64,000 bases of DNA from NCBI GenBank assembly GCA_017450705.1, contig JAFSTC010000001.1, positions 1 to 64,000 on the forward strand, given 5' to 3'. The position numbers and the translations under genes are program-made. The first letter of the stretch is position 1, and each line of letters opens with the position of its first letter. Below, piece after piece: positions 1 through 64,000 of the stretch. Below the pieces are notes generated by a model. It did not search any database, was not told where the DNA came from, and worked only from the letters and a program-made list of their open reading frames with translations. The stretch comes from Lentisphaeria bacterium (GTDB taxonomy: Bacteria > Verrucomicrobiota > Lentisphaeria > Victivallales > Victivallaceae).

Positions 1-827
1 CGGGGCGGCGTCAGCGGGCGCTTGATCTTGACGGTCTGCTCGTCCTCCTCCCCGCCTTCGGAGGCGGCGGGCGCCGGGGCGGACGTGACCGGCACTGCGG
101 CGGTCGGGGCAGGCTTCGGTTTTGCGACGGAGACCGTCTCATCCGAAACCTCCACGGCCGGAGCCGCAGGTTTGATCGGCACGGTCGGCGTCGAAGCCGG
201 TTTGGGTTTTGCGACGGAGACCGTCTCATCCGAAACTTCCACGGCCGGGGCCGCAGGTTTGATCGGCACGGTCGGCGTCGAAGCCGGTTTGGGTTTTGCG
301 ACGGAGACCGTCTCATCCGAAACTTCCACGGCCGGGGCCGGAGCCGGAGCGGGCGTGATCGCCACGGGCGGTTTCGGCGCAAGTTTGGGTTTGGCGACGG
401 CGACCGTTTCGTCCGAGACCTCCACAGCCGGAGCCGGGGCAGGGGCGGGGGCGGCCTGTTCGGCCTGGGGACGGAGCACCACCGTCTTGCGCGTGCGGGT
501 GTCTTCGCCGCTTCCGGCCGCGCCGGGCTGAGGATGGAGCACCACCGTCTTGCGCGTGTTCGTGTTCTCGGCGTCAAGAGGGATCTTCACCGGACTGACC
601 GAGGGCGGCGCCAGAGGCTTGATCTTGACGGTGCGCCGCGTCTGGGTGTCGTCGAGTATTTCCAGATTGCTGGTATCCGTGTCCCGGGCGCCCAGGGGAT
701 CGGCGATCTTTTCCTGCCTGAGCAGATTGGGACCGCCCTGGGCCGGATGCAGGCGCACTGTCTTGCGGGTTTTCGTATCTTCCGGGGAGAAGCCCCCCGC
801 GGGGGTGGTGCTGTCAGTGTCAGACAT
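1..827 (-). CDS. Pro/Ala-rich protein with repeated TRKTV motifs, C-terminus cut by window edge
   Basis: An open frame runs on the minus strand from an ATG at 825-827 to the left edge with no stop, so the C-terminus lies outside the window. The first ~110 residues carry short repeats of the form T-R-K-T-V-x-L-x-P (TRKTVRLHP, TRRTVKIKP, TRKTVVLHP, TRKTVVLRP), and a related DEQTVKIKRP occurs near the edge. Between them lies a Pro/Ala/Val-rich stretch of near-identical 29-residue units containing VEVSDETVSVAKPKP. No signal peptide or membrane segment is seen. It starts 38 nt after the TPR gene and is probably co-transcribed with it. The function is unknown. The reverse-strand frame over 22-531 is low-complexity shadow. 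Confidence 0.75.
   Translation of the reverse strand, partial: MSDTDSTTPAGGFSPEDTKTRKTVRLHPAQGGPNLLRQEKIADPLGARDTDTSNLEILDDTQTRRTVKIKPLAPPSVSPVKIPLDAENTNTRKTVVLHPQPGAAGSGEDTRTRKTVVLRPQAEQAAPAPAPAPAVEVSDETVAVAKPKLAPKPPVAITPAPAPAPAVEVSDETVSVAKPKPASTPTVPIKPAAPAVEVSDETVSVAKPKPASTPTVPIKPAAPAVEVSDETVSVAKPKPAPTAAVPVTSAPAPAASEGGEEDEQTVKIKRPLTPP
114..400. repeat. 87-bp in-frame tandem repeat
   Basis: About three near-identical 87-bp units (29 codons) plus a diverged partial copy. The string tttgggtttt recurs at 201 and 288, which sets the period. The repeat lies inside the truncated Pro/Ala-rich gene and keeps its frame, so copy-number change would lengthen or shorten the linker without a frameshift. 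Confidence 0.85.
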
Positions 828-865
828 TTGCCGTATATCCTTTCCAAACTTGAGGACGGTTTTTC

Positions 866-2236
866 TCAGACTTCGACGCCGAGGGCTTTGAGACGGTCGG
901 CGATGTCACGGTAATTCTCCACGCTGGCGCGGATGGTCTTGTAACAGTCGACGGCCTCCGCGGTCTTGCCGTTGCCTTCGTAGGCGATGGCCAGATAGTA
1001 GAGGGCCTCGCGGCGGTATTTATCCATGCGGTACATATCCTTGACCGCTTCCGCCAGAAGGGGTTCCGCCGTGGCCGTGTCCCCCGTCGCGATGGCGCAC
1101 CGGCCGAGGTAGACGAGACAGGCCCTGTGCTTCTGGGGATTGTCGCTGATCGACTCGAAGATCTGCCGGGCCTCCTCGAAGTTGTCCTGTTCGAAACGCA
1201 GTTCCGCCAGATCGAACTGCAGCTGGATGTCGTTGGGGAAGTTCTTCGCCCGGGTGACGACGCGTTCCTCGTGGCAGGCGTCGCGTTTCGCCTTCGCCGC
1301 GGCGATCTGCTGCTCGTCGGCGCCCTGGGATTCGAGCGTGGCGATTTCCTTGTCCATCTGGGCCAGCTGGGCCCGCTCGATCTGCTTGTCCAGCACGGGA
1401 TCGGCCACGCCGAGCTTCTGCTCGACGTTTTTGTACTCCCGGTAGGCCGCCTCGTAGTCCTCTTTGATCATGTAGGCGTCGGCCATCTTGCGCCGGAGAT
1501 CGACGGAGTCGCTGGTCTCCAGATCCTTCTGGAATTTGTCGATGAGCAGCTGGGCCTGATCGGCGTCGTGGATCGTTCCCTGCATGAGCTGGTTGATGAG
1601 GGCGTCTTTGAGGTCGGTCTTGTCCTGCGTCGAGCCCTTGTCCTCCCACTTGCCGGCCTCGATGCTCGACAGGGCCATGGCGGCCCGCAGTTCGTTCTGC
1701 ATCGCCAGATTCTCGGGATGCTTCTTGGCGAGGATCCGGAAGATTTTGAGTCCCTCGGCGGCCTGGTTGTTGTGCTGCATGGCGACGGCCAGACGGCGGA
1801 GATTGCCCTCGTTGTTGGGATGGAAGACCCGGATGACGTTGAGGGCCGTCACCGCGCCCCACGGCGCCGCGCTGGCCTCCGACGCGTCGGCCATGGCGGT
1901 CAGGATCAGCGGCAGGTCCACGCAGGAGGCCAGGGGCCCCTCGCACATGGCCATGGCTTTGACGGGGTCGATCAGGGAAACGATCTTGACGGCGATGAAG
2001 AAGACCGGCGACAGCAGCTGCCAGAAGATTTTGCCAAGCGCGCCGCCCTTGCGGCATTTCGCCATTTCGTAGTCCCGCAGCTTCTCGAACAGGATCGGCA
2101 CCGAAGGATTGTTCTTGACGATGGGAACGAGGATCCTGATCGCCTCGTTGTAGTTGCCGACCGCCGCCTGTTTGGCCGCGCGGTTGTAGCCCTCTCGGAC
2201 GTATATCTGCACCTGACTGAAAGTTTTTCGCTCCAT
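866..2236 (-). CDS. TPR-repeat protein
   Basis: 456 aa. Alpha-helical repeats of TPR type run through the protein: an N-terminal pair near residues 15-55 (YNRAAKQAAVGNYNEAIRIL), a middle block near 130-190 (AVAMQHNNQAAEGLKIF) and a C-terminal block near 330-440 (LYYLAIAYEGNGKTAEAVDCY). Residues ~65-90 form a hydrophobic patch that may be buried helix or a membrane-associated segment; there is no clear signal peptide. A charged, probably coiled-coil region lies around 260-320. TPR proteins are protein-binding scaffolds; the partner is unknown. It is the first gene after a strong promoter at 2289-2317 and precedes the TRKTV-repeat gene, which may encode its partner. Confidence 0.8.
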   Translation of the reverse strand: MERKTFSQVQIYVREGYNRAAKQAAVGNYNEAIRILVPIVKNNPSVPILFEKLRDYEMAKCRKGGALGKIFWQLLSPVFFIAVKIVSLIDPVKAMAMCEGPLASCVDLPLILTAMADASEASAAPWGAVTALNVIRVFHPNNEGNLRRLAVAMQHNNQAAEGLKIFRILAKKHPENLAMQNELRAAMALSSIEAGKWEDKGSTQDKTDLKDALINQLMQGTIHDADQAQLLIDKFQKDLETSDSVDLRRKMADAYMIKEDYEAAYREYKNVEQKLGVADPVLDKQIERAQLAQMDKEIATLESQGADEQQIAAAKAKRDACHEERVVTRAKNFPNDIQLQFDLAELRFEQDNFEEARQIFESISDNPQKHRACLVYLGRCAIATGDTATAEPLLAEAVKDMYRMDKYRREALYYLAIAYEGNGKTAEAVDCYKTIRASVENYRDIADRLKALGVEV

Positions 2237-2288
2237 GATCCCGAACCCGGCGTAAATAAAATTTTAAACCACAATCATACGTCTATGT

Positions 2289-2317
2289 AACATACCGTCG
2301 ATTAGACGAAAAGTCAA
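2289..2317 (-). promoter_or_regulatory. Sigma70-type promoter for the TPR gene
   Basis: On the minus strand: TTGACT at 2317-2312, 17-nt spacer, TATGTT at 2294-2289, about 50 nt upstream of the TPR start codon. Confidence 0.75.
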
Positions 2318-2375
2318 GCGGCAACTCCGGCGATCGGAAGAATAAAATGCAATAAAGGCGCGCGCGGGCGGTTTT

Positions 2376-3176
2376 TCAGCCGCAGGAGGGGAGTCCGAAG
2401 AGTTTTTCCGCGTTCAGGTGGCAGATCTTTTCCATGTCCTCCGGGCCGAGGCCGAGAGACGCCAGATCCAGCTGGGCCTGTTTCGGCCGCACCGCGGGGT
2501 AGTCGCTGGCAAAGAGGACCCGGTCCGTCCCGTGGGCCAGGACGAGATGCCGCGCCCGCTCCGGACCGACGAAACGGATGGCGCTGGAGACGTCGATCCA
2601 GACGTCTTTGCCGATGATGTACTTTTCCGCCGCGTCCCAGCAGCCGTAGCCCCCCAGGTGGGCCGCGATGATCCGCAGACCGGGAAAGGCCTCGATCACC
2701 CGGGCCAGACGGCGCGGCGACGAGTAGTCCACATCGGGGTCGCCCGTGTGGAAGAGCAGGATATGCCCCAGCTCCCGCGTCCGGGCGTAGACCGGCATCA
2801 TCTCCGGCGCGTCGATGTTCAGCATCTGGAAATCGGGGTGGATCTTCAGTCCCCGCAGCCCCAGCGCCGAGATCCGGTCCAGCTCCGCCATGTGCTCCGG
2901 ATATCCCGGATGGATGGTCCCCAGGCCGATGAAAAGCTCCGGATCCTCCCGCACGAGGGAGCTGATGTAATCGTTGATGTGGGGCACCTGGGCCGGTTTG
3001 GTCGCCGAGGAGAAGATGACGCTCCGGGAGATGCCCGCCTCGCGGCAGCCGGCTTTGATGTCGCCGATCAGTCCCGTGCCCTGCCAGGTGAAGTGGTAGT
3101 AGTCCTGGAGATAGGCCACCGCCTTCTGCGCGATGTTTTCGGGGAAGACGTGACAGTGGACGTCGATGTATTTCAT
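2376..3176 (-). CDS. Amidohydrolase family protein (TIM-barrel metal hydrolase)
   Basis: 266 aa. It opens with MKYIDVHCH, the metal-binding D-x-H-x-H strand of amidohydrolase-2 enzymes. It also has GLKIHPDFQ (~residue 120), LLFHTGD (~150), IIAAHLGG (~180) and ASDYPAVRPKQ (~230), the other usual metal or catalytic positions. The family includes decarboxylases and lactonases acting on small aromatic or sugar-acid substrates; the substrate here is not known. The ATG is chosen because it overlaps the stop of the upstream serine hydrolase as ATGA (3173-3176), indicating translational coupling. The frame stays open further upstream, but that part has no coding character. No signal peptide. Confidence 0.85.
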   Translation of the reverse strand: MKYIDVHCHVFPENIAQKAVAYLQDYYHFTWQGTGLIGDIKAGCREAGISRSVIFSSATKPAQVPHINDYISSLVREDPELFIGLGTIHPGYPEHMAELDRISALGLRGLKIHPDFQMLNIDAPEMMPVYARTRELGHILLFHTGDPDVDYSSPRRLARVIEAFPGLRIIAAHLGGYGCWDAAEKYIIGKDVWIDVSSAIRFVGPERARHLVLAHGTDRVLFASDYPAVRPKQAQLDLASLGLGPEDMEKICHLNAEKLFGLPSCG

Positions 3177-4606
3177 TTTTCCGGCCCCGGCATGTTTTTT
3201 TCGATCTCTCCGCAAAGTTCCGGCCACGGCGCCGTGCGGAAGTAAAGGTTGCGTTCCCGCGAGAAGACGACCGTGTTCCCGGTCACGGTGAAACGGTATT
3301 CCGAAACGAAGGGCGTCGAGGTGAAATAGACCCTGAGTCTGACGCCGTCCCCCGCCGTCTCCGCCGTGGCGGAGAAGGAACGCTCCTCGCCGTCTTCGAG
3401 AGCCGTCGTTCCTTCCTCCGGCGTTTCCCAGCCCGCCCGGAGCGTTTCCAGCCTGCCGTCGTCCAGCGTGAAGCCGACCTGACAGCGGGCGGGCGTCCGT
3501 TCGATCCGCACGCGGCGGATCCCCGCGGGATTGGGGGCGAATGCGGCCGAGACGACCGAGTCCCGGCACGGCGGGACGCCATGGAGCCGGGGAAGGGCCA
3601 GGGAGGCGAGTTTTTCCCGCAGGCGTCCGCAGGAGTCCGGATCCTCCGGCAGAGGATGGTCTTCGAGACGGGGCAGCAGATGATCCCAGACGATGTCGAG
3701 GATCGTCTGCATGTTCTTGCCGCCGGCGGTCACGGCCAGCGTCATGCGTTGCTCGGGGACGACCAACGCGTACTGCCCGAAAGCGCCGTCGCCCCGGAAG
3801 GCGTTGTGACGGCATCTCCAGAACTGGAAGCCGTAGCCCTGTTTCCAGTCGGGGGCTTCGTTCATGGCGTTGTCGACCTGAAAGGCGGTCGCGGCGGCGA
3901 GGTATTCTTCGGGGATCAGCTGTTTCCCGCCCGATCGTCCCCCGTGCAGGAGCATCTGGGCAAAGGAGGCGATCTCATCGGTCGTCAGCCGGTAGCCCCA
4001 GCCGCCGAGCTCGGTCCCGTCCGGACTCTTGTCCCAGAGCCTGTCGGGGATCCCCAGCGGTTCGAGAAGCCTTTTTTTCAGGTAGACCGAGGGGTTCTCT
4101 CCGGTCAGGCGGCGGATCGCCGCCGACAGCATGAAGGTCGCCCCGGAATTGTAGACGAAACGGCTTCCCGGTTCGAAGACCAGCGGAGACGTGAAGAAAT
4201 CCCGCTTGAGATCCCCGTCGGGAGCGGCCTTGAAAAACGCCGTCGAGCAGACTTCGTGCCCCGTGGTCATGGTGAGGAGATGCCGGATCGTCATCCTTTC
4301 GAACCGCCCGTCGGTGACGACCGGCCGGTATTCGGGAAAGATGTCGAGGAGCCGGGTGTCGGTCGTCAGGCGCTTTTCCCCGACGGCGATGCCCACGGCG
4401 CAGCTGATGAAGCTCTTGCTCAGCGAGAAGAGCAGATGGGGCGTTTCGGACGTGTAAGGGCTCCACCAGCCCGAAGCGATCCGGATCTCGTTCCGGGTCA
4501 GGATGAAACTGTGGACAAATTCGAATTTCTCCAGAGCGGCGACGAAATCGAGCACCGCCCGGGAACTTACGCCGGCTGATTCCGGACTTCCCTCCGTCCG
4601 CGGCAT
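3173..4606 (-). CDS. Beta-lactamase-fold serine hydrolase (class C / penicillin-binding-protein-like)
   Basis: 477 aa. The nucleophile motif S-x-x-K is visible as SLSK at residues 61-64, followed by MTIRHLLTMTTGH, typical of serine beta-lactamase-like esterases and peptidases, then FVYNSG (Y-x-N-like element) and GYGFQFW (~265). A C-terminal ~130 residues form a beta-rich accessory region. No signal peptide, so it probably acts in the cytoplasm on esters or small amides; true beta-lactam resistance is not indicated. Its stop overlaps the start of the amidohydrolase, and the small secreted protein gene ends 16 nt upstream, so the three genes look like one operon. Confidence 0.85.
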   Translation of the reverse strand: MPRTEGSPESAGVSSRAVLDFVAALEKFEFVHSFILTRNEIRIASGWWSPYTSETPHLLFSLSKSFISCAVGIAVGEKRLTTDTRLLDIFPEYRPVVTDGRFERMTIRHLLTMTTGHEVCSTAFFKAAPDGDLKRDFFTSPLVFEPGSRFVYNSGATFMLSAAIRRLTGENPSVYLKKRLLEPLGIPDRLWDKSPDGTELGGWGYRLTTDEIASFAQMLLHGGRSGGKQLIPEEYLAAATAFQVDNAMNEAPDWKQGYGFQFWRCRHNAFRGDGAFGQYALVVPEQRMTLAVTAGGKNMQTILDIVWDHLLPRLEDHPLPEDPDSCGRLREKLASLALPRLHGVPPCRDSVVSAAFAPNPAGIRRVRIERTPARCQVGFTLDDGRLETLRAGWETPEEGTTALEDGEERSFSATAETAGDGVRLRVYFTSTPFVSEYRFTVTGNTVVFSRERNLYFRTAPWPELCGEIEKNMPGPEK

Positions 4607-4622
4607 ATCCCTCTCCCCGGAC

Positions 4623-5153
4623 CTACTTGTTCTTGGACGATTTGTTTTTCTTCGCGGCTTTTTTGTTCTGAGAAGCGTTCTTCGCGGCCGTCTGCTCCTT
4701 GCGGGTGGTCCCGCGGAAGGTCCCTTCGAGGGTGATCAGCTTCTTTTCTCCGATCTTGCCCGCGGAGAAATTCTTCGTGTTGAAGATCTCCCCTGTCTTG
4801 ACGTTGGTCAGAAGCTCCTTGCCGTCGACCTTGAGACTCGTCCAGCGGAGCATGGCGGAGTTTTTCAGCCCCACCAGAACGGAGAGGTCGCCGTTGGCCG
4901 CCTCGAACTTGACGGTGATCGTCCTGAGCGCGCTCTGGGATTTTGCCGAAATGGCGAAATACAGACACTGATAGAGTCTCGCGCCGGTTTTTCTGTCCGT
5001 CGCGGTCTTTTCGAAGATGTTGAGTCCGCCCTTTTCGACCGCCTTGATGGTCGCGTTTTTGCCTGTGTTGAAGATGACGATCTGGGAATTCTCCGCCGCC
5101 GTCAGGCCCAGGAACAGACAGAATATTGCCGCGCAAACGGACACGATCTTCAT
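4623..5153 (-). CDS. Small secreted protein with lysine-rich tail
   Basis: 176 aa. A signal peptide is clear (MKIVSVCAAIFCLFLGLTAAE, cleavage near residue 20). The mature part is beta-rich and ends in a strongly basic tail of Lys, Ala and Asn (roughly residues 150-176). No recognised domain. It lies 52 nt downstream of nadA and 16 nt upstream of the serine hydrolase. The start has AAGGAGTTGTCAAA immediately before the ATG, a good ribosome binding site. Exported by Sec if the signal is real; function unknown. Confidence 0.75.
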   Translation of the reverse strand: MKIVSVCAAIFCLFLGLTAAENSQIVIFNTGKNATIKAVEKGGLNIFEKTATDRKTGARLYQCLYFAISAKSQSALRTITVKFEAANGDLSVLVGLKNSAMLRWTSLKVDGKELLTNVKTGEIFNTKNFSAGKIGEKKLITLEGTFRGTTRKEQTAAKNASQNKKAAKKNKSSKNK

Positions 5154-5205
5154 TTTGACAACTCCTTCTTCACGGTTGCTGTTGATGCGTATATCGGATC
5201 TTTTC

Positions 5206-6108
5206 TCAGAGCGCCAGCATGCGGTCGACGGGCAGCCGGGCCCTCTTCATGATGTCCGCGGGAAGCGTGACCTCGCCGCAGCCGCACTCGAGACAGCGGA
5301 GAACGTCCTCGGGACGGATCTTTTTCATGTCGCCGCAGGCGGGAAGGGGCTGCAGCGGATAAAAGACTTTGTCGGGATTTTCCTTTTTCAGACGGTGGAT
5401 GATGCCGTACTCCGTCCCGACGATGAACTCCTTTGCCTCCGACTCCCGGACGGCCCGGAGCATGCCGCCCGTGGAGAGCGCCATGTCCGCCGCGGCCACC
5501 GTTTCCGGAAGACATTCGGGATGGACGAAAAGAACCGCTTCCGGGTGAGCTTTGCGCGCCGCCGAGATCATGTCGGGACCGATCCCGTTGTGGACCGGGC
5601 AGAATCCGGGCCACAGCTCCATTTTCCGGCCGGTGCTGTTCATCACGTTTTGCCCGAGATTGCGGTCGGGCAGGAACAATATCTCCGTCCCCGCCGGGAT
5701 GGAACGGATCACTTTTTCGGCATTGGCCGAGGTGCAGCAGAGATCCACTTCGGCCTTGGCCGCCGCGGTGGTGTTCACGTAGGCCACGATGACCGTTCCG
5801 GGATGGGCCTTCCTGTAGGCGGCGATGTCCTCGGCCTTCGCCATGTCGGCCATGGCGCACCCGGCCCCGGGAACGGGGTGGAGCACCTTCGAATCAGGCG
5901 AAAGCAGTTTCGCCGTCTCCGCCATGAAGGAGACGCCGCAGAAGACGATCGTCTTCGCCTTCGCGTCCCGGGCTTTGATGCTCAGCTCGAGGGAGTCGCC
6001 GACGAAGTCCGCCAGATCCTGCACCTCGGGGGAAACGTAGTTGTGGGCCAGAATGACCGCGCCCTGTTTTTCCTTGAGCGCACGGATCTTTTCGGCGATG
6101 GTGTCCAT
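5206..6108 (-). CDS. nadA: Quinolinate synthase
   Basis: 300 aa, a normal length for the short NadA type. NadA condenses iminoaspartate with dihydroxyacetone phosphate to quinolinate in NAD biosynthesis and carries a [4Fe-4S] cluster. Visible family motifs are AVILAHNYVSPEVQDLADFVGDSL near the N-terminus, GVSFMAETAKLLSP, PGAGCAMADM with a cluster Cys near 84, GFCPVHN near 170, and CLECGCGEV near 270. The ATG at 6106-6108 gives this length; the open frame upstream overlaps secA and is not used. No nadB or nadC is seen in the window. The gene follows secA by 20 nt. Confidence 0.95.
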   Translation of the reverse strand: MDTIAEKIRALKEKQGAVILAHNYVSPEVQDLADFVGDSLELSIKARDAKAKTIVFCGVSFMAETAKLLSPDSKVLHPVPGAGCAMADMAKAEDIAAYRKAHPGTVIVAYVNTTAAAKAEVDLCCTSANAEKVIRSIPAGTEILFLPDRNLGQNVMNSTGRKMELWPGFCPVHNGIGPDMISAARKAHPEAVLFVHPECLPETVAAADMALSTGGMLRAVRESEAKEFIVGTEYGIIHRLKKENPDKVFYPLQPLPACGDMKKIRPEDVLRCLECGCGEVTLPADIMKRARLPVDRMLAL

Positions 6109-6128
6109 ATCGACGGTTCCGGTTTTTG

Positions 6129-9113
<2,985 letters not shown>

Positions 9114-9131
9114 CGTGAGGATCCTTACGTG

Positions 9132-9701
9132 TTACTTCGAGCCGGGCCGGTCGACGGGGAGGCCCTGCCTGCACAGGGGGCACTCGGCGGGGTCGAAGGT
9201 CGGCAGCGAGAGCTTGAGCGCGCTCTTGAAGACGGGCACGTCGAAAGAGGCCGTGCCGCCGGAGCGGTCCACCAGCACGGCGACGCCGACGACCTCCGCG
9301 CCGAAACCGCGGACAAGATCGATGGTCTGCTGGACGCGGCCGCCCTTGGTCACCACATCTTCGGCGACCAGGACCCTTTCGCCTTTTTTCAGGGTGAAGC
9401 CCCGCTTGAGGACGAGCTCGCCGTCCTCCTTGTCCGCGAAGACGGCGCGGCACCCGAGGGCTCTTGCGATCTCCTGGCCCACGATCAGTCCGCCCACGGC
9501 GGGGGAGATGACGGTTTCGACGCCGGAATTGCGGAAACTCTCGGCCACGAAGCGGCAGACGGTCTCGGCCTTGTCCGGATACTGGAGCAGCAGGGCCGCC
9601 TGGAAGAACCGGTTGCTGTGCAGTCCGCTGCGCAGCTGGAAGTGTCCGCTGAGCAGGGCGCCCGACTTTTCGAGGATATCGACGATTTCTTTTTCGGTCA
9701 T
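9132..9701 (-). CDS. pyrE: Orotate phosphoribosyltransferase
   Basis: 189 aa. Converts orotate and PRPP to orotidine monophosphate in pyrimidine synthesis. The PRPP-binding signature is VLVAEDVVTKGG near residues 116-127; GHFQLRSGLHSNRFFQ near the N-terminus and VISPAVGGLIVG near 65 are also family-typical. The C-terminal tail has a C-x-x-C pair (AECPLCRQG), as in longer archaeal/bacterial OPRTs. A 5-bp GC hairpin (9743-9757) lies in its leader; no convincing promoter was found between 9702 and 9823. Confidence 0.95.
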   Translation of the reverse strand: MTEKEIVDILEKSGALLSGHFQLRSGLHSNRFFQAALLLQYPDKAETVCRFVAESFRNSGVETVISPAVGGLIVGQEIARALGCRAVFADKEDGELVLKRGFTLKKGERVLVAEDVVTKGGRVQQTIDLVRGFGAEVVGVAVLVDRSGGTASFDVPVFKSALKLSLPTFDPAECPLCRQGLPVDRPGSK

Positions 9702-9823
9702 GATGTAAAATCCCTCAAACTGGAAAGGTTATATGCCTTCTCCCGCTTTCGGCGGGAAAAAAAGATCGACGCGTCAGGGAACAACGGCCCCCGCCGCGGC
9801 GGAGGCACCGGCGCAAAACTGCC

Positions 9824-10219
9824 TTACCGGAAAGTATCCGGCGAGGAGGGTTCGACCCACAGGTGGAAATCGACCTTGCGGTCCCCGAGATCCAGCGTGA
9901 TCAGCGTGTTGAGCCGTGTCAGCAGCAGCGCGTAGGGGATCCGGACCTCGCCGCCCGCGACGTTGACGGAGACCATGGCGTCGCCGAGGATGTCCTCGGA
10001 ACGGCGGATGGCGTGGATCAGATCGAGCATGCGGGCGAGCTTGTCCCTCAGCGCGGCGTCCAGCTGATAGGCCTTGTGGCACTTGGGGCAGACCGCCTGA
10101 AAATCCTTGGAGACGATCTCGGAGAGATTGAATTTCACCACTTCGGCGCAGCCGTCCTCCAGACAGTGGAAATCGATCTGGACTTTTGCGGCCAGTTCGT
10201 TGATCGGTCGGGCGTTCAC
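9824..10219 (-). CDS. Small four-cysteine (zinc-ribbon-like) protein
   Basis: 131 aa starting at a GTG with AGGAGG a few bases upstream. The ribosome binding site sits in the last codons of the EIIA gene and the intergenic distance is 2 nt, so the two are co-expressed. Cysteines 19, 24, 44 and 47 (CLEDGC...CPKC) could hold one zinc. The second half is beta-rich (EVRIPYALLLTRLNTLITLDLGDRKVDFHLWV). No known family is recognised. Confidence 0.75.
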   Translation of the reverse strand: MNARPINELAAKVQIDFHCLEDGCAEVVKFNLSEIVSKDFQAVCPKCHKAYQLDAALRDKLARMLDLIHAIRRSEDILGDAMVSVNVAGGEVRIPYALLLTRLNTLITLDLGDRKVDFHLWVEPSSPDTFR

Positions 10220-10221
10220 GG

Positions 10222-10683
10222 TCAGGCCTCCTGATTCTGGATGATCTCGAACATCTTGACGGCATTGCCGGCGGCGGCGATCAGATCCTCCAGCAGCTTG
10301 GGATCCCGGAACCGCCGTGAGATGCCGCTCAGCAGCTGCAGATAGGCTTCCTGATCTTCATCGGGAGCGACGGTGAGGACGATGACGCGGACGGGGAGGT
10401 CGTCCTGCCCCTGATAATCCGTGATGGGGTTCCGGCACACGCCGACCAGCACGTAGGGATGAAGGATGTCGTTGATGCGGATGTGGGGCAGGGCCAGCAT
10501 GCCGCCCACGCCGGTGGTCATCATCTGCTCACGTTTCCAGATCAGCCGGAAAATGGTGTCTCTGTTGAGCTTGGTGAGATCCGCCGCGCGGGTGATCAGG
10601 TAATCCATGACCTCCAGCTTGTTTTTCCCTTCCAGAGTCATGACTGACTCCTTGGTCACGAATTGAATGAAATCCTGTTTCAT
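10222..10683 (-). CDS. PTS EIIA type-2 (PtsN-like) domain protein
   Basis: 153 aa, the size of a lone fructose/mannitol-class EIIA domain. The phosphorylatable histidine is in GMLALPHIRI, preceded by the usual KREQMMTTGVGG helix. The C-terminal half (LQLLSGISRRFRDPKLLEDLIAA) matches the EIIA fold. Lone EIIA proteins of this type usually regulate rather than transport; no EIIB or EIIC is nearby. It is the first gene of the minus-strand run leading to pyrE, secA and nadA, with a promoter at 10796-10824. Confidence 0.85.
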   Translation of the reverse strand: MKQDFIQFVTKESVMTLEGKNKLEVMDYLITRAADLTKLNRDTIFRLIWKREQMMTTGVGGMLALPHIRINDILHPYVLVGVCRNPITDYQGQDDLPVRVIVLTVAPDEDQEAYLQLLSGISRRFRDPKLLEDLIAAAGNAVKMFEIIQNQEA

Positions 10684-10795
10684 CTTCCTCTCTCCGTCAA
10701 ATATTGCGATTTGGGTTCCGATTCAAAACTTTTTTCTGCGGATACGGGTGCATTTCAGACGTTTTCCTCGAGGCAATGCACACGCCCGCGCAGAT

Positions 10796-10824
10796 AACAT
10801 ACTCCCCGAAAGGGAATTTTTCAA
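10796..10824 (-). promoter_or_regulatory. Sigma70-type promoter for the EIIA-like operon
   Basis: Minus strand: TTGAAA at 10824-10819, 17-nt spacer, TATGTT at 10801-10796, leaving a leader of about 105 nt before the EIIA start. A second match (TTGAAT, 17 nt, TATTTG at 10726-10698) would leave almost no leader and is less likely. Confidence 0.65.
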
Positions 10825-10864
10825 TAGTCCCGTTTGAAAAAATACGGCAAGAGGGCGGATCGTC

Positions 10865-11518
10865 TCACTTGCGGGCGCGGCTTTTTGCGGCCAGACCGGC
10901 GATCTCTTCGGCGGTCAGGACTTTCGGCTCGACGGTGATGTCGGTCATTTCGCCCGAGAACATCCAGGGGCCGGCCCAGCCTTTGCCCAGTTCCACGGGG
11001 CCGCGGCCGACGTCGGGAGAGAGGTTTTCGACGGTCTTCTCGAACTTCAGCTGACCGTTCACGTAGAAGCGGAAATTCCAGACGTTTTCCTTGCCCGCAG
11101 CGGGTTCGATCACGAAGGCGAGATGCGTCCACGCACCGGCTTTCGGCAGGGCGTAGCATCTGACGATCTCGTATTTCCCGGTCGCGGCGTTGCGGATGCG
11201 GCTGGAAATGGCGCCGCCCCAGCGGCAGAGGGTGAAGGGCACTCCCTGTTTGGAGAAATAGGCGTCCATGATCTCGTTGCGCGCTCCCTTGCGGGCTTCG
11301 AACTGCGGCTTGACCGAACAGGCGAAGGTGGCTCCCGGGGCGACGACGGCCACGGACTCCGTTCCGGGGATGACGGCATAGGCCTTCCTGCCGTCCAGCT
11401 TCAGGACGCCGTTCTCCGCGACGGCGCCGCCGCAGAGCGTGAGTTTTTCGACGGGGTACTCCGCCGCCGACATGCCGCCGAGCAGGGCGGCCGCCAGAAT
11501 GATCAGGGCCTTTCTCAT
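10865..11518 (-). CDS. Secreted LamG/concanavalin-like domain protein
   Basis: 217 aa. The start MRKALIILAAALLGGMSAAEY gives a good signal peptide and has AAAGGAAG upstream; an upstream in-frame ATG near 11641 would bury the signal and sits on the promoter. The mature part reads as a LamG-like jelly-roll: KLDGRKAYAVIPG, WTHLAFVIEPAAG, FRFYVNGQLKFE and FSGEMTDITVEPKVLTAEEIAGL, the closing strand-plus-helix typical of laminin-G-like domains. Such modules bind carbohydrate. It is divergent from the first DUF4838 gene and shares its control region. Confidence 0.8.
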   Translation of the reverse strand: MRKALIILAAALLGGMSAAEYPVEKLTLCGGAVAENGVLKLDGRKAYAVIPGTESVAVVAPGATFACSVKPQFEARKGARNEIMDAYFSKQGVPFTLCRWGGAISSRIRNAATGKYEIVRCYALPKAGAWTHLAFVIEPAAGKENVWNFRFYVNGQLKFEKTVENLSPDVGRGPVELGKGWAGPWMFSGEMTDITVEPKVLTAEEIAGLAAKSRARK

Positions 11519-11631
11519 TTGTGACACTTCCTTTCTCCGAACGATTTCGATCCCGATGCGGAAGACGGGAGGACTTCGAAGGATCGCTTTTTCCTGTCCC
11601 GAGCCGGACCTCTTCCGTTGGACCGCGACTA

Positions 11632-11660
11632 AATATAGCACGGGAACGCCTTTTTTTCCA
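11632..11660 (-). promoter_or_regulatory. Sigma70-type promoter for the LamG-like gene
   Basis: Minus strand: TGGAAA at 11660-11655, 17-nt spacer, TATATT at 11637-11632, with an extended TGC before the -10. Confidence 0.7.
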
Positions 11661-11709
11661 GCTGACGCGCCCGCGATGTCGGAAATGTCGGAAATCTTTT
11701 GCCGGGGAC

Positions 11710-11738
11710 TTGAAAAAAATAAAAATCCGCGTCATATT
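11710..11738 (+). promoter_or_regulatory. Sigma70-type promoter for first DUF4838 gene
   Basis: TTGAAA at 11710-11715, 17-nt spacer, CATATT at 11733-11738; the ATG follows 23 nt later. It is divergent from the LamG-like gene promoter, 50 nt away. Confidence 0.65.
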
Positions 11739-11760
11739 AGCTTTTGAAAAACGGGGGAAA

Positions 11761-14109
11761 ATGATGAGATTTCCGAAAAAATCGTTCGCTGTTTCTTTCG
11801 TTCTGCTGGTTTCCCTTGCCGCGGGCGCCGTCGGGATCGTCATCCCCCGGGAACCCGAGCCGTCCACCGTCACCGCGGCGGAGGAACTCAAAACCCACCT
11901 GGAGAAGAGTCTCGGCGGAAAGATCGCCGTCGTCCGCGAAGGGGCGGCGGTCCCGGGACCGCGGATCTACCTCGGGGACACCCGGTTCGCCCGGGAGGCG
12001 GGGATCGACTTTTCGAAGTACGGCATGGAGGAGTCCCTGATCCGCGCCGTCGGCGGTGACGTCGTCATCGGCGGCGGACGGCCCCGGGGCACCCTTTACG
12101 GCGTCTACTCTTTTCTGGAGCGCTTCTGCGGCGTCGTCTGGCCGGACCCTTTGACGGCGGCCGTCCCGAAGAAACGGGACCTCGCGATCCCGAAGGGGAC
12201 CGATCTGCGGATCAGGCCCTCGGTCCGTTACCGGGGCGTCTACGTCATGCGCCTCTGCAATTACAAGGGGGAAATGCGCGAAGCTCTGCTGCGCTTCAGA
12301 AGCCGCATGCGGGAAAACATCTTCTGGGAGGAGGAGCTCACCCCCACCGAAAAGGCCGCGTGGGGCATCACTCCCGTGCTTGGCCGTCCCGCGCCCCTCA
12401 ACACCCTCTACCACTACATCAAAGCGTGGCCCGAAAAGGGCATGGAGGAGGCCCTGAGTCTGGACGATCGGGGCCGCCGTCTGCGGCCCGTGAGCATCCG
12501 GGGGCCGGGGCAGGTCTGTTTTTCCAGCGCTCTCGCGCGCAAGAAGTTTGCCGAACAGATGAAGGGATACGTCGCCCGGGACCGGGCGGAATTCCCGCAG
12601 TATCCGCCTGAGTTCTACAACCTCTCCATCAACGACACCGACCGGGGCAACTGCGTCTGCCCGGCCTGCCGGGCGCTGGCGGAAAAGTACGGTTCCCCCT
12701 CGGGAGCCATGCTGGAGTTCGTCAACTCCGTCGCGGACGAAGTCGCGCAAGTCTATCCCGACGTCAGAATCCAGACGTCGGCCTATTACTTCACCTCCAA
12801 GGCCCCCCGGGGGATCCGGCCCCGGGAAAACGTCTTCGTGCGGCTCTCCCCCATCGACGTGACCTTCCGGGGGGCGTGTCACAACATGAAGAGCGCCGAC
12901 GATCCCGTCAACGCCTCCGCCCTCGCGGATCTTCTGGCCTGGAGCCGGATCGGCGCCGTCCAGCTCTGGACCTACTGGATCAACTACGGCACCGACGTCT
13001 GCAACGGCGGGATCGTCAACATCGACGCCATCTGGAAGAACGTCCGTCTTTACAAGGCCCATGGGAGCGATTACATCTTCGGCGAATGCGAAGGGCCCCA
13101 TCTCGCCTCCTTCCACGGTCTGCGGGTCTTTGCCGGCTACCAGACGATGAAGGATTGTACTCTCGACCTGGAGACGATCCTCGACAAGTATTTCGAAAAC
13201 ATCTACGGTCCGGCGGCGGGCCCCATGCGCCGACTCTACGAGCACATCCGGACCCGTCAGCAGGAGCATCCTCATCTGAGCGTCACCTCCGCGGTGCAGC
13301 TGAACTATCTCGACCGCGCCTTTTTCCGTGAGTCCGAGCGGCATCTCGCCGCCGCGGAGAAACTTGCCGGGAACGACCGGGCACTCCTCCTCCGGATCGC
13401 CGCCGAGCGTTTCGTCCTCGACCTGACCCGGTTCTCGGTCCGGGACGCATGGCCCGGGGAGCCGGGACTGCCCTCGCGGAAGGAGATTTTGCGCCGGATC
13501 GAGAAGAACTTCACCCCGGTGCTCCGGCGTTGCTTCGGGCCCCTGACGGCCCGGTACGCCCGTCCCCTCGAAAAAACCATCCGTCAGCTGAGCGACCCCG
13601 TCCCCGGGGCGAAGTATCCCCTGCCGGAAGAGCTGAAAGGGCGGCGTGTCTACGAGATCACCACGCTGGATTACCCCGACATGAACGAACTGAGGAAGTA
13701 CGGCGCCCGCCTGGAGAAGGATCCCGACTCGCCGACGGGATCGGCCGTCACGCTGAGAAAGACGGGCAAAGATCACCCCCACACGGCGGAGTTTTCATGC
13801 GGCGTCCAGAGCCGTTTCCTGAAAAAATCCCTGCTGAAGCGCAAGTTCCTCCGCACCCGGGACGAAAAGTACCACTGGCATCATCTGGGCCGGATCCGGA
13901 TCACGCCCATGACGATCTTCTGGGGCCACGGCTCCTGGGCGCTCCAGTTCCCCCTGGACCGCTTCTGGAGCCGGGGCGCGGAGAACGAATACGACCTCTA
14001 CCTCTCGATCAAATTCCAGGGCCCGGCCTCCTCGCCCGGCTCGACCCGCGGGAACGCCGTCTTCATCGACCGGCTGGTTCTGGCCGTTCCCGGACCCCTT
14101 GAAAAATGA
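11761..14109 (+). CDS. Secreted DUF4838 protein, putative glycoside hydrolase
   Basis: 782 aa with a signal peptide (MMRFPKKSFAVSFVLLVSLAAGA). Residues ~25-160 look like the small alpha/beta domain that precedes the barrel in GH20/GH67-type enzymes (TAAEELKTHLEKSLGGKIAVV, VVIGGGRPRGTLYGVYSFLE). A DUF4838-type barrel follows with FYNLSINDTDRGNCVCPACRAL, IQTSAYYFTS, QLWTYWINYGTD and YIFGECEGPHLASFHGLR. A C-terminal ~170 residues form a beta domain (KYHWHHLGRIRI, VFIDRLVLAVPG). DUF4838 proteins are abundant in Lentisphaerota and thought to act on plant or host glycans; the substrate is unproven. It is more diverged than the two paralogues at 14.2 and 20.5 kb, which share more with each other. 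Confidence 0.8.
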   Translation: MMRFPKKSFAVSFVLLVSLAAGAVGIVIPREPEPSTVTAAEELKTHLEKSLGGKIAVVREGAAVPGPRIYLGDTRFAREAGIDFSKYGMEESLIRAVGGDVVIGGGRPRGTLYGVYSFLERFCGVVWPDPLTAAVPKKRDLAIPKGTDLRIRPSVRYRGVYVMRLCNYKGEMREALLRFRSRMRENIFWEEELTPTEKAAWGITPVLGRPAPLNTLYHYIKAWPEKGMEEALSLDDRGRRLRPVSIRGPGQVCFSSALARKKFAEQMKGYVARDRAEFPQYPPEFYNLSINDTDRGNCVCPACRALAEKYGSPSGAMLEFVNSVADEVAQVYPDVRIQTSAYYFTSKAPRGIRPRENVFVRLSPIDVTFRGACHNMKSADDPVNASALADLLAWSRIGAVQLWTYWINYGTDVCNGGIVNIDAIWKNVRLYKAHGSDYIFGECEGPHLASFHGLRVFAGYQTMKDCTLDLETILDKYFENIYGPAAGPMRRLYEHIRTRQQEHPHLSVTSAVQLNYLDRAFFRESERHLAAAEKLAGNDRALLLRIAAERFVLDLTRFSVRDAWPGEPGLPSRKEILRRIEKNFTPVLRRCFGPLTARYARPLEKTIRQLSDPVPGAKYPLPEELKGRRVYEITTLDYPDMNELRKYGARLEKDPDSPTGSAVTLRKTGKDHPHTAEFSCGVQSRFLKKSLLKRKFLRTRDEKYHWHHLGRIRITPMTIFWGHGSWALQFPLDRFWSRGAENEYDLYLSIKFQGPASSPGSTRGNAVFIDRLVLAVPGPLEK

Positions 14110-14127
14110 CGAAAAACGTGCTATCTT
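14099..14127 (+). promoter_or_regulatory. Sigma70-type promoter for second DUF4838 gene
   Basis: TTGAAA at 14099-14104, overlapping the end of the preceding gene, 17-nt spacer, TATCTT at 14122-14127 with extended TGC. Confidence 0.7.
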
Positions 14128-14137
14128 AGGAAGATAG
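14121..14137. promoter_or_regulatory. Perfect palindrome over the -10, candidate operator
   Basis: CTATCTT AGG AAGATAG: two perfect 7-nt arms around 3 nt, covering the -10 hexamer and the start point of the DUF4838 gene at 14167. This placement suits a repressor site. Confidence 0.45.
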
Positions 14138-14166
14138 GTCTGATTTTTCTTGGACGAGAGGAAGCT

Positions 14167-16536
14167 ATGCGCGGGATCCTTGTTCTGTCCGTTGCCCTCA
14201 TCATGGCCGCGGCGGCGGTCGCGGGGGAGGTCCCCCGCTACCTCGTCGTGCCCCGGGCCCCGACGGCCTTCGAGGAACGCGCTGCCCAGGAGCTGATGTT
14301 TTTCTACAAGGCGATCTACGGCAGGCCTCTTCTCCGCGTCCCGGAGTCCCGGAGGAACGGCGCGCCCGCCTTTTTTCTGGGGCGGACCGAAACGGCTTCG
14401 GCCGCCGGGATCAAAACCGACAATTTCGGCCCGGAGGAGTGGCTGGTCAAAACCGTCGGAGAGGGGCTCGTCATCGCGGGCGGCTCCCCCGCCGGGATCC
14501 TGTACGGGGTCTATCAGGTCCTCGAAAATCTCGGCGTGGCGTTCCTCGCGCCCGACGAGACGGTAATCCCCCTGCCGGGAAAGGACTTCCCCGTTTTCAA
14601 CGAGAGGGGAAGTCCCGCGTTTGCCGGACGGGTCATCCGCGACGGTATCCCCGCCGTGCTCCGGCACGACGCGCTTCCCGCGGGGCAGTGGGCCGAACCC
14701 CAGGTCCTCGAGGCCTACCGCCTGTGGGAACTGCGCTCCCGGATCAACGGCGGTTCCGAAAAGGGGATCCCGCTGTATTACACGGGCCGGATCAACGACA
14801 TCCGCCACCGGCCCGAGACCGGCACCATGGGCTTGTACGTGGATCCGAAGCTTTTCGACGTCCGTCCGTCCCTTTTCGCCGCGGACGGAGAGGGCTTCCG
14901 GGGACGGCACGACGTCTGTATGTCCAATGTCGAGACCCGGCGGACGGCGCTGGAGTCCCTGCGCAGGATGATCCGGCAAGACCGGGCGGGAAAGAACCCC
15001 CGGGAGTATCCGGTCGTCTACGATGTCAGCCGGACCGACGGCAAAGCGCCGTACTGCCGCTGCGAAGACTGCCGGCGGATCGCGGCGTACCACGGGTCCG
15101 ACGGCGGCCTGCTGATGGATTTCGTCAACAGCCTCGCCCGCGGCATCCGCCGGGAATATCCCGACGTCGTCCTGCGCACGCCCCAGGAGAGCGTTTCCGG
15201 CGGCCTCGATCTCCCCGGGAAGATCCTTCCCGAAAAGAACGTCCTGCTGTCCTTTTCCGACGGGGCCCGGAGCGATATCTTCCGTCCCGTCCGGCAGGCC
15301 GCCTCGGGGCGGCTCCTCGCGTTCTTCATGGACTGGGTCCCCCTCGGGACCCCTCACGTGAAGCTGCTCCGGACCCGCTGGAACACCGGCGGGGAGGCCT
15401 TTCAGCCGCCCCGGGTGGAGAGCGTCTTCGACACGCTTCGTCCGGATTTCCGGCATTACCTCGATCACGGCATCAACGCCCTCGTCATTTCGGCCGAAAC
15501 GGACAACTGTTCGCCGCAGAATTTCATGATGCTCAATTATTTCGTCGCGAGTCGACTTCTGGTCGATCCCGACGGTGATCCCGAGGCGCTGGCCCGGCTT
15601 TTCATCCGCGGGTACTATGGGGAGAAGGCTTCTTCCGTGATCGGCCGGTACTTCCGGCTCATCCGCCGGGGGGTCGCATCGGATCCGCTGAAGCCCGAGG
15701 GCGTCAGCGTCGGGGAGTGGCATTTCGCGACGCCGGGATTCATGCTGGGCTTCTACAGGGATCTCTCCCGGGCGGCCGCGGAGGCGGAGCTGCCCCGCTT
15801 TTCCCGCAGGATCCGGTCGGAACTCATCACCCCGATCTGGAGCGTCCTCGTGCGCTGGCCCCGTTACGAAAAGGTTTTCACCGCCGCCGGGATCACCCGG
15901 GAGCGGCTGCTTTCGGAGTGCCGCGAATACGCCCGATCCCACGTCCGGCGGTTCCCCTGCGACCGCCCCGAGAAGGGCGACGCCCTGTTCGACGAAAAGT
16001 TCCGGAGCGCGGAATTCCTCCCCGTTCTGCCGAAATCTTTTCTGCGCGTGCCCGAGGGGGACCGGCGGTGCGCGGCCTTTCCGTTCTTCCGCCGGGACGC
16101 CGAAAACTTCTGCGCCGTGACGGCGGATCCGGAATCTCCCCAGGGCCGGGCGCTCAAGTCGGCCCATCCCGATCCCGCCCGCCACGGCGTCGCCCGGATC
16201 GTACCGGGGCGGGAGGGCTTGCGCACCACGGCCTTTTCCGTGACGGGCGGCGGCGGAAAAACCGAGCTCGTCCTGACGGAAGTCCCGCAGGACGAAGCGT
16301 ATCACTGGTACCGCATCCCCGGACGGCTCGTTCTGGACGAACACGCCGGGTTTTCCGGACACGGCGGTGCGATCCGCTGCACTCTGGCGCACTGGTTTCT
16401 TCCTGAGGCGGGAACGGAGGCCAACACCTGGGAGCAGATCTGGTTCTCCGCCAAATTCACAGGACCGGATTACGTCAAGGGCTCGAAAATGGACAACGCC
16501 GTCTGGGTGGACGCCGTGGTGCTCCTCCGCCGCTGA
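14167..16536 (+). CDS. Secreted DUF4838 protein, putative glycoside hydrolase (paralogue 2)
   Basis: 789 aa, signal peptide MRGILVLSVALIMAAAAVAGE. The layout matches its neighbours: small alpha/beta N-terminal domain (AQELMFFYKAIYGRPLLRV, GLVIAGGSPAGILYGVYQVLENLGVAFL), barrel with YDVSRTDGKAPYCRCEDCRRI, GTPHVKLLRTRWNTGGEAFQPPRVESVF and SPQNFMMLNYFVASRLLVDP, then a beta domain ending TWEQIWFSAKFTGPDYVKG. Many blocks, such as FQPPRVESVFD, SPQNFMMLNYFVA and RRIRSELITPIWSVLVRWP, recur almost unchanged in the protein at 20,500, so the two are recent paralogues. The ATG is preceded by GAGAGGAAGCT. Role inferred: extracellular or periplasmic glycan hydrolysis. Confidence 0.8.
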   Translation: MRGILVLSVALIMAAAAVAGEVPRYLVVPRAPTAFEERAAQELMFFYKAIYGRPLLRVPESRRNGAPAFFLGRTETASAAGIKTDNFGPEEWLVKTVGEGLVIAGGSPAGILYGVYQVLENLGVAFLAPDETVIPLPGKDFPVFNERGSPAFAGRVIRDGIPAVLRHDALPAGQWAEPQVLEAYRLWELRSRINGGSEKGIPLYYTGRINDIRHRPETGTMGLYVDPKLFDVRPSLFAADGEGFRGRHDVCMSNVETRRTALESLRRMIRQDRAGKNPREYPVVYDVSRTDGKAPYCRCEDCRRIAAYHGSDGGLLMDFVNSLARGIRREYPDVVLRTPQESVSGGLDLPGKILPEKNVLLSFSDGARSDIFRPVRQAASGRLLAFFMDWVPLGTPHVKLLRTRWNTGGEAFQPPRVESVFDTLRPDFRHYLDHGINALVISAETDNCSPQNFMMLNYFVASRLLVDPDGDPEALARLFIRGYYGEKASSVIGRYFRLIRRGVASDPLKPEGVSVGEWHFATPGFMLGFYRDLSRAAAEAELPRFSRRIRSELITPIWSVLVRWPRYEKVFTAAGITRERLLSECREYARSHVRRFPCDRPEKGDALFDEKFRSAEFLPVLPKSFLRVPEGDRRCAAFPFFRRDAENFCAVTADPESPQGRALKSAHPDPARHGVARIVPGREGLRTTAFSVTGGGGKTELVLTEVPQDEAYHWYRIPGRLVLDEHAGFSGHGGAIRCTLAHWFLPEAGTEANTWEQIWFSAKFTGPDYVKGSKMDNAVWVDAVVLLRR

Positions 16537-16576
16537 CGCCCCCCCGCCAAGAAAAAAGTGCGCACGGCCTGATGTC

Positions 16577-16630
16577 GCAACTCTCTTGGAAAGAATAAGA
16601 TATTTCTGTTCTGAAACCAGAGTTGTGCAC
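16577..16630. promoter_or_regulatory. Imperfect inverted repeat upstream of the LacI-type gene
   Basis: GCAACTCTCTTGG at 16577-16589 and CCAGAGTTGTGC at 16618-16629 are near-complementary around an AT-rich centre. It lies just before the -35 of the regulator gene, so it could be an operator with DNA looping, or a hairpin ending the preceding transcript (no T-tract is seen). Confidence 0.35.
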
Positions 16631-16635
16631 ATTTT

Positions 16636-16664
16636 TTGCAAAACGGCTCCCCGCTGTCTATATT
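16636..16664 (+). promoter_or_regulatory. Sigma70-type promoter for the LacI-type gene
   Basis: TTGCAA at 16636-16641, 17-nt spacer, TATATT at 16659-16664; the SD GGGAGGGACC follows before the ATG at 16691. Confidence 0.7.
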
Positions 16665-16690
16665 AAGGCACAGGGAAGGGAGGGACCGCT

Positions 16691-17755
16691 ATGCCGAAGA
16701 AAATGACCGCCGCCGATATCGCCCGTCTGGCGGGCGTCAGCCGTTCCACGGTGTCCCGCGCGCTGAATCCCGACACCTGCTGGCGCATCAGCCGGGAAAA
16801 ATGCGAAGAGATCCGGAATCTGTGCCGCAAGCACGGCGTCATGCCCTCCCGGGCGGCGCGGCCGGACCGCTTGAAGCCCACGCGGCGCATCGCCCTGGTG
16901 CTGGGAGCCATGGAGCGGGATCTGGGCAAGCCCGAGTCCGGCGCCATGATCCGCAGGATGTGCGACGTCCTTCAGGGGAGCGGCTGCACGCTGGAGCTGA
17001 TTCGGGCGGACCACCGGCCGGGACGGCTCGCGCCCCACATCCGGCGGATCCTCGACTCCAATACCGCCGACGTCTACATCGCGGGCGGGCTGATGCTCAA
17101 CGGCCAGTCCCTCGAACTGCTCCGCAGGATCAGTCCCCGGCTGATCCTCACCCTCAACGAGGAGATGGCCCGCTGCCCCTATCCCGATCACCGCTGGCTC
17201 TCTTACTTCATGTACGACAGCTCCTCCGCCTGCTCGGAGGCCTTCGCGGCCATTCCCCGGGAGCATCGCGCAAGGATGCTCTTTTTCGGCCGGGACGCCC
17301 GTCCGTCCAAAATCAAGATCGAGCGGATCCGCCGTCTCATTTCCCGCCACGGCGGAACGCCGGGGGAACTGCAGACGCTTCTTTTCGGCGACGGACGGGA
17401 TCTCGCCTATCCGGAAGCCTGGCGTCTGGCCGTCCGGGCCATCCGGCGGCACATCGACAGGATCGCCGGTTTCACCGCCATCTGGGGCAGCGGCTGGAGC
17501 GCCCATCTGCTCTACGACGAACTCGTTGCCGCGGGCCGGGTGCCCGGCCGGGATTTCACGCTCATCACCACCGGTTCGGCGGGGCAGTCCCTGCCGCCCC
17601 TCGAGCCGGGGATCAATTTCATCTGCCGCGACATGGATCAGGCCGCGGAAATGCTCTGCGAGTACGCCCTGCGGCTCATCGACGAACCCCACCCCGGCCG
17701 GGTGATCCAGAAAGCCGTCTTCCGACCGGCGAGATACGATCTGCTTGACCTGTGA
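16691..17755 (+). CDS. LacI-family transcriptional regulator
   Basis: 354 aa. The N-terminal helix-turn-helix is plain: MTAADIARLAGVSRSTVSRALNP (residues ~5-27), though the usual hinge (N.A.ARSL) is replaced by a degenerate MPSRAARPDRLKPTRRIALVL. The periplasmic-binding-protein-like sensor follows: AMERDLGKPESGAMIRRMCDVLQ, DVYIAGGLML, FTAIWGSGWSAHLLYDELVAAGRVPGRDFTLI, and a final INFICRDMDQAAEMLCEYALRLI. LacI proteins bind palindromes and respond to sugars; likely targets are the DUF4838, GH20-like and pseudopilin genes around it. The ligand is unknown. Confidence 0.9.
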   Translation: MPKKMTAADIARLAGVSRSTVSRALNPDTCWRISREKCEEIRNLCRKHGVMPSRAARPDRLKPTRRIALVLGAMERDLGKPESGAMIRRMCDVLQGSGCTLELIRADHRPGRLAPHIRRILDSNTADVYIAGGLMLNGQSLELLRRISPRLILTLNEEMARCPYPDHRWLSYFMYDSSSACSEAFAAIPREHRARMLFFGRDARPSKIKIERIRRLISRHGGTPGELQTLLFGDGRDLAYPEAWRLAVRAIRRHIDRIAGFTAIWGSGWSAHLLYDELVAAGRVPGRDFTLITTGSAGQSLPPLEPGINFICRDMDQAAEMLCEYALRLIDEPHPGRVIQKAVFRPARYDLLDL

Positions 17756-17811
17756 ACCCGGGAACGGCGCCGGACGCCGGCCCCGCATAAAATCAAGGAG
17801 GGACCCTGAAA

Positions 17812-18567
17812 ATGCACGAAAAGAATCATCCGACCCGCGGCCCGGAGGGTCGCTTCCCCCGCTTCACCCTGATCGAGCTGCTGGTCGTGATCGCCATCAT
17901 CGCGATCCTGGCCTCGATGCTGATGCCCGCGCTGGGGAAGGCCCGGGAGCGGGCGCTGCGCTCCGACTGCATGGCGAACATGAAATCCCAGGGCACGGGG
18001 GTCATGCACTACAGTCAGGACCACAACGATTACTTCCCGGCCTGGGACAACTACCCCTTCAAACAGCTGCTGGAGGGCAAGTACATGACGCTGGGGATCC
18101 TCGACGACAAGGCCGATCCCACCCGTACCCCGGGGACGGATCTCAAAAAGGTGGACTGGATGAAGGACTCCCTGGGCCGTTACCGCAACCGCAGTTACAT
18201 CGTCGAACAGTCCGTCGGGCAGATCTGGAACGGAACGACCTACATGACGCCGCTGAAATTCACGAGAAAATACGTCAACATGACCATCCTCATTTTCGAG
18301 GGCGACGGCTACGTTTCCACGTCGCCCGGCTGGTCCCGGGGGACCGAGATGTTCTATCTGCACTGCGCGCCGCTCTCCTACAAAAACGTGGCGCTGGAGC
18401 TGGGACATCACGCCATGATGAAAAACACCCTCGTCGGCGATCTGCACGTGGAGGCCTTCCAGATGTCCTGGAACGAGGAAGAGAACAAGGCCCGCTACCA
18501 GTGGGAAAAGACGGATTATCCCCTGGCGAAGTTCGGCACCTTCCAGAAGCTCTCATCCAGAAAGTGA
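17812..18567 (+). CDS. Prepilin-type N-terminal methylation domain protein (pseudopilin)
   Basis: 251 aa. A type IV prepilin leader is evident: [33 protein letters not shown], with the G/R-F-T-L-I-E-L core and a long hydrophobic helix (residues ~17-45). The rest ([24 protein letters not shown], then [21 protein letters not shown]) matches the pseudopilin family expanded in Lentisphaerota and Planctomycetota, with a variant of the closing H-x9-DG motif. Processed by PilD-type peptidase and placed in or across the inner membrane. It sits between the LacI regulator and the GH20-like gene, as often in these phyla, and may display or secrete glycan-active proteins. SD AAGGAGGGACC. Confidence 0.9.
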
Positions 18568-18579
18568 CGTCGTGCGACG

Positions 18580-20457
18580 ATGAAAAAAGGAAAATTCGTC
18601 CATTCGCAAAAGGACGTGCCGGAGGCGCTTTCTCCGCTGCTCGCCTCGCTGGCGGAGGAATACGGTTCGGCGGCGGAGGGGGTCGGTCTGGTCTTCGAAC
18701 GGCTGCCCGGAAACGGTTCCCGGGTCCGGGTCGTCCGGGAAGGGCGGGGGTATCGGATCGGCTTCACGTCGCCGACGGCCGCCGCCCGGGGCATCGGCTG
18801 TGCGCTGGCCGGGATGGAAGCTGAAGAGAGTCTGCCCTTTTCCGTGCTGGGGATCATGATCGATCTGTCGCGCAACATGACGATGACGGTGCCCGCGCTC
18901 AAAAGCTGGTTCCGCCGACTGGCTCTGGCCGGATACAACATGGTCATGCTGTACTGCGAGGATACTTATGTCCTCGAGGACGAACCCGTCTTCGGATTCA
19001 TGCGGGGCGGGTATTCCGCCGGGGAGATCAGGGAGCTGGACCGCTGCGCCCGCGATCTCGGGATCGAACTCGTCGGCTGCATCCAGACCCTCGGCCACAT
19101 GGAGCAGATCCTGCGCTGGAGCCGATACCGGCCGGTGCGTGACACGGCGTCCGTGCTTCTGGCCGATCGGCCGGAGACTTTTTCCCTGATTGAAAAGATG
19201 CTGGACTTCTGGAGCGGAGCCCTCTCTTCGCGCAGGATCCACATCGGCATGGATGAGACCCATGATCTCGGACGCGGCGTCTTTCTCGACCGCAACGGAT
19301 ACGAGCGCGGTTTCGACATCTTCAACCGCCATCTTGCCCGGGTCGACGCCCTCTGCCGGGAGCGGGGGCTGACACCGATGATTTGGTCCGACATGTATTT
19401 CCGGCTCTCCAATCCGGAACAGGAGTATTACGACTGCACTTCTCCGATTCCCGACGATGTGCGCGAGGCCATTCCCCGCGACGTGCAGTTGGTTTACTGG
19501 GACTACTATCATACGGATGCGGATTTTTACGCCGCCATGATCCGTCGCCACAGGGAACTGGGATTTGAGCCGGTGATGGCCTCCGGCATCTGGACCTGGC
19601 CCACGCTGTGGTACGATCACGGAAAAACTGCCGAAACCGTTCCGCCGTGCCTCGATGCCTGCCGCCGGGAACACGTGAAGGAACTGATTTTCACCATGTG
19701 GGGCGATGACGGCGCTTTCTGCGACATCGATTCCGCGCTGGCAGGAGTTTTTTATGCCGCTGACCAGGTGTGGGGCGGAGACGGCGGGGCGCGTACGGCG
19801 GCCCGCTTCGACGCCGTCTGTGCGCCCGCGGATTACCGGGCGTACCTCACTGCCGCAAAGATCAACGCCGTCCGGATCGGAGCGGACGGAAAGAAGATGA
19901 AAATATTTTCTTCATATCTGATTTGGGACGATCCGCTGCAGGGCGTCGCGTTTTTCGGATACCGCAGACAGGATTCCCGGTTTGATACCGATCTGCTGGC
20001 CGAACTCGAAAAAATCCGCGCCTCTCTCGTCCCCCTGACGTGCGGGAAGGACGACGGGGATCTGCTCCACGCGGGCAACATCGTCGACCTGCTTATCGGA
20101 AAACTGCGGTTCCACGCGGCTCTTGCCGACGCTTATGACCGGAAAGACCGGGACGGTCTGCAGGAGATCGCGAAAAAAAACGTTCCCGAGCTTGTCGCCT
20201 CCGTCCGGGCGTTCGACGCGAGCTTCCGGAGGCAGTGGATGCGCAGCGCCCGGCCCTTCGGACTGGAGCGGATTCAGGCCCGTAACGCCGCGCTCATCGC
20301 CCGGCTGGAGGAAACGGCCGTTCGGATCGGCGAATTTCTCGACGGCGCAGTCCCCCGGATCGAGGAACTCGAATGCCGCCTGCCCGACCGGGTCCCGGCG
20401 GATAACGAGGACTTTGCACGCTATGCCCTGGTCTCATCCGGGACGGGGATCATTTGA
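18580..20457 (+). CDS. GH20-like beta-N-acetylhexosaminidase, cytoplasmic
   Basis: 625 aa, no signal peptide. Residues ~1-80 resemble the small GH20b N-terminal domain; a TIM barrel follows with MIDLSRNMTMTVPALKSWFRRLALAGYNMVMLYCED, LVGCIQTLGHMEQILRW, and RIHIGMDETHDLGRG. The last contains the Asp-Glu pair (near 226-227) that GH20 enzymes use for substrate-assisted catalysis. TMWGDDGAF and IWTWPTLW line the predicted active site. A helical domain ends the protein. It likely releases terminal GlcNAc or GalNAc from imported oligosaccharides. It follows the pseudopilin by 12 nt and belongs to the same unit. Confidence 0.85.
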   Translation: MKKGKFVHSQKDVPEALSPLLASLAEEYGSAAEGVGLVFERLPGNGSRVRVVREGRGYRIGFTSPTAAARGIGCALAGMEAEESLPFSVLGIMIDLSRNMTMTVPALKSWFRRLALAGYNMVMLYCEDTYVLEDEPVFGFMRGGYSAGEIRELDRCARDLGIELVGCIQTLGHMEQILRWSRYRPVRDTASVLLADRPETFSLIEKMLDFWSGALSSRRIHIGMDETHDLGRGVFLDRNGYERGFDIFNRHLARVDALCRERGLTPMIWSDMYFRLSNPEQEYYDCTSPIPDDVREAIPRDVQLVYWDYYHTDADFYAAMIRRHRELGFEPVMASGIWTWPTLWYDHGKTAETVPPCLDACRREHVKELIFTMWGDDGAFCDIDSALAGVFYAADQVWGGDGGARTAARFDAVCAPADYRAYLTAAKINAVRIGADGKKMKIFSSYLIWDDPLQGVAFFGYRRQDSRFDTDLLAELEKIRASLVPLTCGKDDGDLLHAGNIVDLLIGKLRFHAALADAYDRKDRDGLQEIAKKNVPELVASVRAFDASFRRQWMRSARPFGLERIQARNAALIARLEETAVRIGEFLDGAVPRIEELECRLPDRVPADNEDFARYALVSSGTGII

Positions 20458-20482
20458 CAAAAACGGCATCGGCGTATATATT
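20454..20482 (+). promoter_or_regulatory. Sigma70-type promoter for third DUF4838 gene
   Basis: TTGACA at 20454-20459, overlapping the stop of the GH20-like gene, 17-nt spacer, TATATT at 20477-20482. The strongest match to consensus in the window. Confidence 0.8.
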
Positions 20483-20499
20483 CAACGAAGGAGAATCGT

Positions 20500-22941
20500 A
20501 TGATGAAAAAACTTGGTTGGCTGTCTGCGGCGCTTTTTTTTGCGGTCATCGCCGCGGCGGGGACTGTTCCCCGCTATCTGGTCACGGGGGACGATCCCTC
20601 CCGGCTGGAAAAACGGGCGGAACAGGAGCTGAAGCACTTCTACAAGCTCATCTACGGGCGTGACCTCGTCGTCATCCCCGAATCGCAGAGCGCGGGCAAG
20701 CCCGCCGTTTATCTGGGACGGACGAAGTTCGCCGCGGAAAACAAAGTCGATTTCGCCTCCTTCGATCAGGAGGAGTGGCTGCTCAAAACTTCGGGCGACA
20801 GCCTCATCGTCGCGGGCGGTCGTCCGGCGGGGACCCTCTACGGCGTTTACCGCATGCTGGAAAAACTGGGCGTCGCCTTCCTCACGCCCGACGAAACGGT
20901 CATTCCCAAGCCGGGAAGCGATTTCCCCGTTTTCGACGAAAGGCGCAAGCCCGCTTTCGTGGGCCGGGTGATCTACGACGGGATCCCCCGGTTGCTCATG
21001 CGGGGCAAATACGGGAAGAACCGCGCTTCCCAGTGGGCTTCTCCCGAAGTCATCGACGCGTATCTCTCATGGCGTCTGCGCTCGCGCATCAACGGCAGCA
21101 CAAGTCAGGCGCTTCCCCCGTACTATGTCGGGAAGATCTACAACCTCTGCCACTGGCCCGAGTGGCACACCATGTCGCTTTACGTCAACCCCAAACTTTA
21201 CGATACGCACCCCGAGTATTTCGCCATGGACCGTGAGGGCAGGCGGGTGAAGCCCCGCTCCTTCACCATGCGGGGCGACGTCTGCATGTCCAGCCCCGAG
21301 GTCCGCAAAGTCGCGCTGGCGTCTCTCCGCGAAATGATCCGCAGGAACCGGGCGGCGAAATCCCCCGAGGAGTGGTCCGTTGTCTACGACGTCACCCGGC
21401 TGGACGACACGCCGGAGTTCTGCCAGTGCCCGGCGTGCCGCAAAATTTCCGAATACGACGGCTCCGACACGGGGCTTCTGGTGGATTTCTCCAACTATCT
21501 CGCCCGGAACATCAGAAAGGAGTACCCCGACGTCATCATCCGGATCCAGGGCCACGCGACCCACGGCCGGAAACTGCCGAACAAAATCATCCCCGAAAAA
21601 AACATCCTCTTCCGGCTCTGCGACACCTTCAGCACCCGGGATCCCTTCCGGCCCATCGAAAAGGCGAAGAATCCCGAGGCGATCTCCTATTTCGAAACGT
21701 GGACCAAGTTCGGCACGCCTCACGTCAAGATGCTGTGGGACTACTGGAATCTGGGCGGCAGCTACTTCCAGCCGCCCCGGGTGGAGAGCGTGTTCGACGC
21801 CCTGAAGCCGGACTTCCTGTACTTCCTGCGCCACGGCATCAACGCGCTCTTCATCGAGGCGAGCATGGACGCCTACTCGCCGCAGAATTTCATGATGCTC
21901 AATTACTTCGTCGCCTGCCGCCTCATGGTGGACCCGGAGGAGGATCCCGAGGCGCTGGCCCGGCTTTTCATCCGCCACTACTACGGGGAAAAGGCCGCGC
22001 CCGTCATGTACGAGTATTTCCGGCTCATCCGCGAAGGCGTGGCGAAGGATCCCCAGAAGCCCTCCAGCTCCCAGGTGAGCGAGTGGCAGTTCGCCACGCC
22101 GGACTTCATGCTCGGGCTCTACAAAGCTTTCACGCGGGCGGCGGAGACTTCGTCGCCCCGGCACGCCCGCAGGATCCGCTCGGAACTCATCACGCCCATC
22201 TGGAGCGTCCTCGTGCGCTGGCCCAATTATGAAAAAACCTTCACCGCGGCGGGGATCGGCCGGGAACAGCTGGTCGAAGAATGCCGCAAGTACGTTCACG
22301 ATCATATCCGGCGCTTCCCCTGCGAAAAGCCGGAGAAGGGCGACAAGCTCTTCGAGGACAAGTTCAGAAACGCGGCGTTCCTGCCCGTTCTGCCGCCGCG
22401 GTTCAAGGATATCCCGACGTTCGATCTGCGCGTCGCGACTTTCGCCGATTTCCATCCCAGCCGGGGCATCCGGAGCATGATCGTCGACGATCCCGACTCT
22501 CCTCAGGGCAGGGCGGTCAAATCAGCCCATCCCGATCCCGCCTGTCACGGCGTGAACAAGATCATGCCGGGCAAGCACAGATTCCGCACCACGGGTTTCT
22601 ACATGTCCAGCGGCGGCAAAAAGATCGGGCTTGTCCTGAAAAAAGTCCCGCAGGATGAAAAGTACCACTGGTACAGGATCCCGGGCAAGATCGTGCTCGA
22701 CGTGAAATCCAATTTCTGGGGCCACGGCTGGGGGATCAACGCCCGGGTCAATCACTGGTACAAATTGACCTACGGCGACCCGAAGGACAACACCTGGGAG
22801 CAGATCTGGTTCTCCGCGAAATTCACGGGGCCCGCCTATGTCTCCGGTTCGAAAAAGGATAACGCCATCTACGTGGACACCGTCGTCGCCGTCCGGCACG
22901 ACGGCGCGCCGCAAAAGGAAAACAGGGCAAAGCCAAAGTGA
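20500..22941 (+). CDS. Secreted DUF4838 protein, putative glycoside hydrolase (paralogue 3)
   Basis: 813 aa, signal peptide MMKKLGWLSAALFFAVIAAAG, SD GAAGGAGA. Same architecture as the protein at 14,167 and close to it in sequence: VPRYLVTGDDPSRLEKRAEQEL, GRPAGTLYGVYRMLEKLGVAFLTPDETVIPKPG, YDVTRLDDTPEFCQCPACRKI, SYFQPPRVESVFDALKPDFLYFL, SPQNFMMLNYFVACRLMVDP, and a C-terminal beta domain with YHWYRIPGKIVLD and TWEQIWFSAKFTGPAYVSGSKKDNAIYVDTVV. The paired Cys-x-x-Cys (CQCPAC) recurs in all three paralogues. It has its own promoter; its last codons overlap the MBL-fold gene (GTGA). Glycan-degrading role inferred. Confidence 0.8.
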   Translation: MMKKLGWLSAALFFAVIAAAGTVPRYLVTGDDPSRLEKRAEQELKHFYKLIYGRDLVVIPESQSAGKPAVYLGRTKFAAENKVDFASFDQEEWLLKTSGDSLIVAGGRPAGTLYGVYRMLEKLGVAFLTPDETVIPKPGSDFPVFDERRKPAFVGRVIYDGIPRLLMRGKYGKNRASQWASPEVIDAYLSWRLRSRINGSTSQALPPYYVGKIYNLCHWPEWHTMSLYVNPKLYDTHPEYFAMDREGRRVKPRSFTMRGDVCMSSPEVRKVALASLREMIRRNRAAKSPEEWSVVYDVTRLDDTPEFCQCPACRKISEYDGSDTGLLVDFSNYLARNIRKEYPDVIIRIQGHATHGRKLPNKIIPEKNILFRLCDTFSTRDPFRPIEKAKNPEAISYFETWTKFGTPHVKMLWDYWNLGGSYFQPPRVESVFDALKPDFLYFLRHGINALFIEASMDAYSPQNFMMLNYFVACRLMVDPEEDPEALARLFIRHYYGEKAAPVMYEYFRLIREGVAKDPQKPSSSQVSEWQFATPDFMLGLYKAFTRAAETSSPRHARRIRSELITPIWSVLVRWPNYEKTFTAAGIGREQLVEECRKYVHDHIRRFPCEKPEKGDKLFEDKFRNAAFLPVLPPRFKDIPTFDLRVATFADFHPSRGIRSMIVDDPDSPQGRAVKSAHPDPACHGVNKIMPGKHRFRTTGFYMSSGGKKIGLVLKKVPQDEKYHWYRIPGKIVLDVKSNFWGHGWGINARVNHWYKLTYGDPKDNTWEQIWFSAKFTGPAYVSGSKKDNAIYVDTVVAVRHDGAPQKENRAKPK

Positions 22942-23687
22942 AGATCACGTTTCTCGGGACCTCCCACGGCGACCCCACGGTCGACCGTTACAACGCCTCG
23001 TTTCTGCTCGAAGCGGGGGAGGCGGGGTATCTTTTCGACTGCGGTTCTCCCGCGACGGCCTCCCTCGTCCGCCTGGGATTCGATTTCGGGCGTCTGCGCG
23101 CCGTCTTCATCTCCCACATGCACTTGGACCACTGCGCCGATCTGCCCCATCTGCTCAAGCACCTCGTCAAGCACAAACTGAAGCCCCGCGCCTGTCTGCC
23201 CGATCCCGCGGCGGTGTCTCCGGTGGATTCCCTGCTGCGTCTGGCCTACCCCGTCCCCCCGGATCTCGAGGTGACGTACCAGATCATCGAACCGGGCCGT
23301 TTCTTTTCCGACGGGAGCGTTTCCGTGACGGCCGTGCCCACCGATCACGGGCGGGGGAAATTCCCCAGTTACGCCTTTCTGATCGAAGGTTCCGGGAAAA
23401 AGATCCTCTACACGGGGGATCTCGCCGCCGATCTTTCGGACTTCCCCGTCGAGGCGGCGCAGGCGGCCGATCTCTGCATCTGCGAACTCACCCACGCGCC
23501 CCCGGAGACCATGGAGAAAAAACTGCGTTCTCTCTCCCTGAAGCGGGTGATCTTCACCCACATCGGTCCCCGCTACGAAAAAGACGGGGCCCTGACTCTG
23601 CCGCAGGGCCTGTCCTTCCCCGTTTCCGCCGCCCGCGACGGCGACACCGTCACCGTGGAACAGCGGGGGATACCCGGGATCGCATGA
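22938..23687 (+). CDS. MBL-fold hydrolase, RNase Z-like
   Basis: 249 aa. The metallo-beta-lactamase metal site is clear: MKITFLGTSHGDP, LFDCGSPA, VFISHMHLDHCADLPHLL (H-x-H-x-D-H), PTDHGRGKFPSYAFLI, KILYTGDLAADL and VIFTHIGPRYEKDG. This is the ribonuclease Z / AtsA-like branch, so it could be a tRNA 3'-processing enzyme or a phosphodiesterase/arylsulfatase-type hydrolase; residue context does not decide. The start is GTG at 22938, overlapping the upstream stop as GTGA. No signal peptide. Confidence 0.85.
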   Translation: MKITFLGTSHGDPTVDRYNASFLLEAGEAGYLFDCGSPATASLVRLGFDFGRLRAVFISHMHLDHCADLPHLLKHLVKHKLKPRACLPDPAAVSPVDSLLRLAYPVPPDLEVTYQIIEPGRFFSDGSVSVTAVPTDHGRGKFPSYAFLIEGSGKKILYTGDLAADLSDFPVEAAQAADLCICELTHAPPETMEKKLRSLSLKRVIFTHIGPRYEKDGALTLPQGLSFPVSAARDGDTVTVEQRGIPGIA

Positions 23688-25510
23688 AAAAACAAAAAGA
23701 AAGATCACCGGAGGCCTTTTCCCTCCGCGCTCTGCTTCGGAACGCGGCGGGGTGGTACGTGTGCTTACTGGTTTTCCTGCTGCCGCTCAAGTTCGGATCC
23801 CTGGCCGTCATGCCGGAGGCGGCGGGATTCTTTCCCTCCGATCTCTTTTCGTGGCTCATCATCAACTGGCCGGCCCACAGTTTCGGCGTTTTTTCCGGCG
23901 CCGCGCTGCTGCTGGGCCTGACCGTCTGCCGCGTCCCCGTCAAATGTACGTTCCGGAGTCTGACGGCCCTCTTCTGGGTCGCGGGCTTTTCCGCGGCGGG
24001 TCTGGCGGGGCTGATCAACTCCGGCGCGCCCTTCTACGCCGGGGGGGAACTGGCCCATCTGCTGGGCGTCTCCGCCTTCTGCGGCGCGGCCTATCTGTTT
24101 CTTGCGGGGGATGACGCCGGCTTGTGGCGGGGACGCTTCACGGCGGCGCTGGCTTTCGGAGTGCTGCTGCTCTGCGTGAACGGTCTGCACCAGTATTTTT
24201 TCGGCTTTTCCGAGATGCGGGACTTCATCGCCCGTCAGGAGGCAGGGGGGATCGCCGTAAGTCCCGTCCTGCGGGCCAAGGTCGCCGACGACCGGGTCTA
24301 CGCCGCCATGGTTTCCGCCAACGTGCTGGGGGGATTTCTGCTCCTGACCGTTCCCGTCGCGGTGATGGCCTTCCGGAAGATGGGGCGGCATTTCGACCCC
24401 GTCCGGATCTCCGTGCCGCTCTTCACCTGCGTCATGCTCATCCCGGCTGCGGCGGTCTTTCTCATGACCAAGACCCGCGGCGCGTTCCTCTGCGCGCTGG
24501 TGACGGGGGCGCTCTACGCGCTCACGCGGCCGTGGAAGCGCTGGATCCGGCTCTCCCTGCTCGCGGTCCTCTGCCTCGCCGTCGCGGGGGGGGCGCTGTA
24601 CATCCGGCGGGCGGGGCGGGGGTTCGGCTCCTTCGAAGAGCGCGCGGATTATCTGCGCACGGCCTGCCTCATGCTGCCGGAGAAGCCCCTGACCGGCCAC
24701 GGCTGGGGCGAGTTCTTCTACCGTCACATGCGGGAGAAAACGACGGATACGGATGAGTCCGCCCACGATCCCCACAACGTCTTTTTGAGCCTCATCCTGC
24801 AGGCGGGTCTCCCCGCCGGGGCCGCCGCTTCGGCCGCTCTGCTCCTCCCCCTGATCGTGCTGGGACGCCGGCGCAGGGAAAACGATGCCGAGGCCAACGC
24901 CGTGCTGTGGGGAGGGATCGCCTTCGTTCTGCACTGCTGCTGCGACATCAACATGCAGATCCCCGCCTGTCTCGCGGCGGCCGGGATGCTTTTCATCGCC
25001 TTCGCTCCCGACGAGCCCCTGACGGAGAAGACGCCGGGACTTTTTCCCCGGCTCGCAGCGCTCCTGCTTCTCGCGGCGGCCGGAGCGGGATCGTTTTGGC
25101 TCAACGGCCGGTGTCTCGCCGGTGACGTCGCCTATTCGGCGCTCTTCGACATGCTCCACGCCCCGCCCGGAGAGCGGCCGGGGGAGGAGCTGATCCTCCG
25201 CCAGTGGCGGCGGGTCGAATCCCTGAGGAAGACGCATCCCTTCGCCTGCAATCTCATGGCGGATCACTGTCTGGCCGCGGGGGATCTGGACCGGGCCGAG
25301 GCTTTTCTGCAGGAATCCCTGAAGCGGGATCCCCGCCGTCCGGCGGTGTATGCTCGCCTCGCGAAGATCGCCGAGGCCCGCCGGGAGCCCGCCCGGGCCG
25401 CTCTTTTCGGACGCATGGCCTACCGGCTTTTTCCCACGCATCCGGTCTACAAAGACTTGATAAGTCCCTCCGAACGTGCTATATTAATGAAACGGGTTCC
25501 GAAGAACTGA
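23684..25510 (+). CDS. O-antigen ligase-like polytopic membrane protein with C-terminal TPR
   Basis: 608 aa. About eleven membrane segments occupy residues ~20-480, with the Wzy_C/O-antigen-ligase hallmarks FLMTKTRGAFLCAL and HDPHNVFLSLILQAGLPAG. The cytoplasmic or periplasmic C-terminus (LMADHCLAAGDLDRAEAFLQESLKRDPRRPAVYARLAKIAEARREPARAALF) is a short TPR unit. Such proteins transfer polymerised glycan to lipid or protein acceptors. The ATG overlaps the upstream TGA (ATGA); the earlier in-frame stretch back to 22,838 overlaps other genes and is not used. Which glycan it handles is not shown; there is no other O-antigen gene here. Confidence 0.8.
   Translation: MKKQKERSPEAFSLRALLRNAAGWYVCLLVFLLPLKFGSLAVMPEAAGFFPSDLFSWLIINWPAHSFGVFSGAALLLGLTVCRVPVKCTFRSLTALFWVAGFSAAGLAGLINSGAPFYAGGELAHLLGVSAFCGAAYLFLAGDDAGLWRGRFTAALAFGVLLLCVNGLHQYFFGFSEMRDFIARQEAGGIAVSPVLRAKVADDRVYAAMVSANVLGGFLLLTVPVAVMAFRKMGRHFDPVRISVPLFTCVMLIPAAAVFLMTKTRGAFLCALVTGALYALTRPWKRWIRLSLLAVLCLAVAGGALYIRRAGRGFGSFEERADYLRTACLMLPEKPLTGHGWGEFFYRHMREKTTDTDESAHDPHNVFLSLILQAGLPAGAAASAALLLPLIVLGRRRRENDAEANAVLWGGIAFVLHCCCDINMQIPACLAAAGMLFIAFAPDEPLTEKTPGLFPRLAALLLLAAAGAGSFWLNGRCLAGDVAYSALFDMLHAPPGERPGEELILRQWRRVESLRKTHPFACNLMADHCLAAGDLDRAEAFLQESLKRDPRRPAVYARLAKIAEARREPARAALFGRMAYRLFPTHPVYKDLISPSERAILMKRVPKN
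25457..25485 (+). promoter_or_regulatory. Sigma70-type promoter for the glycogen operon
   Basis: TTGATA at 25457-25462, inside the end of the ligase-like gene, 17-nt spacer, TATATT at 25480-25485 with extended TGC. Confidence 0.75.
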
Positions 25511-25541
25511 AGAGGACTTTTTTACAGGGAGAAAACGAACT

Positions 25542-25883
25542 ATGAGCAGCAAGAAGACGACCGTGCGGGCCGCCGCGAAGAGCGCGAAGCCCGCTGCAGA
25601 GAAGAAGACCGGTCCCGCCCTCCGTGCGGTCACGCTGGTGTACGAGGGCATGCCCGGTCGGCAGGTTTTCGCCGCCGGCACCTTCAACGGGTGGAAGGTC
25701 GATAAGCTAATGAAGGACAAGGACAACAGCGGTGTCTACCGCTGTCAGCTCCGGCTCGCCCCCGGGGAATATCAGTACAAGTTTGTCGTGGACGGCAACT
25801 GGTGTCTGGACGCGGCCAATCCGAATTTCACACCCAACGAATTCGGAACGCTCAACAGCATCCTGTTCGTCGGCGAAAAGTAA
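25542..25883 (+). CDS. Stand-alone CBM48 (glycogen-binding) protein
   Basis: 113 aa. A basic Ala/Lys-rich N-terminal ~28 residues lead into one CBM48/AMPK-beta-like module: VTLVYEGMPGRQVFAAGTFNGWK, GVYRCQLRLAPGEYQYKFVVDGNWCLDAANPNFTPNEFGTLNSILFVG. The module keeps the Trp and the Y-x-Y-K-F-V-V-D-G signature of alpha-glucan binding. It is a whole protein rather than a domain of an enzyme and opens the glycogen cluster, so it may tether the enzymes to the glucan particle. SD AGGGAGA. No catalytic domain. Confidence 0.9.
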   Translation: MSSKKTTVRAAAKSAKPAAEKKTGPALRAVTLVYEGMPGRQVFAAGTFNGWKVDKLMKDKDNSGVYRCQLRLAPGEYQYKFVVDGNWCLDAANPNFTPNEFGTLNSILFVGEK

Positions 25884-25907
25884 AATATCTTCGAATCCAT
25901 CGCAGAG

Positions 25908-25948
25908 ACACGGAAATATAGGACGGGGGTGGTCCTGTTTTTCCGTGT
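25908..25948 (+). promoter_or_regulatory. Intra-operon stem-loop before glgP
   Basis: Two 17-nt arms (25908-25924 and 25932-25948) pair at all but three positions around a 7-nt loop, between the CBM48 gene and glgP. The right arm has five T in a row but no T-tract follows. Likely an mRNA-processing or partial-termination element. Confidence 0.55.
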
Positions 25949-25984
25949 TCCTGTGTCAAGAGCAGAGAACGGATCTTTTTCAAC

Positions 25985-28537
25985 ATGAACCTTCAGCTGT
26001 ACAACGTGGCGCCGCGGATCCCGTCGGAGCTTAAATTTCTGGAAGTCCTCGTGGACAACATCTGGTGGTGCTGGCATCAGAACGCCATCGAACTTTTCAT
26101 GCGGATCGACCCCGTCCTGTGGCGGGAGCTCCACGGCACCGCCAAGGCCTTTCTGCGCAAAGTGCCTCAGGAACGTCTGGAGGAGCTGGCCCGCGACGTA
26201 GGGTATCTGCGGCGGCTCCACGCGGTCAAGTCCGAATTCGAGCGCAGCATGGAGGGCTGCGTGCCCTTCTCGGGACGCAAGACGGCCTATTTCTCTCTCG
26301 AGTTCGGCATCCACGAGAGCATCCGCATCTTCTCCGGCGGTCTCGGCGTGCTGGCCGGAGATCATCTCAAGGCCGCCAGCGACCTGAAACTGCCTCTCGT
26401 CGCCGTGGGACTGCTCTACCGGCAGGGGTATTTCATGCAGGTCCTCGACCGCACCGGGTGGCAGATCGAGCACTACCCCATTTCGGAGATCCAGGATCTG
26501 CCTCTGGTCCGGGGCTGTGACCCCGAAGGCCGCGAGATCACCATCACCATGAAGCTCAACGACCGGGAGATCGCCGCGGCGGTGTGGGTCCTCTGGGTGG
26601 GCAACGTCCCGCTGGTGCTCCTCGATACGGAGCTGCCCCAGAATCCCCCCGACCTGCGGGAGGTCACCTGGCGGCTCTACGGCGGCGACAAGCGCATGCG
26701 TCTGCACCAGGAGCTCCTGCTGGGCATCGGCGGCGTCAAGGCCCTGCTGGCCCTGGGGTGCGACCCCGCGGTCTGCCACATGAACGAGGGGCACGCCGGA
26801 TTCCTCTCCCTTGCCCGCATCGCCCACTACGTCAACAACCGCAACTACGACCCGGACACCGCGCTGGAGGTCGTGTGGCGTTCCAACATCTTCACCACGC
26901 ACACCCCCGTTCCCGCCGGGAACGAGGTCTTCGACATCAACATGCTGCGGCCCTATCTGGCCAACTTCGCCGCCGAGGCCAAACTGGATCTCGAGCGGAT
27001 CATCCGCTGGGGGATCCCCATCGGCGAGCGGGGACGGTCCGGCGAGATGTCCATGACCGTTTTCGGTCTGCGGCTGGCCGCCAACTACAGCAACGGCGTG
27101 AGCAAGCTCCACGGCGAAGTCGCCCGGCACATGTGGAAGCACCTGTGGCCCGAGCGTTCCGTGGCCGAGATCCCGATCCGCCACATCACCAACGGCGTCC
27201 ACATCAAGTCGTGGGTCTCCGGCAAGATGGGCGAGCTTTTCGACCGTTACCTGGTCCACACCTGGGCCCAGAATCCCGACGACGGTCAGTTGCGCGCGGG
27301 GCTCGAAGCCATTCCCGACGAGGAGCTGTGGATGACCCACGAGCTCTGCCGCCAGTCCCTCATCCGGCACGCCCGGCGCTGGGCGCAGAACAATTTCCGC
27401 TACCTCATCGACGGAGGAAAGGAGCCCTCCCGGGAGCGTGCCGTGCTTCTCCAGCCGGACATCCTCACCGTCGGCTTCGCACGCCGTTTCGCCACCTACA
27501 AGCGCGGGACCCTTCTGCTCCGCGACAAGCAGCGTCTGCTGCGGCTTCTGCGGGACAACAACCGGCCCGTCCAGTTCATCTTCGCGGGCAAGGCCCATCC
27601 CGCCGACAATGGCGGCAAGCAGCTGATCAAGGAACTGATCCAGTTCGCCCAGAGCGAAAACATCCAGCACCGGCTGCTCTTCCTCGAAAACTACGACATC
27701 GGTATGGCCCGCTATCTTGTCCAGGGCGTCGACGTGTGGCTGAACACCCCCCGGCGTCCCCAGGAGGCCAGCGGCACCAGCGGCATGAAGGCGGCCGTCA
27801 ACGGCGTGGTCAACTGCAGCATCCTCGACGGCTGGTGGGCCGAAGCCTACAACGGCGTCAACGGCTGGGCCATCGGCAGCAGCGACTACTACACCGACGA
27901 CGAGGACCGCGACAACTACGACTCCCAGCAGCTCTTCAACCTGCTGGAGCAGGAGATCATCCCCTGCTTCTACGACCGGAGCAACGGCGATCTGCCCGTC
28001 CGCTGGATCCGCTACATGAAGGAATCCATCGCCACGGGGCTGGGGGATTTCTCCAGCCATCGCATGGTCAGCCAGTACGACAAGGAGTTCTATTCGCCCG
28101 CGGCGAAAAACTACGAGAAGCTGACCGCCAACGACGCCGAGTACGCCCGGTTCCTCGTCAGCCAGAAGAAGGAACTGGTCGCCAACGTCTACAACGGGCG
28201 GCTGCGGATCGATCCCCCCGTCGTTGCGGGCGGAGCCCTCGGCAACGCCCACGTGGGCGACAAGCTGGACATCACCGTCACCGTCAACCTCGGCGATCTC
28301 CCGCCGGAGGCGGTGGACGTGGAGGCCTATCTCGGGACTGTCGACGCCCGCAACGAGATCGTCAGCAGTCAGTCGGTCACCATGAAGAAACTGGAGGACC
28401 GGGGCAACGGCGACTACCTCTACGGCTGTCAGGTCGTCTGCTCCCGCTCCGGACGCTTCGGCATCACGGCGCGGATCAAGGCCGCCGGGACCGAGTGGGA
28501 CAACAGCGTGCCCGGTTTCATGTGCTGGCCCAAGTAG
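25985..28537 (+). CDS. glgP: Alpha-glucan (glycogen) phosphorylase
   Basis: 850 aa, GT35 family, close to the short bacterial/archaeal alpha-glucan phosphorylases. Releases glucose-1-phosphate from glycogen using pyridoxal phosphate. Visible motifs: KTAYFSLEFGIHESIRIFSGGLGVLAGDHLK near 95-125, CHMNEGHAGF near 265, IRHITNGVHIKSW near 400, FARRFATYKRG near 500, and RRPQEASGTSGMKAAVNG, in which the Lys near 601 forms the PLP Schiff base. A beta-rich C-terminal extension (~750-850) is an added domain. It lies between the CBM48 protein and glgA in one operon. Confidence 0.93.
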   Translation: MNLQLYNVAPRIPSELKFLEVLVDNIWWCWHQNAIELFMRIDPVLWRELHGTAKAFLRKVPQERLEELARDVGYLRRLHAVKSEFERSMEGCVPFSGRKTAYFSLEFGIHESIRIFSGGLGVLAGDHLKAASDLKLPLVAVGLLYRQGYFMQVLDRTGWQIEHYPISEIQDLPLVRGCDPEGREITITMKLNDREIAAAVWVLWVGNVPLVLLDTELPQNPPDLREVTWRLYGGDKRMRLHQELLLGIGGVKALLALGCDPAVCHMNEGHAGFLSLARIAHYVNNRNYDPDTALEVVWRSNIFTTHTPVPAGNEVFDINMLRPYLANFAAEAKLDLERIIRWGIPIGERGRSGEMSMTVFGLRLAANYSNGVSKLHGEVARHMWKHLWPERSVAEIPIRHITNGVHIKSWVSGKMGELFDRYLVHTWAQNPDDGQLRAGLEAIPDEELWMTHELCRQSLIRHARRWAQNNFRYLIDGGKEPSRERAVLLQPDILTVGFARRFATYKRGTLLLRDKQRLLRLLRDNNRPVQFIFAGKAHPADNGGKQLIKELIQFAQSENIQHRLLFLENYDIGMARYLVQGVDVWLNTPRRPQEASGTSGMKAAVNGVVNCSILDGWWAEAYNGVNGWAIGSSDYYTDDEDRDNYDSQQLFNLLEQEIIPCFYDRSNGDLPVRWIRYMKESIATGLGDFSSHRMVSQYDKEFYSPAAKNYEKLTANDAEYARFLVSQKKELVANVYNGRLRIDPPVVAGGALGNAHVGDKLDITVTVNLGDLPPEAVDVEAYLGTVDARNEIVSSQSVTMKKLEDRGNGDYLYGCQVVCSRSGRFGITARIKAAGTEWDNSVPGFMCWPK

Positions 28538-28564
28538 GACTCCCCGGATAAAGGAGACTGTACG

Positions 28565-30091
28565 ATGCGTAAAAAATCGGGAAAAAATCCCCGGATCCTC
28601 GTTGTGACGCCGGAGATCACCTATCTTCCGGACGGCATGGGCAACATGGTCCACAGTCTCCACGCCAAGGCGGGGGGGATGGCCGACGTCTCCGCAAGTC
28701 TCGTCGCCGCCCTGTTCCGCCAGGGGGCCGATGTGCACGTGGCTCTGCCCCACTACCGGAAAATGTTCCACGTCGACGTGGGCAAGCTGGTGAACGAAGA
28801 GCTCCGGGTCTACATGAACCACCTGAACAACAGCCGGATCCATCTGGCCGAAGACAGGGTGTTCTACTACCGGGATTCCGTCTACAGCAACTACTCCCGG
28901 GATTGTTTCCTTCAGGCCATGGCCTTCCAGCGGGAGGTGATCAACAACATCATCCCCTCGGTGAAGCCCGACCTCATCCACTGCAACGACTGGATGACGG
29001 GGCTGATCCCCGCGGCGGCCCGGAGACTGGGGATCCCCTGTCTCTGCACCGTGCACAACATCCACACCTACAAGGCCACGCTGGAGAGCATCGAGGACCG
29101 GGGCATCGACGCGGCGCCCTTCTGGAGCAACCTCTACTACACCCGGCCCCCGTACAATTACGAGGAGAGCCGTTCCACCAACCCGGTGGATCTGCTGGCC
29201 AGCGGCATTTTTGCCTCGCACTACATCAACACGGTCAGTCCCACCTTCCTGAAGGAGGTGGTGGACGGGATGTACGACTTCGTTCCCGAGGGCATCCGCG
29301 CCGAAATGGCGGGCAAGTACTACGCCGGCTGCGCGGCGGGGATCCTCAACTCCCCCGACGCCGACAGCATCCCGGAGGAGGACAAGGCCCTCGTCATGAA
29401 CTACAGCGCCGGGAGCCACGTCGAAGGCAAGCGCGCCAACAAGGTCGCCTTCCAGGAGCGCACGGGCATGACGGTCGATCCCGACGCCCCGGTCTTCTTC
29501 TGGCCCAGCCGTCTGGATCCCGCGCAGAAAGGGTGTCCGCTGCTGGCCCACATCCTCTACCGGGTCATCGACAAGTATTACAGGACGGGACTGCAGATCG
29601 CCATCGTGGCCAACGGCAGTTACCAGCAGGTCTTCAGGGACATCGTGGCGCAGCATGACTTCTACGACCGGGTGACCGTGTGCGACTTCGAGGAGGATCT
29701 CTCCCATCTGGGATTCGCGGCGTCGGATTTCATGCTCATGCCGTCGCTCTTCGAGCCCTGCGGCCTGCCGCAGATGATCTGCCAGTACTACGGATCTCTC
29801 CCCGTGGTGCGCAATACGGGCGGTCTCCACGACACGGTGGAGCACCTGAGCGAGGACGGTATGACCGGCAACGGCTTCCGGTTCAACGACTACGACGACG
29901 GGGGCCTTTTCTGGGCCATCGACGAGGCCATGCGCTTCTACGCCCGTCCGCCGGAGTTCAGGAGCGCGGTGATCGACAGGGTCATGCGTTCCAGCCGCCA
30001 GCGGTTCAACCACGACGTCACGGCGCAGGAATACATCAAAATTTACGAGGCCATGCTGGCGCGTCCGCTGCTGGCGACGGTCTACGAATAA
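28565..30091 (+). CDS. glgA: Glycogen synthase
   Basis: 508 aa, GT5 family. Adds glucose from an NDP-glucose donor to alpha-1,4-glucan. Motifs: RILVVTPEITYL and the K-x-G-G-[LM]-A-D-V equivalent KAGGMADVSASLVAAL near 30-45, HCNDWMTGLIP near 140, PVFFWPSRLDPAQKG near 310, and FMLMPSLFEPCGLPQMICQYYGSLPVVRNTGGLHDTV near 395-430 with the retaining-GT Glu. SD AAAGGAGA. It starts 27 nt after glgP and 27 nt before glgB. The donor (ADP- or UDP-glucose) cannot be read from the sequence, and no glgC is in the window. Confidence 0.93.
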   Translation: MRKKSGKNPRILVVTPEITYLPDGMGNMVHSLHAKAGGMADVSASLVAALFRQGADVHVALPHYRKMFHVDVGKLVNEELRVYMNHLNNSRIHLAEDRVFYYRDSVYSNYSRDCFLQAMAFQREVINNIIPSVKPDLIHCNDWMTGLIPAAARRLGIPCLCTVHNIHTYKATLESIEDRGIDAAPFWSNLYYTRPPYNYEESRSTNPVDLLASGIFASHYINTVSPTFLKEVVDGMYDFVPEGIRAEMAGKYYAGCAAGILNSPDADSIPEEDKALVMNYSAGSHVEGKRANKVAFQERTGMTVDPDAPVFFWPSRLDPAQKGCPLLAHILYRVIDKYYRTGLQIAIVANGSYQQVFRDIVAQHDFYDRVTVCDFEEDLSHLGFAASDFMLMPSLFEPCGLPQMICQYYGSLPVVRNTGGLHDTVEHLSEDGMTGNGFRFNDYDDGGLFWAIDEAMRFYARPPEFRSAVIDRVMRSSRQRFNHDVTAQEYIKIYEAMLARPLLATVYE

Positions 30092-30118
30092 GATCGGCAA
30101 AACAGGAGAGAGTCCGCG

Positions 30119-32107
30119 ATGAAGATCCCTCCCCGCCCCAACGTCCCGGAGCCCTTCGGAAGCGATCCCTATCTCGCCCCCTACTTGGAGATCATCGACG
30201 GCCGGAAACGCCGGGCGGAGGCGCTGGAGCGGCGCCTGACCGAAGGAAAGATGTCCCTTGCGGACTTTTCCTCGGCCCACGAGTACTTCGGACTGCACCG
30301 CACGGCAGCGGGCTGGGTGTTCCGCGAATGGGCGCCTCTGGCCACGGGCGTCACGCTCATCGGAGATTTTTCCGACTGGGAGATCCGGAGCGAATACGCC
30401 CTTTCTCCCGCGCCGGGCGGCGTGTGGCAGATCGAACTGCCCGCGGAGAAACTCCGCCACGGCATGTACTATCACATGCACGTCACCTGGCCCTCCGGCG
30501 CGGGCAGCCGCATCCCCGCCTATGCCCGCAGGGTCGTCCAGGACAGGATCACCGGGCTTTTTTCCGCCATGGTGTGGGAACCGGAGAAGCCTTACGTCTT
30601 CCGTCATCCCTCGCCGCCCAGACAAGAGGAACTGCTGATCTACGAGACCCACGTGGGCATGGCCCAGGAGGAGGCCAAGGTCGGCACCTTCCGCGAATTC
30701 GAAGAGAAGATCCTGCCCCGGATCGCGAAGAGCGGCTACAACACGCTCCAGTTCATGGCGATCATGGGGCATCCCTATTACGGCAGTTTCGGCTATCACG
30801 TGGCCAATTTCTTCGCCGTTTCGGGCCGCTTCGGGACCCCGGAGGAATTCAAGTCTCTGGTGGACGCTTCCCACGGGCTGGGACTGCGGGTCATCATCGA
30901 CCTCGTCCACTCCCACGCCGTCCGAAACGAGATGGAGGGCATCGCCAAAATCGACGGGACCAGCTGCGCTTATTTCCATCAGGGCCCCCGGGGGATCCAC
31001 GCCAACTGGGACTCCCTCTGCTTCGACTACGGCAAGCCTGAAGTGCTGCATTTCCTGCTCTCCAACTGCCGCTACTATCTGGATGAATTCCATGTCGACG
31101 GCTTCCGCTTCGACGGCGTGACCAGCATGCTCTATCTCCACCACGGTCTGGGCCGGAGCTTCACCGACTACCGGGAGTATTTCGACAGTCAGGTGGACGA
31201 GGACGCGCTGGCGTATCTCACTTTGGCCAACAAGGTCATCCACGCCGTCCGTCCCGACGCCGTCACCGTGGCCGAGGACGTGAGCGGCATGCCCGGTCTT
31301 GCCTCCCCCGACGGCGCCGGATTCGACTGCCGAATGGCCATGGGCGTCACCGACATGTGGTTCAAGCTCTTCGACCAGCGGGACGAGCACTGGAACATGT
31401 TCTATCTGTACGGCGAGCTCCTCAACCGCCGCCGGGACGAGCGCACGGTGAGCTACGTGGAGTGTCACGACCAGGCCATCGTGGGCGGCAAGACCGCCAT
31501 GTTCACCCTGGCCGACAGCGCCATGTACACCGCCATGGACACCGGCTCCCGGAACATCCTCATCGACCGGGCGGTGGCGCTCCACAAGATCACCCGGCTG
31601 GCCACGGCCGTTTCGGCGGACTGCGGCTACCTCAATTTCATGGGCAATGAGTTCGGGCATCCCGAGTGGGTGGATTTCCCCCGGCAGGGCAACAACTGGA
31701 GTTACGACCACGCCCGCCGGATGTGGAGCCTCGCCGACGACGGCCATCTCCGCTACGGCCGTCTGGCCGCCTTCGACCGGGCCATGCTGGCTCTGCTCAA
31801 GGCCTTTCACCTCTACCGCTTCCGGGTGCAGACCGTGAGGATCGACGACGAAAAGAAGGTCCTGATCTTCGAACGGGGGGGACTTCTCTTCTGCTTCAAC
31901 TTCCATCCGGTGAACAGTTACGCCGATTACGCCTTCGAGGTCCTGCCGGGCACTTACACGACTCTTCTCGACAGCGACGAAGCGGCCTACGACGGCTTCT
32001 CCCGCAGGGTCCCGGATCAGAGGTACGAAACGCTCCCGACGGCCGCCGGAGCGCAGCTTGCCCTCTATCTGCCCTGCCGGACGGCCCTCGTGCTGAAGAG
32101 ATCATGA
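30119..32107 (+). CDS. glgB: 1,4-alpha-glucan branching enzyme
   Basis: 662 aa, GH13 with an N-terminal CBM48 (WVFREWAPLATGVTLIGDFSDWEI, residues ~60-85). The barrel has YETHVGMAQEE, VIIDLVHSH, DGFRFDGVTSMLY with the nucleophile Asp near 333, TVAEDVSGMPG with the acid Glu near 385, and YVECHDQAIVGGKT near 448. The GVTSMLYLHHG form is that of eukaryote-like GH13 branching enzymes, not the E. coli type. It cuts alpha-1,4 chains and re-joins them as alpha-1,6 branches. Its stop overlaps the start of the next gene. Confidence 0.95.
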   Translation: MKIPPRPNVPEPFGSDPYLAPYLEIIDGRKRRAEALERRLTEGKMSLADFSSAHEYFGLHRTAAGWVFREWAPLATGVTLIGDFSDWEIRSEYALSPAPGGVWQIELPAEKLRHGMYYHMHVTWPSGAGSRIPAYARRVVQDRITGLFSAMVWEPEKPYVFRHPSPPRQEELLIYETHVGMAQEEAKVGTFREFEEKILPRIAKSGYNTLQFMAIMGHPYYGSFGYHVANFFAVSGRFGTPEEFKSLVDASHGLGLRVIIDLVHSHAVRNEMEGIAKIDGTSCAYFHQGPRGIHANWDSLCFDYGKPEVLHFLLSNCRYYLDEFHVDGFRFDGVTSMLYLHHGLGRSFTDYREYFDSQVDEDALAYLTLANKVIHAVRPDAVTVAEDVSGMPGLASPDGAGFDCRMAMGVTDMWFKLFDQRDEHWNMFYLYGELLNRRRDERTVSYVECHDQAIVGGKTAMFTLADSAMYTAMDTGSRNILIDRAVALHKITRLATAVSADCGYLNFMGNEFGHPEWVDFPRQGNNWSYDHARRMWSLADDGHLRYGRLAAFDRAMLALLKAFHLYRFRVQTVRIDDEKKVLIFERGGLLFCFNFHPVNSYADYAFEVLPGTYTTLLDSDEAAYDGFSRRVPDQRYETLPTAAGAQLALYLPCRTALVLKRS

Positions 32108-33849
32108 CGCCCGGAAGAAAGAACGATCTGATCGCGCTGGCCGTCATCGCCGCGGCGGTCGCCGTTGTCTTCGGTCCCGCCTGTTTTTTCACGGATGTCC
32201 TGTCGGATGACACCATTTACACGGAGCGGCGGCATCTGCTGACGCTGACGCTCGCCAATATCCGGCTCTGGAGCCGCCCCGTGCTGGGACTGTGGGGGCC
32301 GCTCACGGGATACTCGTTCATGCTCGACCGCCTCGTATGGGGGCCCGAGCATTTCATGTTCGGCGCCCGCCTCGGGAATGTTCTGCTCCATTTCGCGGCG
32401 GCGGCGGCATTTTTCTGCGGGGCGCGGCTGCTGAAGTTTTCTCCCGTTCCGGCGGCTCTGGCTGTCCTCTTCTGGGCGGTCCACCCCCAGCGGGCGGAAT
32501 CCGTGGCCTGGCTGAGCGAGCGCAAGGATGTGCTGATCCTGGCCCTCGGTCTGTGGAGCATCGTCTTCTTCATCCGCTTCATGCGGCGGAAGAGCACGGG
32601 CGTTTTCCTTCTGTCGCTGTTTCTCTTTGCCGCGACGTTTTTCGTCAAGCCGGCCATGATCGGACTCCCGGCGGTCCTTGCCGCTTATCTGTGGAGCCGG
32701 TGCCGTTGGGCGAAACCTGCGTCCTGCCTGAAATACACCGGCGCTTTCTGGGGCGTTTCCCTGCTGTGGTTCGCGGCGTACAAACTGGTGTTCGATCCGG
32801 TCATGGACGTCGGCAGCCGGGGGATCGCGGAGACCCTGGCCGTCATGGGCTGGCGGTACGGGATGTACTTCTGGAAAACTTTTTTCCCGGTCGGACTCAA
32901 CCCCTTTTATCCGCATTTTTCCCTGACGGAGAACTCGCTCCTGCCCCTCTGGCTGACGGGGGCGGGGGCGATCCTGCTTCTGGAGTCCGCACGCCGCAGG
33001 CACACCGGGACGCTCCGCGTCCATCTGCCGCTTTGCGTCTGTTTTTCCGCGGCGGTCTTTCCCGCGCTCTTTCAGATCGGCGACGTGGATTACGCCGACA
33101 GGTACAGCTACTTCCCCGCCGTGTTCGTCGTTACGGGATGCGCTTTCGCCCTGTGCCGTTTCGTCCGGCGGCATCCCGCGGCGGAAAAAACGGCGGTGCT
33201 GCTGGCGGCCGCCGCGGTCCTGGGCATGGGGCTGATGTGCCGCCGGCAGGTCTTCGTCTGGGAATCGCAGGAAAGCTACATGGCGGCGGTATTGTCCGCT
33301 CCCCGGCCGAACTACCGTATGGTGATCACGGAGACGGTGCGGAAATTCGACAAGGGGGATCTGCCGGGCGTCCGGAAAAATCTCGATCTGCTGCGGAGCG
33401 ATTACGGGGAGCTCTCTCCGAACCGGCGGAAGATCATTTCATTTTTCGCCGATTCCCTCGAGGGCGTCCTTCTCGTCCGCGCCGGTCAGGCGGTCCCGGG
33501 AATGAAAAAGCTCGAACGCGTCCTGTGGGATCCGGCGTGGGAACTGCTTCTCTGCACGCCTTACGGTTACCCCCGGTGCGTCCTCCTGACCGCGGCGGGC
33601 ATGTACCAGAAGGCCGGCATGCGGGACGCCGCCGCCGAAGTCTACCGCAGAACGGCGAAATTCTACGGCGCCTTCGAACCGCTGGAAAAGGAGTTCTACC
33701 TGGCTCTGGCCGCCCTCTGCCTCGGGAACAAAACCGAAGCTCTGGCCCGCTTCGAAAGGGCGCTCGCCCTCAGTCCGGGAGATGAGAACATCCGGAAAAA
33801 CATCGCCGCGCTCAAGGGCGAACCCATTGAAAAAAGCGCGATCCGGTGA
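32104..33849 (+). CDS. TMTC-like polytopic membrane protein with C-terminal TPR
   Basis: 581 aa. About ten membrane segments cover residues ~10-385. The first loop carries DDTIYTERRHLLTLTLANI, and later HPQRAESVAWLSERKDVLIL, GLNPFYPHF and GDVDYADRYSYFPAVFV, the pattern of TMTC-type proteins, GT-C mannosyltransferase relatives with C-terminal TPRs. The soluble end has TPR-like helices (MYQKAGMRDAAAEVYRRTAKFYGAFEPLEKEFYLALAALCLGNKTEALARFERALALSPGDENI). The ATG at 32104 overlaps the glgB stop (ATGA). A role in protein or cell-surface glycosylation is inferred. Confidence 0.75.
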   Translation: MTPGRKNDLIALAVIAAAVAVVFGPACFFTDVLSDDTIYTERRHLLTLTLANIRLWSRPVLGLWGPLTGYSFMLDRLVWGPEHFMFGARLGNVLLHFAAAAAFFCGARLLKFSPVPAALAVLFWAVHPQRAESVAWLSERKDVLILALGLWSIVFFIRFMRRKSTGVFLLSLFLFAATFFVKPAMIGLPAVLAAYLWSRCRWAKPASCLKYTGAFWGVSLLWFAAYKLVFDPVMDVGSRGIAETLAVMGWRYGMYFWKTFFPVGLNPFYPHFSLTENSLLPLWLTGAGAILLLESARRRHTGTLRVHLPLCVCFSAAVFPALFQIGDVDYADRYSYFPAVFVVTGCAFALCRFVRRHPAAEKTAVLLAAAAVLGMGLMCRRQVFVWESQESYMAAVLSAPRPNYRMVITETVRKFDKGDLPGVRKNLDLLRSDYGELSPNRRKIISFFADSLEGVLLVRAGQAVPGMKKLERVLWDPAWELLLCTPYGYPRCVLLTAAGMYQKAGMRDAAAEVYRRTAKFYGAFEPLEKEFYLALAALCLGNKTEALARFERALALSPGDENIRKNIAALKGEPIEKSAIR

Positions 33850-33855
33850 TATCTT
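33827..33855 (+). promoter_or_regulatory. Sigma70-type promoter for the oxidoreductase gene
   Basis: TTGAAA at 33827-33832, inside the end of the TMTC-like gene, 17-nt spacer, TATCTT at 33850-33855 with extended TGA. Confidence 0.7.
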
Positions 33856-33921
33856 ATTGGAACTGACAAACCGTCTCCCGCGCCGTTCGGATGAGGAGGC
33901 TTTTACCAAGGAGGATCTCGA

Positions 33922-35010
33922 ATGAAGAAAATGAATGCCGCCGTCCTCGGCGTCGGACAGATGGGTGCGACCCATGTCCAGGCGGCCCTGGAGTCGCCGT
34001 ATATCGACAAAGTCTACGGTTTCGAACCCGATCCGGCGCGGTGCAAGTCCCGCTGCGAAGAGCTGAAGATCCTTCCCGCCTCCCTCGAGAGCATCCTTGC
34101 GGATCCCTCGGTCGGTTTCGTCTCCATCGCCTCGCCCAACGAGACCCATGTCGAGCTGGCCGAAAAGTGCATGCGCGCCGGCAAGGCCGTGCTGATGGAA
34201 AAGCCCATGGGCTGTTCCCTCGGGGAGGCCCGTCACATGTGCGAGGTGGAGAAGGAGACCGGGGCCTTTCTGCAAGTGGGCTTCGAACTGCACTACTCCC
34301 AGATGTACACCCGGCTCCGGCAGTGGATCGACGCCGGACTCATCGGCACGCCGGTGAACGACCAGTGCCGCTACTACTGCTGCGAATTCCACAAGAAGAA
34401 CACCTGGCGCAGTCTCAGCACCGGCAGTTTCCTCATCGGGGAAAAGCTCTCGCACTATCTGGATCTCCAGCGCTGGTATTTCGACGCCGTTCCCGAGAGC
34501 GTGTATTCCCTGTCGTCGGCCAAGGTCGTGCCCTATTTTCATCACCGGGACAATCACCAGATCATGACCCGTTATCCCGACGGCCGCGTGGCGGTTCTGA
34601 ATTTCATCATGTACATCGCCGAGTCCCATCTGGCCCGGGATCCTCTGCAGAACGGCAAGAAAGAGGTCGACGACGGGCACTTCCTGCAGTTCCACATCTG
34701 CGGCACCAAGGGAGCCGTCGAGGCCGACGTCTTCAAGCACCGCATGCGCCGCTGGGAGTTCAGCGACACGCCGGAGTACATGGACAGCAAGATCGTCGAA
34801 GAGATCACCTTCGACCCCAAAAAGGACGGGCTGCTGTACTACCACAATGTGCTGGGGCAGAATCTTCACGTGATCGAGCTGGCCGCCACGGGGAAAAAGC
34901 CCGAAATGTCCGCCGTGGATGCCCTCAACACCATGAAGCTCTGTTTCGCGGCGGAGCTTTCGGAAGATACGGGCGAGATCATCCGCTTCGACGATCCGCG
35001 TCTCGGTTAG
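33922..35010 (+). CDS. Gfo/Idh/MocA-family oxidoreductase
   Basis: 362 aa. The N-terminal Rossmann fold binds NAD(P): MNAAVLGVGQMGATHVQAAL with G-x-G-x-x-G, a following acidic position in GFEPDPARCKSRCEEL, then VSIASPNETHVELAEKCMRAGKAVLMEKPMG with the family E-K-P motif (near 92-94). The C-terminal domain has GFELHYSQMYTRLRQWIDAGLIGTP and GEKLSHYLDLQRWYF, the latter holding the usual catalytic His. Members oxidise or reduce sugars, inositols and related compounds; the substrate is unknown. SD CCAAGGAGGATCTCGA. The SemiSWEET-like gene follows by 27 nt. Confidence 0.9.
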   Translation: MKKMNAAVLGVGQMGATHVQAALESPYIDKVYGFEPDPARCKSRCEELKILPASLESILADPSVGFVSIASPNETHVELAEKCMRAGKAVLMEKPMGCSLGEARHMCEVEKETGAFLQVGFELHYSQMYTRLRQWIDAGLIGTPVNDQCRYYCCEFHKKNTWRSLSTGSFLIGEKLSHYLDLQRWYFDAVPESVYSLSSAKVVPYFHHRDNHQIMTRYPDGRVAVLNFIMYIAESHLARDPLQNGKKEVDDGHFLQFHICGTKGAVEADVFKHRMRRWEFSDTPEYMDSKIVEEITFDPKKDGLLYYHNVLGQNLHVIELAATGKKPEMSAVDALNTMKLCFAAELSEDTGEIIRFDDPRLG

Positions 35011-35037
35011 GGTTTTCATCCCGGGAGGAAATTCATT

Positions 35038-35328
35038 ATGGATATCTGGGTCGGCATCATGCTCATCTGTTTCGGCGCCAGCTGGCCGTCGGCGATCGCC
35101 AAAACCATCCGGGTGAAAAATCCCGCAGGCAAGAGCTTCATCTTCATGACGCTGGTCATTCTGGGCTACATTTCCGGCATCATCGGACATCTTTCGAGGC
35201 GCGGCTGCGCCGGTTTCCACGACTGGGTGTTCTGGCTTTACGTCCTCGATCTGCTGATGGTGTCCACCGACTACGTCCTGTGCTTCTACTACCACGCCCA
35301 GCGGCAGAAAGAAGCCGCGAACAGGTGA
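35038..35328 (+). CDS. Small SemiSWEET/PQ-loop-like membrane protein
   Basis: 96 aa with three membrane helices (residues ~2-22, 36-54, 62-86). FGASWPSAIAKTIRVKNPAGKSFIFMTLVILGYISGIIG has the Pro-in-TM1 plus K-x(n)-GKS pattern of half-transporters of the PQ-loop/SemiSWEET kind, which dimerise to pass small solutes such as sugars. The usual PQ pair itself is not evident; the Pro is in SWPSAI. It lies downstream of the oxidoreductase with a strong SD (GGGAGGAAA), so the two may take up and convert the same compound. Assignment is moderate. Confidence 0.55.
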   Translation: MDIWVGIMLICFGASWPSAIAKTIRVKNPAGKSFIFMTLVILGYISGIIGHLSRRGCAGFHDWVFWLYVLDLLMVSTDYVLCFYYHAQRQKEAANR

Positions 35329-35329
35329 G

Positions 35330-35370
35330 GACCGGGGATTTTTCCGCTTTTTTCGGTTTTTCCCCGGGTC
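35330..35370 (+). terminator. GC hairpin, likely terminator after the SemiSWEET-like gene
   Basis: GACC-GGGGA (35330-35338) pairs with TCCCC-G-GGTC (35361-35370), one bulged G, around a T-rich loop with an inner CCG/CGG pair. The promoter of the next gene begins 7 nt further on. No long T-tract follows. Confidence 0.55.
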
Positions 35371-35376
35371 GGACCC

Positions 35377-35405
35377 TTGAAAACCGCCTCCTTCCGGTTT
35401 AGATT
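35377..35405 (+). promoter_or_regulatory. Sigma70-type promoter for the lipocalin gene
   Basis: TTGAAA at 35377-35382, 17-nt spacer, TAGATT at 35400-35405; the SD GGAGGAGG and ATG follow within 24 nt. Confidence 0.65.
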
Positions 35406-35428
35406 GCAGCCGGAGGAGGTGTTTTTTT

Positions 35429-35944
35429 ATGAAAAACCGTATTTTTTTCGTTTTCGCATTGGTTTCGGGGGTGCTTGCGGGCTGTTCTCATCCGGCGGAT
35501 ATCCCCGCCGTGACGGATTTCGACGCGGCGCGTTACATGGGGACGTGGTACGAGATCGCCCGTCTGCCCAACCGTTTCGAAGAGGGGATGACCGAGGTGC
35601 GGGCCGAGTATTCCCCCCGGCCCGGCGGCGGTATCGCCGTGGTCAACAGCGGCGTGAAGAACGGGGAGAAAAAGTCCGTCACGGGGGTGGCTTATCCCGC
35701 GGGCAAGCCGGGGGAGGGGCTTTTGCAAGTCTCCTTTTTCCGCCCCTTCTACGGCGCTTACCGGATCATCAAGCTGGCTCCCGATTACCGTTACAGCGTT
35801 GTGACGGGCCGGGATCCGTCGTATCTCTGGATCCTCGCCCGTGAGCGGGCGCTGCCGGAGCGTGACCTGGAGGAGATACTCTCCTTTCTCCGGCAAAAGG
35901 GCTTCCCTGCGGAAAAACTCCTGTGGCCCTGGCGGCGGACGTGA
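35429..35944 (+). CDS. Outer-membrane lipocalin lipoprotein (Blc-like)
   Basis: 171 aa. The N-terminus MKNRIFFVFALVSGVLAGC is a lipoprotein signal with lipobox LAGC (Cys 19). The lipocalin signature follows: DFDAARYMGTWYEIARLPNRFEEG (G-x-W), GKPGEGLLQVSFFRPFYGAYRIIKLAPDYRYSVVTGRDPSYLWILARE and a last helix EEILSFLRQKGFPAEKL. The length matches E. coli Blc (177). Such proteins bind lipids or other hydrophobic ligands at the outer membrane under envelope stress. It has its own promoter and appears monocistronic. Confidence 0.92.
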   Translation: MKNRIFFVFALVSGVLAGCSHPADIPAVTDFDAARYMGTWYEIARLPNRFEEGMTEVRAEYSPRPGGGIAVVNSGVKNGEKKSVTGVAYPAGKPGEGLLQVSFFRPFYGAYRIIKLAPDYRYSVVTGRDPSYLWILARERALPERDLEEILSFLRQKGFPAEKLLWPWRRT

Positions 35945-36022
35945 GCCCGCCGCGGTCCCGCGCTTTCCGGGACATCCGGGCGAAAAATACATGAAAATCC
36001 CGTCCGTCCTGTTGAAAAAGGC

Positions 36023-36050
36023 TTGAAAATTTCCGTTTTTGTGGTATAGT
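36023..36050 (+). promoter_or_regulatory. Sigma70-type promoter for the TolC-like gene
   Basis: TTGAAA at 36023-36028, 16-nt spacer, TATAGT at 36045-36050 with extended TGG. Confidence 0.7.
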
Positions 36051-36123
36051 AATCCGTTAAGACTTCCTAAGTTTAAGAACGGTGTAAAACGCAAAAAAGC
36101 CTGACAAATAGGATGGGGAAAGA

Positions 36124-37998
36124 ATGAGAACGAGCTCGAAACTGATTTCTCTTGCTTCCGGACTGCTTCTGCTGTGCGGGTGTTACAACTATCCGGCCGC
36201 GCCCAAGGCGACGTACGGGAACTCCTTCTCCCACAGAGAGAAAGACAAAAATGACGATCTTTTCAAGGGGATGAAGAGCCTGACCCTCGCCGACGCCCAG
36301 CGCATCGCGCTGGAGAACAATCCCGATTACCTCTCGGCCGCCTTCTCCATCAACGCCGCCCGGTCCAAGTATTATCAGGCTTTGGGCGCCTACTCCCCCG
36401 TCATCACCGCGGACTTCACCATGAAGAACACCCACAGCTGGGCGACGCATCAGGTGAACGCGGCGGATTACGGTCAGCCCGGCGAGCACCGCCGGACCGA
36501 CAGTTTCACCACCAGCACCGGCGTTTCGGCCAATCTGCTGCTCTTCGACGGTCTGGCCCGCGAGTTCAACTGGCTCGCCGCCAAGCATAACGTCAATTAC
36601 AGGAAGCACCTCGAAGCCGACGCCTGCCGTCTGCTCATGCGTTCCGTGGCCTACGCCTACAACGAAGTTCTGCTCGCCATCGAAAACCGCCGCATTGCCG
36701 ACGAGGACCGCAAATTCCAGCAGGTCTCCCTCAAGGATACCCAGTACAAGTTCGACGCGGGCGCCGTCCCGCTGAGCGATGTGCTCAACTTCCAGATCCT
36801 CATGAACAACGCCGATGTCAGCATGATCGCCGCCGACTACCAGTACGAGACGGCGGTCTACGCGCTGGCCGTGCTCATGGGTTACCCCGACGGCACGCTG
36901 CCCGCCGATTTGTCCTTCGACGGCGATTTCAAAAGCATCTACGAGAACATGCCCTCCGTGGAGGTCTATCTCGATGCGGCCCTGGCGAACCGGCCCGACC
37001 TCAAGGGGTACCGGGATCAGCTGGAGGTCGCAAAGTACCAGATGTACGCCACCTACAGCGCCTACTCTCCCCAGGCTTCCGCCTTCGCGAATTTCGGGTA
37101 CAACACGAATCTCAGCCGCTACCATGACTACGAATATCCCCGGTCTGCCCACGATTACGCCAACACGCCCTCTTTCAGCTACGGCCTCTCCGCCAGCTGG
37201 ACCGTTTTCAACGGACTGGTCCGCTACAACAAGGTGCGTGAATATCAGGCCTACCTGGCCGTGGCCGACTACAGCGTGGCGACCCAGTGGTTCGCCGTGG
37301 TGCGCGAAGTCCGCACCGCCTACGCCAACTACATCCAGAACGTCAAGAAGAACAAACTCTACCTCAAGACCCGGGACCTCTCCAAGAAGCAGCGGGATCT
37401 GGTGGATGACGAGTACCGGGCCGGCAATGCCGAGCTGACCCGTCTCAACGAGGCCCAGCGCGACCTGGTGCAGGCCGAGACCAACCTTGCGTCGAGCTAC
37501 ATCAACATCCAGAACGCCCGGGCGCAGCTCGATGCGGCCGTGGGCGTCAACACCGCCGAGTACTACGCCAAGCAGAGCGGCAAGGCTGGCGCCGCCGCGC
37601 CGGGTCTGGAAAATGCCAAGGGTCCTCACGCACAGAAGGCCCGTGAGAAGAAGACACAGCCCGCCGGGACGGTCAAGCTGGAAAAGGCCGTTGCGCCTGA
37701 CCAGAAGGCTGCGGCAGACAAGGCCGAAGCCGAGAAGATCGCGGCTTCGAAGACCGAGCCCGCCAAGAAGACCGAGCCTGTGAAGAAGGCTGCGCCCGCC
37801 AAGAAGAAGGCTGCGCCCGCCAAAAAGGCAGAGCCTGTGAAGGCCGAAGCTGTGAAGGCCGAAGCTGTGAAGGCCGAAGCTGTGAAGGCCGAAGCTGTGA
37901 AGGCCGAAGCTGTGAAGGCCGAGCCCGAGGTGGTCGTGCCCGAAAAGAAGACCGTGCCCGAGATCCCCGCGACGGCCACGGAGCCTGCGAAGAAGTAA
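36124..37998 (+). CDS. TolC-like outer-membrane efflux lipoprotein with basic repeat tail
   Basis: 624 aa. MRTSSKLISLASGLLLLCGC ends in a lipobox Cys (residue 20). Residues ~55-480 carry two TolC/OEP repeats: LTLADAQRIALENNPDYLSAAFSINAARSKYYQALGAYSPVI and VEVYLDAALANRPDLKGYRDQLEVAKYQMYATYSAYSPQASAF, with KFDAGAVPLSDVLNFQ and EYRAGNAELTRLNEAQRDLVQAE as the matching coiled-coil turns. The last ~140 residues are Lys/Ala/Glu/Pro-rich with five tandem VKAEA units, unusual for the family and possibly cell-wall or protein binding. Forms a trimeric outer-membrane duct for efflux or type I secretion; no inner-membrane partner is in the window. The large AIDA/FG-GAP protein at 48.8 kb is a conceivable substrate. 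Confidence 0.85.
   Translation: MRTSSKLISLASGLLLLCGCYNYPAAPKATYGNSFSHREKDKNDDLFKGMKSLTLADAQRIALENNPDYLSAAFSINAARSKYYQALGAYSPVITADFTMKNTHSWATHQVNAADYGQPGEHRRTDSFTTSTGVSANLLLFDGLAREFNWLAAKHNVNYRKHLEADACRLLMRSVAYAYNEVLLAIENRRIADEDRKFQQVSLKDTQYKFDAGAVPLSDVLNFQILMNNADVSMIAADYQYETAVYALAVLMGYPDGTLPADLSFDGDFKSIYENMPSVEVYLDAALANRPDLKGYRDQLEVAKYQMYATYSAYSPQASAFANFGYNTNLSRYHDYEYPRSAHDYANTPSFSYGLSASWTVFNGLVRYNKVREYQAYLAVADYSVATQWFAVVREVRTAYANYIQNVKKNKLYLKTRDLSKKQRDLVDDEYRAGNAELTRLNEAQRDLVQAETNLASSYINIQNARAQLDAAVGVNTAEYYAKQSGKAGAAAPGLENAKGPHAQKAREKKTQPAGTVKLEKAVAPDQKAAADKAEAEKIAASKTEPAKKTEPVKKAAPAKKKAAPAKKAEPVKAEAVKAEAVKAEAVKAEAVKAEAVKAEPEVVVPEKKTVPEIPATATEPAKK
37837..37926 (+). repeat. 15-bp tandem repeat in the TolC-like tail
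   Basis: Five identical 15-bp units (gtgaaggccgaagct) starting at 37837, then a sixth that changes at its end. They code Val-Lys-Ala-Glu-Ala and keep frame. Confidence 0.95.
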
Positions 37999-38014
37999 CG
38001 GGCGTCCGCGCTTT

Positions 38015-38611
38015 ATGCTGAGAGCCAAAAAGAGATATGAGGTCAGGACGGCCGGAGACCGGGTCCTGAGCGTGTCGGCGTCCCCCGTGGGCGCCGTGAC
38101 GCCGGAGATACGGGAGATGGCGGAGAAGATGATCTCCTGCATGGCGGCCTTCGACGGGATCGGTTTGGCCGCGCCCCAGTACGGGGAGTCCCTGCGGCTC
38201 ATCGTCATCGACGTGCCCCTTTCGGAAAAGGAGGCTGCGGCGGGACTTACGGAATTCGAAGAACGCATGTACGGCGCCATGCCCATGGCGCTGGTGAATC
38301 CCGAGGTGACCGGTTTCTCCGACGCCGTCTGCGAGCGTGAGGAGGGGTGTCTTTCGGTGCCCCAGATCTGGGCTCCCGTGGTGCGTCCCGAGCGGATCGC
38401 CTTCCGGGCGCAGCTGCTGGACGGGAGCTTCATCGAGGGCGAGTGCGGCGGTCTTCTTGCCCGCTGCATCCAGCACGAAACGGATCATCTCGACGGCATC
38501 CTCTTCACGGACCGTCTCTCCCCCGATGCCGCCCGGCGCATCTCCGGCCAGATGCAGCAGCTTCTGGAGTCCGGAAGGCACTGCAACTTCCGCCGGGTGA
38601 CGCGCAAATGA
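38015..38611 (+). CDS. def: Peptide deformylase
   Basis: 198 aa. Removes the N-formyl group from new proteins, using a metal ion. All three family motifs are present: GIGLAAPQ (~52), EGCLSVP (~112) and QHETDHLDG (H-E-x-x-H, ~154). An acidic 12-residue insertion (LSEKEAAAGLTEFEE) lies between motifs 1 and 2. No clear SD precedes the ATG, which begins 17 nt after the TolC-like stop. It is translationally coupled to the membrane protein gene behind it (ATGA). No fmt gene is seen nearby. Confidence 0.93.
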   Translation: MLRAKKRYEVRTAGDRVLSVSASPVGAVTPEIREMAEKMISCMAAFDGIGLAAPQYGESLRLIVIDVPLSEKEAAAGLTEFEERMYGAMPMALVNPEVTGFSDAVCEREEGCLSVPQIWAPVVRPERIAFRAQLLDGSFIEGECGGLLARCIQHETDHLDGILFTDRLSPDAARRISGQMQQLLESGRHCNFRRVTRK

Positions 38612-39519
38612 GCGGAAAAGTCTCCTTTTTGAGCGCCTTTTTCGGGGTCTGCTCCGGCGTCGCCGTTTTTCACAGATTGCGTTTTCAGAGCTGGGGCCGG
38701 ACGGTCTTTCATGTGATCCTGCTGGCGGTCCTCGCCTCGCTTCTCATCACCTCCGGCGAGATGAGAAGGCGCCGTCCCGCGATCCGGGCGGCGGCGGGCG
38801 CCTTTGCCGCGGTCTTCGGGAACAAAGTCCTGAACGCGCCGGAGGGTCTGCTGCCCGAAAAGCAGCCCGGTGCCGCCCGCAGCATCGTCCTGCCGGGCGG
38901 CGGTCTGCTGTGTTACTTTCCCAAGGGCGAGGCGACGCTCTCCGCGAAGGAGTTGGAAAAATGCCTGTATGTCGTCTTCTGGGCGCCCAGGGGGTTCGCC
39001 ACTGCGGTCCGCGGGGACGCCGACAGCTGGACCGCCAGCACCGTCGTGCCCGGCAGCGGCCGGGTGGAGCTGACCGGCAACCGGACCCTGACCACTTCGG
39101 GACTTCTCCGGCTCAAACTCGACGCTCCCGGCAAATGGGACATCGAAGGCAGGGAGTCCTTCACCGTGAGGGAGCTGGCCGCGACCTGCACCGCCATCCT
39201 GCGCGCGGGGCTGATGATCGAGAATCTGCTTCTGACGATCCTGCTCCCCTTCCTCTACACGGCGGTCTTTGCCGGGATGTTCCGGCTCACCGCGGCGGGC
39301 CGCGCGCCGCGCCGGCTCCGCGGCTTGGAGTTCTGGAAGGTCGGTCTCTACGCGGGATTCCCCTCTCTGGCGGTGGCCTCGGCCTTCCCCGCATTGGATC
39401 TGCCCCTTTTCAGCTTCGGCACGGTTTACATGGTCGGACTGCTGATCTACTGGCTCTACGTGACGGCCCGGCTGGAACGGGACCTCGCGGAACAGGAGAA
39501 GGAGCTCCCCCATGAGTGA
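38608..39519 (+). CDS. Membrane protein of unknown function, DUF1189-like layout
   Basis: 303 aa. One membrane segment near residues 28-48 (TVFHVILLAVLASLLITS), a ~150-residue outside domain with beta character (SIVLPGGGLLCYFPKGEATLS, LTTSGLLRLKLDAPGKWDIEG), then three or four C-terminal segments (~195-285). This arrangement, with a hydrophobic N-terminus and a C-terminal bundle, recalls DUF1189 proteins, but the match is by layout only. The ATG overlaps the def stop, and its own end overlaps the D123 gene by 8 nt, so the three genes form one unit. Confidence 0.65.
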   Translation: MSGKVSFLSAFFGVCSGVAVFHRLRFQSWGRTVFHVILLAVLASLLITSGEMRRRRPAIRAAAGAFAAVFGNKVLNAPEGLLPEKQPGAARSIVLPGGGLLCYFPKGEATLSAKELEKCLYVVFWAPRGFATAVRGDADSWTASTVVPGSGRVELTGNRTLTTSGLLRLKLDAPGKWDIEGRESFTVRELAATCTAILRAGLMIENLLLTILLPFLYTAVFAGMFRLTAAGRAPRRLRGLEFWKVGLYAGFPSLAVASAFPALDLPLFSFGTVYMVGLLIYWLYVTARLERDLAEQEKELPHE

Positions 39520-40249
39520 CGACAGGGAATTCCTCAAAATACCCAACTGGTATCCCTATCTGGCCTCCCACGCCTTTCCCACGGCCTTCGTCCGCCTGCG
39601 TCCAGAGGCGGCGGCCCTGCTGGCCGCGTCGGACGGGGAGCGGGAACAGGCCCCCAAGTCCATTTCGAAACAGGTCATCGAGGATCTCCGTCAGCCCATG
39701 TCGAAGATCCCGGGCAACTGCTTCACTTCGACCGACATGTGTTCGCCCACGGATACCGAGCGTTTTCTCGGGAAGCGGGGCGCGGTCTACTCCCCCGAGA
39801 GCGCGTGGAAATATCTTTTCCTGAGCGAAAAAGTCCGCCGTTCCGCGGCGGCGGGGGAGGTCGGTTTCATCTGCCTGCGTCCCTTCCGGCGCATCACCCG
39901 GGCGCGGGAGTTCCGCCTCTTCATCCGCAACGGGGTGCTGGCCGCCATGAGCCAGTACTGGCTCACCCGTCACTTCCCTCTGCTGGACAAACGGGGCAAA
40001 CGTTACTGGAAGATCGCGGAAAAGCTGGTTGATTCCGTTGTCTGGCAGCTGCCGGTCAGCGATTTCGTCATGGATATCTATGTGACGAGCGACGAAGAGA
40101 TTTTGATCATCGACCTCAATCCCTGGGGCCCGCCCACGGATCCCCTGCTGCTCCGCGACTGGGAGCGTGAGGACTGGGACTCTTGTCCCGGTCTCAAAGT
40201 CATGCTGCCTCCGACGAAGATCTCGGGGAACGTCCACGTCTCCTTCTGA
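39512..40249 (+). CDS. D123 (CDC123)-family ATP-grasp protein
   Basis: 245 aa. The core matches eukaryotic CDC123/D123: REFRLFIRNGVLAAMSQYWLTRHFPLL, SDFVMDIYV and ILIIDLNPWGPPTDPLLLRDWERED correspond to the E-F-R-x-F-V...S-Q...F-V-x-D-[IV]-Y and I-D-x-N-P-[FW]-G...T-D-x-L-L motifs that bind ATP and Mg in ATP-grasp folds. In yeast and human, CDC123 helps assemble eIF2, which bacteria lack, so the bacterial role must differ; ligation or peptide modification is possible but unproven. It begins 8 nt before the end of the membrane protein gene and ends the operon; no small peptide substrate gene was found. Confidence 0.85.
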   Translation: MSDDREFLKIPNWYPYLASHAFPTAFVRLRPEAAALLAASDGEREQAPKSISKQVIEDLRQPMSKIPGNCFTSTDMCSPTDTERFLGKRGAVYSPESAWKYLFLSEKVRRSAAAGEVGFICLRPFRRITRAREFRLFIRNGVLAAMSQYWLTRHFPLLDKRGKRYWKIAEKLVDSVVWQLPVSDFVMDIYVTSDEEILIIDLNPWGPPTDPLLLRDWEREDWDSCPGLKVMLPPTKISGNVHVSF

Positions 40250-40275
40250 ACCCGGCTGCCGCGCGGGGTCATCCC

Positions 40276-40476
40276 TCCTTGAAATACGCCGCTTTTCTTG
40301 AAAAAAGGTGAGGGCCCGGGAGAGGGGCGGGTAGAAAAGAGCGGGCGGACAACAGCGCGTTGCCCCTCCGCCCCCGCCAAGGCTGCGGCAGGACAGACCG
40401 GAGACGCGCCGGACAGCATCTTCTCCCTCAAAATACTCCGCTTTTTTTGAAAAGAGAAGGGGGCCCGGGGGAGGGG
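40276..40476. repeat. Two direct copies of a ~52-bp intergenic repeat
   Basis: Copies at 40276-40327 and 40424-40476. They share a TCC[TC]T, AAATAC, CCGCTTTT, TTGAAAA frame and end in GGGCCCGGG[AG]GAGGGG. They lie between the convergent D123 and glycosidase genes. Confidence 0.75.
40324..40416 (-). repeat. Intergenic repeat family, copy A (minus orientation)
   Basis: Read on the minus strand it gives CTGTCCGGCGCGTC, then, after an extra ~31 bp, GGGGCAACGCGCTGTTGTCC and GCCCGCTCTTTCTACCCGCCC. The same blocks occur on the plus strand at 51487-51548. Confidence 0.65.
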
Positions 40477-40521
40477 AAAAAATTTTTTTAACGTGAAAAA
40501 AAGTTTTTCCCCTCCCCCGGA
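40465..40521. terminator. Bidirectional terminator between convergent genes
   Basis: A 17-nt perfect inverted repeat, CCGGGGGAGGGGAAAAA (40465-40481) and its complement (40505-40521), extended inside by seven T against eight A around a short loop. It is symmetrical, with T-runs on both strands, between the D123 gene (plus) and the glycosidase gene (minus). Confidence 0.85.
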
Positions 40522-40542
40522 ACGTCTCCCCCCTTTCTTTTT

Positions 40543-42639
40543 TCACAGACGGAGCATGCGGCGGTAGGCGGCGGTCTCGCGGAGGGCGCTGTCGAGCTGG
40601 CGGAGTTTCCACTCCAGGTGCCACCTGTCGCAGACGTACTCCATGCTGGGCTCCCAGCCGAGGCGGGAGTCGAATTCGACGGCGGGGATGGTGTCGCGGA
40701 CGTTTTCGGCTTCCGCGCGGGCGATGGCCTCGATCTCGTCCAGATATTTTTCCGCTTCTTCGGAAGAGGAAGCGTTCTGCAAGGCCATGTTGGCGCGCCA
40801 CCACCTCTTTATACCGATCGTGGTGACGATGAAGTTGCGGATGAAGTGCCCCAGCGCTTCGAGGCGGCGGGCCTCGTCCTTTTTGCGGGGCTCGGCAAGT
40901 TCCACGGCCGCGCGGGCTTTTTCGAGGCCTTTATTCCACAAATCGAGCATTTTTTCGAGGGAGCGGATCTCGGCGGGGTAGCGGAGGAAGCCGGGGGACT
41001 GTTCGTCGTTCTCGTAGGGCGTGTAAAAGGTTTTGATGATCCGCCAGCCGAAATGGGCGTGGGGGGCCGTGGGGAATTGGATCTCCTTGCCCGACATGGT
41101 CCGGGAGAGGTTGGGATGGAAGATGAAGGGGTAGGCGGGGCCCACGCGCCAGGGACCGTACTGGTCCTCGTTGCTGGCGGTGTAGAAGCTCATGGCCTCG
41201 CTCCAGAGGCGCCAAGCGGCGCGGACGTGCGGTGCGGCCGCTTTGCCGTAGTCGCGGCGGGCGATTTTGTCGAGCAGCAGATCGTAGTCGGGTTCGAAAT
41301 CCTCCCAGCCGGACCATTTGCCGAGATCGGCGGCGACGCCGTTCCACCAGCCGTAATGGTGGGTGCAGTAGTGATTCCGCACGTCCCATTTTTTAGCGGC
41401 CTCCCGGAGACGGCGGTCGCGGTGCAGGACTTTTTCGGGGGCGGGGACCATGGGAACGCAGCCGAAGTCCCAGGCGATGCCCGCGGTGTTGACGTTGCCG
41501 GTGAGCTTGATCCCGTGTTTGTGGGCCTCTTCGCACTCGGTGGTGAAATAATACCCCGGCTCCTCGGCGGACATGGTGTAGTCCATGACGGGGGTGGAGA
41601 GCCCCTCGAGTTTCCGCTGCGAAAAGATCTCGTAGCACACCGAGAGGCAGACTTTTTCGGGGAAGCGTTCGAGGAACTTTTTGCGCAGTTCGAGGGGGGC
41701 GTAGCCCCAGTTGTAGGTGCTGAAGCTCACCTCGGCGTCGGGCTTGAATTTGTGGACGGCCCGCTCGATGCACTGGATATACGCCGGATAGTCCTCGCAG
41801 GGGTACCAGCCCGGGCTGGGGCGGGTGTCGGGGATGCCGTCGACGACGCTTTCGTCGTAGGGCTTCCCGGTCGTCGCCGGGTCGCGGCTGGGGAATTCGA
41901 GACACTCGCCGCAAAGCCCGATGGAGCTGACGCCGGGGTAGCGGCGGAAAATTTCGCCGTAGACGGCGTCGAATCTCTCCTGCGCGCCGGCCTCGTCGGG
42001 GTGGATGCGCGTCTGGATGTAGTTGTGGAAGACGGTTTTGATGCCGTAGCGGGCGGCTCGGGTGATGACGTCGTTGAAGTCGCAGTAGCCCAGACGGTTG
42101 CGGTCGATGCCGATGAGGAAGAGATCGATGCAGTCGTACCCGGCGTGGAGCAATGCCAGCAGTTCCTGATCGGGGTAGGCGTCAAGGCCGGTGCCGGAGT
42201 GGACGGTCCGGGTGTTGTACAGCGGCTTGCGGACGAAGCGGCCCAGCGGCAGGACGGGGGCTTCCTCCAGATTCATCATGTCTTCGAGGTGGATGGTGCC
42301 GCGGAAGGTCATGGCGTCGCAGGAAGCGGCGACGGTCACGTGAACGCCCGTCACGTCGACGGCGAAGCCCGTTTCGACATCGGGGGAGACTTCGATCCAA
42401 AGGGTCCGGGGGCCGTCGGTCCGGGTGAGGGGGAGCGAGACGCCCATGCTTTTCCGGAGATAGTCCTGAAAGTCGTCGGCGGCGATCTCGGCGATGGGAC
42501 CGCAGGAGGGAGCAAAGCCGATCTTCCAGTCTTCGGTCAGCAGTATCTCTCCCGACTCCGGCTTGCGGCCGGGGTCCCGGCGGTCAATTTTGTGGTATTC
42601 CCAGTGACGTTTCCTGAAATCGTAATTGCGTTCGCTCAT
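40543..42639 (-). CDS. Putative glycoside hydrolase, GH20b/GH67-type N-terminal domain plus barrel
   Basis: 698 aa, no signal peptide. Residues ~30-130 resemble the alpha/beta domain that precedes the barrel in GH20, GH67 and GH84 enzymes (AADDFQDYLRKSMGVSLPL, GVHVTVAASCDAMTFRGTIHLEDMM). The barrel then shows YNTRTVHSGTGLDAYPDQELLALLHAGYDCIDLFLIGID, GIKTVFHNYIQTRIHPDEAGAQERF, SSIGLCGECLEFPSRD and FKPDAEVSFSTYNWGYAPL, and a helical C-terminus. No canonical family signature fixes the catalytic pair; GECLEF is a candidate acid. The start ATG at 42637-42639 overlaps the creatininase stop, so earlier in-frame sequence is not part of it. Substrate unknown. Confidence 0.65.
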   Translation of the reverse strand: MSERNYDFRKRHWEYHKIDRRDPGRKPESGEILLTEDWKIGFAPSCGPIAEIAADDFQDYLRKSMGVSLPLTRTDGPRTLWIEVSPDVETGFAVDVTGVHVTVAASCDAMTFRGTIHLEDMMNLEEAPVLPLGRFVRKPLYNTRTVHSGTGLDAYPDQELLALLHAGYDCIDLFLIGIDRNRLGYCDFNDVITRAARYGIKTVFHNYIQTRIHPDEAGAQERFDAVYGEIFRRYPGVSSIGLCGECLEFPSRDPATTGKPYDESVVDGIPDTRPSPGWYPCEDYPAYIQCIERAVHKFKPDAEVSFSTYNWGYAPLELRKKFLERFPEKVCLSVCYEIFSQRKLEGLSTPVMDYTMSAEEPGYYFTTECEEAHKHGIKLTGNVNTAGIAWDFGCVPMVPAPEKVLHRDRRLREAAKKWDVRNHYCTHHYGWWNGVAADLGKWSGWEDFEPDYDLLLDKIARRDYGKAAAPHVRAAWRLWSEAMSFYTASNEDQYGPWRVGPAYPFIFHPNLSRTMSGKEIQFPTAPHAHFGWRIIKTFYTPYENDEQSPGFLRYPAEIRSLEKMLDLWNKGLEKARAAVELAEPRKKDEARRLEALGHFIRNFIVTTIGIKRWWRANMALQNASSSEEAEKYLDEIEAIARAEAENVRDTIPAVEFDSRLGWEPSMEYVCDRWHLEWKLRQLDSALRETAAYRRMLRL

Positions 42640-43412
42640 TTTTCGCTCCCGGCGGGAAACTGTTTTTTGGGAAAAAGGGTAAGTTCGATATCTTCTGCGG
42701 CGGCTTCGAGGGCGGCGTCGCCGTAGGCGGCGGAGGCTTCCTTCCCCGAGCGGGCGTACCAGAGGGAGCCGTCGATGCGGTCGAGTTCCACGAGGCCGGG
42801 GCAGATGCACATGGTCTCGGAGGTCTCGAGCTTGCCCGCGTGGTCGCCGGGGAAGCGTCTTGCGTGTTCGCCGGAGAGGTCGTTTTCGCGGCAGGTGTGG
42901 ATCTTGATCCAGTTGAAGGGGTTGTTGGCTCCGGCGTAGTAATTGCTGAACTTTTCGGTGCCCCACCAGCCTTCGCCGCTCTCCTGTTCCAGCCACTGGA
43001 AGACCGTGTGGCGGGCGGCCATGCGGAAGGCGAGGTCGGTGGGCATGCCCTGGATGAACTCCTCGGTCTGGTGGGCGATGAAGCCGTGGATGTTGCGGAA
43101 CCCGACCCGGAGGAGACCGCGGAAGATCTCCTCGGCGACGGGGATGAGTTTTTCGGCATCCACGTGGACGGTGCCGTTGCGTTCGGGTTTGGCCACGGCG
43201 AGGGAGGCCGCGCCGTAGTAGAAGGGCGGCAGGACGACGACTTCGGGATGGCGTTTCTCCACCCGTTCTATCGCGTTGATGCACGTGAAGCAGTCCACGC
43301 CCAGGGGCAGGTGTTCCGCGTGGTACTCGATGACGCCCAGCGGCAGGATGACGGGGACGCGGTCGTCGATGGCTTTTCTGACCTGATACGGCAGCATGTT
43401 GAGATATTGCAT
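42636..43412 (-). CDS. Creatininase-family amidohydrolase
   Basis: 258 aa. The metal-binding family motif is VILPLGVIEYHAEHLPLGVDCFT (P-x-G-[ST]-x-E-x-H-x-x-H-L-P), near residues 20-43, followed by VVVLPPFYYGAASL and GFRNIHGFIAHQTEE. Members hydrolyse cyclic amides or formamides (creatinine, 3-dehydro compounds, mycofactocin precursor), so the name describes the fold, not a known substrate. It is the first gene of a two-gene minus unit with its own promoter; the glycosidase follows with a 4-nt overlap. Confidence 0.88.
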   Translation of the reverse strand: MQYLNMLPYQVRKAIDDRVPVILPLGVIEYHAEHLPLGVDCFTCINAIERVEKRHPEVVVLPPFYYGAASLAVAKPERNGTVHVDAEKLIPVAEEIFRGLLRVGFRNIHGFIAHQTEEFIQGMPTDLAFRMAARHTVFQWLEQESGEGWWGTEKFSNYYAGANNPFNWIKIHTCRENDLSGEHARRFPGDHAGKLETSETMCICPGLVELDRIDGSLWYARSGKEASAAYGDAALEAAAEDIELTLFPKKQFPAGSEK

Positions 43413-43456
43413 GGGAGATCTTCCTTTTTTGGAGATTCCGTTTCTGTCTTCCGTTA

Positions 43457-43484
43457 ACTATAGCGCGACATCCGGCAAATTCAA
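43457..43484 (-). promoter_or_regulatory. Sigma70-type promoter for the creatininase operon
   Basis: Minus strand: TTGAAT at 43484-43479, 16-nt spacer, TATAGT at 43462-43457 with extended CGC. Confidence 0.65.
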
Positions 43485-43569
43485 GTCCGGTTTCAGCGGA
43501 AAATCTCTGAGATGACGCCGAGGATGTCGACAAGGCGTCATCTCCGTATCCCTCCCTTCCCGTCGGACG

Positions 43570-43598
43570 TTGAAAAATGCTCCGCGGGTGTGTATATT
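43570..43598 (+). promoter_or_regulatory. Sigma70-type promoter for the alpha/beta hydrolase gene
   Basis: TTGAAA at 43570-43575, 17-nt spacer, TATATT at 43593-43598. Confidence 0.75.
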
Positions 43599-43646
43599 TT
43601 GGAAAAGCTATTGGCAGCAGCCCGAAAACGGAAAGGGGACGGCCTG

Positions 43647-44573
43647 ATGAACCGGCTGGGATATTTGTTTTTTTCGTTGAGTTTCGCCGCGATGACGGCC
43701 GCCGTGCTGACGGGGGGAGAGTGTGTTCCCCGGGTGCCGCTGGATGTGAAGGCGCTCTTCTGCGACGGGGGCGCGGGGGGAGCGAAGACGGCCTCCGACT
43801 ACGATGCGCTGGTCTTCGAGAGCGGCGGATCGGAGATCTACGGGCAGATCCTGCTCCCCGAGCGTTCCTTCGGAGGGGAGGTGCCCTGCGTGCTGATCTT
43901 CCACGGCTTCGCGGGATTCGGGCGGTTCGACGATATCGGGCAGGCCCTCTGCCGGGCCGGGTGCGTGGTGGTGATCCCCCATCACCGGGGCGCGTGGGGC
44001 AGCCGGGGCAAGTACAGCGTTTCCCATTGCGTGGAGGATGCCGCGAACCTCGTCCGCTACGTAAGGAGCCCGGCGTTCCGGAAAAAATACCGCGTCGATC
44101 CCGAGGCGGTCTTCCTGATCGGGCACAGCATGGGGGGCAATACCGTGCTCAACGCGGCGGCGGAGGTCCCCGGCGTGCGGGGGATCGTCATGCTGGCCCC
44201 CTGCGACATCGGGACGATGTTCCGGAAGATGCCGAAGGAGGAGATGAAAAAATTCATGATCGACAACGGACTGGAAGTCCTGCGCACCGACGGGTTCGAG
44301 GCGGTCTGCGACGACCTCGCCCGGCACGCGGCGGCCTACGCCTTTCCGAAGGCGGCGGCCCGGCTGAAAGACGTGGATCTACTGCTCATCGTCGGGGAGT
44401 GGGATACGTGCATCCCCAACGATCTGCTGAAAGACTTTTACGCCGCGGCCTGCGCCGGAGGGGGGAAGAGGATCCGCGCGTTCAGGAGTTACAGGGCCCG
44501 GCACGGGCTGATGGGGGTCCGCACCCGGATCGCGCGGGACATCGCCGACTTCATCCTCGACTCCCTGAAGTGA
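43647..44573 (+). CDS. Alpha/beta hydrolase with signal sequence
   Basis: 308 aa. The start MNRLGYLFFSLSFAAMTAAVLTGGE has SD AAAGGGG and gives a signal peptide; an upstream ATG at 43512 lies before the promoter and is not used. The fold shows VPCVLIFHGFAGFG, VVVIPHHRGAWGSRGKYSVSH, FLIGHSMGGNTVL (nucleophile Ser in G-H-S-M-G), LLLIVGEWDTCIP (acid Asp) and ARHGLMGVR (His). It probably cleaves an ester in the periplasm. No operon partner. Confidence 0.85.
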   Translation: MNRLGYLFFSLSFAAMTAAVLTGGECVPRVPLDVKALFCDGGAGGAKTASDYDALVFESGGSEIYGQILLPERSFGGEVPCVLIFHGFAGFGRFDDIGQALCRAGCVVVIPHHRGAWGSRGKYSVSHCVEDAANLVRYVRSPAFRKKYRVDPEAVFLIGHSMGGNTVLNAAAEVPGVRGIVMLAPCDIGTMFRKMPKEEMKKFMIDNGLEVLRTDGFEAVCDDLARHAAAYAFPKAAARLKDVDLLLIVGEWDTCIPNDLLKDFYAAACAGGGKRIRAFRSYRARHGLMGVRTRIARDIADFILDSLK

Positions 44574-44649
44574 AAAAATCGTTCCCCCGCCGCCGGGAAA
44601 CGGGCCTCGGCGCACGATGAGATTTTCCGAAAAAAAGGTGCGGCGCGTC

Positions 44650-44678
44650 TTGCATTCTCCGCGGAATTGCAGTACATT
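44650..44678 (+). promoter_or_regulatory. Sigma70-type promoter for the first hybrid kinase
   Basis: TTGCAT at 44650-44655, 17-nt spacer, TACATT at 44673-44678. Confidence 0.55.
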
Positions 44679-44764
44679 TTACGCAGCACAGCGGATATGT
44701 CCGGACTGAGCCGCCTTGCCGTGGGAGCCCCGGGCGTCCCTGTGAAGCATCGGGAAAAAGTTTT

Positions 44765-46642
44765 ATGCAGGATTACATCTATTCCTCGGTCGCCTTTCTG
44801 GCCATGGCGATCCATCTCATCGTCAACTTCGGACTGGGGCGGGGGACGATCACCGTCCACGGCACCCGCGAGTACCGGGTTTTTCTGCAGGCCGTCTTTT
44901 TCTATTACATCTCCGACGCGCTCTGGGGCGTGCTGGCGGGCCTCGAGTGGACCCGGCTCCTGTACGCCGACACGATGTTCTACTACATCGCCATCGCCGT
45001 CTCCGTTCTTGCCTGGTGCCGTTTCGTCATCGCCTATCTGGACATCCACGGCCGGCCGGAGCGGTTTCTTTCCTGGGGCGGCTACGGGCTTCTGGCCCTG
45101 TACGTCGTGCTGCTGACGGCCAATGTTTTCAACGATTGTCTCTTCCATTTCGACGAGCAAGGCAGTTACAGCGCGGGGCCCCTGCGGCTCTTCCTCTTCT
45201 ATCCTCTGGCGGCCCTGAATATCCTGATGGCGGTCTCCGTGCTTGTGAAGGCTCTGGCCCGCCGGGCGTCCGGGAACCGGCGGAACATGGTGGTGTTCCT
45301 GTTCTGTCTTACCATGGCGGTGGCCATCGTCTTCCAGATCCTCTGGCCGCTCTGGCCGTACTACGCGCTGGGTCTGCTCATCGGCAACTGCTTTTTCCAT
45401 ATCTTCGTCATCGAGGACGAACGGGCCGAACTGCGGCAGGCCGTCTTCGAGCGCGAGCAGACCGTCAAGCACATGGCCGAACTGGAGAAGGCGCTGGAGC
45501 GGGCCCGCACGGCCGAGAAGGCCCGGAGTTTGTTTTTCAGCATCGTGAGCCATGACATCCGCACGCCGCTCAACGCGATCCTCGGATATTCGGAGCTCCT
45601 CCAGAGCGGGATCGCCGATCCCGCCGAACGGGAAGAGGCGCTCCGGGCCATCCGGGCCAGCGGCACGACGCTTCTGGAGCTGGTGAACGACGTCCTCGAT
45701 CTGGCGAAGATGGATTCGGGCAAGATGACGCTCCAGCCCGGCCCCGTGCGGTTGTCCGAGCTGACGGACGAGGTGTTTTCCTCCTTCCGTCTGGCCGCCT
45801 CGGAGAAGGGGATCGAACTTGTCGACAAAACGGCGGAGATACCGGCGGTTCTGCTGGACGAGCACCGTTTCCGCCAGATCATCTTCAATCTGATCGGGAA
45901 CGCGGTCAAGTTCACCGAAAAGGGCTCCGTGACGGTCACGGCCTCCTACGCAGGGATGACTCTCGACCTTGACGTGGCTGACACGGGATGCGGCATCCCT
46001 GCCGACATGCTCACCCGCGTCCTCGACCCCTTCGTTCAGGTCCAGGATCCGGGCCACTCGGCCGACCGGGCCATGGGGACGGGCCTCGGGCTCTCCATCT
46101 GCCGGCGTCTGGTCGAGGCGATGGGCGGGGAACTCACCGTCGAGAGCGAACTGGGGAAGGGATCCGTTTTCCGGATCCGCATCCCGGGCGTCGCCGCCGC
46201 CGGGGAACAGGCGGGCGTCCCGTTCGAAGCGGTCCCTGCGGCCGCCCCGGAAAAACTGCCGCGGCACGTGCTCATCGTCGACGATTCCCCGGTCAACCGC
46301 GCCGTCCTGACGGCCTTTCTGAAAAAAGCGGGCGTCGTTGCCATCGACCACGCCTGCGACGGCGCGGAGGCTCTGAAGGTCCTCGATTCGGCGGAAAAGG
46401 CGGGAAACCCCTGCGATTTCGTCTTCTCGGATCTCTGGATGCCGAACATGAACGGCATCGAGTTCATCGAAAAGCTCCGCGCCGATCCCCGCTTCGAGCG
46501 TCTCCCGGTCTTCGCCCTGACGGCCGACACGGAGTATCAGCGCGACGAACGGGGGCGTCTCTTCACGGGCGTCCTCCTCAAGCCCCTGACCTACGACAAG
46601 CTCCTGGAGGCCTTTGCCGGGGGCGTTCCGAAAGCGGTTTGA
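44765..46642 (+). CDS. Hybrid sensor histidine kinase (membrane, HisKA-HATPase-REC), copy 1
   Basis: 625 aa. Residues ~1-225 hold about seven membrane helices with no PAS or large outside domain, so the bundle itself may sense. A coiled-coil linker follows, then HisKA FFSIVSHDIRTPLNAILGYSELL with His near 262, HATPase motifs NLIGNAVKFTEKG, DTGCGIP and GTGLGLSICRRLVEAMGGEL, and a receiver domain HVLIVDDSPVNRAVLTAFLKKAG with the phosphorylated Asp near 555 (FSDLWMPNMNG). No output domain is fused, and no separate regulator is adjacent. It is a close relative of the next gene. Confidence 0.92.
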   Translation: MQDYIYSSVAFLAMAIHLIVNFGLGRGTITVHGTREYRVFLQAVFFYYISDALWGVLAGLEWTRLLYADTMFYYIAIAVSVLAWCRFVIAYLDIHGRPERFLSWGGYGLLALYVVLLTANVFNDCLFHFDEQGSYSAGPLRLFLFYPLAALNILMAVSVLVKALARRASGNRRNMVVFLFCLTMAVAIVFQILWPLWPYYALGLLIGNCFFHIFVIEDERAELRQAVFEREQTVKHMAELEKALERARTAEKARSLFFSIVSHDIRTPLNAILGYSELLQSGIADPAEREEALRAIRASGTTLLELVNDVLDLAKMDSGKMTLQPGPVRLSELTDEVFSSFRLAASEKGIELVDKTAEIPAVLLDEHRFRQIIFNLIGNAVKFTEKGSVTVTASYAGMTLDLDVADTGCGIPADMLTRVLDPFVQVQDPGHSADRAMGTGLGLSICRRLVEAMGGELTVESELGKGSVFRIRIPGVAAAGEQAGVPFEAVPAAAPEKLPRHVLIVDDSPVNRAVLTAFLKKAGVVAIDHACDGAEALKVLDSAEKAGNPCDFVFSDLWMPNMNGIEFIEKLRADPRFERLPVFALTADTEYQRDERGRLFTGVLLKPLTYDKLLEAFAGGVPKAV

Positions 46643-46660
46643 TCCCCCCGTCCGTCCCCG

Positions 46661-46686
46661 TCCCCCGCTTCTCGGGGGATTTCTTG
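46661..46686 (+). terminator. Intrinsic terminator after kinase copy 1
   Basis: TCCCCCG (46661-46667) pairs with CGGGGGA (46673-46679) around a CTTCT loop, followed by TTTCTT. The next promoter's -35 overlaps its 3' side. Confidence 0.75.
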
Positions 46687-46712
46687 AAAAAGTCCTCTCC
46701 TTGTGCTACATT
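46684..46712 (+). promoter_or_regulatory. Sigma70-type promoter for the second hybrid kinase
   Basis: TTGAAA at 46684-46689, 17-nt spacer, TACATT at 46707-46712 with extended TGC. Confidence 0.7.
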
Positions 46713-46756
46713 AATGAGATCGCAAAGGAATTTCGGGACGAAAATCGGGAGACGGC

Positions 46757-48613
46757 ATGCAGGGTTACACATACTCCGTATTCTCCGTTGTCGCGATAGC
46801 GATCCATCTGATCATCAACTTCAATCTGCTCACGGGGCGGCGGATGGTCAGCGCGCGCGGCTCGGGGTACCGCGGCTTCCTTGTGGGGACTTTGGCCTAT
46901 TACATCACCGACGCCCTCTGGGGGATTTTTGCCGGACTCGGCTGGACGCGTCTCCTCTATGTCGAAACGATCTTCTTCTTCCTCTCCCTCGTGGCTTTCG
47001 CTTTCATGTGGTGCCGCTTCGTCATCGACTATCTCTGTTTCGGACGGCGGTCGACGCTGATCCTCTCCACGGTCGGGTACGCGCTCTGGGTCTTCAACCT
47101 TGCGGCGCTGGCGGTCAATCCCTGGAACGATTGCTTCTTCCACATCGACGCCGCGGGGATTTACCACACGGGCTGGATCCGCGATCCGGCCTTTTATCTT
47201 CTGGTCGGCTTCAATCTTCTCATCGCCTCTTTCGTGCTCGCAAAGGCCTTCGGCAGCCGGGAGTCCCTCCGCAGGCGCAGCATGATGGTGTTCATGTTCT
47301 GCATCACCATGGCGGCGGCGATCATGCTGCAGGTGATCTGGCCCCTCACGCCCTTCACCTCGCTGGGGTGTCTCGTCGGCAACTGTTTTCTCCACGTCTT
47401 CATCATCGAGGACGAACAGACCGCAAGACACATCGCCGAACTGGGGGCGGCACTGGACCGCGCCCGCACGGCCGAGAAGGCCCGGAGTTTGTTTTTCAGC
47501 ATCGTGAGCCACGACATCCGCACGCCGCTCAACGCGATCCTCGGGTATTCCGAACTTCTCCAGGACGGAATCGAAAATTCCGGGGAGCGGGAGGAGGCGC
47601 TCCGCTCCATCCGCGCCAGCGGCACGACGCTGCTGGAGCTGGTGAACGACGTCCTCGATCTGGCGAAAATGGATTCCGGCAAAATGATGCTCCATCCGGA
47701 GCCGGTGCGGCTGTCTCATCTCACGGACGAGGTGTTTGCCTCCTTCCGTCTGGCCGCCTCGGGGAAGGGGATCGAACTTGTCGACAAGACGGCCGGCACG
47801 CCGCCGATCCTGCTGGACGAACACCGGTTCCGCCAGATCCTCTTCAACCTGATCGGCAACGCGGTCAAGTTCACCGAAAAGGGCTCCGTGACGGTCACGG
47901 CCTCTTACGCCGACACGACCCTCGATCTTGCCGTTGCCGACACGGGATGCGGCATTCCTCCCGACATGCTCACGCGGGTCCTCGAGCCCTTCGTCCAGGT
48001 CGGAGATCCGAGCCACGCCGCCGACCGGAGCGCCGGGGGAACGGGCCTCGGACTCTCCATCTGCAAGCGCCTGGTCGAGGCGATGGGCGGGGAACTCACC
48101 GTCGAGAGCGAACTCGGGAAGGGGTCGATTTTCCGGATCCGCATCCCCGGCGTCGCGGTCCATGAGGGAGTGTCGGAGCCTGCCGCCCCGCCGAAACTCG
48201 CCGCCGCGCAGGCGGAACTGCCGAAGCGTGTTCTGGTCGTCGACGATTCTCCGGTCAACCGCAAGGTCCTGACGGCCTTTCTGAAGAAGGCGGGCGTCAC
48301 TGCCATCGATCACGCCTGCGACGGCGCGGAGGCGCTGAAAGTCCTCGATTCGGCGGAAAAGGCCGGGGAACTCCCCGATCTCGTCCTTTCGGATCTCTGG
48401 ATGCCCAATATGAACGGGCTGGAGTTCATCGAAAAACTCCGTGCCGACGGCCGTTTCGACCGGCTCCCCGTGTTCGCCGTGACGGCCGACACGGAGTTCC
48501 GGCGCGACATGCGGACCTGTTTCTTCACGGGCATCCTCCTCAAACCCGTGACCTACGCCAAGCTCCTGGAGACCTTTGCCGCCGCGGCCCATGTGCCGGC
48601 GGAAATCCGGTGA
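46757..48613 (+). CDS. Hybrid sensor histidine kinase (membrane, HisKA-HATPase-REC), copy 2
   Basis: 618 aa, the same layout as the kinase before it: seven-helix N-terminus, HisKA FFSIVSHDIRTPLNAILGYSELL with His near 251, NLIGNAVKFTEKG, DTGCGIP, GTGLGLSICKRLVEAMGGEL, and a receiver with Asp near 545. The kinase core is almost identical to copy 1 while the membrane part has drifted more, fitting duplication followed by change of input. It has its own promoter and terminator-separated transcript. The AIDA/FG-GAP gene follows and is a plausible target, but nothing in sequence links them. Confidence 0.92.
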   Translation: MQGYTYSVFSVVAIAIHLIINFNLLTGRRMVSARGSGYRGFLVGTLAYYITDALWGIFAGLGWTRLLYVETIFFFLSLVAFAFMWCRFVIDYLCFGRRSTLILSTVGYALWVFNLAALAVNPWNDCFFHIDAAGIYHTGWIRDPAFYLLVGFNLLIASFVLAKAFGSRESLRRRSMMVFMFCITMAAAIMLQVIWPLTPFTSLGCLVGNCFLHVFIIEDEQTARHIAELGAALDRARTAEKARSLFFSIVSHDIRTPLNAILGYSELLQDGIENSGEREEALRSIRASGTTLLELVNDVLDLAKMDSGKMMLHPEPVRLSHLTDEVFASFRLAASGKGIELVDKTAGTPPILLDEHRFRQILFNLIGNAVKFTEKGSVTVTASYADTTLDLAVADTGCGIPPDMLTRVLEPFVQVGDPSHAADRSAGGTGLGLSICKRLVEAMGGELTVESELGKGSIFRIRIPGVAVHEGVSEPAAPPKLAAAQAELPKRVLVVDDSPVNRKVLTAFLKKAGVTAIDHACDGAEALKVLDSAEKAGELPDLVLSDLWMPNMNGLEFIEKLRADGRFDRLPVFAVTADTEFRRDMRTCFFTGILLKPVTYAKLLETFAAAAHVPAEIR

Positions 48614-48692
48614 ACGGGAAAACAAATTCCCCCGTCTGGCGAAAAGACTTTGCCTGCACCGGCTTCCGGACCGGAAAACATCGCCGGAGCAT

Positions 48693-48721
48693 TTGCTTTC
48701 GGACAGAAAGTATGGTACATT
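48693..48721 (+). promoter_or_regulatory. Sigma70-type promoter for the AIDA/FG-GAP gene
   Basis: TTGCTT at 48693-48698, 17-nt spacer, TACATT at 48716-48721 with extended TGG. Confidence 0.55.
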
Positions 48722-48771
48722 AGGAACCGACGGGTTATGCATCATGTCCCGTCGAAGGAAGGAGCAGGAAA

Positions 48772-51339
48772 ATGGGTGAGTACTGGATAGGACCGGGCGT
48801 GACTTCATCCGGCCTGGTTTTGAACGAGGGCGATTTTCTTCTGGTCAATTTCGGCGGGACCGCCGTTTTGACCACGATCCGCGAGGATGGCGGGATGGAG
48901 GTCGACGGATCGGCCCTTTCGACCACGATCTCCAGCGGCGGCGAGATGGAGGTGGATGCCGGCGGCTCCGCGGCATACGTCTTCATCAAAAACGGCGGCA
49001 CGCTCATCGTCAACCATGACGCCCGCGCCGTGAACGTCGAATGGACCCCCGGCGTCGGAGCCGTCGAGCTCGAGGACGGTTCGTATATTTCCTTCACGAA
49101 TTCCTATTCCGGCGTTTACTTCGCTTCCGGCGGAAATCTGCTCTCCAACACTTCCGTCATGACCGGCAAGACGGTCGGGGGAAATTGCTCCGCCATCGTG
49201 ATGTCCGGCGGAACGGCCTCCTCTTTCGGCATTTCGAACGGCGGCTGCGTCGAACTCTGGTCCGGCGGCAGCGCCGATGCCGCCCGGGTCTCCCGTTACG
49301 GGATGCTGATCGTGCGCAGCGGCTGCACCGCGACCAACGTCGCCTGGACCCCCACCGTCGGAGAAGTTTACTGGGAGAACGGCGCTGTCGTCATGTTCGC
49401 CAACTCCTACTCCGGCGTGTACTATGGCAACGGAGCGTCCCTGCTCTCCCACGCTGCCGTCCTGACCGGCAAGGTCGTCAGCGGCGACGACAACGAGATC
49501 CAGGTGTGGAGCGGCGGCACCGCGGTCATGGCGACCGTGCGGGGCGACGCCGAAATGTGGGTGGAGTTCGGCGGCACGGCGACGAAGACCGCGGTGGAGG
49601 AGGGGGAAATGGACATTCGCGCCGGCGGCCTGGCCCTCTCCACGACGGTCTCTGGGCGCGACGCCGAGGTCTACGTTTCCAGCGGCGGCGTCGCCTCCCG
49701 AACCGAGATCGTCTCAGGCGGCCTCATGAAAGTCGTTCCCGGCGGCAGCGCGGTCGATACCGTCGTCAATCAGAGCGGCACCCTGAAGGTGAGGCTCGGC
49801 GGCACGGCGGTTTCCACCACCGTCAGCTCCGGCGGTGTTCTTCTGCTCAACGGCACGGCCGTCGACGTCACCGTCGATTACCAGGGCGACATGGAGATCT
49901 CCAGCGGCGGCACGGCCGCGGGAACGATCGTCGGCTCCAAGGGATTGCTGGTTGTCTCCGGCGGCGGCACGGCTTCCGGCGTCACGGTCAACTCAAGAGG
50001 GGCCCTGAATGTCGACTGCGGCGGCACGGCTTCCTCTGTTGTCGCCGGTTCCAAGGCGTATCTGGCCATCGACGGGACGATTTGCGGGATCCGGCTTGAG
50101 AACGCGGTGGACGGCTTCATCGGTCCCAATGCGGAAGTCTCCTTCGACCTGACGGCGCGGAAGACTTTCGACCCGGCCGTGGTCAACAATCTCGCGGCGC
50201 TGATGTCTTTGGGAACGCCGGACTTCACCATCACCGTTTCCGCGACACAGACCGAAGGCGTCTACACCCTCGCCGAAAATGTGGTTTATTTCGGAGGAGA
50301 GACCTTCACCATCTCCGACACGCGGGGCGAAAGCGCCGATCTCGCCGTCGGGAGCACCGTCACTTTGTCGGACCGGGATTACACGCTGAACCTCGATTCC
50401 GATACGCTCACGCTGACCGTCTCCGGAGACCCCGTCGTCCCCATTTCCCCCGGCGACCTCAACGGCGACGGCAGGGCCGACGTCGTCATGTCCATCACCC
50501 AGCCGGGCCACGGCGCGGAGGGCGCCACCGGCGCGTGGCTGGTTCAGGAAAACCAGACCGCCGTCTGGGGCGATTTGAGCCAGCGCAACGCGGGCTGGGA
50601 GATCTTCGGCATGGGCGTCACCACGGCGGGCAAGGCCACCAATGACGTCTATGTGAAGAACGCCGACAACGTCATCGGTGCATGGGTCACGGACGATTCG
50701 GGACACGTTTCGGGCTGGGAGACCGTGGGCCAGTTCGACGACTCGACCCAGATCCTCGGCCTCGGCGACTTCAATGCCGACGGCCAGACCGATCTGCTTC
50801 TGCGCAACGTCAACGGCGCCGTGGGTTGCTTCTTCACCGGCGGCGAGACCACCGGCTGGAACTACTTCCAGAGCCTCGGCGATGAGTGGAAGATCGCCGC
50901 GGTGGGCGACCTCAACGGCGACGGCCGGGACGATGTGGTCCTGAAGCACGACGCGGGCTTCGCCGGGAGCTGGCTCACCCAATCCGACGGCACCATGGCC
51001 TGGTCCGACCTCGATACCGTGGGCGAGGGATTTGCCATCGCAGGCGCGGGCGACTTCAACGGCGACGGCATCGATGACGTCTTGCTTCAGAAAGGCACTT
51101 ACTTCGGAGCATGGCTCGTCCGGGACGGCAGCGCCCAGGCCTGGTTCGGCCTCGGCGACTTGGGCTCCGTCGCCGTGGAACAGATCGCCGATTTCGACGG
51201 CGACGGCACCGACGACCTTCGCGTCCGCACTTCCGCAGGCGACCTGGGCGCCCAGCTCGTCAAGGGCGCCGACACCCTCGAATGGCGCTACTACGGCAGC
51301 GTCGGCAACGAATGGAGCACCAGTCTCGCCGCCATCTGA
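48772..51339 (+). CDS. Large AIDA-repeat / FG-GAP-repeat surface protein
   Basis: 855 aa. Residues ~1-440 are beta-helix-like AIDA repeats (GGTAxxTTVxxGGxxxVxxGG), including two copies of an SYSGVY-containing unit. Residues ~560-855 form FG-GAP/VCBS-like repeats with calcium-loop signatures DLNGDGRADVV, DFNADGQTDLLL, DLNGDGRDDVVL, DFNGDGIDDVLL and DFDGDGTDDLRV. There is no signal peptide and no autotransporter barrel. Such proteins are numerous in Lentisphaerota and are inferred to be exported by a type I-like route and to act as adhesins or coat. SD GGAAGGAGC. No secretion genes adjoin it. Confidence 0.88.
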   Translation: MGEYWIGPGVTSSGLVLNEGDFLLVNFGGTAVLTTIREDGGMEVDGSALSTTISSGGEMEVDAGGSAAYVFIKNGGTLIVNHDARAVNVEWTPGVGAVELEDGSYISFTNSYSGVYFASGGNLLSNTSVMTGKTVGGNCSAIVMSGGTASSFGISNGGCVELWSGGSADAARVSRYGMLIVRSGCTATNVAWTPTVGEVYWENGAVVMFANSYSGVYYGNGASLLSHAAVLTGKVVSGDDNEIQVWSGGTAVMATVRGDAEMWVEFGGTATKTAVEEGEMDIRAGGLALSTTVSGRDAEVYVSSGGVASRTEIVSGGLMKVVPGGSAVDTVVNQSGTLKVRLGGTAVSTTVSSGGVLLLNGTAVDVTVDYQGDMEISSGGTAAGTIVGSKGLLVVSGGGTASGVTVNSRGALNVDCGGTASSVVAGSKAYLAIDGTICGIRLENAVDGFIGPNAEVSFDLTARKTFDPAVVNNLAALMSLGTPDFTITVSATQTEGVYTLAENVVYFGGETFTISDTRGESADLAVGSTVTLSDRDYTLNLDSDTLTLTVSGDPVVPISPGDLNGDGRADVVMSITQPGHGAEGATGAWLVQENQTAVWGDLSQRNAGWEIFGMGVTTAGKATNDVYVKNADNVIGAWVTDDSGHVSGWETVGQFDDSTQILGLGDFNADGQTDLLLRNVNGAVGCFFTGGETTGWNYFQSLGDEWKIAAVGDLNGDGRDDVVLKHDAGFAGSWLTQSDGTMAWSDLDTVGEGFAIAGAGDFNGDGIDDVLLQKGTYFGAWLVRDGSAQAWFGLGDLGSVAVEQIADFDGDGTDDLRVRTSAGDLGAQLVKGADTLEWRYYGSVGNEWSTSLAAI

Positions 51340-51905
51340 CGGTCGGGCCCGCGGGCTTCATGCGGGGGCGCTTGCGCCGGCCGAACGTCGGCTCCGGCAT
51401 AACTGCGGAAGAGCCCTTCCGCCGTCGCGCCTGCGACGCTATGGCGGGACAAGGCGGGGAGCCGCAGGAGGGGAACGGTTTGTTTTCTGTCCGGCGCGTC
51501 CCCGTAAGGGCAACGCGCCGTTATCCGCCCGCTCTCTGCCACCCGCCCGGCGCCCCGTGGCACGGGGAGGCGGGCAGGCCGGTGACACGCGGGCCGCGGA
51601 CTGGAAAGGCGTTTCGGCTTGCCGGAAGGGGAAAGACAACAGCGTCGTACCTCCGCTGTTTTCTTTCCCCCTTCACCCCCTATCTTCTCTGTTGCTCAGG
51701 CGTACCCCGTATGGTGACGATCAAGCCGCAGTCATTTTATTCACCGTGGGGCTGTCCGACGGCGGTCTCGTCGACGACTTCTTTGCCCGTGGGCCGCTGT
51801 AATGCCCCCGCTTGTCCGGCAAGTCCGACAAGTCAGACATACGCAGGGCCGTCGGACAGCAGGCTCCATCTCATCTCTCATCTCCCGTACCTTTTTGGGA
51901 GGAAG
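51340..51905. other. Gene-free interval rich in inverted repeats
   Basis: About 570 bp before the tRNA with no credible gene; the frames that cross it are low-complexity, Arg/Pro-rich shadows. It contains a hairpin CGGCGCGT/ACGCGCCG (51492-51520), a perfect 12-nt inverted pair GCTGTCCGACGG (51751-51762) with its complement (51849-51860), and CTTGTC/GACAAG around 51811-51832. Confidence 0.6.
51487..51548 (+). repeat. Intergenic repeat family, copy B (plus orientation)
   Basis: CTGTCCGGCGCGTC at 51487-51500, then GGGCAACGCGCCGTTATCC and GCCCGCTCTCTGCCACCCGCCC, matching copy A at 40.3-40.4 kb read on the other strand. A weaker partial relative (GACAACAGCG...CTCCGC) lies near 51645-51670. Confidence 0.65.
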
Positions 51906-51910
51906 GTCTC

Positions 51911-51938
51911 TTGAAAAATTCCGCGATGGTGCTATTTT
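51911..51938 (+). promoter_or_regulatory. Promoter for tRNA-Leu
   Basis: TTGAAA at 51911-51916, 16-nt spacer, TATTTT at 51933-51938 with extended TGC; the tRNA begins 15 nt later. Confidence 0.75.
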
Positions 51939-51952
51939 AAGAAAACACACGG

Positions 51953-52037
51953 GCCGGAGTGGCGGAATGGCAGACGCGCTAGACTCAAAATCTGGTACTC
52001 CTAGAGTGTGTGGGTTCAAGTCCCACCTCCGGTACCA
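51953..52037 (+). tRNA. tRNA-Leu(CAA)
   Basis: Acceptor arms GCCGGAG and CTCCGGT pair, with discriminator A and an encoded CCA (52035-52037). The anticodon stem CTAGA/TCTGG encloses the loop CTCAAAA, giving anticodon CAA (reads UUG). A long variable arm (TACTCCTAGAGTGT) and the T-arm GTGGGTTCAAGTCCCAC complete a class II leucine tRNA. Its 3' end abuts the integrase of the element and is the likely attachment site. Confidence 0.95.
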
Positions 52038-52086
52038 TTTTTAACCTCAAAATTGCAAAAACTTCCCCAAAACTTCCCCATTTTTG

Positions 52087-52115
52087 TTGCGAACCTGTGT
52101 TTTGAATGCTATATT
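52087..52115 (+). promoter_or_regulatory. Promoter for the integrase
   Basis: TTGCGA at 52087-52092, 17-nt spacer, TATATT at 52110-52115 with extended TGC. Confidence 0.65.
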
Positions 52116-52147
52116 GTGCCGTAACGTGCCGACAGGATGGTCACGTC

Positions 52148-53506
52148 ATGAAAGCAAACGGTGTTCAGAGGGGCAGGAAGAGATTGAAGCAGTTGCGAGG
52201 GAAATTACGGCAGAAGGAAAAAGACGGTCCCTATTACTACCGGCTGATGGTGGCAGATGGGGTCCGTAAAGAATTTTCCCTGAAAACCTCCGACTTTGAG
52301 GAAGCCTGCCGGAAAGCAGCCGACCTGGATGCTGTCTGGGAAGCGCCGACCCAGGATGTCGCCATCGCCCAGATCAAAGCCATCAAGGGATTCTCGAAAA
52401 TCGCAGAAAATCTTCCTCTGTCCGGGATATGGGCAAAATACGAAGTCCATCCGGATCGTGCCAGGCCCTTGACTCCGCACGAGTCGTTGATGTATCGTTC
52501 CTCCCTTCAGGAATTCATTGGCTACGCAGAGGGAAGAAGCGGTAATGAAAAAGGACAGCGGAGGGCTTTATCGGTCATTTCTGATATTACTCCGGAGGTC
52601 GTTTCCAAGTATATCGATTATCTGAAAACCACGAGAATTGCAGTCGATACCCACAATCGGAAAATAAGGCGTATCCGCAAGATATTCGAGTGCCTGAAAG
52701 ATTACTGCGGCGGTGAAAATCCATTCCGGGCCAAGCAGATCTTCCGTAATCAGCGCGAAGAACAAGGAAATGTTGTCCGGAGGCTGGCTTTGACGCAGGA
52801 GCAGGAACAGCAGCTTCGGGACGTGCTGGCTGATACTGAGCATCGGGTCATGAACAAGCCTGAAATCCGGGTGGTTTACTATGTCGGGATGTACACCGGA
52901 CAGAGGCTGAAGGACTGTGTGCTCCTCCAGTGGCAGAACGTGGACCTGAAGCACCAGCGGATTTTCGTCAAACAGTTCAAGACGGGCAAGGAGGTCACGA
53001 TCCCGATAGCGCCTCCGTTGTTCGAAGTGCTGAAGGAAGCGCAGGCTTGGCGTGTCGATCAGTATGTCTGCCCGAAAACCGCGGCCCGGTACAACAAAAC
53101 CAATGCGGTGGGAAAGAACGTCGGCAACAATCTCGTGAACATCGACGTTCTCCGGGTAATCCGCTGGATCGGCCTTGAGCCGTCTGTGGATGTGCCGGGC
53201 AGGGACAAGAAGATGACGGTCTACGGCTTCCATTCTCTGCGTCACTCGTTCTGTTCGTTCTGTGCTGAGGCCGGAGTATCCAAGGCGGTCCTGCTTTCGA
53301 TTCTGGGAACAGATTCGGAAATCGCGGACAAATATTACACGCATGTTGGGGATGCGGCCCAGAGAGAGGCGATCAACGCGATCTCCGGAGTCATGGGAAA
53401 TGACTCGCTGAAGGATCGGGTTGAAGCCGTGATAAAGCTGCTGGATTCCAAACCGGAACCGACTCAAGAAGTGTTGGATCAGATCAAAAGGATGCTTGAG
53501 GCGTAA
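52148..53506 (+). CDS. Tyrosine recombinase (integrase)
   Basis: 452 aa from the ATG at 52148 (AGGA upstream); an in-frame ATG 14 codons earlier overlaps the -10 and is less likely. Residues ~15-60 are a basic arm-binding region; the SAM-like core-binding domain covers ~85-200. The catalytic set is visible: Arg in MYTGQRLKDCVLLQW (~252), HSLRHSF (H-x-x-R, ~361-364), LGTDSE (His replaced by Thr/Asp context) and nucleophile Tyr in DKYYTHV (~396). Integrases placed beside a tRNA usually recombine into its 3' end. It ends in a terminator that lies over the tail of the next, opposing gene. Confidence 0.93.
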   Translation: MKANGVQRGRKRLKQLRGKLRQKEKDGPYYYRLMVADGVRKEFSLKTSDFEEACRKAADLDAVWEAPTQDVAIAQIKAIKGFSKIAENLPLSGIWAKYEVHPDRARPLTPHESLMYRSSLQEFIGYAEGRSGNEKGQRRALSVISDITPEVVSKYIDYLKTTRIAVDTHNRKIRRIRKIFECLKDYCGGENPFRAKQIFRNQREEQGNVVRRLALTQEQEQQLRDVLADTEHRVMNKPEIRVVYYVGMYTGQRLKDCVLLQWQNVDLKHQRIFVKQFKTGKEVTIPIAPPLFEVLKEAQAWRVDQYVCPKTAARYNKTNAVGKNVGNNLVNIDVLRVIRWIGLEPSVDVPGRDKKMTVYGFHSLRHSFCSFCAEAGVSKAVLLSILGTDSEIADKYYTHVGDAAQREAINAISGVMGNDSLKDRVEAVIKLLDSKPEPTQEVLDQIKRMLEA

Positions 53507-53527
53507 ACCGCAGATAAAGTAGTTTCA

Positions 53528-55237
53528 TCAAGGCTCGGGGATAGGCTTATCTTCCGAGCCTTTTTCTTCTCCCGGCTCTTCAAAAATGGTATTCGCTTTT
53601 TTGAAAAGTGTATCGATCCAGCATTGATAATCTTCCCTGGTAAAGTTGTATTCGGTCATCAGTTCTTCCAATATGCCGGGCGAAGCCACGGATGCCAGAA
53701 GGCAATCCATTTTTTGCTTTCCTGACAATTTCGGCTTCTGATTTTTTCTCTTGTCGCCGTTGTCAGGCCCTTTTGCTTTCGTTGCCGCAGGAGGTTGAGG
53801 GGGCGGAAAATCCTTATCCCATTTCAGGAAAACTGTTTTCTTCAGACGTCCCTTAAAAGTTATTGTAAATGAGGCATTGACAGGAAACAAATCAGCTTTT
53901 TGCATCAATTCGGAAAAATTCTTCAGAGTCACCGGAATATCAAATAACATGAATCTTCCCATGCGGCTGTACGGGGAATCACAGAGTATGGCCGATTTGG
54001 ATATTCTTTTTAAGAAAAGGAGCGTATCATTGTCAGACATGCCCTCTGATTGAGGGACATAAAGCTCAAGTTGGATGTTGGTTAATATGGAACCGGCGGG
54101 GATGCACTTGAAACCATTCCCCGTGAGATGCTCTCTTGTCTGAATAAATTTTCCGCGAGGAGAAAGTTCGATTGGCAGCTCTGTGAATCCATTGGCCTTC
54201 CATTGCATTGCCTTTGCTTCTTCCGTTCGACCGATAATTGCGCCTCTCAATGTGATATTTAATTTTTGTTGTTCCGCTTTTGAATATGCCGTCACAGGAT
54301 CATGGATTACGGATGACTCGTTGTACTTGATCAAACTCGTTTCAAGCTCTTTTATTTTCGGTCTGAGCTTTATTTTTTCCGCTCTGTTTTTGTCGTGGAT
54401 ACATTGCTCGAACTTTTGAGTCAACCGGGTGTATTCGGCAAAAATTTTATCCACTCGGGCTCGTGTTGATTTCCTCTGGGGGATCTGATCTGCGACATTA
54501 AACGCTTTAAGGAGAAATGTATTGACGTTAACATCGGAATCACCGATGTCTTCCAGAATATAAAATCCAGGATCGATTTCAACAAAACACCATTTCAGGA
54601 TATCAGCAAAAAAATAAAAATCATCCGACGGCCATGGAAGGTTCTTGAAAGAATTTTCCCGATACTTTTTGCGGAATCGAAGAAATCTTTTCCTTAGCCG
54701 CTCATATTGTTCCGGATTTTCTTTGCGGTTAAAGTGAAAAGTTTTTTCCAATTCCTCAGAGATGACGATGTTCGAATGCGATTTTTTTCTGCAGAGTGAA
54801 AGCATGTTTACATAATCGGCATCGTGCTTGATACTGGCACTTTTTTCTTTGACTGATTGCAGCAGCCCCAATTTTTTGATGGCCGCGTGCATTTTTACGC
54901 ATTTCTGCCACACCGGATTTTTTGTTCGCGGCTGCCGGACATAAAAATCGGGATCACAGATAAACTGATTTATGATTTTCTCTGCCTGAGCACACTTTCT
55001 GTAAATGAAAACAAGAACGGTCAAATGCAGAAGATAATCTTGTGCAATTTCGTTCTCGATCGGTCGATAGAGTTCGCATTGCTTCAGATACAGTGCCCGC
55101 AATTCATCCGGAAGCATAGCAGCCGCCGAATGTTCGGCGAAATCCACGGCGGTATAGCTGCAAAGGGTTTCGATGGGCTGTTGGAACAATGAGTCAATAT
55201 CGTTGTTCCCTTGCGATTTCAGAGCGACGGTCTTCAT
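53528..55237 (-). CDS. Orphan AT-rich protein of unknown function
   Basis: 569 aa. The ATG at 55235-55237 has GGGAGG eight bases before it; an in-frame ATG eight codons earlier overlaps the -10. No known domain, signal peptide or membrane segment is seen. The protein is mostly helical with many Lys/Glu, a coiled-coil stretch near 265-315 (DKIFAEYTRLTQKFEQCIHDKNRAEK), and a Lys/Pro-rich linker near 495-515. Its base use is more AT-rich than both the host genes and the rest of the element, a sign of separate origin. It is convergent with the integrase and divergent from the AlpA-like gene, the usual slot for cargo such as defence genes; this is context only. Confidence 0.85.
   Translation of the reverse strand: MKTVALKSQGNNDIDSLFQQPIETLCSYTAVDFAEHSAAAMLPDELRALYLKQCELYRPIENEIAQDYLLHLTVLVFIYRKCAQAEKIINQFICDPDFYVRQPRTKNPVWQKCVKMHAAIKKLGLLQSVKEKSASIKHDADYVNMLSLCRKKSHSNIVISEELEKTFHFNRKENPEQYERLRKRFLRFRKKYRENSFKNLPWPSDDFYFFADILKWCFVEIDPGFYILEDIGDSDVNVNTFLLKAFNVADQIPQRKSTRARVDKIFAEYTRLTQKFEQCIHDKNRAEKIKLRPKIKELETSLIKYNESSVIHDPVTAYSKAEQQKLNITLRGAIIGRTEEAKAMQWKANGFTELPIELSPRGKFIQTREHLTGNGFKCIPAGSILTNIQLELYVPQSEGMSDNDTLLFLKRISKSAILCDSPYSRMGRFMLFDIPVTLKNFSELMQKADLFPVNASFTITFKGRLKKTVFLKWDKDFPPPQPPAATKAKGPDNGDKRKNQKPKLSGKQKMDCLLASVASPGILEELMTEYNFTREDYQCWIDTLFKKANTIFEEPGEEKGSEDKPIPEP
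53530..53566 (+). terminator. Intrinsic terminator of the integrase
   Basis: AAGGCTCGG (53530-53538) and CCGAGCCTT (53554-53562) form a perfect 9-bp stem followed by TTTTTCTTCT. It overlaps the stop of the opposing orphan gene. Confidence 0.85.
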
Positions 55238-55259
55238 GGAACACCTCCCGATTTTCCCC

Positions 55260-55288
55260 AATATACCACCCGCTCATGCAAAAGTCAA
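55260..55288 (-). promoter_or_regulatory. Promoter for the orphan AT-rich gene
   Basis: Minus strand: TTGACT at 55288-55283, 17-nt spacer, TATATT at 55265-55260 with extended TGG. A strong match. Confidence 0.8.
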
Positions 55289-55295
55289 ATCCAAT

Positions 55296-55328
55296 ATGGG
55301 ACACTTCAATATATTTTAAATGTCCCAT
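55296..55328. promoter_or_regulatory. Inverted repeat, candidate operator in the divergent region
   Basis: ATGGGACA (55296-55303) and TGTCCCAT (55321-55328), perfect arms 17 nt apart, directly upstream of the orphan gene's -35. Arm spacing (25 nt centre to centre) suits two dimer contacts or looping. Confidence 0.5.
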
Positions 55329-55339
55329 CATTGAGCATA

Positions 55340-55401
55340 AATTCACTCAAAATAATTTTTGAAATTATTTTTCATAATTCACTCGGAACACGTGGTATAT
55401 T
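55340..55401 (+). promoter_or_regulatory. Palindrome between direct repeats, with -10 for the AlpA-like gene
   Basis: AATTCACTC at 55340-55348 and again at 55376-55384 flank a perfect 10+3+10 palindrome AAAATAATTT TTG AAATTATTTT (55349-55371). TATATT with extended TGG lies at 55396-55401, but no -35 is seen at the right distance, so this promoter probably needs an activator. Confidence 0.6.
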
Positions 55402-55440
55402 ATCTCCGTTACGCAGAAAACACGCAAAAAAAAGGTCAAG

Positions 55441-55839
55441 ATGGAGGTTTTCGTGGCCCGAACTGAAGAAAGATTGCGGCTGCAGACGGTATATCTGGCG
55501 TGCCGCCTGCTGGCCCAGCTTCTGGACTCCGGCTTGGTTACGAGTGGCGAACTCTCGATCATCCGTCGGAATCTGACGGCGCTGGCAAAGACCGGCGAGT
55601 TGGCTCCCGTGATCCCCCCGAGGCTGATTACGGGCCCGGAGGCGGCGGAGATGCTCTCGGTCTCCTATTCCCAGTTCCGTGCTCTGGAAAAGGAAGGAGC
55701 GTTTCCGTTCAGGCGTCGAATGATCGGTGGCAAGACCGTCCGTTACCTCAATAAGGACATCCTCGACTATGCCCAGACCGGCTCGCTCGAAGACGGTTGC
55801 CAAAAAGAGGAGGGGGGAGACGATGAGAATAAAAAATAG
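55441..55839 (+). CDS. AlpA/MerR-like winged-helix protein (excisionase or regulator)
   Basis: 132 aa. Residues ~1-58 are an N-terminal helical part; ~60-113 (PRLITGPEAAEMLSVSYSQFRALEKEGAFPFRRRMIGGKTVRYLNKDILDYAQ) form a compact winged helix of the excisionase/AlpA type, with the helix-turn-helix at EAAEMLSVSYSQFRALEKEG. In P4-like elements AlpA activates integrase expression or aids excision. Here it heads the replication operon, and the palindromes just upstream may be its own sites. The C-terminal tail is acidic. Confidence 0.8.
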   Translation: MEVFVARTEERLRLQTVYLACRLLAQLLDSGLVTSGELSIIRRNLTALAKTGELAPVIPPRLITGPEAAEMLSVSYSQFRALEKEGAFPFRRRMIGGKTVRYLNKDILDYAQTGSLEDGCQKEEGGDDENKK

Positions 55840-55916
55840 GGGACCACCAGTCTGATGAAGAGGGACAAACACGTAGGCAAGTATAGTTTTCCAACCCAAA
55901 GAAAGGAATATCAACA

Positions 55917-56927
55917 ATGGAGGAAGACAAATTCGAGCATTTGATCATAGCCGGATCGCGCGAAAATTGCGATTCTGCCGACATGGAGGAAATGTACCAT
56001 TGGGTTACCGAGGCAATTTCCGATCATCAAACCAGTTACAAGAGCGCTGCAGTTGCTGTCGCTTTGCATCAAAAGTTTAAGTTCTATGAACGGGACGGCA
56101 AGAAAAGTACCCGAAGGTATCTGCTGTCCCTGGGGTATTCGAAGGGGACGATCTCGCATCTCCTGAAATATGGAAACTTTATCATTCTGATGGGGTTTGC
56201 ACCGCATCAGATCCCGCCCGAGTCCGTAGTCCGGGCGATCCTGACAAACAAAAATGAAAACCTGTGGCAGACGCTCTACACGACGGCTTGCCAAAAGCAT
56301 TACCTTGCCGCGAAATCGGCGCGGGATCTGCCCCGCGCCAACGTCGGCAGTGCGGCATCCCGTACCGCGGGCGCTCGGAACACCGAAGCTGCTTCCAGCA
56401 TCGCAAACGAGTGCGAAGGCGACGAAGAAGAAAAAGAAGAGAACAGCGCCGTAATGGTCGACGGGGCGAATCTCTCCGACAGAGACGAAGCCTCTGCCGA
56501 GGACGAAGCCGGGCCCCCCGGCGTTGATCCCCAGGATCAAGTGACGCCGAACCCTATCTGGGACCATGTTCCCACGGGAGCGGAGATCCGTGCCGTCCTT
56601 GACGAGTACCGGCGCAATGACCCGGATTACATCCATCTGCCCCACATTGGGGAAACCATGTCCAGGCAGGAAACCTTCTCGGGGGCGTTGGAAAAGTTCA
56701 AAGAGAAACTTTCAAGCGTGGTGACCCTTTGCCATACAGTGCAGGACTTTAGGGACGCGGGCGGAACGCTGTCGGGGGCAGATGCCGATGCGATCACCCA
56801 GTTCTGCGCGGTCATCCATAAACGGGAAGACGAGCGCCTGAAAAGCGCGATCAGCGGCGAATCCGCCGCCGATGACAGCAGTGATCCCGTCGAGGAAGCC
56901 GCCGATGATGACGGCGAAGAAAAATAG
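55917..56927 (+). CDS. Element protein of unknown function with possible HTH
   Basis: 336 aa. The N-terminal ~100 residues contain SYKSAAVAVALHQKFKFYERDGKKSTRRYLLSLGYSKGTISHLLKYG, which reads like a helix-turn-helix of the ParB/Rep type, but no family is recognised. The middle (~145-210) is acidic, Ala/Glu-rich and probably disordered; the C-terminal ~110 residues are helical with another acidic tail. SD AAAGGA. Position between AlpA and the replication genes suggests a control or partition role, unproven. Confidence 0.75.
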   Translation: MEEDKFEHLIIAGSRENCDSADMEEMYHWVTEAISDHQTSYKSAAVAVALHQKFKFYERDGKKSTRRYLLSLGYSKGTISHLLKYGNFIILMGFAPHQIPPESVVRAILTNKNENLWQTLYTTACQKHYLAAKSARDLPRANVGSAASRTAGARNTEAASSIANECEGDEEEKEENSAVMVDGANLSDRDEASAEDEAGPPGVDPQDQVTPNPIWDHVPTGAEIRAVLDEYRRNDPDYIHLPHIGETMSRQETFSGALEKFKEKLSSVVTLCHTVQDFRDAGGTLSGADADAITQFCAVIHKREDERLKSAISGESAADDSSDPVEEAADDDGEEK

Positions 56928-56936
56928 CAGAATCAG

Positions 56937-56966
56937 CTTGTCCTCCGCTCGCGAGCGGGGGACAAG
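56937..56966 (+). promoter_or_regulatory. Strong stem-loop inside the element operon
   Basis: CTTGTCCTCCGC (56937-56948) pairs with GCGGGGGACAAG (56955-56966), one G-T pair, loop TCGCGA. No T-tract follows, so it is more likely a processing or protein site than a terminator. Its right arm runs into the palindrome at 56965-56982. Confidence 0.6.
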
Positions 56967-56982
56967 TTGTCTGCAGACAACT
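56965..56982. repeat. Element palindrome, copy 1
   Basis: AGTTGTCTGCAGACAACT, a perfect 18-bp palindrome in the gap before the 233-aa gene. Related copies lie at 59103-59118 and 61103-61118. Confidence 0.7.
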
Positions 56983-57001
56983 ATTCACGAAAGGTAAAAA
57001 A

Positions 57002-57703
57002 ATGGACAAAGAAATGACAGAACCGATGGTCGCGGAGCAGTCGCCGGAGTCGGCGTGTTTTGCGCCTCCGGTTCCGGCAGGGAACAAAACCGAGGTCGTT
57101 AAGGGCTTCCATCCGGAAACTCCCGCAGGCTTTTTGAACCGGGCGATGTTCGCATTTCAGCCGTTCGGCAGTACAATACCGCTGATGAGCATGGAGGCGG
57201 CAACGGAAGAAAAACTTGCGCGGGCGGCGGGAGTCGGTGGTAATCCGCACCCGGCTTACGCGGAAACCCGCCGTCGTATCCACGTCATCGCCACGCAGTT
57301 CTTCAGCGTGGAGTGGATGTTCAATAGGCCGCCGGTGACGTTCGCCGCGGACCGGCTGGCGGAGATAACTGCTTATATCAACGCACTGCCCAAGCCCCTC
57401 GGGTACGACTATATGCCCGTGCTGCATCGAGAAGCGGCTCTTCTGATTCCGCGGACGATCGAGTACGCTTACGATGTTGATGAAATGCTCCGCAGCTTTT
57501 TTATCTGGCGGGAAAACTGTAGTTTCCTGCACGATCCGCTGTTGATTGTCGGGCTTTTTCTGCTTTTTTTCGGGAAAACCCTGGAAGTGAATTTTTTTCG
57601 TCAGTTCCGTTATGATCTCGTCATCGATGCGATCATAAGTGGGCAGCCGGAACCTGATATCCGCTGCAGCGTCAACAACCTCATCCATCGGGGGCTTGGG
57701 TAG
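57002..57703 (+). CDS. Element protein of unknown function
   Basis: 233 aa. SD AAAGGT before the ATG. A Pro/Glu-rich first ~60 residues precede a helical body (RRIHVIATQFFSVEWMFNRPPVTFAADRLAEITAYINALPKPLGYDYMPVL). A strongly hydrophobic stretch near 175-195 (HDPLLIVGLFLLFFGKTLEV) may be a membrane helix or a buried strand. No domain recognised. It ends 1 nt before the next ATG, so the two are probably coupled. Confidence 0.7.
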   Translation: MDKEMTEPMVAEQSPESACFAPPVPAGNKTEVVKGFHPETPAGFLNRAMFAFQPFGSTIPLMSMEAATEEKLARAAGVGGNPHPAYAETRRRIHVIATQFFSVEWMFNRPPVTFAADRLAEITAYINALPKPLGYDYMPVLHREAALLIPRTIEYAYDVDEMLRSFFIWRENCSFLHDPLLIVGLFLLFFGKTLEVNFFRQFRYDLVIDAIISGQPEPDIRCSVNNLIHRGLG

Positions 57704-57704
57704 A

Positions 57705-58739
57705 ATGGCTGATGTGTGTATTTCCGCCGGCGAACCGCGAGGGCGCAAGAAGGAGGCGAAAGTTTCCATGACTTCCAAGGCCGAATTCGCCCATCTTGCA
57801 TTTCCGGCGGGAGAGCTGCAACGGGCTCTTAGTGTGTCGCAGGGAGGCACGCAAGATGAGCTTCAGTTAGGAGAGCACCTGCGGATCGTGCGGGATACAC
57901 CGGCTTTTCCGGGCGCCCCGGCGCTTTACGGCATCGATGCAAAAGGTATCTCCGGCTCCCACCCGCTTATCGCCGGGCTGAAGGCGATCAATTATGGCAT
58001 CACGGATGAGGTGCTGCTTCCGTCTTGTGATCGGTATCCGGTTTTGAACACTGTTTTGAAATTTTTACAGGCAAGGGGGTGCGAGTTCAGCTCCGTCGCC
58101 GAATTGGCCGGGCAGATCGCTCCGGCCCTGAACTTATCCGGCGAGTGGAACGATCCCATTGTCCGGCGCAAAGAAAACACATGGCAAGAAGCGAAAATTG
58201 AGTATGAACAGTATCCGCTGATAAAGGAAACGTGGCAGGAGAGGGTCGTGCCCGTACGCGATTTCGACGGCTTTATCCGCCATCTCATCTTGGAGACGGT
58301 TATCGGCGGAGAGCGCGTCATCGTGCCGCTGACCTTCGCGAAACACCCCAAGTTCCGCCAGCCGATGGTCTGCTATTTCGCGTTTTCACCGAAATGGTGG
58401 CTGCTTGGAAGCGAGCAACTGAAGTGGTACCCGAAGGCCGAAGTGTGGATAACGAACACCCTCGGATGTACGAACAGCGTCATCGAGAACCCTCCGCGGC
58501 GTATATTCCTCTCCTACTGCTTCGGTCGGGGGATGATTCCGCATTTGGAACTTGATTGCCTGCGTGGTCGGGACGTGAAGGTCCTGATTGGAAGAAGTAA
58601 AGACAAATATGAAAACCGGCGGAACCTTGAGGAAGGAGTTTTACTGGCGTCCCGCCTCAAAGACATGGATATCAAGGTCGGGGTAAAAACCATCGAAGAA
58701 GCGTGTCCTTCGCAGGAAGGGAGGCGGCATAATGCGTAA
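57705..58739 (+). CDS. TOPRIM-like protein, catalytic residues apparently lost
   Basis: 344 aa from ATG 57705 (an in-frame start at 57639 overlaps the previous gene). The C-terminal third has the order of a TOPRIM domain as in DnaG-type and phage primases: AEVWITNTLGCTNSVI, RIFLSYCFGRGMIPHLELDCLRGRDVKVLIGRSKDKYENRRNLEEGVLLASRLKDMDIKVGV. In active TOPRIMs the first strand ends in an essential Glu and a D-x-D follows; here these read T-N-T and G-R-S-K-D. The N-terminal 150 residues match no family. It overlaps the RecA-like gene by 8 nt. Assignment by pattern only. Confidence 0.5.
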   Translation: MADVCISAGEPRGRKKEAKVSMTSKAEFAHLAFPAGELQRALSVSQGGTQDELQLGEHLRIVRDTPAFPGAPALYGIDAKGISGSHPLIAGLKAINYGITDEVLLPSCDRYPVLNTVLKFLQARGCEFSSVAELAGQIAPALNLSGEWNDPIVRRKENTWQEAKIEYEQYPLIKETWQERVVPVRDFDGFIRHLILETVIGGERVIVPLTFAKHPKFRQPMVCYFAFSPKWWLLGSEQLKWYPKAEVWITNTLGCTNSVIENPPRRIFLSYCFGRGMIPHLELDCLRGRDVKVLIGRSKDKYENRRNLEEGVLLASRLKDMDIKVGVKTIEEACPSQEGRRHNA

Positions 58740-59601
58740 GGTCGATATTAAGATTCCCAACGTGGTCTCACTTTACACGCCGAGCGATGCCGGTGTTGAC
58801 GATATCGTGCGGATGGCGATGGCGCAGGGCATTGACATCCCTGACAATCTCCGCTTGGATCGCTATGGCGCTCTTGCCGACAACACGAGGCATCCCATCG
58901 TGGAAAATTTAATAACGGCCGGAGAAATTACGGTAATGACCGCGCACACGGGCGTTGATTTGACGTTGGTGGCGTGCAGCATTGTTTCCGGACTGCGTAA
59001 CGGCGGGATTTATCCGGGTAAATGGCCGTGCTGCCGCAAGGTCAACCCCGCACTGTTCATCAAGAGCAATACGAAGCCCCGGCACGAGACCATTTTCAAG
59101 GAGTTGTCGGCAGACAACCCGCCCAGTTATGAAATCCCCTGCGGCAACAGGGAAAAGGTGGAAAACGATCTTCAGCACATCGTCAAAGAAAACGGCTTCA
59201 ACGTCTTCGTTTTCGAAGCCCGGCAAATCGTCGGCGAATATAAAAAAGAGCTCCAGACCGCCTGTGAATGGGCACAGAAACACCGGATAGGAGTCGTCGT
59301 TATCGTCTCGGAAGAGGATCGGTCAGCGGAGGCGTTTTTCAGCGATATCGGCAGTCGGGACATTCATTTTTGGTGGCCCGAAAAAAACAGGCACGAGTAC
59401 ATAGTTGAAGATCGGCCGCTGTTGTTCGGCGATGCTTCGGCGTTTAAGATCACGCTCAACAGGCATGAGTGGTCGGTTCAGGAACACGCGGAAGATGAAC
59501 TGCGGGCCTTGAAGGACCGCAATGTCACAATACTTCACCAGCAGTCGGAAGATGAAAACATCAATTCAACTGATCCAGTAACGCGATATAGGAGATCATA
59601 A
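58732..59601 (+). CDS. RecA/RepA-like protein with degenerate Walker A
   Basis: 289 aa. LITAGEITVMTAHTGVDLTLVACSIVSGLRNGG has the shape of the P-loop region of RepA/AAA_25 replication helicases (usually L-x-x-G-E-x-x-x-x-x-A-x-x-G-V-G-K-[ST]), but at residues 74-78 it reads G-V-D-L-T, so the P-loop Lys and Gly are missing. NGFNVFVFEARQIVGE near 155-170 sits where Walker B would be, and GVVVIVSEEDRS near 187 resembles the following strand. It therefore probably cannot hydrolyse ATP and may serve as a loader or scaffold. It sits between the TOPRIM-like and SF3 helicase genes. Confidence 0.55.
   Translation: MRKVDIKIPNVVSLYTPSDAGVDDIVRMAMAQGIDIPDNLRLDRYGALADNTRHPIVENLITAGEITVMTAHTGVDLTLVACSIVSGLRNGGIYPGKWPCCRKVNPALFIKSNTKPRHETIFKELSADNPPSYEIPCGNREKVENDLQHIVKENGFNVFVFEARQIVGEYKKELQTACEWAQKHRIGVVVIVSEEDRSAEAFFSDIGSRDIHFWWPEKNRHEYIVEDRPLLFGDASAFKITLNRHEWSVQEHAEDELRALKDRNVTILHQQSEDENINSTDPVTRYRRS
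59103..59118. repeat. Element palindrome, copy 2
   Basis: GTTGTCGGCAGACAAC, inside the RecA-like coding sequence; six-nt arms GTTGTC/GACAAC around GGCA, matching copy 1 at all but one base of 16. Confidence 0.6.
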
Positions 59602-59602
59602 A

Positions 59603-61033
59603 ATGGATCGTGACAGGATGCAAAAAATCATTGCTCGGTACGGAGAGCCGTTCCTCAAAATGAAAACGGCTCTGAAGCTCAACTGCACATGTTTGTGTAA
59701 ATTGCTCAAATCCTCGTGGCGTGTACGGTACATCCGGCCGTTGAAGCGGTACGAACGGTACAGCGTATTCGGAACGTGGGTGGAGCTCAGGGAAGATGCC
59801 GTTCTCAACCGCCTCAAGGCATTGGCTATGACCGTCGCTCCTTCTGACTGTAATCGAACGTTGATCTGCACGGCTCTGACCCACGCCGCGCTTAACGGGA
59901 TCGTGAGGCTCTTCCGGTGCGAGATCGGGATCGATAACTTTCCGCTGCCGCCCTGCCGCTTCATACACCTGCGGGATCATCTGCTGGTATTCGACAAGGA
60001 TGCGCGGCGCTTTAACGGCGTTCCGTTCTCGCCGGAGTTCAACAGCCGCAACCGGATCAATCTCCCCTACAACCCCGAGGCCAAGTGTCCGCGGTTCATC
60101 AACGATCTCGTCCTGCCGATGCTCGAGAACAAAGACGATCTGCTGCTTATCCAGCTCTATTTCGGGCAGTGTCTTCTCCACGCGAACATCAGCCAGACGT
60201 TTTTGATCATCTCCGGGCCCGCGGAGATCGGCAAAAGCGTTCTGGTGAACATCATCGAAGCCATCGTCGGCAGCGAGAATGTCACCGAACTGCATCTGGA
60301 TCGTCTGGCGAGTCCCTTCGAGCTTGCCGAGTATGCGTCGAAAATCCTGCTGACCGCCAAGGATGTTAACAACGATGCCCTGAGCGCCAACAATATCAAC
60401 GCCTTGAAGAAATACACCGGCAACGATTTGCTGACGGCCGAACAGAAGAACCGCAACAGCCGTATTTATGTCCGCGGCAACTTCAACATCATCATCACCG
60501 GCAACGGCGATCTGGCGTTGAACCTCGGGAACAGCAGGGATGCCTTCAAGCGGCGCATGATCTGGATCGACTGTCGGAAACCGGAGAACTTCAAGCGGAT
60601 CGAAGGCTTTGATAAGCTGCTTCTTGATGAAGAGCGAGAGGGGATACTGGCATGGGGTATCGATGGCGCCTTGAAACTGCTGTGCTCCGGCGGGATCATC
60701 GTCAAAGGCAAAAAGCAGGAAGAGGCCATCGAATATTTGCTGGACGAATCTTCTCCGGTCGAAACGTTCATCAGGGAACGCGTCGTTTACGATCCCGACA
60801 ACTCGATCCTTTCCCGGGATGTTGTTCCCGCCTTCTACAATTTCGCCCGGTATATCGGCTGGAACAATGACGCGGTGGTCCATTTGAGCCCCCGGCAGAT
60901 CGAACAGCGATTCAGTCAGGGTATGCTCCGTCTGCGTCCGGAGTGCCGCTACAGCACGAACATCAAGGTTCCGGGCTCCATGAAGCTGCTGCGCGGTTAT
61001 ATGCACTGTAAAATCTGCGATATTAAATTTTGA
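59603..61033 (+). CDS. SF3 replicative helicase (P4/D5-like, primase domain absent)
   Basis: 476 aa. The helicase domain shows Walker A GPAEIGKSVLVNII (~206), Walker B-like SKILLTAKDVNNDAL (~250), and motif C NFNIIITGNGDLAL (~290), followed by DAFKRRMIWIDC, the superfamily 3 arrangement of P4 alpha and D5-type helicases. The ~150 residues before it contain the D5N-like part (FGQCLLHANISQTFLIIS). No AEP or TOPRIM primase motif is present. SD AGGAGA. It unwinds the element's DNA as a hexamer in the usual model and would need a primase from elsewhere. Confidence 0.88.
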   Translation: MDRDRMQKIIARYGEPFLKMKTALKLNCTCLCKLLKSSWRVRYIRPLKRYERYSVFGTWVELREDAVLNRLKALAMTVAPSDCNRTLICTALTHAALNGIVRLFRCEIGIDNFPLPPCRFIHLRDHLLVFDKDARRFNGVPFSPEFNSRNRINLPYNPEAKCPRFINDLVLPMLENKDDLLLIQLYFGQCLLHANISQTFLIISGPAEIGKSVLVNIIEAIVGSENVTELHLDRLASPFELAEYASKILLTAKDVNNDALSANNINALKKYTGNDLLTAEQKNRNSRIYVRGNFNIIITGNGDLALNLGNSRDAFKRRMIWIDCRKPENFKRIEGFDKLLLDEEREGILAWGIDGALKLLCSGGIIVKGKKQEEAIEYLLDESSPVETFIRERVVYDPDNSILSRDVVPAFYNFARYIGWNNDAVVHLSPRQIEQRFSQGMLRLRPECRYSTNIKVPGSMKLLRGYMHCKICDIKF

Positions 61034-61197
61034 GGATAAAAACTTCCGTATATCCGTATATTTTCAGCCGCGTTCTTCACGCATGCGGCATGTGATATCC
61101 AAGTTGTCGTCAGACAACCTCTCGACCGGCTCCTCCTGCGTCAGCGTGGGTGGGGCTTTTTCTTCGGTGCGCCCATTTCCTTCGCTGTTCCATGTCC
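61034..61197. other. Gap between convergent genes with repeats, possible origin
   Basis: 164 nt without a gene. It holds tandem CCGTATAT (61046-61053, 61054-61061), a GCATGCGGCATG block, and the third copy of the element palindrome GTTGTCGTCAGACAAC (61103-61118). Short AT-containing repeats beside a replication helicase gene make it a candidate origin; this is inference. Confidence 0.4.
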
Positions 61198-63246
61198 TTA
61201 TCGTGATCCTTCCCGTACTGGCTGAAACAATGCCTGCTCGTCCCCTTCAACCGGGCAGAACATCGCGGACTGAGATCGAAGCACATCGCCCAGAAACGGT
61301 GATGGCTCTTCCGCATGACCGCAAGAGTCACGATAATAACTGATGACCAGTTCTTTTTCGGCCCGCGTGACGCCCACGTAAAGCAGGCGGCGCTCCTCCT
61401 CATAATCGCCTTGTGGATCGGGGATGACGGAAGCATTGACCCCGGCGATGAACACTTTTTTGAACTGCCGCCCCTCCGATCCGTGCAAGGTCAGCAGATG
61501 AACGTGATCCCGCTGTTCTTCAGGTTCCGTTTCCTCCTGGGCCGAAAAAGTCAGAAGATCCAAGAACACGCTCAGATCGTCGCCTGATTTTTTCAGCAGT
61601 TTTCGGCATAATCTCCGGAAATCCTGAATATCCTGTTCGGCCTCGGGATTGGCTGCGGCAAATTCGGTCAAAAAGATTTCCATCAAAGCGGTCAGAGACG
61701 ATCTCCTCATTTCCACAAAGCGTTGATTCACAGATCCCAGAACTTTCTCGAACCAGTGACCGTGTGCAGTCTGTTTGACGTCATCATCATCGTCATCGAA
61801 CCAGAACAGGGTGTCGTAGATCCATCCATCGGCATCTTCGAGTGCGGCAAAAAATTCCGGCCAAAACTTCTCGGGGATCAGAGGTTCGTCCAAGGCGCTC
61901 ATGGTCAAGTGATTCGGGGCGTCAAGGAACCGCAAATGACGAATCACGGACTGGATCACAGGTCTTTGCAGCAATGGAGTCCCGCTGCCGGAGCTGACCG
62001 GAATGTTCTTTTCGATCAAGGCTTCTCGAATCGGATGCAGAGACTCGTGATTCCGGGCAAGGACAGCGATATCCGAATATTTCAAAGGGCGCGGCTGAGA
62101 TGAATGATCGGCGGCAAGTTCGATCGACGACGCTATGAATTCTGCCTCATGAGCAGGATCCGGGCACTCTTTTACCACGACTTTGGTTCCATCGGGATCA
62201 ACCGCCTTCAACGTCTTAGGCTTACGATTCGGAGCGGGAGAGATCACATGTTCCGCGACGTCCAGGATGGCTTGCGACGACCGGTAATTGAGCGTAAGGG
62301 AAAAACGATGCACCTCACAGCCCAGAGAGTCCAGCCAGTCGTTCACGGGGTTCTCAGCTTCCCGCCCTCCGCAGATGCTTTGATCAGAGTCTCCCGCCAG
62401 AAAAAGATTCCGGTAACGCGAGGTAAGCAAGTCCAGCAGTTCGAGTTCAGAAGCAGTAAGGTTCTGAGAGCCGTCAACGAGGACATAGCGGTACCGGTCG
62501 GCGATTTCATGACACGCAGCCTCGTCATTCTTCATCAGCCAGACAAGTGCTTGGATCAGGTCGTCAAAATCCAGCAGACAGTTTTCGCGCTGGTAACAGA
62601 GGAAAGCGAACAACAAGGGATCATCGCTCTCCGCCCAGCCCATCAGAGCCGAAATATAAGGGGATGTACGTTTCTTTTGCCGGATGATCTCTTTGATTCC
62701 TGCGCCTGACAACTTACCATCAACGGCGGGGGTGTGAGTCCGGTTCCAAGTAAGAAACAGGTTCCAGTCGTCCTCGTTCATGACCCGAAAATCCTGAAAT
62801 TCATACGGCAGCAGATTCCGGAACTTACGAAGACTCCCGTAAGCAAACCCATGAAGCGTCGCAACATAAGGTCTCTCCTGCGGTCTTTCGTTTAAGAAGG
62901 CCCGGGCAATCTGATCCACGGCATGATTCGTAAAAGTCAAAATCAAAGGTCTGTGTATCCCGTCCCGCCTGTAATGGATCAGGTAACGGGCACGGAATAC
63001 GAGCGCGGTTGACTTCGCAGTTCCAGGTCCGGCTTCCACATAGTTGACCCCCTCCGTAGACAGAACGATCGCTTTTTGTTCTTCACTGAGTTTGTCAAAG
63101 CCCATTGCGGAAAGAGCGGTTTCAGATCTGTTAGCGGTGGCGGTGTCGATCCGTTTTGATCCGCAGTAAGGACAACGGACAACAGCGGTCTCTTCCGAAA
63201 AAGATTCCCGCTCGCACTGGTGACAAATAATGTGTGTCGTATCCAT
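61198..63246 (-). CDS. UvrD/Rep-like helicase with N-terminal zinc ribbon and altered motif II
   Basis: 682 aa. A zinc ribbon opens the protein (C8-x2-C11 and C25-x2-C28). The SF1A helicase follows: Walker A AGPGTAKST at 72-80 (Gly before Lys changed to Ala), LTFTNHAVDQI, motif II YVLVDGSQN at 254-262 where D-E-x-Q-D is expected, motif III LAGDSDQSI, motif IV LNYRSSQAI, VHLLTLHGSEGRQFKKVFIAG (V) and RRLLYVGVTRAEKEL (VI). The missing catalytic Glu (Gly 259) argues for weak or no ATP hydrolysis, though the fold is otherwise intact. It is on the opposite strand from the replication operon. Confidence 0.88.
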   Translation of the reverse strand: MDTTHIICHQCERESFSEETAVVRCPYCGSKRIDTATANRSETALSAMGFDKLSEEQKAIVLSTEGVNYVEAGPGTAKSTALVFRARYLIHYRRDGIHRPLILTFTNHAVDQIARAFLNERPQERPYVATLHGFAYGSLRKFRNLLPYEFQDFRVMNEDDWNLFLTWNRTHTPAVDGKLSGAGIKEIIRQKKRTSPYISALMGWAESDDPLLFAFLCYQRENCLLDFDDLIQALVWLMKNDEAACHEIADRYRYVLVDGSQNLTASELELLDLLTSRYRNLFLAGDSDQSICGGREAENPVNDWLDSLGCEVHRFSLTLNYRSSQAILDVAEHVISPAPNRKPKTLKAVDPDGTKVVVKECPDPAHEAEFIASSIELAADHSSQPRPLKYSDIAVLARNHESLHPIREALIEKNIPVSSGSGTPLLQRPVIQSVIRHLRFLDAPNHLTMSALDEPLIPEKFWPEFFAALEDADGWIYDTLFWFDDDDDDVKQTAHGHWFEKVLGSVNQRFVEMRRSSLTALMEIFLTEFAAANPEAEQDIQDFRRLCRKLLKKSGDDLSVFLDLLTFSAQEETEPEEQRDHVHLLTLHGSEGRQFKKVFIAGVNASVIPDPQGDYEEERRLLYVGVTRAEKELVISYYRDSCGHAEEPSPFLGDVLRSQSAMFCPVEGDEQALFQPVREGSR

Positions 63247-63394
63247 TTTTTTCTCCGTCTTTGTGTTGGTTTCGGGTTACCCAATACTATCTGCGGAGAA
63301 AGTAAAAAAACAACACGATAACATACTTTCCATAAGAGAGATATATTTTGTCCTCCCTCTGGCGCGCTGTTGAGGCAATCAAGTTGCCCGTTGC

Positions 63395-64000
63395 TCAGAT
63401 CTTTTCCGGATCGCTTTGTCGTTTTCCATACTGCGAGACGAAAAACTTGCGAGTGGTGCTGGGCGTGGTATCTTCCGGGATGTATTTGGTGACGTATGCC
63501 ATCTGCCGGATCATCGTTCTTCTGGTCGTCTCAAAGTCTCCCTTGCGCCTTGCCAGCATATAGCCGTTGGGACGCAGATCTCCGTTCATATCTCGATTGC
63601 AGGGATAGACCAGCTGCTTCTCGTGGACTTCCTCCGGCGTCAGGCCCAACGCGTTGCCCCAATGCCTCTCCGCCTTTTCGATGATCCTCTGTCTGCTCTC
63701 GTGTTTCTTCGCATCGGTAAGCATGTTAAGGTGGTAGTGCTGATGGGGTTGCTCTTTCTGTTCCCTGCGTCCTATGTACTGCGGATCATAGCCTTCCCGT
63801 CTGAGTTCTTTCGTCAATCCCTGTAATGCTCTGGAAAAGTCTCTGTTGCTTCCATCGGCATCCATCTCCTGCGGATACCTGAAATCCATCCTCGTCTGCA
63901 TCACTCTCCCATGTCTTCCGCTCATGTAATCTATCATCTCAATTCCTTTGTTCAGATAGGTTTTGTAAAATCTGTATCCTGTTTCTTTCTGTTCTGTTAT
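63395..64000 (-). CDS. Inovirus Gp2 / YagK-YfjJ-like protein, N-terminus outside the window
   Basis: The frame is open to position 64000, and the codons before the first internal Met (63937) read as coding (TGYRFYKTYLNKGIEMIDY), so the start is off the edge; 201 codons remain, plus the stop. Features: a hydrophilic helical start, MQTRMDFRYPQ, QHYHLNMLTDAKKHESR with an H-x-H pair, HWGNALGL, and RRTMIRQMAYVTKYIPED, the shape of the Gp2/YagK family linked to rolling-circle-type replication of inoviruses and P4-like prophages. The catalytic role of the H-x-H is inferred from the family. Confidence 0.65.
   Translation of the reverse strand: MTEQKETGYRFYKTYLNKGIEMIDYMSGRHGRVMQTRMDFRYPQEMDADGSNRDFSRALQGLTKELRREGYDPQYIGRREQKEQPHQHYHLNMLTDAKKHESRQRIIEKAERHWGNALGLTPEEVHEKQLVYPCNRDMNGDLRPNGYMLARRKGDFETTRRTMIRQMAYVTKYIPEDTTPSTTRKFFVSQYGKRQSDPEKI

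Follow-up and report, generated by a model that had tools for sequence, protein, structure and literature searches.

A probable integrative island behind tRNA-Leu(CAA) in a Lentisphaerota bacterium and its tRNA-linked relatives

Described islands and the gene content of the locus

Phage-inducible chromosomal minimalist islands (PICMIs) of Vibrionaceae were found by their core of integrase, AlpA (PF12728) and DUF5906 genes, and the type element, which has six genes, lies at fis; a virulent helper phage induces and packages PICMIs (PMC10803314). Gram-negative PICIs carry int, alpA and pri-rep genes, and in PICIs in general the replication origin adjoins the rep gene (PMC6092414). P4-like satellites combine an integrase, alpA, an SF3 (alpha) helicase and variable genes near int (PMC8628076). 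The jumbo-phage-transduced Pseudomonas islands I23, I44 and I55 have a core of AlpA, Gp2 and integrase and no transfer genes (PMC12595487). Here we analysed a 64,000-nt stretch of DNA (the window) from a gut-type Lentisphaerota bacterium, in which a 12.8-kb integrative island probably lies behind a tRNA-Leu(CAA) gene, extending from position 52,038 to a predicted right end at about 64,866-64,890, just beyond the window.

The PICMI gene set is found in the island, with matches to PF00589, PF12728 and PF19263 all above cut-offs. The island also resembles PICMIs in its unknown genes between alpA and prim, in the absence of capsid-remodelling genes and in its proposed host protection (PMC10803314). 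However, the island lies at tRNA-Leu(CAA) and its relatives at other tRNAs or tmRNA instead of fis, and it adds an AAA_25-like partner and an HUH-type Gp2 protein. The order of int, alpA and the replication genes is that of Gram-negative PICIs, but the attachment sites are different and the island SF3 protein has no recognised primase domain (PMC6092414). Among the genes scanned, no Pfam, PHROGs or NCBIfam match to the terS-like interference and packaging genes of Gram-negative PICIs was found. PICIs are similar in size to the island. The island shares the above gene content of P4-like satellites, but none of the window genes scanned matches psu, sid or delta of P4 in Pfam or PHROGs. In P4 itself, the alpha protein is fused to a primase. 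Compared with classical satellites, the related islands of 36-52 kb are large.

The Pseudomonas islands resemble the present one in having an integrase beside an RNA gene, a tmRNA or tRNA 3' end as target, AlpA, an inovirus Gp2-like gene and no transfer genes; they carry defence systems, which occur here in the larger relatives, and YqaJ, where the large relatives here have a PD-(D/E)XK nuclease (PMC12595487). Their alpA lies at the far end, they measure 23-55 kb against 12.8 kb here, their target is a tmRNA with a 14-bp repeat against a tRNA-Leu without a found repeat here, and the available portion of the source does not mention an SF3 replication module (PMC12595487). An earlier note on this DNA called the layout non-standard. 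The layout is indeed neither that of P4 nor that of a plasmid, but int, AlpA and DUF5906 form the PICMI core (PMC10803314), and AlpA, Gp2 and integrase form the Pseudomonas-island core (PMC12595487). Despite this similar content, the sites and the other genes set the family apart from PICMIs, PICIs and the Pseudomonas islands.

Integrase, boundaries and relatives of the island

The tRNA-Leu(CAA) gene (51953..52037, + strand; ARAGORN and Rfam tRNA), whose 3' end is the putative attL, is followed after 68 bp on the same strand by a gene for a 466-aa tyrosine integrase (52106..53506, +; Pfam Phage_integrase, 1.7e-16; PHROG integrase, 2.5e-38), in which the catalytic R...HxxR...Y residues are present by eye. 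In 30 of 33 cases, tRNA or tmRNA genes of many kinds precede integrases of this type on the same strand, at a distance of 25-372 bp, indicating that the tRNA adjacency exceeds chance and bearing out the proposal of an integrative element at tRNA-Leu(CAA). Integrase matches occur in 54 of the 78 genomes of the host family, with up to 22 in one genome, and SF3 relatives in 25 of the 78, in line with the suggestion of a family distinct to these bacteria. The integrase tree is scattered over the host genera: eight changes are needed for same-genus rows, against a shuffled mean of 8.7, and genera g1 and g12 share near-identical integrases. Rather than lying scattered in the core genomes of relatives, the genes move as tRNA-linked islands.

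The GC content of the island is 51% (60-63% in the surrounding contig), and all other 12.8-kb stretches of the contig have a GC content of at least 0.60. All island genes are uninterrupted reading frames, and the motifs of the integrase, SF3 and Gp2 proteins are intact. As stated in the earlier note, structural or conjugation genes were not recognised from the tRNA to the predicted right end; nor was a terminase, cos/pac or capsid-hijacking gene recognised in the island. By the same note, the idea would fall if no second copy of the tRNA end (attR) lay within about 50 kb. A scan with exact 14-mers and 20-bp windows to the contig end found no direct repeat of at least 14 bp in the 46.6 kb rightward; formally this copy falls under that condition, although relatives have clear att repeats, and it may be decayed or immobile. 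Visual inspection showed an imperfect short match near 64,880, which we consider no better than chance. To look for an empty site, the right flank and the regions downstream of tRNA-Leu were compared for synteny in 34 same-genus genomes; tblastx was swamped by GC-rich noise and no synteny was established. There are 23 other same-genus tRNA-Leu(CAA) loci without such an integrase behind them, and in two of these the locus stops at the tRNA.

Three related islands have clear att repeats of the tRNA end on both sides, of 53 bp (36.0-kb island), 41 bp (52.5 kb) and 15 bp (5.6 kb). The two larger ones carry anti-phage systems, and the defence genes of the larger relatives include type III restriction and Ssp. 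Structural genes are absent from the 5.6-kb relative, and none were recognised by eye in the 36- and 52-kb islands. The same genome also holds a duplicate of the island right end near tRNA-Phe (contig C116; 638 bp at 91%, with the match stopping at window position 64,866) and a decayed integrase fragment with a tRNA-Leu tail (contig C43). A sister remnant at tRNA-Ala in genome G032 shares with the island the order SF3 tail, iterons, palindrome, Gp2 and U145. A further region, C105, was considered as a single tmRNA island, and this reading was dropped because host-like genes separate its integrase from a DnaN-like module.

Between int and the AlpA-like gene lies U577 (53528..55261, -), a low-GC (43%) gene with no match in Pfam, PHROG, NCBIfam or PADLOC, which is probably cargo. 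A distant relative (24%) occupies the same slot in genome G039, and related locus L061 carries a different gene there, which matches PADLOC candidate defence families and has no detectable relationship to U577. The earlier note had overlooked both U577 and U145 (64304-64741), a gene at the far end of the element, past the window. The AlpA/excisionase-like HTH regulator (55441..55839, +; PF12728, 4.8e-6; PHROG 66 excisionase/regulator, 3.2e-6) passes the HTH_17 cut-off narrowly, with 27.2 bits against 27, and an AlpA-like gene beside SF3 is conserved in relatives. Its assignment and the two unknowns placed after it agree with our results; these are U336 (55917..56927, +), which has a weak relative in sister element L044 (28% over 60 aa), and U233.

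Replication module, candidate origin and Gp2 gene

The SF3 replicative helicase of the P4/SaPI type (59603..61033, +) matches PF19263 (DUF5906) with 1.5e-11 and has an intact Walker A motif, GPAEIGKS, which confirms the SF3 assignment of the earlier note. The Walker A and sensor residues are conserved across 14 sequences, and profile comparison shows that the module is conserved in relatives. The protein also matches the P4-type primase C-terminus (3.2e-25, under the curated cut-off), and no primase domain was recognised in it. Among PDB entries, the family profile comes closest to 7ola, annotated 'DNA primase' (1.2e-16), which we take to be the SaPI helicase. The SF3 core is thus held in common with SaPI-type self-loading helicases at a distance, but an AAA_25-like partner is not known there. 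A 481-aa antisense ORF over SF3 was taken as a composition artefact.

Upstream lie U233 (57002..57703, +; cluster c2), a conserved partner found by profile search at nine of 20 SF3 loci, and U366 (57639..58739, +) and U289 (58732..59601, +), which correspond to the N- and C-terminal halves of one protein that is fused in L044, L045 and, by profile, L054. The reading of U366 as TOPRIM-like is not confirmed: Pfam, NCBIfam and PDB profiles give no TOPRIM match, no DxD and none of the TOPRIM acidic residues are seen by eye, and hhalign is negative with T7 gp4 as template. A 795-aa Toprim-matching protein of genome G066 was likewise negative, and a structure model of U366/U289 (pLDDT 42) is too poor for judging the fold. 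For U289, the RecA-like assignment holds in part. The combined family profile aligns over 361 columns to the AAA_25 protein that this genome carries in its tmRNA element (hhalign 91%, E 1e-6; sub-profile c3 84%, sub-profile c5 alone nothing), but a Walker A/P-loop is absent from U289 and, by eye, from the homologs inspected. By sequence, U366/U289 is a probable P-loop-less relative of the AAA_25 protein and probably non-catalytic.

Directly after the SF3 stop codon stand tandem repeats of 8-10 bp, in the window the iteron-like TCCGTATA in two copies (61045..61060, +), which are likely the replication origin. In SaPIs, too, origin repeats lie near the rep gene. Tandem-repeat runs of at least 8 follow nine of 18 SF3 genes, compared with 3.4% of 208 other genes (Fisher p 1.2e-7, counted on related loci), and the repeat sequence changes with the helicase subfamily. 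A palindrome occurs upstream of U233 (GTTGTC-TGCA-GACAAC, 56966..56981), inside U289 (GTTGTC-GGCA-GACAAC, 59103..59118) and beside the iterons (GTTGTC-GTCA-GACAAC, 61103..61118). All three genomic copies lie inside the element, which makes up 0.3% of the genome, and iterons and palindrome are likewise paired in the G032 remnant (contig C15).

The UvrD-like and Gp2-like genes are opposed to this module, as the earlier note had it, both lying on the - strand. The first encodes a UvrD/Rep-like SF1 helicase with an N-terminal zinc ribbon (61198..63246; PF13361, 5.8e-38); a second copy (78%) adjoins Gp2 on contig C12, and this pairing is found in this genome only. The Gp2-like (YagK/YfjJ) gene (63395..64015) runs 15 bp past the window edge and matches PF11726 (2.7e-8) and, below cut-off, PF23343 (2.5e-5). 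Its HUH signature, H93xH95 and Y174xxK177, is 96-100% conserved (HxH 96%, Tyr 100% and Lys 96% in 29 rows), and the protein is a predicted nickase. IS200/IS605 HUH transposases are among the top matches of a low-confidence model, none of them significant. Gp2 is present at some SF3 loci only.

The integrase has no IMG/VR match by exact peptide patterns, and neither Gp2 nor the AAA_25-like partner has a match in the phage collection; there is thus no sign of packaging. An IMG/VR scan with a five-sequence alignment of relatives gave 70 SF3-type matches, none of which (0/70) has the rest of the cassette beside it.

Proposed explanation, alternatives and meaning

We consider it rather probable that the island is one member of a large family of helper-dependent integrative islands within one Lentisphaerota family, forming a new lineage; the family of tRNA-hopping islands is apparently undescribed. 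From the genes we infer a course in which the integrase would insert the island at the tRNA-Leu(CAA) 3' end, and the AlpA-like protein, by analogy with PICIs and PICMIs, would trigger excision, replication-gene expression or both. The SF3 helicase would load on the iteron-type origin behind its own gene and copy the excised circle, assisted by U233 and the AAA_25-like U366/U289. For mobilisation or for copying by a rolling circle, the HUH protein Gp2 may nick and unwind one of the strands, perhaps together with UvrD. Lacking genes for a capsid or for conjugation, the island would have to hitch-hike, most likely in helper-phage particles. Variable genes in the int-AlpA slot, and others in the larger relatives, may protect the host. 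A speculative and rather unlikely extension is an undescribed initiator, in which the iterons would be recognised or opened by a conserved, catalytically dead AAA_25-like protein working with the primase-less SF3, and the HUH nickase and UvrD would provide a second mode, of the rolling-circle type, with the palindromes as its possible sites.

The missing attR and the decayed sisters (C43 and C116 in this genome, and the one in G032) would fit an island that has decayed and lost its mobility, retained by chance or for its cargo; with every reading frame uninterrupted and the int, SF3 and Gp2 motifs intact, we regard this as possible but doubtful. In an integrative mobilizable element, Gp2 would be a relaxase acting on an origin of transfer, of which the palindrome could be part, with foreign conjugation machinery, and SF3 would do no more than maintain the circle. 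The intact HUH motifs, the adjoining UvrD gene and the palindromes inside the island are consistent with such a role, but Gp2 has only about 206 aa and no further domain, occurs at some SF3 loci only, and has an 88% copy on C12 with no palindrome (at most one mismatch) in 20 kb; a coupling protein was not seen, and to our knowledge YagK/YfjJ is not a described relaxase family. We judge this reading improbable. A prophage or phage remnant, of which the replication genes are seen here, is very improbable. SF3 relatives do occur in phages at low identity, the nearest in L074, a phage-like IMG/VR contig, where SF3 is apparently fused to a primase domain. However, the lack of structural genes here and in the 5.6-kb relative, with none recognised by eye in the 36- and 52-kb islands, and the failure to find the integrase in IMG/VR (exact patterns) or the partner and Gp2 in the phage collection, argue against it.

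The helper-dependent islands proposed here would add Lentisphaerota, for which the literature searched describes none, to the hosts of islands built on int, AlpA and SF3. They are abundant in the host family, and the large ones bear anti-phage systems. They also offer a compact candidate origin, in which a helicase gene is followed by subfamily-specific repeats, and a conserved protein that lacks a P-loop and has no known role. Should helper phages exist, the islands would offer defence genes a way to spread within a gut phylum that has hardly been studied.

Anatomy and inferred right end of the island

The anatomy of the locus shows that the element is inserted behind tRNA-Leu(CAA) (51,953-52,037, plus strand), which is followed on the same strand by an integrase gene (52,106-53,506). 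Behind the integrase lie a low-GC minus-strand gene for a 577-aa protein of unrecognised function (U577; such proteins are named by their lengths) and an operon-like plus-strand run, ending at 61,033, that encodes an AlpA/excisionase-type HTH protein, U336, U233, U366, U289, and an SF3 helicase. UvrD (61,198-63,246), a Gp2-type gene (63,395-64,015) and, just beyond the window, U145 (64,304-64,741), the last gene of the element, follow on the minus strand. The GC content of the element is 51% (43% in U577), compared with 60-63% on either flank and at least 59.9% in each of 121 further 12.8-kb segments taken from the same contig.

The earlier note suggested looking to the right for a direct repeat of the tRNA 3' end (attR), but a search of the 46.6 kb that remain before the contig stops revealed no repeat of the tRNA-Leu(CAA) end. 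The right end was instead inferred from two copies in the same genome, which look like decayed relatives. A 638-bp segment with U145 and a hairpin (64,228-64,866) has a second copy with 91% identity near tRNA-Phe on contig C116, and a 65-bp piece (64,827-64,890) recurs on contig C43. The C116 copy (42,160-43,403; L227:14161-15404) comprises U145 and the right end, and between it and the tRNA lies a piece of the 5' half of tRNA-Phe in inverted orientation. In the C43 remnant (49,150-50,320; L012), the 65 bp of the right end occur together with part of an integrase gene, 94% identical to that of the window, and with 17 bp that repeat the tRNA-Leu tail.

Candidate origin and replication genes

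Immediately 3' of the SF3 stop codon, the window contains TCCGTATATCCGTATAT, whose unit TCCGTATA has no further occurrence on the 98.6-kb contig. In a same-genus relative, a remnant adjoining tRNA-Ala (G032:C15) repeats the arrangement of the element: SF3 tail, three such units, the palindrome described below, Gp2, and U145. Tandem units of the CCGTATGTT/CTGTATGTT type occupy the same place in other SF3 subfamilies (loci L046, L050, L054, L056, and L057), and TGCCGTCTT-type units lie behind SF3 in L059-L063. Scoring runs of at least 8 at lags 7-12 within 90 bp behind each gene, we found tandem repeats behind 9 of 18 SF3 genes of relatives and, among 208 other genes, behind 3.4% (p 1.2e-7 by Fisher's test, which is not a strict probability because the loci are related). 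The window repeats agree in location and form with PICIs, whose origin lies behind the rep gene (PMC6092414). The position and enrichment of the repeats suggest that SF3 would replicate the island from those behind its own gene. Behind the sister SF3 gene in L072 (6100-6180), a long inverted repeat, CCACACCGTATTAC-CACCGCA-GTAATACGGTGTGG, comes after the tandem units and includes their core, CCGTAT.

The palindrome, GTTGTC-N4-GACAAC, has three copies in the 3.97-Mb genome, all inside the element (56,966; 59,103; 61,103), and only two in 33 further same-genus genomes, one of them in the G032 remnant. The backwards pattern, used as a control, occurs about 0.2 times per genome. The palindrome is likely an operator or origin-linked site. 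No copy of it lies near the 88% Gp2 copy on contig C12.

In the window SF3, Walker A and the sensor residues typical of the family are intact and no primase domain is recognised, whereas its nearest viral relative, judged by eye, seems to have one fused. U233-like genes accompany SF3 at 9 of 20 loci, and U366/U289-like genes do so, by profile, at 10 of 20. The latter form two mutually homologous groups (hhalign 96%), and a single protein in L044 and L045 is the counterpart of U366 plus U289. U366 had been called TOPRIM-like, for which no profile gives support. The RecA-like call for U289 gains some support: the family profile aligns with a 778-aa AAA_25 protein over 361 columns (91%, E 1e-6), but the P-loop is degenerate. 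In this alignment, the intact P-loop of the AAA_25 protein, ARKGVGKSAL, lies opposite a sequence that is degenerate in the family and reads TAHTGVDLTL in the window. Because a P-loop was seen by eye in none of the homologs read, a non-catalytic role for this partner is likely. The AAA_25 protein adjoins the family's second integrase in the window's own genome, at tmRNA (G000:C105; L013:8779-12958).

In the 29 rows of the Gp2 family, the HxH motif is conserved at 96%, Tyr-174 at 100%, and Lys-177 at 96%. The match to Pfam PF23343 (Rep ORF2/G2P) is below the cut-off (2.5e-5). Modelled from one sequence, Gp2 gives a weak structure (pLDDT 56), whose top matches include IS200/IS605 HUH transposases but are not significant. 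Gp2 is thus a putative nickase, founded at the motif level only. UvrD adjoins Gp2 in the window element and, with 78% identity, on C12, and at none of the other Gp2 loci compared. In both UvrD copies Walker A reads GPGTAKST, with Ala replacing the Gly before Lys.

Spread and targets of related islands

Within the host's family, part of Lentisphaerota, SF3 relatives occur in 25 of 78 genomes and integrase relatives in 54, with up to 22 integrase matches per genome. For 30 of 33 distinct integrases examined, a tRNA or tmRNA lies 25-372 bp upstream on the same strand, and the targets include Leu, Ala, Arg, Ser, Asn, Val, and Glu tRNAs, with several anticodons, and tmRNA. None of the 23 other same-genus loci, two of which end at the tRNA, has a window-type integrase behind tRNA-Leu(CAA). 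In genome G031, contigs C83 and C109 stop at 35 bp that perfectly repeat the end of tRNA-Leu(CAA), which suggests another, unassembled island at this tRNA. Host genera are scattered over the integrase tree: the genus of the window requires 8 changes versus 8.7 with shuffled labels, and near-identical integrases lie at tRNA-Ser(GCT) in two genera.

Clear att repeats bound three related islands, with lengths of 53, 41, and 15 bp and spacings of 36.0 kb (G066:C1), 52.5 kb (G066:C2), and 5.6 kb (G075:C4), respectively. The 36-kb island carries a type III restriction system, and the 52.5-kb island carries SspA, C, D, and G with an H/DndH-like protein. A module of four genes, for a DnaN-like clamp, a small unknown protein, a PD-(D/E)XK nuclease, and DUF932 (L061:1833-5961), recurs in the family's larger islands, often with Gp2 and AlpA (also L233, L235, L236, L282, L283, L293, and L295). 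The window element does not have it. At L061:12056-13537, another gene in the int-AlpA slot matches the PADLOC candidate families PDC-S14/PDC-S57 and Pfam DUF4357.

Relation to known satellites

By analogy with experiments in PICI (PMC6092414) and PICMI (PMC10803314), the AlpA-like protein would excise and/or activate this island. Since it has no recognised transfer genes and resembles Pseudomonas islands, one of which is transduced by a jumbo phage (PMC12595487), the island may be transferred in helper-phage particles. The element is not at fis, the site of PICMI, and its scanned genes give no match to the psu/sid set of P4, so we file it under neither. A search of a limited open-access literature turned up neither the lineage nor its candidate origin repeats, and neither an AAA_25-like partner that lacks a P-loop nor a combination of SF3 with an HUH Gp2. 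The element's parts are already known, and by analogy it would work like the int-AlpA-SF3 satellites.
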